A stretch of 41,516 nucleotides of DNA from Methanobacteriota archaeon. Its GTDB lineage: Archaea; Thermoplasmatota; Thermoplasmata; SG8-5; JACRNV01. The stretch spans positions 1 through 41,516 of the forward strand of contig JACRNV010000038.1 of NCBI GenBank assembly GCA_016214785.1. Reading direction: 5' to 3'. Below, one piece after another: positions 1 through 41,516 of the stretch. A program made the position numbers and the translations under genes. The notes under the pieces were generated by a model. The model was not told where the DNA came from, ran no database searches, and saw only the letters and a program-made list of their open reading frames with translations. Each line of letters opens with the position of its first letter. Position 1 is the first letter of the stretch.

Positions 1-1
1 T

Positions 2-559
2 GCATCGGTGCAGGTGCTGTGGAACGTCTTCGACGGGATAGGCGCGGGCATCTACTGCGAGCAGAATTCGAGCGTGGCCATCTCGAATAACACGATAACT
101 AACGGAACAATCGGGATATACGGCATCTGGTCCTCTCCGACCATTATCGGCAACACAATCACGGACAATTCGTGGAGCATCTGGTCGGAGTATGCCGCCC
201 CTGCGAACGCCGGAACGAACGGAGCCGGGCTCGTATCCGATAATCCCGGTTTGGGCAACAATGTAGAAGGCCGGGTCATCCAGCTCTGGAGCGCGGCCAT
301 CAGGGTTGTGGACGGAAACGGAACTCCCTTACAAGGGGTTCTTGTGGAAGTTATTCCCTTCAATGAAACAACACCGATATTCACAGGCTACACGGATGGA
401 GATGGGATGACAAGCTATTTCCAGGCCACACAGTACGTCATCGCAAGCGATGGGACCCTGATATTGAAGAATCCCTACGAAGTGCGCGTCAACCTGGTTC
501 CAGTCACAGCGTCGCCTACCTTCGATCATAACGGTGTCTATCAGGTAACATCTCCGTAG
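2..559 (+). CDS. C-terminal part of a secreted parallel beta-helix (NosD-like) surface protein, 5' end outside window
   Basis: The reading frame is open from the window edge, so this is the 3' end of a longer gene. The first ~75 residues have the rung pattern of right-handed parallel beta-helix proteins: short repeats of the type NNTITNG, IGNTITDNSWSI, with regularly spaced Asn, Gly and Ile. After that comes a compact beta domain (VVDGNGTPLQGVLVEV then TGYTDGDGMTSY) resembling the carboxypeptidase-regulatory-like fold often placed after beta-helices. The same order, helix then regulatory-like domain, occurs inside the giant protein at 19396-32436, so the two are probably related surface proteins. 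No C-terminal membrane anchor is present before the stop. The last residues may be altered by a frameshift: the alternative frame just past the Tyr-Gln near 541 continues as NISVDFVLESYC to a TAA. Ligand or substrate cannot be told from sequence. Confidence 0.8.
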   Translation, partial: ASVQVLWNVFDGIGAGIYCEQNSSVAISNNTITNGTIGIYGIWSSPTIIGNTITDNSWSIWSEYAAPANAGTNGAGLVSDNPGLGNNVEGRVIQLWSAAIRVVDGNGTPLQGVLVEVIPFNETTPIFTGYTDGDGMTSYFQATQYVIASDGTLILKNPYEVRVNLVPVTASPTFDHNGVYQVTSP

Positions 560-642
560 ACTTCGTATTGGAATCGTACTGTTAAAACCTTTCTTCTATC
601 CTATTTATCATTTTTTACAAGAGACACGATATATCCTTCGCG
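560..642. terminator. Convergent intergenic region with T-rich stretch
   Basis: This short AT-rich gap separates two convergent genes. It carries a run of six T's near 610-616 followed by A-rich sequence, as expected for archaeal oligo-T termination. No gene or stable hairpin was seen. Confidence 0.35.
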
Positions 643-1665
643 CTACGTTCTTTTCACCTTGATCAGCCCTTTCTCCCCCGTCACCTCGAACGACTTGCCC
701 ATGAACGTCTCGATGACCTCTATGTTCGTCCGCGCATGCTCCGTCATTTCGCGTGCAATGAAATCCGCGCCCGGCTTCCCCAGCGCCATCGGCAGCAGGA
801 ACTGGTCGGCGCCCCAGACGTCCACCGTCGCTCCCGACCTCCAGTCCGCAATGAGCGCGTCGCACACTCCCTTGGCCAGGTCCTCGGATTTTAATCCTTT
901 CTCGCCTACACCCGCCGCGCCGAGGATAGCCTTTTCGAACGTCGCGCGGCACAGCACGCTTACCCCCGGCCCGGTTGCCTTGGCGCTCCAGTCTTCCACC
1001 ACTACTCTTGTTTGTCCGTGAGGAGAGAGGATGCGCCTGCACTCCTCAGAAACTCTCTCACCGACGTGCTCGGGGAGGTTGGCGCTCGCAACAAAGATGT
1101 CGAAGCCGATAAAATTGCCGCGCTCGGAGAGGACCAGTGGATTGATTGAATCGCTCCCCTCCACTGTCAACCGCACCTCGCCGCCCCCCTTCGGGTAGTA
1201 GCCCCTGCGCAAGGTTTCGACGCACACCTTCGGGCCGGACTTGGAGAATTGCTTGAGGAAGATTCGCCGGAGGTAATCGACGGGTGGCGACCATTTGACG
1301 TCGGTGCCGCCCTTGATGTAAATCTGCGACCTCTTGCCCGTAAGCGAGAGTGGGAGCGCAATTGTCTGCACGACAAGGGAGACGCTCCCGGCCGTCCCGA
1401 TGTCGAGGCAGTAGTTGCCCGCCATCATTTTCCCGGGCGCGAACACGAGCGCCTTCGAGCCCAGCGCGGCGCCTTTCACCTCGGCGCCGCATATCCTCGC
1501 CGCAGCGCCTACTGCGGTAAGATGTTGCGCAGCGAGGCCGGGTTTGGGGCGATTGGCCCTGATGTTGACAATCGAGAACGGCTTCTGCGTCGCGCAAGAG
1601 AGGCTCAGCGCGGTGCGGAGCATCTGCCCGCCCCCCTCTCCCCCTGCGCCGTCTATCTCCATCAT
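643..1665 (-). CDS. rtcA: RNA 3'-terminal phosphate cyclase (RtcA)
   Basis: The enzyme converts an RNA 3'-phosphate to a 2',3'-cyclic phosphate using ATP through a covalent adenylylated histidine. The 340-residue length is normal for the family. Visible family signatures are the N-terminal IDGAGGEGGGQ and LRTALSLS, the NIRANRPKPGL motif, the GTAGSVSLVVQ stretch (90-100), RRGYYPKGGGEV (153-164), and GADQFLLPMALG followed by TEHARTN. The nucleophilic histidine is expected at residue 310 by analogy with His309 of the E. coli enzyme. The start is ATG-ATG; Met2 begins the usual MEIDG, so either is possible. It is the last gene of a minus-strand series and begins 6 bp after the stop of the membrane protein at 1672-3354, so the two are probably cotranscribed. 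The neighbours do not suggest an RNA-repair operon. Confidence 0.97.
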   Translation of the reverse strand: MMEIDGAGGEGGGQMLRTALSLSCATQKPFSIVNIRANRPKPGLAAQHLTAVGAAARICGAEVKGAALGSKALVFAPGKMMAGNYCLDIGTAGSVSLVVQTIALPLSLTGKRSQIYIKGGTDVKWSPPVDYLRRIFLKQFSKSGPKVCVETLRRGYYPKGGGEVRLTVEGSDSINPLVLSERGNFIGFDIFVASANLPEHVGERVSEECRRILSPHGQTRVVVEDWSAKATGPGVSVLCRATFEKAILGAAGVGEKGLKSEDLAKGVCDALIADWRSGATVDVWGADQFLLPMALGKPGADFIAREMTEHARTNIEVIETFMGKSFEVTGEKGLIKVKRT

Positions 1666-1671
1666 GTGGCA

Positions 1672-3354
1672 TCATCCAGGCAGGACAATGAGCATCTGCC
1701 TTCCGGCGGGGCCGGCGCAGTAGACGAGGCTGCCTCCGCCCACCGCGCTGTCAAACGACGCCTGCGAGACAACGACCCTAGTGGAGAAGAAGCTCTGCGC
1801 GCCGTCCGCGGTCCATTCGTCCGAGAGGAGGAGCGGCGCAGTCCCCGGGTTCCTCCCCTCTTTGAGGACGTACGGGAGCGTCGGGTCGCAGGACATGCCA
1901 AAGTAGGGAGAGTAAATCTCGTAGTAGCGCGAGTTCGTGCGCACTTCCGTGAGGTTGTGCGACGATGCCCATTCGCCAGCGCTGAACTCCTGTGGCAGGG
2001 TCTCGTTCCTGACCCCGAAGAGCTGTTCGCTCTCGTAGGCAAGGGGCGTGGTCGCCGCAAGCACTAGCACGAAGGCCGCCCCCACCGCGAAGCACGCGCA
2101 GATGCGCTTAGCGGGCGCGTCCCTGTACCTCTTCCACAGGAGGGCGAGCAGGAACGCGATGCCCACGCCCGCTCCAAGGGCGATGAACGGGTCGAGGTAA
2201 TCGAAAGCCCGGTAGGCGAGAGAGAACGAGAACGGGTCCAGGCCGCGCGCCACGGAGAACTCCATTATCGCGATGGGAGCAAGGGCCATCGCGGCCACGG
2301 CGCCCTTGTCAGCGAAGGATGAGTATCGGATGAGGTTGTAGCCGACTATCGCCACCAGCATCATCAGCAGGATTGGCAGGAAGCCCGCGAGGAGCGCATC
2401 GGAGGTAAGGAGGGTTCCCTGGAAGAGGACGCGCCGCGAGTTCAGGGCGATGCCAGCGATGCCTATCAGGACTGCGAGCGTCTTCTCGTCGAAGAGCATG
2501 GGCACGGGCATCTTCCCGGGCTTGAGGTCGAGGAACATCCAGGGCTTCGTCATCGCCGGAAGAGAGAGGATGATTCCCACGACAATGCCTAGGAAGGCTA
2601 TGGCTCCGAAGAGCGCAATCTCGTTGACGGAGCTCACGTTAGTATAGAATTCCATGTTGATTGCCTGGTAGTACGCGAGGCAGAAGAAGAGCAGGGCAGG
2701 GCCGAGCGCAATCTCCTGGACGATGCCGTGCGCCTTCAGCACGCCGCCGCGCCACTTGTTCACCAGGGAGCTGACGGCGGCGATTGTGATGAAGAGGAGC
2801 GCCACCAGCGCCGTGAGGTGGTGCGCGAGCGGAAGGAGGAGGAGGACGGCCGCGAGCAGCATCCTGTGCTTCGGGTCCTCCCTGCCCATGTAGAGCAGGA
2901 ACGCGAGGAGCAGGAGCGCCAGGCCCAAAGCCTCCTTCATTGCCGCCGCAGTGAGATAGACGAAGAACCCGCTCAGTGCAAGCACGGCGGCGCACGCGAG
3001 CGCCGCCGTTTCACTCCCGCTAACTTTCTTCGCCAGCGCATAGCCCAGCAGCACGGCGACGACACCAAGCAGGGCGGTGAGTAGTTGCACCGCCCTCATG
3101 GGCTCGATGCCAAAAACGACCGATAGCGAAGCTAGCATGTAGGAGAACAAGGGCATCTTCGCATTGTACCGTTCGATGCCCTCGGCTGCGTTGCCAATGT
3201 CCCAGTGGCCGTCGGAAATCGCCCTCTCGGCTCCTTTGACGAGCGGATAGCCGTCCACGTTATATGGGTATGGCGATGAAAATGCCGGGACTAGCCTGAC
3301 ACAAAGTGCTACAATCAGGATGGCGGCAAGCACCAGCGGTGCCCAGCGCTTCAA
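1672..3354 (-). CDS. Polytopic membrane protein, GT-C glycosyltransferase-like
   Basis: About a dozen hydrophobic segments fill residues 6-450, followed by an extracytoplasmic-looking ~100-residue tail. The first loop holds the acidic motif YNVDGYPLVK (Asp about 34), the usual place of the catalytic/metal Asp in GT-C enzymes such as PMT and STT3 relatives. By analogy the protein would transfer a sugar from a lipid-phosphate carrier outside the membrane; donor and acceptor are unknown. I chose the TTG at 3354, which overlaps the upstream stop in the pattern TTGA, because the residues upstream of it in this frame are Arg-rich and overlap the permease gene. It ends 6 bp before rtcA. The GT-C assignment rests on topology and one motif, so a non-enzymatic membrane protein is possible. 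Confidence 0.75.
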   Translation of the reverse strand: MKRWAPLVLAAILIVALCVRLVPAFSSPYPYNVDGYPLVKGAERAISDGHWDIGNAAEGIERYNAKMPLFSYMLASLSVVFGIEPMRAVQLLTALLGVVAVLLGYALAKKVSGSETAALACAAVLALSGFFVYLTAAAMKEALGLALLLLAFLLYMGREDPKHRMLLAAVLLLLPLAHHLTALVALLFITIAAVSSLVNKWRGGVLKAHGIVQEIALGPALLFFCLAYYQAINMEFYTNVSSVNEIALFGAIAFLGIVVGIILSLPAMTKPWMFLDLKPGKMPVPMLFDEKTLAVLIGIAGIALNSRRVLFQGTLLTSDALLAGFLPILLMMLVAIVGYNLIRYSSFADKGAVAAMALAPIAIMEFSVARGLDPFSFSLAYRAFDYLDPFIALGAGVGIAFLLALLWKRYRDAPAKRICACFAVGAAFVLVLAATTPLAYESEQLFGVRNETLPQEFSAGEWASSHNLTEVRTNSRYYEIYSPYFGMSCDPTLPYVLKEGRNPGTAPLLLSDEWTADGAQSFFSTRVVVSQASFDSAVGGGSLVYCAGPAGRQMLIVLPG

Positions 3355-4586
3355 TCCTCTGCCTCCAGGCTTCTGCGCAGGTCGAAAGCCTTCTGCTGCA
3401 CGGCCTCCTCGCCGGACTCGTGCATGGTGCGCTCGGGCCGGGCGGAAGCGTGCGCCCATGCGGATGCAGACGCCGCCCCAAGCGATATTGTAACCATCGA
3501 GACAATCATCATGATTATTATCTGGAGGGTGAAGACCGGGACGACGCTTTGCCCGAACATGACGAGGAGGCCGAACTGGTCGATTGCGACGGCGAGCGCG
3601 CCCCCGATCGTAACGCCGATGATGGACGCGCCCACGGCAACTGGCAGCGCTTCATAGAGGGTCATTCCCAGTATCTTCCACCGTGTCGCGCCGATCGCGC
3701 TCAGGATGCCAATCTCCTTGCGCCTGTGCGCCAGCACCCGGCTCATCACGGCGACAGAGCCAACGAAAGTAAGCGTGCCCTCGAGAGCGATGAATCCACC
3801 AACTACGACGTTGACGTTCTCCGTACCTTCCTGCACGAAGAGGCTGACGTAGCTGCCGTTGGAGGCCTTGAAGGTCGCGGAGTCGAGGTACCTGAGCGCG
3901 AGCTGCGTCTCTGTGCCAGAAGCCGACGTATTCGTGTTTATAGGAGTCGAGACGCCGCCGCCCTGCGATATGACAAGACTTTCTTCGGTCCCTTCCAGAT
4001 ATGCCGATATGGCCGTGAGATTGGAGGCATGCACCCTTATCGCATGGACCATGCCATCCCCGATGCCCGAAAGACCGCGGGCGACCCACAGGGGGACGAG
4101 TAAGTCGTTGCCGCCGCCGTTGGGGGATGAATAGATCCCGGTGATATCCATCTCGACGACCTTCGGTATCACCGAGCCAGTAAGGACGATCTTATCGCCT
4201 ATCCCCACGCCCATGCGCTTTGCCAACCGTGTTCCTGCGACTGCAAAGCGCCATGTTTCGTTCAACGAACCGGGAGAGAGCGTCCCGTTCTCTATCTTCA
4301 GGTATTCTTCCACCACCACACCGCGTACGAAGACCGGCTCCTGACCTATGGCGCAGAACGAGTATATCTCTGGGCTGGCGGCTTGCACCCCCTGCACGCC
4401 CTTGAGGCCGTAGGCGATGTCGGCCTTGAGGGGGTCCGCCGAGGAAACCTGCGACAGCGTCACCACGTCCTGCCCGAAGGCCTTCTCGGGGATCTCCCCG
4501 ATGCCCACCAGCAACGGCACGGAGACAGCGAAGAGAATCGAGCAGAGCATGAGACCGATGAAAGCGGCTTTTCTGTCTATGATCAC
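3351..4586 (-). CDS. FtsX/MacB-type ABC transporter permease (second subunit)
   Basis: This 411-residue protein has the MacB/FtsX layout: one N-terminal membrane helix (residues ~8-30), a long extracytoplasmic domain, then a C-terminal block of three helices. The FtsX hallmark RRKEIGILSAIGATRWKI is clear at the start of that block, including the helix that couples to the ATPase. The GTG start overlaps the stop of the upstream permease as GTGA and has a strong Shine-Dalgarno sequence, AAGGAGGT (4593-4600), six bases upstream. Its stop overlaps the TTG of the next gene. With the permease at 4583-5674 and the ATPase at 5736-6434 it should form a lipoprotein/peptide-export type (type VII-like) ABC complex. 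The substrate is unknown; nearby surface and glycan genes suggest an envelope role. Confidence 0.92.
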   Translation of the reverse strand: MIIDRKAAFIGLMLCSILFAVSVPLLVGIGEIPEKAFGQDVVTLSQVSSADPLKADIAYGLKGVQGVQAASPEIYSFCAIGQEPVFVRGVVVEEYLKIENGTLSPGSLNETWRFAVAGTRLAKRMGVGIGDKIVLTGSVIPKVVEMDITGIYSSPNGGGNDLLVPLWVARGLSGIGDGMVHAIRVHASNLTAISAYLEGTEESLVISQGGGVSTPINTNTSASGTETQLALRYLDSATFKASNGSYVSLFVQEGTENVNVVVGGFIALEGTLTFVGSVAVMSRVLAHRRKEIGILSAIGATRWKILGMTLYEALPVAVGASIIGVTIGGALAVAIDQFGLLVMFGQSVVPVFTLQIIIMMIVSMVTISLGAASASAWAHASARPERTMHESGEEAVQQKAFDLRRSLEAED

Positions 4587-5674
4587 GAAGGCACCTCCTT
4601 CAGGATCCGGCGCCCGGCTATGCCGGATGGAATCGCAGCGCCCAGTATCCCCGCCAGCAGCACTATAATTACCGGAAAGAGCAGCGACGTCAGGCTCGCC
4701 TGCGGCAATATCATGCTCGTTACCCCGATGACCGTGGTAAAAGAAACGAGAACGTTGGCGACCATGAATCCCGCGGCGGCGCCGATTGCCGAGCCGATGA
4801 TGGACAGGTATCCGCCGCGCGCGATGAACATTCCTGTGACCATCGAGCCGGGCGTCCCTATCTGCTTGAGCAGGCGGATATCATCCTGACGGTAGCCGAT
4901 CTCGATTGAGAGGGCGCTATATGTCAGCATCGTGACGATTACCGAGGTCACGAGCAGTACTGCCCATAGGCAACCCTCTATCTGGTAAATGCCAAGTTCG
5001 AAGAAGCGCACCACGGTCATCGATGTCTGTATCTCGAACCCCATCGCTCTTAGGAGCTCCATGTCCGCCTTGCTCCCCTCCGGCAGTACTATGACGGAGA
5101 TATTCCCATTCAAGGACTGGTCGAGCGCGAGGAGCGTTGGTTTTTCAACCAGCAGCCAGTCAGAAGACACAAGCGTGCCACCACCGAAAACTGCGGAGAC
5201 CTGCACCTCGGTGGATGAAATGCCTTCCTGCAGGAGCAGCCTTGATTCTTGGTTCAGGGGTGCACCGAGGTCCCTGAACCTGTTCGCCAGGTTTACCCCC
5301 ATGTAACCGCCAGCGTCTGCTTTGGAAAAGTTGATGATCCCGTCGGGGTCTGAGATCGATGCTACGTAGCTCCTGACGAGCGCCGACGAGCCGCGGACGT
5401 GGATGTTCGCCTCTGTGATGCTTATTGCCGCGACCGGCCCCTTGAGGAACTCGAGGACGTTCTCGGGGATCCGGCTCGTCGAGAGCGCGTCCCCCCGATA
5501 TGCCAGGATAGCTCCCTGCTGAAAACGGTCGGCTATGTCGCTCGTCGTCTTGTGCAGCCCCTCCACGAGGGAGATGGTGCCCGTAAGGTACATGGTGCAG
5601 AGCGCTATCCCGACGATCGTCCACGTCGCGCGCCTGCTGCGCCGCAACACCATTCTCACCCAGATGCTGCTCAT
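4583..5674 (-). CDS. FtsX/MacB-type ABC transporter permease (first subunit)
   Basis: The 363-residue protein starts with a basic stretch (RMVLRRSRRATW) and a membrane helix, continues with a ~200-residue extracytoplasmic domain, and ends with three helices. These include the FtsX-like segment EIGYRQDDIRLLKQIGTPGSMV. The reading frame stays open far upstream (to 6109), but that part overlaps the ATPase gene antisense and lacks permease features. The ATG at 5674 is preceded by a GGTGG-like ribosome site and gives the family's usual N-terminus. The gene heads the minus-strand operon permease, permease, GT-C-like protein, rtcA, and is divergent from its ATPase with 61 bp between them. Having two different permease polypeptides suggests a heterodimeric membrane part. 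Confidence 0.9.
   Translation of the reverse strand: MSSIWVRMVLRRSRRATWTIVGIALCTMYLTGTISLVEGLHKTTSDIADRFQQGAILAYRGDALSTSRIPENVLEFLKGPVAAISITEANIHVRGSSALVRSYVASISDPDGIINFSKADAGGYMGVNLANRFRDLGAPLNQESRLLLQEGISSTEVQVSAVFGGGTLVSSDWLLVEKPTLLALDQSLNGNISVIVLPEGSKADMELLRAMGFEIQTSMTVVRFFELGIYQIEGCLWAVLLVTSVIVTMLTYSALSIEIGYRQDDIRLLKQIGTPGSMVTGMFIARGGYLSIIGSAIGAAAGFMVANVLVSFTTVIGVTSMILPQASLTSLLFPVIIVLLAGILGAAIPSGIAGRRILKEVPS
4592..4600 (-). promoter_or_regulatory. Strong Shine-Dalgarno site for the GTG start at 4586
   Basis: On the minus strand AAGGAGGT lies six bases before GTG and inside the 3' end of the upstream permease gene. It supports translation from the GTGA overlap rather than from an internal ATG. 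Confidence 0.7.
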
Positions 5675-5735
5675 CGCGCCACCTGCGTCACTACAAAGGT
5701 TTTTATCGGCCTTCCAGATTACTAGCACTTGATAT
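5675..5735. promoter_or_regulatory. Divergent promoter region between permease operon and ABC ATPase
   Basis: The 61-bp gap holds an AT-rich core, GTTTTTATC (5699-5707), lying 25-35 bp from both the plus-strand ATG (5736) and the minus-strand ATG (5674). That is the spacing of an archaeal TATA box with leaderless or nearly leaderless messages. One shared AT tract could serve both directions, which would keep ATPase and permease expression coupled. Confidence 0.45.
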
Positions 5736-6434
5736 ATGATGATGGATAAATCACTATCGGTGTCCGGAGAGGGCGCCGCGCTCAGGGCCGATGGAGTTTG
5801 GAAGACGTATGACGGCGTCCACAATATCCTGAAAAATATCAACCTCGAGCTCAAGTCCGGCGATATGATACTCATCAGGGGGCGTTCCGGGAGCGGTAAA
5901 TCAACCCTCCTCAACCTCCTCGGCTGCATGGACATCCCGTCGCAGGGTAAGATATTCGTGAATGGGTTCGACACGGGCTCCCTGTCGCAGCGCAAGCTCG
6001 CGAACGTTCGCCTCCATAAGATCGGGATGGTCTTCCAGGGGCACAACCTGCTCGGGGACCTGACCGTGCAGGAGAATGTGGCGCTCCCAATGAAAATCGC
6101 TGGGAGCAAGGAGTCAAAGGAGCGCGCCCTAAAACTTCTGGAAATGTTCGACCTCTCGAGTTACTGCGAGCGCTTTCCATCCGAGATAAGCGGCGGCGAG
6201 CGCCAGAGGGTCGCTGTAGCAAGGGCACTGGCCAACAGCCCTTCGGTGCTGCTGGCGGATGAGCCGACCGCTTCGCTCGACGACGATAACTGCGAGAATG
6301 TCATCGAAGCCTTCAGGAGGGCTAACAAGGGACTTGGGACGACGGTGGTGATAGCGTCGCACGATGCTGCTGTGGAAGCGCACATCCCGAATAGATACAA
6401 CCTTTCCAAGGGCGAGCTCACAGGGGGCGCTTGA
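5736..6434 (+). CDS. ABC transporter ATP-binding protein (MacB/LolD type)
   Basis: This is the cytoplasmic ATPase that should power the two FtsX-like permeases encoded divergently. All nucleotide-binding elements are present: Walker A GRSGSGKST (49-57), Q-loop Gln101 in VFQGHNLL, signature SGGERQRVAVARAL (from 152), Walker B VLLADEPTASLD (171-182) and the switch His209 in VIASHD. The sequence best fits the subfamily that works in envelope stress or lipoprotein/peptide export rather than in nutrient uptake; no binding-protein gene is nearby. The 232-residue length is normal. The stop overlaps the next gene (TTGA), pointing to cotranscription with the DUF1616 protein. Any of the three clustered start Met codons would work. 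Confidence 0.95.
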   Translation: MMMDKSLSVSGEGAALRADGVWKTYDGVHNILKNINLELKSGDMILIRGRSGSGKSTLLNLLGCMDIPSQGKIFVNGFDTGSLSQRKLANVRLHKIGMVFQGHNLLGDLTVQENVALPMKIAGSKESKERALKLLEMFDLSSYCERFPSEISGGERQRVAVARALANSPSVLLADEPTASLDDDNCENVIEAFRRANKGLGTTVVIASHDAAVEAHIPNRYNLSKGELTGGA

Positions 6435-7414
6435 CGATGGGGGACGGCACCGTCAAGGAGTTCATTGAAGGGAGGACACATCCGGCCGACCTGATACTTG
6501 TCTTCATCTTCTCGATAATCGCTCTCGCCCTTGTCATTGGTCTCCCGGACGGCAATATCGCGCGCATCGTCTTCGGCATCCCTCTAATGATACTCTTCCC
6601 GGGGTATATGCTCGTATCTGCCTTATGGCCGAAGGCGGGCGAACTACAAGACAACGCCTTCAATGGTGCAAAGAACGAGCCCAGCACGAGATTGGCCGGG
6701 CTGGGCGTTCTCGAACGCGCTGCCCTGAGCTTCGGGCTTAGCATCGCCCTGCTCGCATTCACGGGACTGGCGCTCAATTACACGCCCGTCGGGATAACGT
6801 TCGGTTCGTCCGTCGGAACGCTTGCCGCGTTGATATTCATCCTCGGCAGCATAGCGTACTACAGGAGGGTGCGCGTTCCCGTTGGAGAGCGGTTCGCAAT
6901 CAATTTCTGCGTCGGAGCGCCAAGATTGCCATCGGACGCGTCGGAGCGTTTCCTCGCCGGAGCCATTGTAACCTGCGTCGTGATATCGGGCTGTGCACTG
7001 GGCTACCTGCTCCTCACGCCGAGCGAGTTTGGGAAATACACCGAGTTATACATGCTGGACGGGAACAGGACAACTAGGGACTACCCTGCGAACCTGACCG
7101 TGAATCAGACGGCGACAGTATATATCGGTTTGACCAACCACGAATACGGTTCGGTCACATATACAATCCTGGCTGGCCTGGACGGTTCGAACACTACCGA
7201 GTTCCGCAACGATTGGACCGCAGTCTTCAACATTACGAATGGCGCGAGAATCGGGAGAACAGTGGCGCTTGGCAACGGTGACTGTATGGAAGAACCGTTC
7301 TCGTTCAGATGCGGGATGCCGGGACAATACAAGATAGTGTGGCAGCTATACGTGAACGGGGCGGCTACGGAATACGAAGTGCATCTGCGGGTGAATGTCG
7401 TTGCCGCCCCGTGA
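6431..7414 (+). CDS. DUF1616 family membrane protein
   Basis: The N-terminal half carries paired membrane segments with the DUF1616 hallmark LMILFPGYMLVSALWP (about residues 52-67) and two further hydrophobic hairpins, ending near residue 195. The C-terminal ~130 residues form an extracytoplasmic beta-rich domain with several Asn-X-Ser/Thr sequons. DUF1616 proteins are common in archaeal envelope and glycosylation loci but have no established activity. The TTG start overlaps the ATPase stop (TTGA) and has GGGGGC just upstream; the ATG at 6437 is an alternative. Its place directly behind the ABC ATPase and before a glycosyltransferase suggests a role in export or assembly of a surface component, which is inference. 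Confidence 0.85.
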   Translation: MTMGDGTVKEFIEGRTHPADLILVFIFSIIALALVIGLPDGNIARIVFGIPLMILFPGYMLVSALWPKAGELQDNAFNGAKNEPSTRLAGLGVLERAALSFGLSIALLAFTGLALNYTPVGITFGSSVGTLAALIFILGSIAYYRRVRVPVGERFAINFCVGAPRLPSDASERFLAGAIVTCVVISGCALGYLLLTPSEFGKYTELYMLDGNRTTRDYPANLTVNQTATVYIGLTNHEYGSVTYTILAGLDGSNTTEFRNDWTAVFNITNGARIGRTVALGNGDCMEEPFSFRCGMPGQYKIVWQLYVNGAATEYEVHLRVNVVAAP

Positions 7415-7435
7415 GAGGGCGGTGTGGGTGCAGAC

Positions 7436-8686
7436 ATGAAACGTCTCAGACTCATGTTCCTGACACCTTACTATCCCCCAATATTCACGGCGTGCGGCAA
7501 CAGGATATTCGAGATGGTAAGATACCTGAGGAAGTCCGATGAAGTCGAATCCATCGACGTTGTTTTATGGAACCCCCAATTCAGCTTCGATGAAAAGGAG
7601 ATCCCCCAGATGCCCAAGGTGAGGGTTCACTGCATCTCCTTCAGGAGGGCGCTGCCACGTATTGTCTTTGAGCATCAGGATCCAAATCCACTCTATGCCT
7701 TTATGTGGATGGCTCTGGCGTATCGCTATATCTCTAAAATAAATCCAACGATGGTGTACATTACGACACCGCCAGGGGTAATGTCAGCATCGGCCATCTC
7801 ATGCATTGTAAGAAAGCGTCAATATGTAGTCGAGTACAGGGACGATTGGATGAGCCGCAATCGCCTGGCGATATCGCGCTTGAACGGTCTGATGAAATAC
7901 GGGGCTTTTTTCTTTAACTCAATTTTTTCTAAAATCGCTGGCGCAGCGCAAAAAAGAGCGGCATTCACGGTTGTCGTTCACGATGAGATTGGAAAAAAGC
8001 TGTCAAGGCCAATGGATGTGATAACTGTCCCGAACGGAATTGACGTGGAAGAGATTGTCAAGTTGAATAAAGCGGGACAATCAGGCGACAGGCGCCCGCG
8101 AATGGATAGTAAAACTATCGCATACGTCGGGCAGCTGGGACTGCCATATCTAAAACCGGAGGCCATACTGCCCGCGATAGCAAAGTTGAAGGGCAATCAT
8201 CCAGGCCTTAGATACCATATATTTTCCACTCGGTTGGACGCTCATTTCGAAAAAGAGGTGGAAAGGCTGGGCATAGGTAGCAGCATCGCTATCTTATCGT
8301 TGAGCCATATGGAATTGCTAAGTAGGTTAAAGGAAGCCACATTCGGACTCGTGCCGCTGGATTCGAGTGACCCGGAAACCAGATACGTTTACCCATCAAA
8401 AATGTATGACTACATCGCAGCCAGCTTACCGATTTTGGTAATTGCGAACGAGGGCTCCGCCATCTTCAAGCTCGTTAAGGAAAACGGTAACGGGAAGGCG
8501 ATGACATGGGAAATGACAGATGATATCCCGAGAGCGATAGACGAACTTTTGTCCGACCCAATCTACCTAGAAAAAGCGGAAAAAGCACTGCCACATTTCC
8601 TTGAACTTTATAATCGAGAAGATCACTTGAGGCAATTGATCGAGAAATTATCTATCATGACAAATCGCTTGAGGCCGCTCGATTAG
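7436..8686 (+). CDS. GT-B fold glycosyltransferase (family 4-like)
   Basis: The N-terminus MKRLRLMFLTPYYPP is typical of GT4 enzymes with a GT-B fold. A C-terminal nucleotide-sugar domain begins around SKTIAYVGQLG and contains the acidic/Gly-rich donor-site region FGLVPLDSSDPETRYVYPSKMYDYIAA, with the family's Pro-Ser-Lys and Glu-type contacts. The protein would add one sugar to a growing lipid-linked glycan on the cytoplasmic face; donor and acceptor are unknown. The start is ATG 7436; a GTG at 7424 in the same frame is also possible. It follows the DUF1616 gene by 21 bp. From here base composition becomes more AT-rich (runs of A, TTA and AAA codons). Confidence 0.9.
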   Translation: MKRLRLMFLTPYYPPIFTACGNRIFEMVRYLRKSDEVESIDVVLWNPQFSFDEKEIPQMPKVRVHCISFRRALPRIVFEHQDPNPLYAFMWMALAYRYISKINPTMVYITTPPGVMSASAISCIVRKRQYVVEYRDDWMSRNRLAISRLNGLMKYGAFFFNSIFSKIAGAAQKRAAFTVVVHDEIGKKLSRPMDVITVPNGIDVEEIVKLNKAGQSGDRRPRMDSKTIAYVGQLGLPYLKPEAILPAIAKLKGNHPGLRYHIFSTRLDAHFEKEVERLGIGSSIAILSLSHMELLSRLKEATFGLVPLDSSDPETRYVYPSKMYDYIAASLPILVIANEGSAIFKLVKENGNGKAMTWEMTDDIPRAIDELLSDPIYLEKAEKALPHFLELYNREDHLRQLIEKLSIMTNRLRPLD

Positions 8687-8730
8687 TAGATGCAATTTTA
8701 CTTGGAGAGAGCAAGATGCTTAGTACACGG

Positions 8731-10389
8731 TCATAACTTGTAAATTTCATATCCTTTGGTCGAATAAATCTTATCAGGTTTGAAGTTGTTGATTACACGT
8801 TGTATCGACTGCTCGTAGGCAGAATCCCCGGAATACCATGTTTCGAAGTTACTGCTGGACGAGGAATAGATTAGGTACGATTCATTCATCGTGTCCCGAT
8901 TTTTTTGCCAATATTTCAAATTATTCCGGAAGAAGTTCTCGACGTATTGCCCCTGGTCGGACGAGCCTCCCTCTATGATATTCCCTCTCTGTATATGATT
9001 AAAGACGAATTCCGCCCCTGCGATTTCAGAGGGCGATATGTAGTCCACTTTCTCGTTTCCATATGTAGCGAGTATGTGCAGCGGGACTGCGAACAGTGAG
9101 AAGGCGATTATGAATGCGAAGAACTTCTTCCTGTCGAGCCCTATGGCAACCAAGACCGCCAGGGGCAGGCTGCAGAATAGGTAGGCTCTCTGGACAATTT
9201 CAACGCCATAGACGAAAAGGAAAATCGGAGTGATTCCCGCAGCAAGGAGCAGTATCATTGACTTCCTATGCTTTTTTTCGAAGGCTATGTATGCCCCGGA
9301 CAACGCAATGAAGGCCACGATGACCGAAAAGGCCATCCGAATAAGCACAAGGTCGCCATGAGCCTCTGAACCCATTGTCAATTTACTGAGATATTCCGGT
9401 ACCAGGATTAAAAATGACGAAATGTCCATTGCTCCGATTGTGCGGCGAATCCAATCGCCCGCGAAGAAATACCACCCCAGGGCGATGACGACGAGTAGCG
9501 CGACGAGTATAAGGTATTTTATTTTGGCCTGCTTCAGCCTCAATTTTTCCTTCTTCAGGACAAGCTCACTAAGGAAGACTAGCCCGAAGTGTAGGCCAAT
9601 GACTATCGCGGTAAGGAGGTGGGTCAGCATTAGTGCCGCGAAGAGCAGCAGTATGGTGGTAATCATCTTCACCTTGAATTGGACAAGGTACGTATGAATC
9701 AAATAGACAAGGAGGAGGAAAATGAGAAAAGCGAATATCTGTGGGATATAATAGAACTGGTCCTGCCAAGCGAGCAGGTAGAAGAAGGCAAGGCCGATGA
9801 ACCGCTTTTTCATATCCGTGAAGAGTTTCGTGAATATGAGCAGGACCATAAGGAAAATCATCACGTCGATTATAAGGGGGAGCAACAAAGGGGTATATAT
9901 CGGCCCCATGGAGGTCACCTGCACGAATTGAGCTGTGAAGATGAACGGCAGTGGCCAGTTGTGGTACCAGATGGCTTGTGTGATGTGGGAATTTCTTACG
10001 ATGTAATCGGCGTACCCATACTTTATCCAGCTGTGCGCGGACCTGGCAGTCATCTCCAGAAGCGCGGGAGTCACGAAGATGAAAACCATCAACAGCGCTG
10101 ACTGGAAGGCGAGGACGAGCGTGTAGAATCGTCTTCCTCCTTCCAATTTAATGGTGCTAGTGTAATAGATAGAGCCGAGAAGAAGGAAAAAAGCGGCGTA
10201 ATAGCTGATTGGTAGGACGGAGAATAGGCCATAATCTCCTATATAATTACCGCGCGCATCGATGAGCGAGATGCACCATATTATCATGGCTATGAGCGGG
10301 AGTAAAATCGTCAAAGCCTTACGCTTGGTCAATGCGCCGGATTCCTCCGGTTGAACAAGTGCGTCAGCGCGCGGCTGTAGAAAGCTCAT
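8731..10389 (-). CDS. Large polytopic membrane protein in glycan cluster (GT-C-like)
   Basis: The 552-residue protein has about 13 hydrophobic helices in its first ~440 residues and a soluble ~110-residue C-terminal tail rich in Tyr and Asn. The first loop contains DARGNYIGDYGLFSVLP, with acidic residues where GT-C transferases hold their catalytic Asp. No full motif of a named family can be recognised. Plausible roles are a polyprenyl-phosphate sugar transferase or a polymerase-like protein of surface glycan assembly. It is transcribed alone, divergently from the GT39 gene at 10541 and convergent with the GT4 gene. A TATA-like ATATAAAA lies 24-31 bp from the ATG. Composition is AT-rich relative to the flanks of the cluster. 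Confidence 0.75.
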   Translation of the reverse strand: MSFLQPRADALVQPEESGALTKRKALTILLPLIAMIIWCISLIDARGNYIGDYGLFSVLPISYYAAFFLLLGSIYYTSTIKLEGGRRFYTLVLAFQSALLMVFIFVTPALLEMTARSAHSWIKYGYADYIVRNSHITQAIWYHNWPLPFIFTAQFVQVTSMGPIYTPLLLPLIIDVMIFLMVLLIFTKLFTDMKKRFIGLAFFYLLAWQDQFYYIPQIFAFLIFLLLVYLIHTYLVQFKVKMITTILLLFAALMLTHLLTAIVIGLHFGLVFLSELVLKKEKLRLKQAKIKYLILVALLVVIALGWYFFAGDWIRRTIGAMDISSFLILVPEYLSKLTMGSEAHGDLVLIRMAFSVIVAFIALSGAYIAFEKKHRKSMILLLAAGITPIFLFVYGVEIVQRAYLFCSLPLAVLVAIGLDRKKFFAFIIAFSLFAVPLHILATYGNEKVDYISPSEIAGAEFVFNHIQRGNIIEGGSSDQGQYVENFFRNNLKYWQKNRDTMNESYLIYSSSSSNFETWYSGDSAYEQSIQRVINNFKPDKIYSTKGYEIYKL

Positions 10390-10540
10390 CGTGCGAGAAA
10401 AACGGTAAGTGAATATAAAACCTTGTCTAATTGTTCGACATCCTATACGCTCTCTCTCAGGGAGCCGAGCATAATTGCCAATGTCCGAGGACTTTCGAAA
10501 ATGTTAAAGTAGTCGGATTGCATCGGCTCCCCTTGAAATA
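10390..10540. promoter_or_regulatory. Divergent promoter region of two membrane glycosyltransferase-like genes
   Basis: For the minus gene the TATA-like sequence at 10411-10420 sits 24-31 bp before its ATG. For the plus gene an AT-rich GTTAAAGT at 10503-10510 sits 31-38 bp before ATG 10541. No further gene or structured RNA was seen in these 151 bp. Confidence 0.5.
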
Positions 10541-12175
10541 ATGAGTATATTCGACGGGATCAAAAGGGTCGCACTGAAACTTCGGGGAGCCGTCCTCGGT
10601 TTCTTCGATTCGTCCTCATTCAAAGATCCACTACTTCTAATAACGGGTGCTGCCATCATAATAGGTTTCGCTCTCCGAATATATCAACTCCAGTCCCAAA
10701 GCCTCTGGCTCGATGAATTCTATTCGGTCGAGGCGTCCAGGGCTTCTCCATGGGCGATGTATCAAATATATAGTAATGATATTGTCAAATTCATCGGTTC
10801 TTGGGACGTTGGTTCGCCGCCACTTTATTATTGGATACTGGGCGGGTTCGAGTATTTCGGCGCAAACGACTTCATTATGCGCCTGCCATCGGTAATCTTC
10901 GGAGCATTGACCATCCCATTGATTTATAAAACAGGTAAGGTTATATTCGGAAGGCCAACAGGTGTAATGGCTGCGGTTCTCCTCGTATTCTCGCCTTTCC
11001 ACATCTGGTTCTCACAGGAGGCGCGGGCTTATGCGTTATTTGCTTTTCTCGCGCTCCTCATGATTTATTTTTACTACAAATGCATTAGCGCAGACACATC
11101 CGGAAAACCCTTGAATTGGGCTGGGTTAATCATAGCCTCTATCCTTGCAGTATACACACATTATCATGCATTCCTCCTTATCGGGGTATTGCTGCTCCAT
11201 TGGTGTATCGTGACGTCCCATTCAAAGTTTGTCAAGAAAAAAATCGAAAAAAGAAAGGTTGCATACTTCGTAATCTCGTTTGCCATAATTTTCTTGGTTG
11301 TTATACCGTCTGCACTTAATTTCTTAAATGGATATAATCAGGTCAGCGGGAAATACAATGCATCATACTTCCAAAATTTTTTTAATTTTGATTTGTTTAG
11401 ATCTGACGTGCTCGGGCCATTCACAGTGACTTATGGCGTATCGAGCGCGTCCTTTCTACCGATCGCTATCCTAGGCGTCTTACTATTCGCCTCAGCCATC
11501 TTATTCTTCGTTATTGGCATTAGAAGGTACCGATCCAGCGGTCTCTTGGTCATATTGGCCGTCGTAATGCCATTCATTTTCATCTATGCCTCGGTCTTCA
11601 ATTCCAGATATCTGGTATTTATCTACCCATTCTATTTGATACTGATAGCCAAGGGCGTTCAAGTGATATCGGAATTTTTGAGGCAGCACTTGCCAATGAC
11701 CTCAACCGGTCACATAGAAGAAAAACAAAGACGCCCCCGGATATCGGGATGGATTGCAGGATTCGTGAACCGGAAGGGCATTGTGGTGGCAATAGTCGCC
11801 ATTATAATTTGCACGAACACATTCGTATTGAACGAGTTCTACAGGCCGGGGGCGAAACTGAAAGAGGATTGGAAGTCAGCAATCAACTACATTGATGTTC
11901 AGGCCAGCCCTGGAGACGTAGTGTTGACCTCCCCTAAATATACGGAGAAATGTATTTGGCACTATATGTACAGAAGCGATGTTCTGATATCGAGCGTAAC
12001 AGATGTGGGAGAATTTAACAATAGTTCCTTCCAGGGGCACCGTATGTGGTTACTATACACGCCTTACGCGCCCCCAAGCGTCAGAAGTTTCATCGTGGCG
12101 AATTCTACTTGCCGGGTAGAATACAGTGGGGGGCTCAAGGTTTATGTGATGGACCCGTATAACTTTAATCCATAA
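10541..12175 (+). CDS. GT39/PMT_2 family membrane glycosyltransferase (ArnT/PMT-like)
   Basis: This is a polyprenyl-phosphate-sugar dependent transferase acting on the outer face of the membrane. Diagnostic motifs are present in order: SLWLDEFYSVEAS with the catalytic Asp-Glu pair in the first loop (about residue 60), SPPLYYWILGGFEYFG, RLPSVIFGALTIPLIY and SPFHIWFSQEARAYAL. About 11-12 membrane helices follow, then a short C-terminal extracytoplasmic domain with ELYRPG-like and SPKYTEKC segments. At 544 residues it matches the family. The acceptor, protein or lipid glycan, cannot be told. It is convergent with the epimerase gene at 12216 and lies in the AT-rich part of the cluster. Confidence 0.92.
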   Translation: MSIFDGIKRVALKLRGAVLGFFDSSSFKDPLLLITGAAIIIGFALRIYQLQSQSLWLDEFYSVEASRASPWAMYQIYSNDIVKFIGSWDVGSPPLYYWILGGFEYFGANDFIMRLPSVIFGALTIPLIYKTGKVIFGRPTGVMAAVLLVFSPFHIWFSQEARAYALFAFLALLMIYFYYKCISADTSGKPLNWAGLIIASILAVYTHYHAFLLIGVLLLHWCIVTSHSKFVKKKIEKRKVAYFVISFAIIFLVVIPSALNFLNGYNQVSGKYNASYFQNFFNFDLFRSDVLGPFTVTYGVSSASFLPIAILGVLLFASAILFFVIGIRRYRSSGLLVILAVVMPFIFIYASVFNSRYLVFIYPFYLILIAKGVQVISEFLRQHLPMTSTGHIEEKQRRPRISGWIAGFVNRKGIVVAIVAIIICTNTFVLNEFYRPGAKLKEDWKSAINYIDVQASPGDVVLTSPKYTEKCIWHYMYRSDVLISSVTDVGEFNNSSFQGHRMWLLYTPYAPPSVRSFIVANSTCRVEYSGGLKVYVMDPYNFNP

Positions 12176-12215
12176 TGAGGGATCTAGAAAATCAGAACCG
12201 GAAAAGAAGCGAATC

Positions 12216-13322
12216 TCATTCCAATTTTTTCCCTATCAGTATATTGACTATATTCTTGCTGGCCCCGCTCTTCAAACCAGATGGCTGCTTCTTCATCCTC
12301 TCAAGCCTGGTCTTGTCTTCAAGCAAAGTCCTGACAATCTTCGTAACTCTATTGGGTTTTGTTCCAACGATAATGTTCTTCCCTCGTTTGACCATGTCCA
12401 TCCATTCTGTTTCGTCCCTAAGTATGAGGCATGGCACGTTTAATATACCTGCCTCCTTCTGGACCCCTCCAGAGTCCGTGAAGACCATTGTAGCGCCCTT
12501 CAGCGCAGCGATGAAATTCCTGTAGCCGATAGGATTCAATATATGCACTCTTTTTCCAAGACGTATTCGATGGGTTTCAAGTGCCTTCCTTGTACGTGGA
12601 TGCAAGGGCAGTACGATGTCAATCATCTCACTGACTAGATTCAACGAGGCTGCGACGTTGCGCAAACGCTCGAGGCAATCCGTTGTCTCCGCCCTGTGTA
12701 TGGTGGCCAGTGCATATCTTTCCGAATCAATGCCGAACTCCCTTTTAAAGTCCTGCGCGCTAACGTGCATCGACATGCGCTTGCAGGCATCCACGACAGT
12801 GTCACCCACGACAAAAATGTTTTGGCGATCTATCCCTTCGTCGAGGAGGTGCTTGCGGGAATCCATGTCCGGCGCGAACAGCAGTGAAGATATATGGTCG
12901 ACGAGGATGCGGTTTACCTCTTCCGGCATCGCCCTGTTAAAGGAACGGCATCCGGCCTCGACGTGCGCCACCGGTATTTTCATTTTAGACGCCGCGAGCG
13001 CGCCTCCGAGGGTGGTGTTCGTGTCCCCCTGGACTATGACTAGTTGAACATCGCTGGGAAGGGTTTTCCTCACGCCAAGAGTAATCTTCGTGATTTGCTC
13101 TAAAGCGCCTAAGGAGCCCACTTTCAATTGATAGTCCGGTCTTCGAAGGTTCAACTCGTCGAAAAAGACCCCATCCATCTCGAAATCATAGTGCTGGCCC
13201 GTATGGATAACTGTTAGTTTGCATATCTCGTCCAGGAGCGGTATCAGCGAGGAGAGCTTGATGATCTCCGGTCGTGTACCGAGAACGATCGCGACTGACT
13301 CTCTATCCCCCATCATGATCAC
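12216..13322 (-). CDS. wecB: UDP-N-acetylglucosamine 2-epimerase, non-hydrolysing
   Basis: The enzyme interconverts UDP-GlcNAc and UDP-ManNAc in the cytosol and so supplies ManNAc or its derivatives for surface glycans. Family motifs are clear: VLGTRPEIIKLSSL near the N-terminus, HTGQHYDFEMDGVFF, VQGDTNTTLGGALAA, HVEAGCRSFNRAMPEEVNR, and the C-terminal FTDSGGVQKEAGILNVPCL with the UDP-binding Ser-Gly-Gly. The length of 368 residues is typical. Three ATG codons lie close together (13322, 13316, 13313), all overlapping the 3' end of the upstream GT2 gene, so translation is probably coupled. No UDP-ManNAc dehydrogenase (wecC) is seen next to it. Confidence 0.96.
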   Translation of the reverse strand: MIMMGDRESVAIVLGTRPEIIKLSSLIPLLDEICKLTVIHTGQHYDFEMDGVFFDELNLRRPDYQLKVGSLGALEQITKITLGVRKTLPSDVQLVIVQGDTNTTLGGALAASKMKIPVAHVEAGCRSFNRAMPEEVNRILVDHISSLLFAPDMDSRKHLLDEGIDRQNIFVVGDTVVDACKRMSMHVSAQDFKREFGIDSERYALATIHRAETTDCLERLRNVAASLNLVSEMIDIVLPLHPRTRKALETHRIRLGKRVHILNPIGYRNFIAALKGATMVFTDSGGVQKEAGILNVPCLILRDETEWMDMVKRGKNIIVGTKPNRVTKIVRTLLEDKTRLERMKKQPSGLKSGASKNIVNILIGKKLE

Positions 13323-14064
13323 CCAGGCTCCGTACCTTCACAATAAATGTCATATGCCCCCAAATAACTTTCATCATCTTCATCTTCGAAGTCCCGTATA
13401 CGCGGGAATAGAGTGTCGTCGGCATTTCTTTCACGACGAATCCTTTGGAGACGGCCCTGGCCAGAATCTCGACCATGGCTATGAAGCTGTCGGACTCGAA
13501 GTTCACCTCTTCGATGACCTTCCTCTTGTACGCGCGGAACATCGCCGTGTATGTGTGAATATGGGTTCGAAGCACGAGGTTGTAGAGCCTTGTGACGCCC
13601 TTGCTGAGGAATAACCGATAATTGGGGACGTTCATGACATTACCGTCGGGATGGTATGGAGATGCCGTTACTATGTCGCAGCCATCATCCAGAAGTTCCA
13701 ACATCCTTGGGATCTCCTTTACTGGGTATGTACAATCGCTGTCGGTAGCAACAAGGATGTCCCCACGCGCGCTCGAAAAACCAGTCCGGACTGCCGCCCC
13801 TATGCCCCTGTTCCTTTCATGCTTCACCACACGCATCCGTGGGTCATTGTTGCATTCGCTTTCAAGGATGCTATAAGTTCTATCGGTGCTCCCATCGTCG
13901 ATGAATATGACTTCCAGGTCGTTTATCGTTCCTAGCTCGCTCAAGGTTGGCGCCAGCTTGTCGAACAGGTTGGGCAGGCCCAGTTCTTCGTTGAAGCATG
14001 GTATGATTATACTGAGGATCTGACGTTTTTCAAGCCGTTGTGAGGCTGACGCTGTGACCGACAA
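13303..14064 (-). CDS. Dolichol-phosphate mannosyltransferase-like GT2
   Basis: A single-domain GT-A enzyme of the DPM1 type, expected to move a sugar from a nucleotide donor to a polyprenyl phosphate at the cytoplasmic face. Motifs: LSIIIPCFNEELGLPNLF, FIDDGSTDRT, ERNRGIGAAVRTGFSSARGD, and the metal-binding TDSDCTYP in place of DxD. No C-terminal membrane helices are present, unlike the longer archaeal versions. The start appears to be TTG 14064: no ATG or GTG precedes the conserved region, and a TATA-like TATATAAC element lies 27-36 bp upstream, as in a leaderless message. The product could feed the GT39 and GT-C-like enzymes of this cluster. Confidence 0.92.
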   Translation of the reverse strand: MSVTASASQRLEKRQILSIIIPCFNEELGLPNLFDKLAPTLSELGTINDLEVIFIDDGSTDRTYSILESECNNDPRMRVVKHERNRGIGAAVRTGFSSARGDILVATDSDCTYPVKEIPRMLELLDDGCDIVTASPYHPDGNVMNVPNYRLFLSKGVTRLYNLVLRTHIHTYTAMFRAYKRKVIEEVNFESDSFIAMVEILARAVSKGFVVKEMPTTLYSRVYGTSKMKMMKVIWGHMTFIVKVRSLGDHDGG

Positions 14065-14106
14065 TTTAATCCGAATCTCATTGGAGACGTTGTATATAAC
14101 CCTTCT
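14065..14106 (-). promoter_or_regulatory. TATA-like promoter for the DPM1-like gene
   Basis: GTTATATACA (minus strand, 14091-14100) lies about 30 bp before the TTG at 14064, which supports TTG as a leaderless start. Confidence 0.5.
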
Positions 14107-15144
14107 TTATTTCGAATCCACGCGACGATTTTTTTCCTCACTATTGGGCGGCAGCGAGATAGGTGCGTATATCTTGCGCGAAAATAGAAGGACGATACTC
14201 CCGATCAACACAAGGAAATAGTAAGCGAACAAGCGGTCAATTAAAACCGCTATTGACGAGTTGCCAGACTGGCTCGCTGAATTGCTAAACGAATCTATTA
14301 TCTCGGACTCAGTGATTTCGTTTATACCTATCCCTCCGGGTATCAGAGCGGCAATGCCTGCAAGGACTCCAGCGCAGAGGGCGAACGTAAGCAGCACGAA
14401 CCACGTCTCGGAGCCGAGCGATTGGAATATGAAGTAAAGGCGGACGACCTCCATCAAAGTCGCCGCGACCGAGAGAAGAAAAATCGCCGTTATCGCCCTT
14501 GACGAATGGACCTTCTTAACGCTCCCGAAAAATCCCTGCACGACTATCTCAAGGTTCGCCTTTCTCACCGGTTTCAATGGCAGCCTCTTGACGAGAGCGA
14601 GGGCGAGCCGGCAGTAGGCCATCGGGAAGATGAGGAATGCAAGCATGAACGCGGTCAATACGGCAATCAACAGGACCAATGAGATGTATGTTATGGCCGA
14701 GGAAGTCAATTGAGAGAAGAGCAGCGCGGCGGAAACTGCAAACAGGAATATCAGGGCCAGTAGGTCGAATATCCTCTCGACCATCATCGCGGACATGCCC
14801 TCGTTCAGGGGGATGCCGTAAACTCTCTTCAGGAGCATGGGCTTGGCCGGCTCGACCCTGCCGGGCAGCAAGCTTCCGGCGGCGACGCCAGCTACTATCG
14901 AGCTCGTGGCCTTGCCAATCGATATGTGGATCCCAGAGTATCTCTTGACGAGATACTGCCACCTTGCGCCTTTGATGACCAGGTTGACCAGGATGAACAG
15001 CACGACTGTGCAGATGATGAACAAGTCGAGGTGGGTGACAGCGCTAACGAGCGAGTTCACGTCGATGGTGAGGATGAAGACAACGAAGATGATTATGCCG
15101 ATGAGCTGCAGCAGCAATTTGTAGCTCAACCAACTCGTTTTCAT
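14107..15144 (-). CDS. Flippase-like (lysylphosphatidylglycerol synthase TM, UPF0104) membrane protein
   Basis: The 345-residue protein has seven to eight membrane helices. It carries the family motifs RWQYLVKRYSG, GVAAGSLLPGRVEPAKPMLL (about residues 88-107) and, late in the sequence, ALIPGGIGINEITE. This family includes the membrane part of bacterial MprF and archaeal AglD-associated domains, and is often found with DPM-like GT2 enzymes. It is thought to help move or use polyprenyl-linked sugars, without a proven mechanism in most members. It precedes the DPM1-like gene on the same strand with 42 bp between. The C-terminus is charged and probably cytoplasmic. Confidence 0.88.
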   Translation of the reverse strand: MKTSWLSYKLLLQLIGIIIFVVFILTIDVNSLVSAVTHLDLFIICTVVLFILVNLVIKGARWQYLVKRYSGIHISIGKATSSIVAGVAAGSLLPGRVEPAKPMLLKRVYGIPLNEGMSAMMVERIFDLLALIFLFAVSAALLFSQLTSSAITYISLVLLIAVLTAFMLAFLIFPMAYCRLALALVKRLPLKPVRKANLEIVVQGFFGSVKKVHSSRAITAIFLLSVAATLMEVVRLYFIFQSLGSETWFVLLTFALCAGVLAGIAALIPGGIGINEITESEIIDSFSNSASQSGNSSIAVLIDRLFAYYFLVLIGSIVLLFSRKIYAPISLPPNSEEKNRRVDSK

Positions 15145-15260
15145 ATTTTCATCCAGGAGCCCCGCCGCGAAGCGATTATGATTACCATGCCGGAAACCAA
15201 GTATCGCTGGGCATTCCTTTCTTGTCGATGAGAAAACGGTCCATGGGATATAAAGATTGG

Positions 15261-16223
15261 CTATCTGTAACGCCCACCGATGATCGGGTAGGCGGCATAG
15301 CCAATCAGGACGCCAATCAGGACGAAACCGATGGTGGCGATCCCCCGCACCCTGGAGGAGGCGCCGTCCTTGGGTCTGAAACGGGGGATTGCGCCCAGCA
15401 ACCGCATCAGGTAGTCTGATTCGAGGGAGAGCAATGGCATCCCCTCGGAGCCCTTCTTATACTTCTCCATTAGCATCGCCTTCGAGAATCCCTCCCAGTA
15501 GGCGCGGTTGAGGATGTTCCTCATCGTAAGCCTGAAGGGATGGACTTTATGTTTAACGGTCATGCCTTTGGAAAAAACGATTTTCCCGCCGCTTTCCATC
15601 AGCCGCTGGCAGATGTCCCGCTCCTCCCCCGTTACACCGCAGCTCTGCACCCACGTGCCGTCCTTGAGCTTCCATTTCTGCACCGCCCCCAGCCGGTCGC
15701 TGAACCCGCCCAGCCTCACGAGGGTTTCCTTCCGGAAGGCCATGTTGGTCCCTATGACTGTGGGGATTTCCTCGCCGTTTTCGTACTCCATGTACGAGCA
15801 ACTCACGATCCAGTAGAGATCCCTGGGGAACCACCTGGCCTCCCTTCCGAGCCAATGGGGCTCGATGGGGCCAGTGAGGGCGCCGACGCGCGAATCCTTC
15901 GAGAAGCCGTTTATCATGCTTTTCACCCAATCGCGTCCGGCCACAGCGTCATCGTCGATGAATGCTACGATGTCGCCAGAGGCGGCCTCCGTGCCGAGAT
16001 TGCGGGCGTGTGAGAGCCCTTTCCTGTCGCTCACGATGATTCTTATCTTCGAGCCATAGCGCTTCTCAAGGTCAGAGGTGAGCGAGGGGTTCCTGTCAAC
16101 CACCACGACGATTTCTGTTCCGTCGCCCGCCTCAGAGATGACTGAATCTATCCCTTCGTGCGTGTCCTCGATGCGCTCCATGCCATACGTTGATATCACG
16201 ACGGAAACTTTCATCTGTTTCAT
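15261..16223 (-). CDS. GT2 glycosyltransferase with C-terminal membrane anchor
   Basis: A GT-A enzyme: VSVVISTYGMERIEDT at the N-terminus, nucleotide-contact Asp in VVVVDRNP, the metal site AFIDDDAV (about residues 85-92), and the acceptor-side motif TGEERDICQRLMESGGK. Residues ~300-315 form one hydrophobic helix near the end, so the protein is probably tethered to the inner face of the membrane. It likely extends a lipid-linked oligosaccharide. Two starts are possible. A TATA-like TTTTATAAC (16241-16249) stands 27-35 bp from the second ATG at 16214 but only 18-26 bp from the first at 16223, which favours MKVSVVIS as the true N-terminus of a leaderless message. It is divergent from the sugar-nucleotide epimerase gene. 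Confidence 0.92.
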   Translation of the reverse strand: MKQMKVSVVISTYGMERIEDTHEGIDSVISEAGDGTEIVVVVDRNPSLTSDLEKRYGSKIRIIVSDRKGLSHARNLGTEAASGDIVAFIDDDAVAGRDWVKSMINGFSKDSRVGALTGPIEPHWLGREARWFPRDLYWIVSCSYMEYENGEEIPTVIGTNMAFRKETLVRLGGFSDRLGAVQKWKLKDGTWVQSCGVTGEERDICQRLMESGGKIVFSKGMTVKHKVHPFRLTMRNILNRAYWEGFSKAMLMEKYKKGSEGMPLLSLESDYLMRLLGAIPRFRPKDGASSRVRGIATIGFVLIGVLIGYAAYPIIGGRYR

Positions 16224-16305
16224 GCGTAGAGCCGCATAATGTTATAAAAGGTGTTCCCTGCCAAGAAAAGGATATATAGCGCGACACAATCGCTGCCCCG
16301 ATAAC
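16224..16305. promoter_or_regulatory. Divergent promoter region (GT2 and epimerase)
   Basis: The plus-strand GATATATAGC (16271-16280) stands about 30 bp before ATG 16306. The minus-strand TTTTATAAC (16241-16249) serves the GT2 gene. Both fit archaeal TATA boxes with little or no leader. Confidence 0.6.
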
Positions 16306-17247
16306 ATGAAATGCTTGGTCACCGGCGGCGCGGGATTCATCGGCAGCCACCTCGTGGACAGGCTGCTCGATAAGGGCAACCAGGTGAGGGTATTCGACAA
16401 CCTCAGCTCAGGCAGGATGGAGTTCCTCGGGGCCGCTCAAAAGAAGAAGGGCTTCGAGTTCGTCGAGGCCGACCTGCTCGATTTAGAGAAAGTCGTCGCC
16501 GCGATGAAGGGCGTCGACATGGTCTTTCACATCGCGGCGAACCCGGACATCAGGTACGGCACGACGCAGACCGATGTCGACCTGAAGCAGGGGACCATCG
16601 CCACATACAATGTCCTGGAGGCTATGCGCAGGTGCGGAGTGAAAAAGATTGCCTTCTCCTCAAGCTCGACCGTTTACGGTGAGGCGACGAAGATCCCCGT
16701 CCCTGAGGATTACGGCCCGGTCATGCCGATTTCCCTTTACGGGGCTTCCAAGCTCGCTGCGGAGGGGCTCATCACGGCATACTCGAGCACGTTCGACATC
16801 CAGGCCTGGATATTCCGCTTCGCAAATATCATCGGCAGCAGGGGCACTCATGGCGTCATCGTCGATTTCATAAACAAGCTCGAGAAGAGCCCCAGGGAGC
16901 TCGAGATCCTCGGCGACGGGACGCAGAGCAAGTCATACCTCCTCGTCGAGGAATGCGTCGACGGCATCATGCATGCCATAGGGCGCTCGAATGAGAAGGT
17001 CAACATCTTCAACCTCGGCTGCGAGGACTGGGTCACGGTCGCCCGCATAGCGGAAATCGTCGTCGGCGAGCTTGGCCTCAAAGAAGTAAGTTTCAACTAC
17101 ACAGGCGGAAAGCGCGGCTGGCGCGGGGACGTTCCGAAGATAATGCTAGCCCCCGCGAAGCTGGGTAAGCTGGGATGGAAGGCGAAACATGGCTCCGACG
17201 AAGCTGTCGTCCTCGCCGCGCGGGCCGTCATCAGGGAGATGAAGTAG
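16306..17247 (+). CDS. NAD-dependent nucleotide-sugar epimerase/dehydratase (UDP-glucose 4-epimerase-like)
   Basis: This is an extended short-chain dehydrogenase. The NAD-binding GGAGFIG spans residues 7-13, FDNLSSG gives the ribose-binding Asp, HIAANPDIRYG the active-site loop, and the catalytic triad is Ser in SSSSTVYGE with Tyr145 and Lys149 in YGASK. The 313-residue length fits GalE-type archaeal epimerases acting on UDP-Glc or UDP-GlcNAc; the exact substrate cannot be set from sequence. It starts a plus-strand pair with the TIM-barrel gene at 17353, although that gene has its own promoter-like element. Confidence 0.93.
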   Translation: MKCLVTGGAGFIGSHLVDRLLDKGNQVRVFDNLSSGRMEFLGAAQKKKGFEFVEADLLDLEKVVAAMKGVDMVFHIAANPDIRYGTTQTDVDLKQGTIATYNVLEAMRRCGVKKIAFSSSSTVYGEATKIPVPEDYGPVMPISLYGASKLAAEGLITAYSSTFDIQAWIFRFANIIGSRGTHGVIVDFINKLEKSPRELEILGDGTQSKSYLLVEECVDGIMHAIGRSNEKVNIFNLGCEDWVTVARIAEIVVGELGLKEVSFNYTGGKRGWRGDVPKIMLAPAKLGKLGWKAKHGSDEAVVLAARAVIREMK

Positions 17248-17352
17248 CCCGCCAGCAGCCATCCATGCCTGTCCCAGAGCGCCGCATTTATTGCGCGATT
17301 CGGCGCATAATCGCCAGGGGCACTTTTTTAACCAGCTTCCCGATTCGGTGCC
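17248..17352 (+). promoter_or_regulatory. Hairpin and TATA-like element before the TIM-barrel gene
   Basis: GCGCCG (17279-17284) and CGGCGC (17301-17306) can pair around a 16-base loop, a weak terminator or RNA hairpin after the epimerase gene. CTTTTTTAACC (17323-17333) lies about 25 bp before GTG 17353 and fits a leaderless promoter. Confidence 0.4.
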
Positions 17353-18117
17353 GTGAACGAAATCGGCATATCCCTGCCAGAGACTTCCTTTGACCCCTTC
17401 CCAGGCGTGCTCAGGATAATCGAGAGGCATTTTTCGCTCTGGGAGTTCGTCGGCGAGCAGGAGCACAGGATGGCCAAATCGGGGCGGCATGTCGAGCGCG
17501 CGATCGAGTCCGGCCGCATGAGGTTCCAGATGCATGCGCCGTTCAGCGACCTGAACCCCGCGAGCATCGAGCCGAGGCTCCAGCGCAATTCCATCAGGTA
17601 CCTCTGCAGGGAGCTGAAGCTCGCCTCCGATGCGGGGATCGGGCTGGCGACGATTCACCCGGGGACAGTGTCCCCCATGAGCTCCTATCATCGCGAGAAG
17701 GCCGTCGCCGCGTCCATCAAGGGATTGAAGGCGATATCGCGGATTACCAGCGATTACGGTATCACGCTCACGGTCGAGAACATGCCTCGCGGCAGCTGGG
17801 CCATAATGCACACGGCGGAGGAGGCGCGCAGGGTGTGCGGCGAGACGGGGCTGGGGCTCTGCTTCGACATCGGCCACGCGCACCTATCGGGCCAGACTCA
17901 GGAGTTCTTCGGGCTCTCCGACCTCTTCATCAACGTCCACGTGCACGACAACGACAGGTCGAGGGACCAGCACCTGACAGTCGGGGACGGCGGCGCGGAC
18001 TTCAAGGGGCTCGTCCGAGCCTTGAAGGGGTACAGGGGGAACATCATAATCGAGGCAAGGAGCATCGAGAGCGCGATAGAGAGCCGGGACGGGCTCCGGA
18101 AGATGGTTTTCTCATAG
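17353..18117 (+). CDS. Sugar phosphate isomerase/epimerase-like TIM-barrel protein (AP endonuclease 2 family)
   Basis: The 254-residue protein has the xylose-isomerase-like barrel pattern with metal ligands at the ends of strands. These are His in MHAPFSDL, His in ATIHPGT, Glu in LTVENMP, Asp and His in CFDIGHAHL, His in VHVHDND, the HLTVGDGG segment, and Glu in IIIEA. Family members isomerise or epimerise sugars or inositol-type compounds, or act as endonuclease IV on DNA. The short length and the lack of extra endonuclease IV loops favour a sugar role. GTG is chosen as start because the hydrophobic first strand (IGISLPE) begins there. It is convergent with the protease gene at 18127, 9 bp away. 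Confidence 0.85.
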   Translation: MNEIGISLPETSFDPFPGVLRIIERHFSLWEFVGEQEHRMAKSGRHVERAIESGRMRFQMHAPFSDLNPASIEPRLQRNSIRYLCRELKLASDAGIGLATIHPGTVSPMSSYHREKAVAASIKGLKAISRITSDYGITLTVENMPRGSWAIMHTAEEARRVCGETGLGLCFDIGHAHLSGQTQEFFGLSDLFINVHVHDNDRSRDQHLTVGDGGADFKGLVRALKGYRGNIIIEARSIESAIESRDGLRKMVFS

Positions 18118-18126
18118 GCCCGAAGG

Positions 18127-19218
18127 TCACGGTCTGGGGGACCCGCAGCCTGCGCACGTGAGCCTCCCATCGTTGTAGACCGCCTGCGTAGAGCCGCAGC
18201 GTTCGCAGACGAAGAACGGCTCCGCGACCGAAGACCCTTGGGGCCGCCCCGCGGCACGGGGCCCCATGCGCCCCAAGGCGAATTTCCTTGCCCGGTCGAG
18301 GGCCAAGGCCACACCGGCCATGAACCATACTATCACAACGATCGCGAGGGCGTTCGCCGCCGAGGCCGGGATGAGGCCGAAGGCGAGGTCCGTGAAGTCG
18401 ACGGCGAAGTGGAGCGCGATGCACGCGTGAAGGCCGTACCTGAGGAAGAGGAACGAGAAGGCGAGGCCGGCGAATAGGGTCGGCGGGACCTTTGACCAGT
18501 CCCATGAAGGGACGTGGGCTACAGCGAAGACGACGGCGCTGATTATTCCGAGCGCGATCTCCGGCATGCCCGCTTTCTCGACCTTTCCAAGGAGCAGCGG
18601 CCACGCCCTCCGTTTTCGCGCGATCAGGGCGATTGCCACCAGCGGCAGCCCCATCATCAGCACACGCGAGACCAGTTCCTCGTAGACCGATGCTCTGGCG
18701 AAGAGGAATGTCTGCTCCCAGGGCGAGATCTGGCCGAAGTCCGGGCTCGTAGGGGTTATGCCGCCAAGCCACAGCGCCGCGTAGTATGCGATGTTAAGCA
18801 GGAGGAGCAGGACGAACATGATGCAAACCGCGAGGAACGCCCCCGGCCTTTCAAGGGAGAAGGAGGCGAGCCCCTTCCGCGCCGCGCTCCTGGCGGCGTT
18901 GTAGGATAGGCAGGCGATGGAGGCGATGATCGCCGCCGCGAACGAGGCGTATGCGGCCTGCGCCGCCCCGCCCGTGATCTCGGCGACCGAAACCGGGTAA
19001 GGCGCGAGGAGGTAGAGGTCGTATTTCCGGTCCCCGACGAGCGTGAAGGTCTCGGGGGTCCTGTAGAGCAGTGCGGCGACCTCCAGGACGATGAGCGCCA
19101 CGAAGGCCGCGAGGGCCGCCATCCAGGCGAAGCCCAGGAAGGCCTTCCCCAGCTCCCCGAACTCGCTCCTCGCCGGAGCGCTCCTCTTTTCATCCAGAGT
19201 CCCGATTGGGGCCGCCAT
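18127..19218 (-). CDS. CPBP family intramembrane metalloprotease with C-terminal zinc ribbon
   Basis: This is a polytopic membrane protein of the CAAX-protease/bacteriocin-processing family, with about eight helices. The three catalytic motifs are intact: EExxxR at Glu180-Glu181-Arg185 (YEELVSR), FxxxH at Phe231-His235 (FAVAH), and HxxxD at His270-Asp274 (HFAVD). After a basic linker (310-330) a zinc ribbon follows, Cys338-x2-Cys341 and Cys355-x2-Cys358, probably in the cytoplasm by the positive-inside rule. Archaeal members are mostly uncharacterised, and substrates could be prenylated or membrane-anchored peptides. The gene is divergent from the giant surface-protein gene with 177 bp between. 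A TATA-like element at 19240-19252 is 25-30 bp before its ATG. Confidence 0.92.
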   Translation of the reverse strand: MAAPIGTLDEKRSAPARSEFGELGKAFLGFAWMAALAAFVALIVLEVAALLYRTPETFTLVGDRKYDLYLLAPYPVSVAEITGGAAQAAYASFAAAIIASIACLSYNAARSAARKGLASFSLERPGAFLAVCIMFVLLLLLNIAYYAALWLGGITPTSPDFGQISPWEQTFLFARASVYEELVSRVLMMGLPLVAIALIARKRRAWPLLLGKVEKAGMPEIALGIISAVVFAVAHVPSWDWSKVPPTLFAGLAFSFLFLRYGLHACIALHFAVDFTDLAFGLIPASAANALAIVVIVWFMAGVALALDRARKFALGRMGPRAAGRPQGSSVAEPFFVCERCGSTQAVYNDGRLTCAGCGSPRP

Positions 19219-19395
19219 CGATGCTGGAAGGAAACGAGCCTTAATTTAGTATTGTTGCGAATGAAAATAGGGGACAGTCGCCATGGAGGATAAGTAATAG
19301 ATATGTATTAATAGGATCGTTATATTATATATAGCAACGGGGAATGCCGGTAAAACACGGATCCGGCAGCGAAGAACGGCAAGCGGGGGCTACCT
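19219..19395. promoter_or_regulatory. Divergent promoter region of CPBP protease and giant surface protein
   Basis: This is one of the most AT-rich stretches in the window. The plus-strand TATATTATATATAG (19321-19333) is the likely TATA box of the giant gene, giving a ~40-nt leader. In that leader TGCCGG (19345-19350) and CCGGCA (19363-19368) can form a hairpin. The minus-strand ACTAAATTAAGG (19240-19252) would drive the protease gene. No other gene was seen. Confidence 0.55.
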
Positions 19396-22300
19396 ATGAA
19401 AAACGTGGGTGTAAGCGGTGGGCGCGGGAGTTTGGACGTCAGAGTATTTTCTGCAACGGCGCTGGTCCTGGTCATGATCGCCAGCGCGTTGGCAGCGCCC
19501 GTCCAGGCGCAGGAAAGCGCGCCTGCGGCGAGCGAGGAGGGCGCCGCTCGCCTGCAGGGCGGGACGAACGCCGTCGGGCCAGTTGCGAATGGCATCATGC
19601 CGGCCGCGCTGGGGGACGAGGGTCGGCCAGGAGCGAGCCCGGTGCGCGATGTCCCGTCGGTGCCGGCGTTTTCGCCTATAGATGCCGCGTCGGGCGAGCC
19701 TTCGCTGGCCAGTATCATGCCAGGCGAGCGAGCCGTCTCCGCGGAGATTGCCCGGCAGAGCTCGGCCGTCACTGTCCCAAGGAAGTTTGAGGGGTCGAGG
19801 CTCCCATTGGCCAGCTCGCAGATGGAAAGGGCTCCAGGCCACGGCACCGGGGCTCCGCCGCCGAGCCAGAACGGCGGCGGTGGCAACCGACCTCTTGTCA
19901 CGCTGACGCTGCAGCCGGGCCCGACGGACGGGAAGGATTGCTGCATCGTGTCCAGCCTGCCATCCGCCAACAGCGGCGCGAGCCAGACCATGGATGTCTG
20001 CGCGCTTACCACCTATTACAAGACCCTCCTGCAATTCGACCTCTCCTCGATTCCGCCGGGAAGCCGCGTCACCGCGGCGACCCTAGGGCTGTACCAGTCC
20101 TCGCAGCTGAACACCGCGGGCGTGACGGTCGGCGTCTATCGCCTCACAAGGTCCTGGACCGAGGGCACAGGCACGTACACCTCCACGGGCGACGGCGCCA
20201 CGTGGAACACCTACAACGGAGTGAGCGCATGGACCACGCCGGGCGGGGACTACGCCGCGACGCAGTATGCCTCGGTCGTCCAGACAACGTCGGGCTGGTA
20301 CACCTTCGACGTCCGGCAGCTCTTCGACGAATGGACATACGGGACATACGCGAACTTCGGGCTCGCGCTGGTCGGAGTCTCTGGCTCCTCCAACAACTGG
20401 AAGGAGTACTGGAGCTCCGATTATGTGACGGGCCCGACCTTCCGGCCATATGTCACAATCACATACACGATAGATGCCCTCCCGCCCGTATCGAGCGCCG
20501 GGGCGTCGAGCCAGTACGCTTGGACCGCAACGCCTATTATAGTGCCTTTCACGGCGACCGACAACCTGAACCTCGGCTCGATTTCGCTGTATTACAGATA
20601 CAGCAGCGATAACTTATCCTGGAGCGGGTGGCTGCTGTCCAGCAGCCAAGTCCTGAGCGGCGCTTCCGCGAGCGGCACCTTCAGCTTCTTCGCGCCGTGG
20701 GGGTCGCGCTACTACGAATTCTACACGCGCGCCACCGATGCCGTCGGGAATGTCGAGGGGGCCAAGAGCGCCGCCGAGGGTGAAATCATCTACGATTCCA
20801 GCCCCCCGTTCTCGTCCGCCCAGCCGCTGTTGCCGACATACACGTTGGCGCCTTTCGATATTATGTATTTCGCCCAGGACAACCTTGCCCTGAGCTCGGT
20901 CACCCTATACTACCGGTTCAGCCCGGACGGCGGCGCCACAATCCCCTGGACCCCGTGGACGGCCAACTATACGATCTCGATTTCTGGCACGATTGTCATA
21001 GCCAACCTGCCATTCTATGCGCCCAACGGGAAGGGGTATTACCAGGTCAGCACACAGGCATCGGACATTGCTGGATGGGTGGAACCCCTGCATGCCTTCG
21101 CGGACGCGTCAACGCTCTACGACCCCGGCGGGGCATTCCCGCCAACTGACCTCACTATCTGGAATGCCGGTGACGACCTCACCATCGGCTGGGAGGCCTC
21201 CTCCACGCCCGACGTCATCCGGTACGACATCTTCAAGGCCACGGATCCTTCCCTATTCGACTGGTCTGCCCCGTACGCTTCGGTCCCGTCCGGCCCCGTT
21301 GCGGCGGTGCTGAACGAGACGGTATATGGTCCTGCGACGGGTGGGGAGATGGGGCCATGGTTCTTGATGAACGTGCCGGTCATAGACGCAGCCGTCTACA
21401 GGGAGAACTCGGGCGCCTGGTCGCTCCTCGTTGGTTCGGCGGACTATACCCTGGACACCGATACCGGTGAGCTGGCGATGCTGGCCCCGTTGATGGCCGG
21501 CGACAGCATTTTCGTATCGTACAACTATTCGGTTCAGGTAATGAATGAGTACGTGTTCGGGCCGGCGGGAGGCGGCGAGTCAGGGCCATTTTACCTGGCA
21601 GGAACGCCTGTTTACAACGCCACGATATTGCTGGAGAATTCCGGGGTTTGGATTCCACTCACGGAAGGCGTGGATTATATACTGATTCCAAGCATCGGCG
21701 AGCTCTGGATGCTTTTTCCGCTTGCGGCCAACGACAATCTCTTTGCCAACTACAACATGTCATTTACTATCTCGAACGAGCTGGCCTACGGGCCAGCCAT
21801 CGGCGGAGAGACCGGGGACTTTAACCTCGCGAACAGCGTCATCAACGATTGCACCCTGTACCTGGAAAGTCCTGGAGGATGGACGCAGCTTGTAGATGGC
21901 GTGAATTACAACCTTGCAAACCCAGGTGGCGTGCTGACAATATTCTTCGAGCTGAAACCGGGAGAAACGCTCTACGCCTATTACAATTACACAACCCCTT
22001 CCACTGGCTCATTCACATTCACCGATTTCGACGCAGCGAACGATTGGGTTCCGGACTACTATTCGGTCCGGGGTGTGGACTCCTACGGCGACCCCAGCAC
22101 CAACACAAACTACGTCTGTAACCTGGACTGGTGGGTCGAGACTTTCCAGGAACACGCCGGATTGAGCGTTTCGATGGGCGGTAATATATATATTACCGGG
22201 ACGGGAAACCTGACGCTGCACGACAGTGATGTCGAAGCGCTGAACCTGACCCAGTCGGCCGGCGGAACACTCTTCATGGACCCTTCCGCACTAGTGCTTT

Positions 22301-25300
22301 ACGGCGACCTCTGGGTGGAGGGCGTTGCGGTGTTCGCAAATACGGCCATCGGCCTTCCGAACGGGGACGTCATCGTCACGAACACTGGAAACCTAACAAC
22401 CTATATTTGTCTGATTTCCGTACAGAACATATTCGAATGGTTTGGGGGCATCATATTCCTGGAACAGACCGGGCTGTCATTGGGCGGCGACTTCCGCACC
22501 AGTGGATTGGCGGCTCTCATAGGCCCGAACACTGTTCTGACTGCGGACAACATCTATGTGATGTTCAGCGGGGCAATGACTGTCCTGGAATCTTCCATCT
22601 CGGTCAGCGGTTTCGCCGTCTGGCCTAGCGGCACGCTATACACCGACGCCTCGGACATCATCCTTGACGGTGACTTCTGGTTAGACGGGACTGCCGCCAT
22701 GGTGGATACCACACTTACGATGGATGTGACCACGAATGGCGAGCACGTGATTCAGGTGAATGCATCGGGCAGCTTGACCCTTCAATACACTGTCGTTACA
22801 AACGGGACTGCGGACGCCAACTACCTCTTCATGGTCTACGGCGCCCTCGTGATGACTGGATGCAACATGACCAACTGCGGCATCGACCAGCCGCCGGGAC
22901 TGTGGGCATCAGGCCTCTACATAGCGGGTACCGCCGTCATCGACAGCAGCGCGATATCCGATTGCGCCGACGGCATCGCTGTCGACGAGACGGCGGCGGC
23001 GATAATCAACAACTGCGCCATCTCCGACTGCGTCGCGGGAATCTATGCAGTCAACAATACGAACCTGGCCTTGTCCAACAATGTGGTGTCCGGGAACGGT
23101 GTGAACTGGATGGGCGCGAACACGACCCTCGTGAACGACACCATGGAGAGCGGCACATCACAGTGGACGACAAACACACAGACCATTGGCAGCCCGAGTG
23201 TCATCCTCATGAATGACGACGTGGAAGGCGGGACAAATGGATGGACCACGATAGCATATTCCGGCGCAAGCTTGTGGCACATCGCCACTTTGAACTCGCA
23301 CAGCCCAACGCACAGCTGGTGGTGCGGCCTCGATTCGACGGGCAACTACAACAACGGCCAGAGGGTCAACAACGCCATACTGAGCCCCATCATGGACACC
23401 TCTTCGCTCGCCTGGCCGTGGATGAGCATCTGGGAGAACTATAACACAGAACTGGGCTGGGACTATTGCATGGTGGGCGTTTCGACGAACGGCGGGACGT
23501 CTTGGAACACCCTGGCATCAAGGAGCGGTAACAGTGGCGGTTGGGTGAAGACCAACTGGAACGTGACGGCCTACAAATCGAGCACCTTCCGCATCAGGTT
23601 CTACTTTGACACGGGGGACGCGGCCCTGAATTCCTATCCCGGCTGGTTCATCGACGATATCATGTTGAACTCGACAGGCTCGTCAGTGTCGTACAAATTC
23701 GCCCAGACGACGTCGACGTCCCACTCTCCCACGACATCTTGGACGGATTCCCCGACCGGGAATTACCCGGACGGCGCCAACATCTGGCTCCAGATCGCGG
23801 CGCCCATCGACCTGAGATGGCCGACGGAAGCCACCCTGTCGTACTGGATGAAGTACCAGACCGAGTTCAACAACGACGTCGCGGTGCTCGAGATTTCGAC
23901 GAGCGGTGGCGCGAGCTGGATGACAATCAAATCGTACTCGGGCACGTCCCCGGGATATCCAGGCAGCTTCATCTATGACACGGTCAACCTAAATGCCTAC
24001 GTTGGCACCCCCAACTTCCTCTTCCGCTTCCACATGATATCGAACACCAACGGAATAGTTGGCGACGGCTTCTACGTGGACGACGTCCTGCTCGTGGCGC
24101 GGCAGAAGAACATCAAGGGCGGAGGGATAATCCTCGCCGGGACAACGGTCGCGACTCTGCAGGACAACATTGTCAGGGACAACCAGAACTGGGGCGTCTT
24201 CTCCGATGGTACGGCATCTGCCGCCTGGATTGCAAACACTTACGCGGAAGGCAGGAACAACCCGTTCCGAATCATGGGGGGCATCCTGGTCAACGGGGGA
24301 GCATGCAGCTTCGACAACTCAAGCGTATGGACGACGGACGTCATCGTGGCGCCAGGCGCGCAGATGGAATACGCCGATTCCAACAGTACTATGACCGCCA
24401 GGTACGTCGAGGTCTACGGGACATTGTGGGTGAACAGCAGCAAATGGCTGGTCAATTCCACCTATGACGGGGAGTGCTACATATTGGTCGTAGGGGCGAT
24501 GCACGTCTATGGATGCATAATCGATTCAGTTCTTCCATCCGGTGGAAATTTCATTTATTACGTTGACAGTAGCGCAGTCTTCTCCTTTGTTTACAGTGAA
24601 CTCCATCACTGCGGATGGGACGGGATATACTGGAGTGACCTAGGCCTATACATCAATACCGACAATGCATTGATCGATCATAGCACACTCTCATACAACT
24701 TCATCAATGCCGTTCTCTACGAATCGTCACCGGTCGTACAAGACTGCATTATCCAGTACTCCAGCGGCAGCGCATCAGTTCCAGGGATTGGACTCCTCAC
24801 CGTATCCACCGGTTCGCCAATCATCGATAACAATTACATCAACAACTGCAGCGATTGGGGCATATACGCATTCTACGGTTCGACTCCTGTTGTGACGAGG
24901 AACAACCTCTCCTGGAACGGCGCCGGGGCCATCTTCAATGCCAGCAGCGCGGGCCTGATGGACAACAATACAGTCACGAGGAACAAGGGGCTCGGGATTC
25001 TATGCTTCGACTTCAGCGCCCCCATACTAAATAACAACCTCATCATTTACAACAACGCGACCGGAATCCGCGTCGACTCGGACAGCACGCCAACGATAAC
25101 GGGCAATTACATAGCCCAGCAGCAGGTTGGCATCGAATTGGTCAATTACAGTGGCGGGACGATTTGGAACAACACCATCAGGAACAACAGCCTATCGGGC
25201 GTTTCCTCGACCTATTCCGCGCCCGCCATCCTGGGGAACAACGTTATCTACAACGCGAGAGGCGTATATATCGAGAACTGCACGCCAGACATCAGCGACA

Positions 25301-28300
25301 ACGTCATCTGCTGGAACGCGCAGGAAGGCATCTTCTGGTACGGCGCGGACGTCGTCGCCATCCTCAGGGACAACAACGTCAGCGCCAACGGCCTTGACGG
25401 TATCTCGCTGAACGGGCTGAACTCCGTCACCCTCAACACAGCCGACTGCACCGGCAATGCAGTCGCGTACAACCGCAGGAACGGCATCTATGCGTATGGC
25501 GGCCTGACGGTTGACATCACGATGGATTCGAACACCAATGGCATAGACTACAACAACCGCAGCGGCCTGTACGCCTATTCCCCCGGCGACATCTACGCCA
25601 CCGTCTCGCAGGACATCGGCTACAACAACTATTCCGGCCTTTACCTCTATGGCAACTCCGTGACCGTGTCGGTCACAAGCTCGCAGATGTCGAGCAACGT
25701 CTTCGCGGGCATATACCTGAGGGGTAGCGACATAGACGCAATCGTTCTCGACAGCGATTTCTACCTCAACGGGTTCGCCGGGGCGTATTTGCAGGGCACC
25801 TACGTCGCGGTCGATATCGAGGATTGCGCGTTCTTCAACAATTCCGTAGGGCTCGATCTGGAGGCTTCGGCATACATCACAGGGGCTGTCGAATCGTGCA
25901 GCGCGGCCTACAACAGCGACACTGGCCTGAACGTCACGGGCGCAGGAGGCATGTCGGTGAGCGGCAACGCGCTCTCGTTCAACCGGAACGCGGGGATATC
26001 CGTGAGGAACTCATCGGGCATCCGGATAGAGCTCAATGTAGTGACCGGCAATGGTTTCGGGGCTAACGGCACGAACAGCAGCGGCATCAGGACGGAGAGC
26101 TCGTTTGTCACATGCCTTGGGAACGACGTAACTGGCAGCCCTGTCGGGATATGGGCGAACACGGGCACGACGGGACTCTTCGAGAACAACTCGATCACGT
26201 CCAATACGTTCGGGGTGCGCGTGGGGAGCTCCCCGACATTCTCATACAACTACATCGCCGACAACGCGCAGTACGGAATGCTCTGCCCAGGGTACAGCCC
26301 GCTGATAAGCGAGAACGCATTGTTCCGCAACATCATCTCGGGAATTTATATCAGCCAGGGCGCCACGCCGTACCTGGAGGGCAACACGTTGCGGAACAAC
26401 GGCTGCGGCGTGATTGTGGCGAACGGCTCGCGGCCCACGATAGCGAACAACGTCATCTCCTACAACTTCCAGGACGGCGTCTCGATAACCAACGGCTCAG
26501 ACGTCACGATAATCAACAACGAGATATTCTACAACATAGGCTACGGGCTGAACTGCTCGAACACCTCGAGGGCCAACTGGTTCGGAGACATCTCGTCCGG
26601 AGGCCATTACGGCTTCGCCAAGATGAACAGCATCGTCATGTACGGCAACCTGACCGTCCTGGGGGGCGGGAGCAGGATAACGCTCGAGGACCTGACGCTG
26701 ACGCTCGGCGCTCGCGCCCAGTGCGACCTTTCGATAACGGTCATCAGCGGCGGCACGCTCGCGATGAACGATGCGAGCGTCGGCACCTTGGCATCCGACA
26801 GGTTTGCCTTCTTCTTCAACGTCTACGGCGCGCTGGAGATGGACTTCGCCAGCGTTGCGAGGCCCTACCAGATATACGCGGCGGATGGGAGCTCCCTCAA
26901 GGTCCTGCGCAGCACGATTTCGGAATCCTACTACGAGGGGATTTTCGCCGACAGTGGCAGCGAGGTCTTCGTGAGCGGGTCCCACTTCTACGATTGCGGG
27001 GACGCGGGCATCTACGCGAACAGCACGCCGATAACAGTCATAGGGACGTACTTCGACCTCAATTACCGCGGGCTCTGGCTCTTCGACGCGCCCGGCATCA
27101 CAAGCGTGCAGGACTGCATCTTCCGCTACAACACCCGCGAGGGGCTGCTGGCCGAATCCTCCGCAGTCGCAGTGAGCGGCTCGACGTTCGAAGGGAACCT
27201 CAGGGGCATGAGGCTGCGCGGTAGCGCAGGCTCGACTCTCGACGGCTGCCACTTCACGGGCAGCGAGGTGGCCGTCGATTCCTTCGGCAGCGCGCTCGAG
27301 GCCAGGACGACGACAATGGAGGGCAACAACGTAGGGTTCTTCGTCTATCAGGGGTCAGTCGCATACGTTGAGAACTGCTCGATGGACGACCTCGTGCAGG
27401 AGTTCTACGTCTGGAACGGCTCGGACGCGCGCACGCTCAACACGACCTTCGACGCAGCGACGCTGGTGTCGGACACGTCCGTCCTTACGGTGCAGTGGTT
27501 CCTGCATGTCGGAGTGCTGACGGCGGGAGGAATGCCGATTGCGGGCGCGGTCATCAACGTGACGGACGGCCTCGGCGCCCCGATAGTGTCCGGCGGGCCG
27601 ACAGGCGCGGACGGCTTCCTGCGCTGGATTGTCTGCACTGGTTATGTCAAGACGGCCGCCGGTGTGGATGGCTCGATGAACCCATGCTCGCTCACGGCCT
27701 TCGACCTCCAGAGCACGGCTTCGAGGATTGTCACGATGGACACGTCCCGAACGGAAATATTCTCGACCAACTATCCGCCGGTATATATTGCAGGCTCTCT
27801 GAGCGACGTCACGCTCAGCGAGGAGGGCGCTATAAACGACGTTTTCGACCTTGATAACTGCTTCGTGGACGAGGGCACTCTCACGTATTCGTGCTGGGGC
27901 TACGATAAGACAGTAGTCACCATCGAGCCGAACGGGTTCTTCGACGTCTCGTCGCCGGCCGAGGACTGGGCCGGCGCGGAGAGCGTCACCTTCAGGGCGA
28001 CCGATTCCTACGGCCTGTACGCCGAGCGCACGATAACCGTAGCGGTCCTCAACCTCAACGACCCGCCGGCGGTATCGTCGACGCCGGCGCTCGGCGCGAC
28101 GCAGGGCGCCCCGTACTATTACGACCTGGACGGGAGCGATCCGGACCTGCCGTACGGCGACCTCATCACGTACTCGCTCCTCGCATCCCCCGCCGGGATG
28201 GGCATTGACGCGGCGACCGGCGCGATAACATGGGTGCCGGGGAGCGCGCAGATTGGCCCGAACCCGGTCACGGTCAACGTCAGTGATTCCGCCGGCGCAT

Positions 28301-31300
28301 GGGCCACGCAGACGTTCATCGTCAGCGTCGCGAACGTGAACGACGCCCCGGGCTTCACGAGCGCGCCGGTCATGGCCGCGACGCAGGGCGCCGCCTATTC
28401 ATACGACGTGGATGCGACAGACCCTGACATCGCATACGGCGACTCGCTAACGTACTCCATCACGACCTTCCCGGCCGGAATGGCCATAGATTCGGCCACC
28501 GGCCTGGTATCGTGGATACCGACAAACGCCCAGGTCGGCCCAAACAGCGTCACGGCCAGGGTAGCGGACAGCGTCGGGGCATCCGCCGTCCAGCAGTTCA
28601 TCATAACAGTCTCGAACGTCAACGACCCGCCCTCCATAACATCCTCTCCAGTGCTCACCGGGACGCAGGGGGCGCCCTACTTCTACGGCGTCAGCGCCTC
28701 CGACCCCGACTCCGGCTACGGCGACACGCTCGCATACTCGCTCCTGACCTCCCCGGCCGGCATGGCAATCAATGCAACGACGGGGCTGGTATCGTGGACC
28801 CCCGGGCCGACGCAGGTCGGGCCGAGCGTCGTAATAGTGAGGGCCGCGGACTCTTCTGGCTCGGCGGCCAGCCAGCAGTTCGTCATCACAGTCTCGAACA
28901 TCAACGACCCGCCGAGCATCACCTCGACGCCTATTCTGGCCGCCACCCAGGGCGCGCCGTACTCGTACGCCGTGACAGCCTCAGACCCCGACACGCCCTA
29001 CGGCGACTCGCTCTCGTTCAGCCTGACGACATTCCCGGCAGGCATGGCAATCGACCCGGCCACGGGCATGATAACATGGACGCCTGGCCCGGCGCAGGTG
29101 GGCGCGGACAGCGTCATCGTGAAGGCCACGGACTCCAGTGGCGCCTCGGCGGTGCAGCAGTTCGTCGTGGCCGTGGCCAACGTCAACGACCCTCCGGCAA
29201 TCGCGTCGTCGCCGCTGCTGGCCGCGACGCAGGGCTCGACATACTACTATGACGTGGACGCGACAGACCCGGATACGCCGTACGGAGACGCGCTGACGTA
29301 CTCGCTGCTGACCTTCCCCGCCGGGATGGCGATAAACGCCACGACCGGGCTGATAACATGGACGCCGGGCGCGGCGCAGGTCGGCCAGAACGCCGTCATA
29401 GTGCGGGTGATGGACACGGCAAGCGCCGCGGCCACGCAGCAGTTCGTCATCACGGTCTCCAACATCAACGACCCGCCGAGCATCACTTCCGCGCCCGTCC
29501 TCACAGCCACGCAGGGCGTTCTATACTCTTACGTAGTGACGGCGACCGATTCGGATGGCGCGTACGGCGACTCGCTCTCCTTCGGCCTCACGACATGCCC
29601 GACTGGGATGTCAATCGACTCGGCCTCTGGGGCAATATCATGGACGCCAGGCAGCGCCCAAATCGGCTCCAACGCCGTAACAGTCAAGGTGACGGACGGG
29701 AGCGGGGCGTTCGCCCTACAGCCGTTCGTCATAACGGTAGCGAACGTCAACGACCCGCCGGCCATGTCGTCATCCCCCACGACGATCGCGGTGCAGGGCG
29801 TCCAGTACTATTACGATGTTGACGCCGCGGATCCCGACACGCCATACGGCGACTTGCTCACATATTCGCTGGTCACATCCCCGGCAGGGATGGGCATCAA
29901 CGCCTCGACCGGCCTGATCTCTTGGGCGCCCGGCGCGGCGCAGGTCGGGCAGCACACGGTCATCGTCAGGGTAGCCGACATCGCAAGCGCCTTCGCGACG
30001 CAGCAGTTCACCGTTACCGTCTCGAATGTCAACGACCCGCCGAGCATCACCTCCGCGGCAATCCTGTCAGCCACCCAAGGCATTTCGTATTCTTACATCG
30101 TGACTGCGACAGACGCAGATACGGCATTCGGCGACCCCCTCTCGTTCAGCCTGACGACATGCCCCGCAGGGATGTCCATCGATTCCGCCTCGGGGGCTAT
30201 ATCCTGGACTCCAACCAGCACACAGATTGGCACCAACAGCGTTACAGTAAGGGTGGCGGACAGTATCGGCGCGTCCGCCCTCCAGCAGTTCGTGGTGACG
30301 GTGGCGAACGTCAACGACCCGCCGTCCATAACCTCTGCGCCTGGGCTCGCGGCTGCGCAGGGAGATCAGTACTTCTACGACGTGGTTGCCTCCGACCCGG
30401 ACAAGCCATACGGCGACACGCTCACGTACTCCCTGACAACTTCCCCGGCAGGGATGGCGATAAACGCGGCGACCGGCCTGATATCGTGGACGCCGGGCTC
30501 CGCGCAGGTCGGCCAGCACACAGTCATAGTACGGGTCGCGGACATGGCAAGCTCTTTCGCGGCGCAGCAGTTCGTAATCACAGTGTCTAACATCAATGAC
30601 CCTCCGGCGATAACCTCGACGCCGGCACTCGCGGCGACTCAGGGCATCCCCTATGCATACGCCGCGAGCGCGACCGACCCGGACACGCCCTACGGCGATA
30701 CCCTATCGTACAGCCTCACCACCTGCCCGGCAGGCATGGCCGTCGATCCCGCAAGCGGCGCCGTCACATGGACGCCGGCGAACTCGCAGGTGGGCGCAAA
30801 CAGCGTCACCCTCAGGGTCGCCGACAGCCATGGCCTCTGCTCGCTGCAGCAATTCACGATTGCGGTAGCCAACGTGAACGACGGGCCAGCGATCTCGTCG
30901 ACCCCAGTGCTAGCTGCGACGCAGGGCGCACTCTACTTCTACGACGTCGAGGCCGCGGACCCCGACACTCCCTACGGCGACGCGCTGACATATTCCCTCA
31001 TAACCTCCCCCGCCGGCATGGCGATAAACGCCGCGACGGGCCTCGTATCCTGGACCCCGGGCCCGTCGCAGGTCGGGCTCAACGCCGTCTCGGTCAACGC
31101 GAGCGACACCGGAGGGAAGTGGTCCGTCCAGCAGTTCGCGGTGAACGTGATGAACGTGAACGACGCGCCCTCCATTGGCTCGTATCCGGCGCTGACGGCA
31201 ACGGCGGGCGCCATGTATTCCTACGCCATCAACGCCACGGATGCGGATACGCCGTACGGCGACTCGCTCACATACAGGCTCACCAGGTATCCCGAGGGCA

Positions 31301-32436
31301 TGGGGATCGATTCCGCGACTGGCCTTGTATACTGGACGCCGACCGTAACCTCCGCTGAGAGCGCGGTCGTCTCCCTCCAGGTAACGGACTCCGGAGGGCT
31401 CTCCGCGGCGCAGACCTTCACCGTGACTGTCTCGGGCATAGACCATGCCCCAAGGATCGCCGGCGTCGGCGTGTCTCCGGGCGAGACCTACGCCAACTCG
31501 ACCCTGACTGCGACTCCGAGCGGCTGGTCCGACGCGGACAACGACACGCCCTCGTACAGATACCAGTGGCTGAGGAACGGCCTGGAGGTCGCGGGCGCGA
31601 CCGGCCAGACCGTATCGGGCATCTTCCAGAAGGGGGACATCATCGCCTGCGAGGTCACTCCGTACGACGGCAGGCTGCCGGGCGCCAGCGTCGTGTCCCT
31701 GGCGGTAACGATTAAAAACACGCCTCCGACCCTGAGGAGCGCATCCATAACGACAATCGCCCCGCGCACGGGCGACGCGCTCGCGGTCGCCCCGCAGGGC
31801 TATGCGGACATCGACGCCGCGGACGGCGCCCCGGCCTATGCGTATCAGTGGCAGAGGTTCGACGCGCCGACGAGCACCTGGGAGAACATAACCGGCGCGA
31901 ACTCCGAGGCCCTCGCCGTCCCGCTCGCAAAGGGCACTGTCGTCCACTGTACCGTCATACCATTCGACGGGACGGGCTATGGCGCGCCCGTGACGACCCA
32001 GAGCGTGACGGTCCAGAACACCGTCGCGACGCTCACCTCGGAGAAGGCCGCGCCTGAGTCCGCCGAGGAAAAGACGACCTTCAGGTTCTCGGTCATCTAC
32101 AGCGACGCGGACGGCGACGCCCCGCTCCTGGCGCAGGTCGTCATCGACGGCACGCCGTACGACATGAACCGCGGCGCGGGCGGCTCGGACAGGACGGGCG
32201 TTCTCTACACTTACGAGACCTCGGCGCTATCCGTCGGCACGCACAGCGTCTACTACACGTCCGCGGACGAGGCCGGCTCTTTGGCGATAACGGGCTCGTC
32301 GGTCCTGACGGTGAGGGCGATACCGTCCGCGCCGGCGGAGCCCTTCCCGACCCTGCTTGTATTCGGCGCCATCGGCATCGCGCTGGCCATAATCCTGCTG
32401 ATAGTCATCGCCGTATACCTCTTCCGGAAGAAGTAG
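19396..32436 (+). CDS. Giant multidomain surface protein, 4346 residues, membrane-anchored
   Basis: Domain order as seen: signal peptide (~1-39, cleaved near AQA); low-complexity Ala/Pro/Gly linker (40-165); DNRLRE-type beta domain (~166-357); two Ig-like domains (~358-580); an Fn3-like domain interrupted by three 77-residue repeats (~580-905); right-handed parallel beta-helix (~911-1235); two nested jelly-roll (MAM/choice-of-anchor-J-like) domains (~1239-1570); a second long beta-helix (~1570-2690); a regulatory-like beta domain (~2695-2790); a cadherin-like domain (~2792-2887); twelve 94-residue He_PIG/cadherin-like repeats (2888-4015); two Ig-like domains (~4016-4215); a stalk; one membrane helix (~4318-4342) and FRKK. 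The protein must extend far from the cell and probably binds glycans or other cells. No catalytic residues can be assigned. The uninterrupted 13-kb frame, flanked by a protease gene and an archaeosortase gene, argues that it is intact. Length is extreme even for archaeal surface proteins. Confidence 0.95.
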   Translation: MKNVGVSGGRGSLDVRVFSATALVLVMIASALAAPVQAQESAPAASEEGAARLQGGTNAVGPVANGIMPAALGDEGRPGASPVRDVPSVPAFSPIDAASGEPSLASIMPGERAVSAEIARQSSAVTVPRKFEGSRLPLASSQMERAPGHGTGAPPPSQNGGGGNRPLVTLTLQPGPTDGKDCCIVSSLPSANSGASQTMDVCALTTYYKTLLQFDLSSIPPGSRVTAATLGLYQSSQLNTAGVTVGVYRLTRSWTEGTGTYTSTGDGATWNTYNGVSAWTTPGGDYAATQYASVVQTTSGWYTFDVRQLFDEWTYGTYANFGLALVGVSGSSNNWKEYWSSDYVTGPTFRPYVTITYTIDALPPVSSAGASSQYAWTATPIIVPFTATDNLNLGSISLYYRYSSDNLSWSGWLLSSSQVLSGASASGTFSFFAPWGSRYYEFYTRATDAVGNVEGAKSAAEGEIIYDSSPPFSSAQPLLPTYTLAPFDIMYFAQDNLALSSVTLYYRFSPDGGATIPWTPWTANYTISISGTIVIANLPFYAPNGKGYYQVSTQASDIAGWVEPLHAFADASTLYDPGGAFPPTDLTIWNAGDDLTIGWEASSTPDVIRYDIFKATDPSLFDWSAPYASVPSGPVAAVLNETVYGPATGGEMGPWFLMNVPVIDAAVYRENSGAWSLLVGSADYTLDTDTGELAMLAPLMAGDSIFVSYNYSVQVMNEYVFGPAGGGESGPFYLAGTPVYNATILLENSGVWIPLTEGVDYILIPSIGELWMLFPLAANDNLFANYNMSFTISNELAYGPAIGGETGDFNLANSVINDCTLYLESPGGWTQLVDGVNYNLANPGGVLTIFFELKPGETLYAYYNYTTPSTGSFTFTDFDAANDWVPDYYSVRGVDSYGDPSTNTNYVCNLDWWVETFQEHAGLSVSMGGNIYITGTGNLTLHDSDVEALNLTQSAGGTLFMDPSALVLYGDLWVEGVAVFANTAIGLPNGDVIVTNTGNLTTYICLISVQNIFEWFGGIIFLEQTGLSLGGDFRTSGLAALIGPNTVLTADNIYVMFSGAMTVLESSISVSGFAVWPSGTLYTDASDIILDGDFWLDGTAAMVDTTLTMDVTTNGEHVIQVNASGSLTLQYTVVTNGTADANYLFMVYGALVMTGCNMTNCGIDQPPGLWASGLYIAGTAVIDSSAISDCADGIAVDETAAAIINNCAISDCVAGIYAVNNTNLALSNNVVSGNGVNWMGANTTLVNDTMESGTSQWTTNTQTIGSPSVILMNDDVEGGTNGWTTIAYSGASLWHIATLNSHSPTHSWWCGLDSTGNYNNGQRVNNAILSPIMDTSSLAWPWMSIWENYNTELGWDYCMVGVSTNGGTSWNTLASRSGNSGGWVKTNWNVTAYKSSTFRIRFYFDTGDAALNSYPGWFIDDIMLNSTGSSVSYKFAQTTSTSHSPTTSWTDSPTGNYPDGANIWLQIAAPIDLRWPTEATLSYWMKYQTEFNNDVAVLEISTSGGASWMTIKSYSGTSPGYPGSFIYDTVNLNAYVGTPNFLFRFHMISNTNGIVGDGFYVDDVLLVARQKNIKGGGIILAGTTVATLQDNIVRDNQNWGVFSDGTASAAWIANTYAEGRNNPFRIMGGILVNGGACSFDNSSVWTTDVIVAPGAQMEYADSNSTMTARYVEVYGTLWVNSSKWLVNSTYDGECYILVVGAMHVYGCIIDSVLPSGGNFIYYVDSSAVFSFVYSELHHCGWDGIYWSDLGLYINTDNALIDHSTLSYNFINAVLYESSPVVQDCIIQYSSGSASVPGIGLLTVSTGSPIIDNNYINNCSDWGIYAFYGSTPVVTRNNLSWNGAGAIFNASSAGLMDNNTVTRNKGLGILCFDFSAPILNNNLIIYNNATGIRVDSDSTPTITGNYIAQQQVGIELVNYSGGTIWNNTIRNNSLSGVSSTYSAPAILGNNVIYNARGVYIENCTPDISDNVICWNAQEGIFWYGADVVAILRDNNVSANGLDGISLNGLNSVTLNTADCTGNAVAYNRRNGIYAYGGLTVDITMDSNTNGIDYNNRSGLYAYSPGDIYATVSQDIGYNNYSGLYLYGNSVTVSVTSSQMSSNVFAGIYLRGSDIDAIVLDSDFYLNGFAGAYLQGTYVAVDIEDCAFFNNSVGLDLEASAYITGAVESCSAAYNSDTGLNVTGAGGMSVSGNALSFNRNAGISVRNSSGIRIELNVVTGNGFGANGTNSSGIRTESSFVTCLGNDVTGSPVGIWANTGTTGLFENNSITSNTFGVRVGSSPTFSYNYIADNAQYGMLCPGYSPLISENALFRNIISGIYISQGATPYLEGNTLRNNGCGVIVANGSRPTIANNVISYNFQDGVSITNGSDVTIINNEIFYNIGYGLNCSNTSRANWFGDISSGGHYGFAKMNSIVMYGNLTVLGGGSRITLEDLTLTLGARAQCDLSITVISGGTLAMNDASVGTLASDRFAFFFNVYGALEMDFASVARPYQIYAADGSSLKVLRSTISESYYEGIFADSGSEVFVSGSHFYDCGDAGIYANSTPITVIGTYFDLNYRGLWLFDAPGITSVQDCIFRYNTREGLLAESSAVAVSGSTFEGNLRGMRLRGSAGSTLDGCHFTGSEVAVDSFGSALEARTTTMEGNNVGFFVYQGSVAYVENCSMDDLVQEFYVWNGSDARTLNTTFDAATLVSDTSVLTVQWFLHVGVLTAGGMPIAGAVINVTDGLGAPIVSGGPTGADGFLRWIVCTGYVKTAAGVDGSMNPCSLTAFDLQSTASRIVTMDTSRTEIFSTNYPPVYIAGSLSDVTLSEEGAINDVFDLDNCFVDEGTLTYSCWGYDKTVVTIEPNGFFDVSSPAEDWAGAESVTFRATDSYGLYAERTITVAVLNLNDPPAVSSTPALGATQGAPYYYDLDGSDPDLPYGDLITYSLLASPAGMGIDAATGAITWVPGSAQIGPNPVTVNVSDSAGAWATQTFIVSVANVNDAPGFTSAPVMAATQGAAYSYDVDATDPDIAYGDSLTYSITTFPAGMAIDSATGLVSWIPTNAQVGPNSVTARVADSVGASAVQQFIITVSNVNDPPSITSSPVLTGTQGAPYFYGVSASDPDSGYGDTLAYSLLTSPAGMAINATTGLVSWTPGPTQVGPSVVIVRAADSSGSAASQQFVITVSNINDPPSITSTPILAATQGAPYSYAVTASDPDTPYGDSLSFSLTTFPAGMAIDPATGMITWTPGPAQVGADSVIVKATDSSGASAVQQFVVAVANVNDPPAIASSPLLAATQGSTYYYDVDATDPDTPYGDALTYSLLTFPAGMAINATTGLITWTPGAAQVGQNAVIVRVMDTASAAATQQFVITVSNINDPPSITSAPVLTATQGVLYSYVVTATDSDGAYGDSLSFGLTTCPTGMSIDSASGAISWTPGSAQIGSNAVTVKVTDGSGAFALQPFVITVANVNDPPAMSSSPTTIAVQGVQYYYDVDAADPDTPYGDLLTYSLVTSPAGMGINASTGLISWAPGAAQVGQHTVIVRVADIASAFATQQFTVTVSNVNDPPSITSAAILSATQGISYSYIVTATDADTAFGDPLSFSLTTCPAGMSIDSASGAISWTPTSTQIGTNSVTVRVADSIGASALQQFVVTVANVNDPPSITSAPGLAAAQGDQYFYDVVASDPDKPYGDTLTYSLTTSPAGMAINAATGLISWTPGSAQVGQHTVIVRVADMASSFAAQQFVITVSNINDPPAITSTPALAATQGIPYAYAASATDPDTPYGDTLSYSLTTCPAGMAVDPASGAVTWTPANSQVGANSVTLRVADSHGLCSLQQFTIAVANVNDGPAISSTPVLAATQGALYFYDVEAADPDTPYGDALTYSLITSPAGMAINAATGLVSWTPGPSQVGLNAVSVNASDTGGKWSVQQFAVNVMNVNDAPSIGSYPALTATAGAMYSYAINATDADTPYGDSLTYRLTRYPEGMGIDSATGLVYWTPTVTSAESAVVSLQVTDSGGLSAAQTFTVTVSGIDHAPRIAGVGVSPGETYANSTLTATPSGWSDADNDTPSYRYQWLRNGLEVAGATGQTVSGIFQKGDIIACEVTPYDGRLPGASVVSLAVTIKNTPPTLRSASITTIAPRTGDALAVAPQGYADIDAADGAPAYAYQWQRFDAPTSTWENITGANSEALAVPLAKGTVVHCTVIPFDGTGYGAPVTTQSVTVQNTVATLTSEKAAPESAEEKTTFRFSVIYSDADGDAPLLAQVVIDGTPYDMNRGAGGSDRTGVLYTYETSALSVGTHSVYYTSADEAGSLAITGSSVLTVRAIPSAPAEPFPTLLVFGAIGIALAIILLIVIAVYLFRKK
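21313..22005 (+). repeat. Three tandem 231-bp (77-residue) repeats inside an Fn3-like domain
   Basis: Repeat starts are 21313, 21544 and 21775, an exact 231-bp period. Each unit reads NExxYGPAxGGExGPFxL, an aromatic strand with a Trp, GVDYxL, GELxML and NYNxS. The Fn3-like strands before (WEASSTPDVIRYDIFKATD) and after (FDAANDWVPDYYSVRGVD) belong together, so the array sits within one domain. Confidence 0.85.
23110..24110 (+). other. Nested pair of jelly-roll (MAM / choice-of-anchor-J-like) domains inside the beta-helix
   Basis: A domain begins as NDTMESGTSQWTTNT and breaks off. A complete second copy follows (DDVEGGTNGWTT through GWFIDDIMLN, ~23215-23670), and the first then resumes with FAQTTSTSHSPTTSWTDS and ends at GFYVDDVLLVA. 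The matching SHSPTxSW motifs in both copies show the register. The beta-helix resumes afterwards. Confidence 0.75.
28057..31440 (+). repeat. Twelve tandem 282-bp (94-residue) He_PIG/cadherin-like repeats
   Basis: Each unit starts with NDPP/NDAP, contains ATQGxxYxYxVxAxDPDxPYGD, SLTTxPAGMxI, TGxIxWTP, and ends VxNV. The ATQG codon positions (28099, 28381, 28663, 28945, 29227, 29509, 29791, 30073, 30355, 30637, 30919, 31201) give an exact 282-bp step every time. Odd and even units from number 4 onward fall into two types, so the real unit of duplication was probably a 564-bp pair. Asp-rich loops suggest calcium binding, as in cadherin-like folds. Confidence 0.95.
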
Positions 32437-32532
32437 CACTGCCGCACGAGCCCGACCGAACAAGGCATGCATATGAGCCTAGGCGAGGCAGCAGATAGGG
32501 GCATCTGCCATGCAGGTTGTTCAGCGACGGCA
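32437..32532. terminator. Convergent gap with hairpin after the giant gene
   Basis: GCAGAT (32491-32496) and ATCTGC (32503-32508) form a short stem with a six-base loop between two converging stops. It could help terminate or protect either message; no T-run follows it, so support is weak. Confidence 0.3.
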
Positions 32533-33690
32533 TCACTTGGGAGGCTTGCCAGCCAACGATTTACCACAAGCAGGGCATCTATCGCCTTTCAGGCAAGACT
32601 TGTGGCAGAGCGCCCCGCACTCGCACCTCTCGGCGGGCGCGTCCTGGCTGAACATCCCGCCGCAGAGGACACAGGTCGACGGCTTCCGGCGGGGCCTCTT
32701 CCCCTCCCCTCCCCTGGGCTCCAGCACGCCGAGGTACTTGAACATCAGCCCCCAGAAGACGAGCACCCAGGTCATGAAGATGAATATGCCGAGGTTCGCG
32801 TGCGTCCACAGGAGCGCGTCTATGCCGTAGGTATGCCCGACCCACACGATGATGGCCATGCGCAGGACGTTGGCGAACCAGGCCATTACGACGCCCAGCA
32901 GGAGGAGCAGCGCCACCTTCCTGTCAAACTTTCTGTACTCGACCGACACGAACGCCAGGAAGGCCGAAACGAAAATCGTCACCGAGTAGAGCCCGGAGCA
33001 CGAGAGCCCGATAGAGACGGGCTGGTAGGCGCCGCCAGTGGCATACTCTATCGCGTTCAGCCTGCTGGTCCAATCCTGTACGAGGGGGTTAGGGTGGAGG
33101 TTGGGGTATATCCAGGTCTGCACACCGAAGAGGTTCAATATGCCGGACGTCGGGACAGTAAGCAAGTAGTAGATGAACGGGCTGTTCGTGTCCTCCTCAC
33201 GAAGGCCTCCATACACGATGGCGTAGGCCGTTGTGGGAACGACGAGGATTAGGAAAAGAAATACCGAGAAAAGGAGTGCGAAATCGCGCTCGACCGCGTA
33301 CTTGCCCGGTACGAAGTTGTAAGCGAAGAGGATGGCGCCCATTAAAAGGATGACAGTATCGTTGCTCCCTAGTGTGGTATATGAGCTTAAATATATATTG
33401 TAGGCAACGTCAAGCGCGATTATCCCTATCCCCAAGAAAGGCAGCGCCGGGCGCAGCCTCCCGCCGAATGTAAACACGTTGATGAGCCGCGAGGAGAGCG
33501 TGCCCTTCCTCTCCTCAGTTTCTTCTCTCCCCTGTCCAAGGCCGAAACCCCATGCCAGCAGCCCCAGGCCGACTGCGATGAGCGGTATGGAGACTAGCCG
33601 GTTGTTGTGGCTCAGCAGCAAAAGGATGTCCAGGCCGGCGAAGAGAAGGACGAACCCGACCAATACCTTGGCGCGGTCGAGAGCCTTCAT
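32533..33690 (-). CDS. Archaeosortase/exosortase-family membrane protein with C-terminal RING/PHD-like zinc finger
   Basis: Archaeosortases are membrane transpeptidases that cut C-terminal sorting tails of surface proteins. The catalytic triad of the family is visible: Cys231 in GLSCSGLYS, Arg277 in FANVLRMAIIV, His297 in LWTHANLGIF, each at a membrane helix end in the usual spacing. About eight helices span residues 8-320. After a basic linker (325-337) a 45-residue cysteine-rich domain follows: Cys340-x2-Cys343-x12-Cys356-x-Cys358-x4-His363-x2-Cys366-x5-Cys372-x2-Cys375. That spacing fits a two-zinc RING/PHD-like treble clef, probably cytoplasmic. I do not know this fusion from characterised archaeosortases. 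Its ATG overlaps the stop of the epimerase gene (ATGA), so the two form an operon. The gene converges on the giant surface-protein gene, a likely substrate; the subfamily could not be assigned. Confidence 0.88.
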   Translation of the reverse strand: MKALDRAKVLVGFVLLFAGLDILLLLSHNNRLVSIPLIAVGLGLLAWGFGLGQGREETEERKGTLSSRLINVFTFGGRLRPALPFLGIGIIALDVAYNIYLSSYTTLGSNDTVILLMGAILFAYNFVPGKYAVERDFALLFSVFLFLILVVPTTAYAIVYGGLREEDTNSPFIYYLLTVPTSGILNLFGVQTWIYPNLHPNPLVQDWTSRLNAIEYATGGAYQPVSIGLSCSGLYSVTIFVSAFLAFVSVEYRKFDRKVALLLLLGVVMAWFANVLRMAIIVWVGHTYGIDALLWTHANLGIFIFMTWVLVFWGLMFKYLGVLEPRGGEGKRPRRKPSTCVLCGGMFSQDAPAERCECGALCHKSCLKGDRCPACGKSLAGKPPK

Positions 33691-34586
33691 CCCCTGATGA
33701 GCTCCTTCAATCCCCGGTCCAGGTCGACGGCCGGCTCATAGCCCATCACTTCCCTGGCCTTGCTGATGTCGGCGTAGCTCTGCATGATGTCGCTCGGCCT
33801 CGCGGGCTCGTAGATTGGGGTGACCTTCTTTCCGGCGAGCGCGGCCAGCTTGTCGGCGAGCTCGTTGATTGAGACGGGCTTGCCAGTGCCGCCGTTGAAG
33901 ACGTGGCCGACCGAGTACCTGCTCGTGGCCGCGAGGATTATCATCTGCACGACGTCCATGGCGCTGATGAAGTCCCTGGTCTGCGAGCCGTCGCCGTAGA
34001 TTATCGGCGGCTTCCCCTCCTTCAGCCGGCTCAGGAACATGGAGATGACTCCCGAGTACGGGTTGTCGGGGTCCTGCCTTGGGCTGTATATATTGAACGG
34101 CCTTATAACGACCACGGGAAGCTCGTAGGTGTGCTGGAAGGCGAAGGCGTAGCGCTCCGCCGCCAGCTTTGACGCGCCGTAAGGGCTTATCGGGCTGGAC
34201 GGATGCCCCTCGTCTATCGGTAGGTAGCGCGGGTTGCCAAAGACCGCCGCTGAGCTTATGTACACGAACCTGCCGACGTCCTTCTCTGCCGCTGCTTTGA
34301 GGAGGTTCAGGGTGCCGATGACGTTGGTGTTCGCGTCGAATATCGGGTCCTTCACCGACTCGGTGACGCTCACCTGCGCGGCCGCGTGCACGACCACGTC
34401 CACGTCGGACATGAGCTTGTGCGCCATGGCCGGGTCGCGGATGTCGCCGAGGATGGTGTGCCTGTCGACGTCCTTGATGCCCGAGCTGCGCAGGTCCAGG
34501 CCGAGGACCTTGTCCCCCTTGCGCGCGAGCTCCTCGACGAGGTACGAGCCGAGCTGGCCGGAGCTGCCGGTGACGAGGTATTTCAT
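33687..34586 (-). CDS. NAD-dependent nucleotide-sugar epimerase/dehydratase
   Basis: An extended short-chain dehydrogenase of 299 residues. NAD-binding GSSGQLG (7-13), VVHAAAQVSVTESVKDP, Ser in YISSAAVFG, and Tyr136/Lys140 in SPYGASKLAAE are present. The C-terminal half has RPFNIYSPRQDPDNPYSG and GDGSQTRDFI, typical of UDP-glucose 4-epimerase and related 4-epimerases or 4,6-dehydratases. It differs clearly from the epimerase at 16306 (Gly-Ser-Ser-Gly instead of Gly-Gly-Ala-Gly), so the two are not recent duplicates. It overlaps the archaeosortase start by ATGA. Bacterial exosortases are likewise often found with exopolysaccharide genes, so a link between protein sorting and glycan supply is plausible. 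Confidence 0.92.
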   Translation of the reverse strand: MKYLVTGSSGQLGSYLVEELARKGDKVLGLDLRSSGIKDVDRHTILGDIRDPAMAHKLMSDVDVVVHAAAQVSVTESVKDPIFDANTNVIGTLNLLKAAAEKDVGRFVYISSAAVFGNPRYLPIDEGHPSSPISPYGASKLAAERYAFAFQHTYELPVVVIRPFNIYSPRQDPDNPYSGVISMFLSRLKEGKPPIIYGDGSQTRDFISAMDVVQMIILAATSRYSVGHVFNGGTGKPVSINELADKLAALAGKKVTPIYEPARPSDIMQSYADISKAREVMGYEPAVDLDRGLKELIRG

Positions 34587-34707
34587 CGCCCCCTCTTACT
34601 CGCTCAGGGATTATAACCTTTGCGCCTCCAGCCATCTCAGAAGATAGAATTTCAATATCCTTTTATAGTATTAGATTCATGCATCATAGAAATATAGGCG
34701 GGATAAA
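34587..34707. promoter_or_regulatory. Divergent promoter region (epimerase-archaeosortase operon and secreted protein)
   Basis: The minus-strand GGTTATAA (34611-34618) lies 25-32 bp before ATG 34586, with a purine-rich GAGGGGG just upstream of the start. The plus-strand TTTTATAG (34661-34668) lies about 40 bp before ATG 34708, leaving a short leader. No gene is contained here. Confidence 0.5.
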
Positions 34708-36138
34708 ATGACGCCTTCAAGGGAGAATAGGTCGTTCCCGGCGTACAGTGTTAGAAGGGGTGTTGCTATTGGGCTGTGCATTCTTTTCTTTATTAGCTGT
34801 ATTAGTGGGGCATTGGCAACTCCGGTGCATAACAGACCTGGGATCCCAATCGGAGCACCTAGCGCAACATGGTCATGGGGCAATCTTACAATAAAAAAGA
34901 GCCCATCCCCCCCGCGAATAGCAGCCCCATTCGTTCTTCAAACAATACCTATAAACGGCCAATCGGCTGTTCTTCCTAACCAACCATTTTGCATAAACTT
35001 CTCTGGGCCGATGAATACTAGTGCCGGTGCTTGCACCATCGAACCTTATGTCGGGGTTTCTGGTTCATGGGAATGGAATGCAGACGGCACTTGGTACAAT
35101 TATACAGGCGTTAGATGGATTGTTACCAGGCAGTATTGGGTCAACTTGAGCGGATTCAAGGACACCACAGGCATTGATTTAGCTGGGCAAATGTCCTTCA
35201 CGTTTACATCGGGAGGCATCTCATATCCCCCTGCATGCGCGTCGAATCTTCAAGTGGAAAGGAGCACCCCGAATGTCGTTTTACGATGGACGAACATGTC
35301 ATTTGACCCAGACGAATGGCACATTTATCGTTCTAACAATAAACTCGCAGCCTTTCCCACAGCCTGGACGATGGTTTCAATCCCTGGAATTCTAAGAAAT
35401 TGGACGCACAGCAACGCTTATGGCGATGGAAACACCTGGTATTACCTCGTGAGAGGTTATTTCGCCACGATGGAAAACGGAAATTCCACGATGGGCGTGA
35501 AGGCGGTCATCAACACGACATACAACGCCCCCCCGCAAACCAACATCTGGTGGTTATCCCTCCCCTATAATTCGATGTACAAGAAAGCCAGCGACATCGT
35601 GCGCGACCTGGAGGGAGGGAACGGAATCAGCTCCCCGTCGGTAAAGATAGGCCTGGTCGGGCTGTGGACTCCTAGCTTCCAGGCCGCGAAGGCATACGTC
35701 TACGACTCCGCGTTCGGCGAATGGTGGGGCGACGATTTCGCCATCGCCCCCGGCTCAGGGATATGCGTGGATGTGAAAGCCCCATTCTCCTGGGTGATGA
35801 ACGGTACTGATACAACCTCGCAATTATCTTTCACAGTGAACCCGATAAAAACCAACAATTGGTTGCTCTCAATTCCATTTACCTCAAGATATATTACAGC
35901 TTCAGATATCGTTCGAGCCATTGAGGGCGGAGATGGAATAACCTCACCATCAACTAAGATTGACGCTGTAGGCAAGTGGAACCACGGAGGCCAGGCCGTT
36001 AATGTCTACTACTATGATATCGGCTTCTGTGATTGGGAAGGTTATGATGTCACCTTCAACCCAGGCGACGGTATTTATCTTGTTATTATATCAAACTTCA
36101 CGTGGACGCCGCAGCTCATCACCCCGGAGATACCGTGA
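34708..36138 (+). CDS. Secreted multidomain protein with two copies of a 105-residue module
   Basis: A signal peptide occupies residues ~16-37 (Arg-Arg, then a hydrophobic stretch, then ALA). Then come an SbsA-like Ig domain (Big_5 type, FCINFSGPMNTSAG through LAGQMSFTF, ~85-170), an Fn3-like domain (NLQVERSTPNVVLRWTN, ~180-270), and two tandem copies of a module starting at 35524 and 35839. The module reads WWLSLPYNS, KASDIVRDLEGG, SPSVKI, YDSAFGEWWGDDFAI, PGSGI. There is no C-terminal membrane helix, so it is released or held non-covalently. Many Asn-X-Ser/Thr sequons suit the nearby glycosylation genes. The next gene starts inside its stop codon. Function is not recognisable. The codon use is more AT-rich than in the giant gene. 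Confidence 0.88.
   Translation: MTPSRENRSFPAYSVRRGVAIGLCILFFISCISGALATPVHNRPGIPIGAPSATWSWGNLTIKKSPSPPRIAAPFVLQTIPINGQSAVLPNQPFCINFSGPMNTSAGACTIEPYVGVSGSWEWNADGTWYNYTGVRWIVTRQYWVNLSGFKDTTGIDLAGQMSFTFTSGGISYPPACASNLQVERSTPNVVLRWTNMSFDPDEWHIYRSNNKLAAFPTAWTMVSIPGILRNWTHSNAYGDGNTWYYLVRGYFATMENGNSTMGVKAVINTTYNAPPQTNIWWLSLPYNSMYKKASDIVRDLEGGNGISSPSVKIGLVGLWTPSFQAAKAYVYDSAFGEWWGDDFAIAPGSGICVDVKAPFSWVMNGTDTTSQLSFTVNPIKTNNWLLSIPFTSRYITASDIVRAIEGGDGITSPSTKIDAVGKWNHGGQAVNVYYYDIGFCDWEGYDVTFNPGDGIYLVIISNFTWTPQLITPEIP
35524..36135 (+). repeat. Two tandem 315-bp modules (copies 1 and 2 of the 105-residue domain)
   Basis: Units start at Asn codons 35524 and 35839, a 315-bp step. The second is slightly shortened at the C-terminus. 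The same step is found in the next gene. Conserved residues include Ser-Leu-Pro-Tyr/Ile-Pro-Phe, Ala-Ser-Asp-Ile-Val, Glu-Gly-Gly, Ser-Pro-Ser-x-Lys-Ile, and Pro-Gly-x-Gly. Confidence 0.85.
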
Positions 36139-39100
36139 TGAGAGTTAAATCCTTGTTATGTTGTTGCATTTTGATATCGATGGCGATGGCATCTCTGAGC
36201 CTCCAGTCGTTTGCAGCGGATGCACCATCAGACTCTTCGAATGGCAACGTGCATGTGCTGACAGACCAAATATACGATGCGACGAACGACCGTGCATTCA
36301 CTGCAAGTACCGGCCCGGACGCCACACCTAACACAGGCGACGATTATGCGAATGGCTTCATGTACGCATGGAACATCGGCAGCTCGGCTAGAAATGGATG
36401 GGGGTTCATAGGCTCGGGGAACGCCACACCGACAGTTGGATTCGCCGGCTGGGCGCCTCCTGGATATAACGTACCCCCGATGGACATCCCTGGGACATGG
36501 AGGAACAGGAGTGATTTAGGAGCGCCATGGCTCGCGAGGAATCAGGGCGATTTCGGCAGCATTTGGGCGGAATGGATCCCTGGGGACTATGTCGTGCTAT
36601 GCACCGAAGTCCTGTGCACTAACTCATCCGATGGGCAGAACTACACAGCGATATACGAGGGAGCGATGAGCACCGCTGGGTCCGACAACATTGGGGTAAA
36701 TGTCACCCTTTGGAAAATTCCTACTCCGCAGTTCTGGAGCTCCGGTGGATTAATCGGGGTTGCCAATCAGTCTGCGCCCGATCAAGGTATTGAGCATTCA
36801 TGGATGGACTATGGTTACGGCGTATGGACGAGCATGAGCCCTATTACTCCAGCAAATCCCGGGGCATTCCAGGCAAATATGACGAAGAACTCTAATAGCA
36901 CGTGGCAGTGGCTGGACCCAACATGGCTGCCTGGGAAATACTATGCACTGAGGCAGAGATGGTGCTGGAACAGCTCTTCTACAATAGGCTTTTTTACATA
37001 TGGTTATTCACAGTGCACGAAAAACCCAATAATGCCGCCTCCATCGTATGCCACCGGTCCAGTTTCAAACGGGACGAATAACGCGACTCCTACCATTACA
37101 TATACCAACAATACTGCGCCTGCCTATGTTGATATATATTATACGAGTAATGGCGGTACGACCTGGGTTCTTTGGGGGACGGACAATCCAGCGGACGGGT
37201 CTTGGCCAGCGGGAAGCTCGCTACCAGATGGCACTTACTATTGGAATGCCAAGGATCCTTCGGAAGCAGTCCCCTCTGGAGCCGGTGACATCGAGGCTGG
37301 GCCTTATGTTATTGAAACCGTCCAACCTACAGTTACATACACTAATCCATTCGACGGACAGGATAGCGTTTCGACAACCCAGCCTTATCAAATTTATTTC
37401 TCAGAACCGATGAATAAAAGCGCAGGTGTGTGTACAATTACCTATAGTCCATCTCCGCCTACAATTGGGGGAACATGGGCGTGGAGTCCGGATGGCAGAT
37501 GGTACAATTATACGGGTGTGACGTGGAATTCGTTATCTTATTATTGGATTAATCTCACAGGTTTCAAAGATTTAGCGGGAAATAGTCTCGCGGGTGATAC
37601 TTCGTTTATCTTCGCTACACTTTACATCAATCCGCCGGACACGGCAATCAATACAATCACGCCGAACCCCTATACTGGAACTCTTCCAGATGAAGCAACT
37701 TTATACGCTACAGGTACAGACAATGCCACTGGTGGAAAACCTATCGTGGGTATTGCATATCGTATCGATAGGAATGACGACGGCGACTTCATGGACGTGG
37801 GTGAGGGGTGGATGAATATGACACCCCTTCTCGGCAATGGGACGAGTTGGGCTCAATACAGTACTTTGATAGACCTTCACAATTGCTCCATTGCCACGCC
37901 AAACATCGAGGCGAGGGCCGGGGCAGGGAGCCTAATAGTGAAATGGGATATCACGCCAGCATTCGTTACGTATACAATCATCGATACTACAACGCCGACC
38001 GTGAGCTTCGTACCACCGACTCCTGTGAATGAGTCCAGCATGTCGAACGGAACCCGTCCGATTAGGATAACCGCAGAGGATTTCCGCGATGTCTGGACCT
38101 CGGGATATGCCCGGATAACCGCTTACAATCAGACACATTACAATTTTTTCCCGGAAAACACTACGATGAATTTCATCGGCTGGACAAACGGTTCGAATGT
38201 CGATACGTTTGAATACAACATAACCGGGATGCAAATGGGCGATAACATCACATATTGGGTATTTGTGTCCGATGGGACTCAGGTAACGGTTCGATGGCAG
38301 TATTACTTCATCCCTGCGGGATATTGGCCTTGCCACGCCGATAATCTTTGGGTCGAAAAAGCGAATCCTAACATTATAATCCATTGGCAAAATGTCACAG
38401 ACCCCGTCAGCTGGCACATATATTATTCTAATGATAAACTAGCGACATTCCCGGGGAACTGGACGATGACCTCAATCGGTGGCACGGCAAGGACATGGAC
38501 GCACGTTGGAGCTTGCACCGATGGTCTGATCTGGTATTATATTGTCCGAGCATTCACGACGATGGAAGATGATAACTCGACGATGGGCGTGAAGGCGCAA
38601 CTCGGGTTTACAATGAACGCAGCTCCGAACACGAACAATATGTTCTTCTCATTGCCATACAACTGCCAGTACAAGAAAGCGAGCGATATCGTTAAGGATA
38701 TCGAAGGTGGTGACGGGGTCAACTCGCCATCAACGAAGATATCTTTGGTTGGACAGTGGTCACAAGCAGGACAGGCAGGCATCACGTACTTCTACGAACC
38801 ACTCTTCCTGGACTGGGAGGGGACGGACTTCGCCATCGCACCCGGCGACGGATTGTACTTCGGTATAATATCGACCTTCAACTGGGTGATCAATGGTACA
38901 GACACATCCTCGCTGCTGACGTTCACTCTGAACGCAGCACCGACGACGAACAACATGTTCTTTTCCCTGCCATACGCATCGACATGTACGAGGGCCAGTG
39001 ACATAGTCAAGGCAATCGAGGGCGGGGATGGGGTGAACTCGCCGTCTACTAAGATTTCCCTGATTGGGCTGTGGTCGCATCCAGGACAGTCCAGCACTAC

Positions 39101-39236
39101 GTACTTCTACGATCCATACTTCCTGGACTGGGAGGGAACGGACTTCCCTATAATCCCTGGCGATGGCTTGTACCTAGGCATAATATCAAACTTCACATGG
39201 ATCCCTTCTCTAATCACTCCGAGGGTTACCAATTAG
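36138..39236 (+). CDS. Secreted multidomain protein, paralogue of the preceding gene, two copies of the 105-residue module
   Basis: The ATG at 36138 shares its A with the upstream stop (TGATG) and starts a clear signal peptide with three consecutive Cys (~1-28, ending SFAADA). A ~270-residue N-terminal region has no family I recognise. It is followed by an Ig-like segment, an SbsA-like Ig domain (YQIYFSEPMNKSAG through LAGDTSFIF) and a calcium-type DRNDDGDFMD segment. A further Ig-like domain, an Fn3-like domain (NLWVEKANPNIIIHWQN) and two 105-residue modules at 38616 and 38931 complete the 1032 residues. The final Ig, Fn3 and module arrangement repeats that of the upstream gene, so one arose by duplication of the other and gained or lost the N-terminal half. 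No membrane anchor. Its stop lies within the left arm of an inverted repeat. Confidence 0.88.
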   Translation: MRVKSLLCCCILISMAMASLSLQSFAADAPSDSSNGNVHVLTDQIYDATNDRAFTASTGPDATPNTGDDYANGFMYAWNIGSSARNGWGFIGSGNATPTVGFAGWAPPGYNVPPMDIPGTWRNRSDLGAPWLARNQGDFGSIWAEWIPGDYVVLCTEVLCTNSSDGQNYTAIYEGAMSTAGSDNIGVNVTLWKIPTPQFWSSGGLIGVANQSAPDQGIEHSWMDYGYGVWTSMSPITPANPGAFQANMTKNSNSTWQWLDPTWLPGKYYALRQRWCWNSSSTIGFFTYGYSQCTKNPIMPPPSYATGPVSNGTNNATPTITYTNNTAPAYVDIYYTSNGGTTWVLWGTDNPADGSWPAGSSLPDGTYYWNAKDPSEAVPSGAGDIEAGPYVIETVQPTVTYTNPFDGQDSVSTTQPYQIYFSEPMNKSAGVCTITYSPSPPTIGGTWAWSPDGRWYNYTGVTWNSLSYYWINLTGFKDLAGNSLAGDTSFIFATLYINPPDTAINTITPNPYTGTLPDEATLYATGTDNATGGKPIVGIAYRIDRNDDGDFMDVGEGWMNMTPLLGNGTSWAQYSTLIDLHNCSIATPNIEARAGAGSLIVKWDITPAFVTYTIIDTTTPTVSFVPPTPVNESSMSNGTRPIRITAEDFRDVWTSGYARITAYNQTHYNFFPENTTMNFIGWTNGSNVDTFEYNITGMQMGDNITYWVFVSDGTQVTVRWQYYFIPAGYWPCHADNLWVEKANPNIIIHWQNVTDPVSWHIYYSNDKLATFPGNWTMTSIGGTARTWTHVGACTDGLIWYYIVRAFTTMEDDNSTMGVKAQLGFTMNAAPNTNNMFFSLPYNCQYKKASDIVKDIEGGDGVNSPSTKISLVGQWSQAGQAGITYFYEPLFLDWEGTDFAIAPGDGLYFGIISTFNWVINGTDTSSLLTFTLNAAPTTNNMFFSLPYASTCTRASDIVKAIEGGDGVNSPSTKISLIGLWSHPGQSSTTYFYDPYFLDWEGTDFPIIPGDGLYLGIISNFTWIPSLITPRVTN
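38616..39233 (+). repeat. Two tandem 315-bp modules (copies 3 and 4 of the 105-residue domain)
   Basis: Units start at 38616 and 38931, the same 315-bp step as in the upstream gene. Copies 3 and 4 are very close to each other (NMFFSLPY, KASDIVKDIEGGDGVNSPS, FLDWEGTDF, PGDGLY), which indicates recent duplication or gene conversion. Confidence 0.88.
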
Positions 39237-39336
39237 TAAGGTCTCGTTTGTAGCCTATATGAAGTCTCGCTAACGCAACAGAACCCTACCCCGTCGGATG
39301 ACCGACGGCCTACAAATTAGAATCTACTAATTGGTA
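39227..39336. repeat. Inverted-repeat element between secreted protein and PRPP synthetase
   Basis: TACCAATTAGTA (39227-39238) is repeated exactly in inverted form at 39325-39336. The similarity continues inward with gaps (TCT, then TTTGTAG), giving imperfect arms of about 27 bp. Inside lies a perfect hairpin, CCGTCGG-ATGA-CCGACGG (39291-39308). An alternative fold pairs CCCTACC (39284-39290) with GGTAGGG (39333-39339) and encloses that hairpin plus AATTAG/CTAATT (39315-39332), a three-way junction. It could be a terminator, a structured leader, or a small mobile-element remnant. The stop codon of one gene and the start of the next fall in the two arms. Confidence 0.6.
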
Positions 39337-40215
39337 GGGAAAAGCTACTCATTAGTAACGAAAGTCGTCGCTGGCTCCGCGTCCCAGAGGCTCGGGAAAG
39401 GCCTCTCCGAGGCATTGAAGTGCGATCTCGTCCAGATTGAGTCCAAGCGCTTCCCGGACGGCGAGGGCTACGTGCGCATTCTAAGCGACGTCAGCGGCGA
39501 GACCGTGGCCATAGTCCAGAACACCTACCCGGACCAAAACATGGTCGAGCTCTTTCTTCTGCAGGACGCCACGCGCAGGGCGGGCGCCAAGCGCATAATC
39601 ACAGTCGTCCCGTACTTCGGCTACGCGCGCCAGGACAAGCAGTTCCAGCCCGGAGAGGCCATCAGCGCCTCCGCGCTCGCGAAGCTCATAGAGGCCCACA
39701 GCGACGCGACAATAACCGTCGACCTGCACAACCTCAACACCCTCGCCTCGTTCTCCAAGCCCGTGGCCAACGCCAGCGTCATGAAGGCCACAGGGGAGTT
39801 CCTGAAGGGGAAGGCCGATGCCATCCTCTCGCCGGACAAGGGCTCGATAGGGCGCGCGAGGGAGGCCGCTCGGGTCGCGGGGGTGCAGTTCGACCACATC
39901 GAGAAGAAGCGCCTTGACGGAAGCACCGTCCAGATGACCCCAAAGGAGCTGAACGTCCGGGGGAAGCGCGTGGCCATCGTGGACGACATCATCGCCACCG
40001 GGGGGACCATGATGAAGGCCGCGGAGCAGCTGAGGGCACAGGGGGCGACCCGCGTCATTGCCGTCTGCACCCATGGCCTCTTCACCGGGGGTGCGCTCGA
40101 CAAGCTCAGGCAGAGCTTTGACGAAGTGCATGCCTGCGACACCCTGGAATCCCCTGCGAGCACCATCTCGGCAGCCGGTTCCATCGCCGCTGAAATATAT
40201 AAATTTCGGTCTTGA
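39331..40215 (+). CDS. prs: Ribose-phosphate pyrophosphokinase (PRPP synthetase)
   Basis: The enzyme makes PRPP from ribose-5-phosphate and ATP for nucleotide, His and Trp synthesis in the cytosol. Motifs: RFPDGEGYVRI (40-50), the YFGYARQDKQF flexible-loop region (95-105), VDLHN (130-134) and the PRPP loop VDDIIATGGT (217-226). The 294-residue length matches the short archaeal type. The start is uncertain. Homology begins at KVVAGSASQ, and the codon just before it is ACG (39358), where most relatives have ATG. The only usual start in frame upstream is TTG 39331, which lies in the right arm of the inverted repeat and adds nine residues. GC content rises sharply compared with the two preceding genes. 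Confidence 0.95.
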   Translation: MVGKSYSLVTKVVAGSASQRLGKGLSEALKCDLVQIESKRFPDGEGYVRILSDVSGETVAIVQNTYPDQNMVELFLLQDATRRAGAKRIITVVPYFGYARQDKQFQPGEAISASALAKLIEAHSDATITVDLHNLNTLASFSKPVANASVMKATGEFLKGKADAILSPDKGSIGRAREAARVAGVQFDHIEKKRLDGSTVQMTPKELNVRGKRVAIVDDIIATGGTMMKAAEQLRAQGATRVIAVCTHGLFTGGALDKLRQSFDEVHACDTLESPASTISAAGSIAAEIYKFRS

Positions 40216-40379
40216 GTTCGAATGTTGTACCAAATCCCATTTAAATATAATACCCTTATTAGAGCCCAATCAGGTGCAAGCGCCCAACAATCTTAATATA
40301 CGCGTGCGCGTTCCCCTGGTCAAGGGGCCGGCTTTGGGCTGTTTGGACTGAAGGAACGTTTGATAAGGAGGAAAGGAGC
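40216..40379 (+). promoter_or_regulatory. Promoter and ribosome-binding region of the last gene
   Basis: Two TATA-like stretches are present, TTAAATATAA (40241-40250) and TCTTAATATA (40291-40300). A Shine-Dalgarno sequence AAGGAGG (40365-40371) lies eight bases before ATG 40380. The long leader and strong ribosome site contrast with the leaderless-type starts elsewhere. Confidence 0.5.
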
Positions 40380-41516
40380 ATGAAAAAGGGAATATTGAAG
40401 GGAGCTAGCGTGGTGATAGTGGTTCTGATGGTGGCCATGGTGTTCTCCGGCGTGAAGGCCGCGAGGATACAGCCCTACACGAGGTTCGGCGACGATGCCG
40501 CGACCTGGCTGCTGCCTGCGGGAACACTCGTCACCGCATGGATTGACGGAAAGGAATACGGAGCGAACACCTCATTGGCAACAGGGTATTACGCACTTGA
40601 AACCTTGGGAGACGACACTGCGACGGCAGCCGTCAAGGAAGGCGGACTGAACGGCGACGCCATACAGTACGTCATCAACGGAAGGCTGACGACCGCATTA
40701 GCTGGATCGTTCTGCCCCAACGACAACATCACGGACACATTCACCGCCGGCGGCATCCTGCGCGGATGGCTCGGAGCCAACGCCACGCAGCCGCCGCTGC
40801 TGAAGATCAACAACATCACGCACACGTCCAACGTCTTCGTTGGCGGCACCACCGACTACATCAGGATATACAACCCGACGGGCACGGCCCACGACATAAC
40901 GTTCTTCCAGATCGGCAAGAACGACGGCGCAATACCCGGCACATACTGGACAATCACGGGCGTGTCTGCGCTCAACTCGATTGGCGTCAGCCAGCCAATA
41001 GTGCCCGCGGGCGGATATGTCTACGTCAACCTGACCGCCCTCGGCTGCGCGATAGGCGCGAACGACGAGCTCAAGCTCAGGAACGCCACGAGCGGCTACA
41101 TCGTCGACAGGGTGGAGTGGGGAACGATAAACGCCTACCCGGACGAGACAGACATGCCGAACGCGGCGTCGCCGATTGCCGGGAACGAGATACACAGGAC
41201 GACCCCGGGCACCGACACCAACGACTGCAGCGTCGACTTCACCTCCGTCGCGGAGGACGCGTACGACCCGTGGCCACCGACGAGCGTGATCGATGCGATA
41301 GTCCCATACTGGAGGACGACCTCACCGATAACAATAACAGCGACGGCATCCGATACGGGTTCCGGCGTATACAATGTGTCCGCGTGGTACAGGTATGCGG
41401 TGGACAACGCGACCTGGGGCGCGTGGACGGCGATAGGCACGGACACTGCGGCGGCATGGTCGTGGAGCTTCGCGCCGGCGGCGAACGGGTACTACCAGTT
41501 CTACAGCAGGGCGAAC
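40380..41516 (+). CDS. N-terminal part of a secreted protein with lamin-tail-like and Ig-like domains (3' end outside window)
   Basis: The frame stays open to the window edge (379 codons). A signal peptide is clear (KKGILKGA then VVIVVLMVAMVFSGV, cleavage near AAR at ~28). Residues ~30-130 are unassigned. Residues ~140-270 resemble a lamin-tail domain: TTDYIRIYNPTGTAHDITFF, VPAGGYVYVNLTA, then KLRNATSGYIVDRVEWG and the NEIHRTTPGTDTNDC segment, as often seen in secreted archaeal and bacterial proteins. An Ig-like domain follows (SPITITATASDTGSG, WYRYAVDNATWGAWT, NGYYQFYSRAN). It matches the Ig-like domains near the N-terminus of the giant protein (YYEFYTRATDAVGN). It is probably another large surface protein; anchoring cannot be judged. 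Confidence 0.85.
   Translation, partial: MKKGILKGASVVIVVLMVAMVFSGVKAARIQPYTRFGDDAATWLLPAGTLVTAWIDGKEYGANTSLATGYYALETLGDDTATAAVKEGGLNGDAIQYVINGRLTTALAGSFCPNDNITDTFTAGGILRGWLGANATQPPLLKINNITHTSNVFVGGTTDYIRIYNPTGTAHDITFFQIGKNDGAIPGTYWTITGVSALNSIGVSQPIVPAGGYVYVNLTALGCAIGANDELKLRNATSGYIVDRVEWGTINAYPDETDMPNAASPIAGNEIHRTTPGTDTNDCSVDFTSVAEDAYDPWPPTSVIDAIVPYWRTTSPITITATASDTGSGVYNVSAWYRYAVDNATWGAWTAIGTDTAAAWSWSFAPAANGYYQFYSRAN

Follow-up and report, generated by a model that had tools for sequence, protein, structure and literature searches.

The window analyzed here (the whole stretch of 41,516 nucleotides, from a genome of the archaeal class Thermoplasmata) encodes a membrane enzyme of the archaeosortase type with a RING-like zinc finger at its C-terminus. 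In the reading that we favor, at a probability of about 0.6, this enzyme is an archaeosortase for PEF-CTERM proteins and binds a partner through its cytosolic finger; for the finger, a role in docking is more likely than one as a ubiquitin ligase. The relevant features are listed in Table 1.

Table 1. Features of the fusion gene and its neighbors, in window positions.
Feature	Position	Strand	Remarks
Archaeosortase/RING-like finger fusion gene	32533..33690	-	385 aa; orthologous fusions in other genomes
Predicted membrane catalytic domain, residues 1-325	32716..33690	-	Eight predicted TM helices, N-in/C-in
Putative catalytic Cys231 codon	32998..33000	-	Invariant in 30 homologues
Putative catalytic Arg277 codon	32860..32862	-	Invariant in 30 homologues
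Putative catalytic His297 codon	32800..32802	-	Invariant in 30 homologues
Basic linker, predicted cytoplasmic, residues 321-339	32674..32730	-	6 K/R, 2 D/E
RING-like C4HC3 finger, residues 340-375	32566..32673	-	Invariant ligands; profile and fold matches
NAD-dependent sugar epimerase/dehydratase gene	33687..34586	-	PF01370, 199.8 bits
PRPP synthetase homologue	39331..40215	+	Recurrent opposite-strand neighbor

The fusion ORF starts with ATG and has no internal stop, and its recurrence in 25 genomes rules out a misread frame. The membrane part matches TIGR04178 over residues 225-315 (51.5 bits, cut-off 23) and Pfam Exosortase_EpsH (PF09721; 34.8 bits, cut-off 25.7). By these profiles the product is an archaeosortase of the exosortase/archaeosortase family, as the first-pass annotation had proposed; the Cys/Arg/His triad that it had named lies at the residues given and is kept in 30 of 30 aligned archaeosortases. 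The best-scoring named subfamily is ArtC (TIGR03762), but the score of 58.3 bits is below the cut-off of 100 and membership was rejected; the enzyme is under the cut-off of every named archaeosortase subfamily.

Helices of the full-length structure model (poor overall, pLDDT 53, and otherwise uninformative) and charge counts predict eight TM segments and place both termini inside. There are 18 lysines and arginines on the predicted inner loops and the tail preceding the finger vs. 3 on the outer loops. Since both ends would be inside, the triad is expected near the outer membrane face and the finger on the cytosolic side, a placement drawn from the positive-inside rule and the helices of this weak model. 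The basic linker and the cytoplasmic C-terminal tail of the earlier annotation are thus both retained, the tail as a predicted feature.

The finger has the ligand pattern C340-x2-C343-x12-C356-x-C358-x4-H363-x2-C366-x5-C372-x2-C375, exactly the eight-ligand spacing read from the sequence in the first pass; a ninth cysteine (C362), directly before His363, is not conserved. Alignments show no variation at any of the eight ligand positions, either among six order-level homologues or across 18 class-level fingers. The ligand spacing, one proline and one glycine are fixed across the deep divergence of these 18 fingers, and outside the ligands only about a third of positions are identical among homologues. 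A profile built from the six fingers matches the RING of gp78/AMFR (E = 2e-5) and other RING E3s, and a profile of the 18 has AMFR chains as its sole matches below 0.01. The core blocks of an AlphaFold (AF2) model of the finger, built from only two sequences, have pLDDT values of 81-86, and a Foldseek search of the PDB with this model places RINGs in nearly all top positions (probabilities up to 0.99; best E 0.013, none <0.001). The window finger is over the cut-off of no Pfam family, scoring 16.4 bits against zf-RING_2 (cut-off 27.3) and 15.6 bits against Prok-RING_1 (PF14446; cut-off 29.1), the latter being matched weakly by 12 of the 18 fingers (best E 1.3e-6). The proposed RING-type identity is supported by the invariant ligands and the RING-like profile and predicted fold. 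A RING-like treble clef with two zinc sites is the structure that the model suggests; a single-zinc ribbon is disfavored by the eight invariant ligands and by the RINGs returned in the fold search. In RING E3s, a tryptophan on a helix between ligands 6 and 7 contacts the E2 (PMC5654768). These ligands are only 5-7 residues apart in all fingers examined, which means that the helix with its E2-contacting tryptophan is absent from every one of them.

We surveyed 400 genomes of the class, calling archaeosortases at E<=1e-10, and found the enzyme in 59. The finger fusion occurs in 25 of these (24 complete copies and one in which the contig ends within the finger), from about nine family-level groups; the search of other Thermoplasmata suggested in the first pass thus does turn up the fusion. 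Every one of the 24 complete copies retains the eight ligands. The family of the source genome consists of that genome alone; in its order 6 of 13 genomes have a match, and all six matches carry the finger. The usual pattern is C-x2-C-x12-C-x-C-x4-H-x2-C-x(5-7)-C-x2-C, with x11 and x2 replacing x12 and x in one genome (G013). Neither chance nor a chimeric contig can account for a finger conserved among genomes that diverged so deeply. Fingerless archaeosortases are found in families f5, f6, f9, f14 and f17. A tree built from the membrane part puts most enzymes with the finger into two groups, one comprising the order of the source genome and the other f4/f16/f19/f23/f24/f27; one old gain followed by losses and two separate gains both fit. 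None of the archaeosortases sampled outside the class bears the finger. Those of two genomes from other lineages of the phylum (G414, L182; G422, L191) have zinc ribbons of another kind, one or two of them, on the same tail, which suggests that a cytosolic zinc module was probably acquired there more than once. No archaeosortase or exosortase bearing a finger of this kind is described in the portion of the open-licence literature covered. PADLOC gave no matches.

Copies of the finger are not restricted to archaeosortases: 16 of 20 genomes have 1-6 copies. The hosts include TM proteins with DUF835, repeat proteins, SHOCT-like zinc-ribbon proteins and an OppD-like protein (all names except DUF835 are readings of the sequences rather than database assignments). 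Judged from these sequences, the finger is a reused module common to the class. The first-pass annotation had considered that the cysteine domain might be an unrelated single-zinc ribbon found at random on membrane proteins of the lineage; presence on several other proteins is borne out, but the architectures are fixed and recurring, and a single-zinc ribbon is, as noted, disfavored.

The fusion locus sits among glycosyltransferase, sugar-nucleotide and surface-glycan genes. The epimerase gene is directly upstream, its stop overlapping the fusion start by 4 bases, and this adjacency is conserved within the order. The PRPP synthetase gene is found beside 15 fused loci vs. 0 of 11 unfused loci. 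In family f3, the gene directly downstream of the fusion encodes a Ras/Rab-like small GTPase that has a C-terminal extension (L020, 592-1473; L021, 548-1477; L022, 300-1181). Near the archaeosortase in the window (34708-39236), and beside the fingerless relatives (L016/L018), there are genes for secreted proteins in which an ASDIV-x-x-IEG domain is repeated. Convergent with the archaeosortase gene is a gene (19396-32436) for a 4346-residue surface protein with a C-terminal TM helix and roughly twelve cadherin- or Ig-like repeats. This giant neighbor was rejected as a PEF-CTERM substrate; its tail scores 14.7 bits and has no PEF motif.

ArtC enzymes pair with the PEF-CTERM signal. The source genome, G010, G011 and G025 each encode PEF-CTERM (TIGR03024) tails that exceed the cut-off, and most of the other genomes searched have evident PEF tails with scores close to it. 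In the source genome the tail on contig C27 scores 27.5 bits (cut-off 23), and further PEF tails occur on C11 and C41. The fusion enzyme most likely serves PEF-CTERM proteins, a pairing made by co-occurrence only because the enzyme is under every named subfamily cut-off. The candidate substrates are giant bitopic surface proteins (L202/L203 on C27, L201 on C41, L204 on C11), encoded by a 6792-residue frame on C27 and ORFs of 1702 (C41) and 1765 (C11) residues. In each, an N-terminal arm assigned to the cytosol leads into a single TM helix, followed by a large ectodomain that ends in a PEF tail; the arms contain zinc-ribbon arrays or TNG repeats. With one TM helix and a PEF-CTERM tail, both ends of such a protein would be tied to the membrane once it is processed. 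Similarly long cytosolic N-terminal arms, often zinc-ribbon arrays, precede the first TM helix in most PEF-CTERM ORFs from the rest of the fused genomes. Arms are also found, in a small sample, on PEF-CTERM proteins of the fingerless genomes G023, G026 and G040, some of them with TNG repeats, and in fingerless family f9 a protein with both a signal peptide and a PEF-like tail is encoded next to the sortase.

The first-pass annotation had also suggested a tie to a ubiquitin-like route, an idea that can be tested because the source genome encodes an E1/Ubl/E2/JAB module. The genes for Ubl, E2 and JAB form a compact row (L087 on G000:C40, 5469 to about 6800), with a dedicated E1 on a separate contig (G000:C67:45354-46127). 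The E2 (PF00179, 49.8 bits) has the HPN motif and the catalytic cysteine, a 78-residue Ubl ending in GGQ lies just upstream of it, and the JAB peptidase is just downstream. E1, Ubl, E2 and JAB are close together in G035 as well; we found no paper on this module of the class in the open-licence literature. Over the 400 genomes E2 occurs in 121, and its frequency in fused genomes (9 of 25) does not differ significantly from that in the others (112 of 375; p = 0.51). Among the 24 fused genomes searched for a dedicated E1, it is present in exactly the nine that are E2-positive, and both E1 and E2 are missing from the remaining 15; the absence thus concerns the whole module.

These distributions bear on a rival reading in which the finger, like gp78, HRD1 and other membrane E3s, is an active E3 RING and works with E1, Ubl and E2 at the membrane to mark the sortase, its substrates or proteins that failed to be exported. 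The gp78/AMFR RING is the best PDB profile match, the machinery is encoded in the source genome, and both loop contacts (C-x-[ILV]-C and C-P-x-C) are present in 9 of 9 fused genomes with E2 vs. 10 of 15 without, a difference of p = 0.12. However, there is no association of the fusion with E2, genomes with fingerless archaeosortases have E2 more often (22 of 32), and the short C6-C7 spacing leaves no room for the tryptophan-bearing helix. As the finger persists without the E1/Ubl/E2 module, ligase activity cannot be its shared role, and we reject both that function and the suggested ubiquitin-like route in this sense; an E3 model for the finger is improbable overall. In the nine E2-bearing fused genomes alone, the source genome included, the finger may have a ligase role.

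A regulatory or structural cap, in which the finger is a cytosolic zinc or redox sensor or stabilizes the last helix and has no specific partner, is unlikely, though less so than an E3. Zinc modules are common in the lineage, and the different zinc ribbons on the same tail elsewhere in the phylum suggest that the exact fold may not matter. Against this, the spacing, the proline and the glycine of the finger are fixed over deep divergence, and the finger also occurs on soluble proteins and on other membrane proteins; together, the fixed features and the reuse suggest a shared interaction surface. We give very little credence to a passive tail domain drawn from a lineage-wide pool and of little present function: many proteins of the class bear the module, and it is missing from several archaeosortase lineages, but the eight ligands are intact in every complete copy while the rest of the finger has diverged so far.

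Recruitment of a partner, one of the roles put forward in the first pass, remains the best proposal. The working model for ArtA, as presented in the portion of PMC7157517 used here, is C-terminal processing and lipid attachment. By analogy, Cys231/Arg277/His297 would cut the sorting signal of exported surface proteins at the outer face, and the cut proteins would be passed to lipid. The substrates would be PEF-CTERM proteins, including the giant bitopic ones with long cytosolic N-terminal arms. As a protein-docking module, the finger would keep the sortase next to a partner in the cytosol or the membrane, for which the candidates are the cytosolic arms of the substrates, the export or glycosylation machinery, or a hub common to finger-bearing proteins. 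The families that manage without a finger speak against docking, and, given that fingerless genomes also have cytosolic arms, docking to arms alone does not explain the distribution of the finger. A more specific version, in which the finger reads the zinc-ribbon or repeat arms of bitopic PEF-CTERM substrates and may tag stalled ones where E1/Ubl/E2 is present, is doubtful, only slightly less so than the E3 model. If true, the sortase would read a protein at its cytosolic end and cut it at the remote end outside the cell.

To our knowledge, little is established about what positions archaeosortases in the cell, and a conserved cytosolic interaction domain, as proposed here, would offer a direct handle for a partner search. 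That a membrane enzyme retains a RING-like fold where the genome has no such ubiquitin-like machinery also bears on the roles of RING-like fingers apart from ubiquitin transfer.

Among known systems, the RING E3s gp78/AMFR, Arkadia and RNF165 resemble the finger in profile and predicted fold, and their C-x-[ILV]-C and C-P-x-C contacts are mostly kept in it; the finger differs in its C4HC3 order, in lacking the intervening helix and tryptophan, and in having no dependence on a genomic E2. In a small RING protein of Caldiarchaeum (PMC5654768), the third and fourth ligands are likewise displaced by two residues, and there is an extra cysteine. Prok-RING_1 is matched weakly by most of the class-level fingers, but the window finger is below its cut-off. 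Haloferax volcanii ArtA likewise has an active-site cysteine, but it acts on a PGF-CTERM signal, and the portion of PMC7157517 used here describes no zinc finger. The ArtC/PEF-CTERM system provides the best-scoring subfamily for the enzyme and the type of tail found in the source genome and its relatives; the fusion enzyme differs from ArtC in its sub-threshold score and in the cytosolic finger predicted past the last helix, and most of its candidate substrates are bitopic, with cytosolic N-terminal arms.
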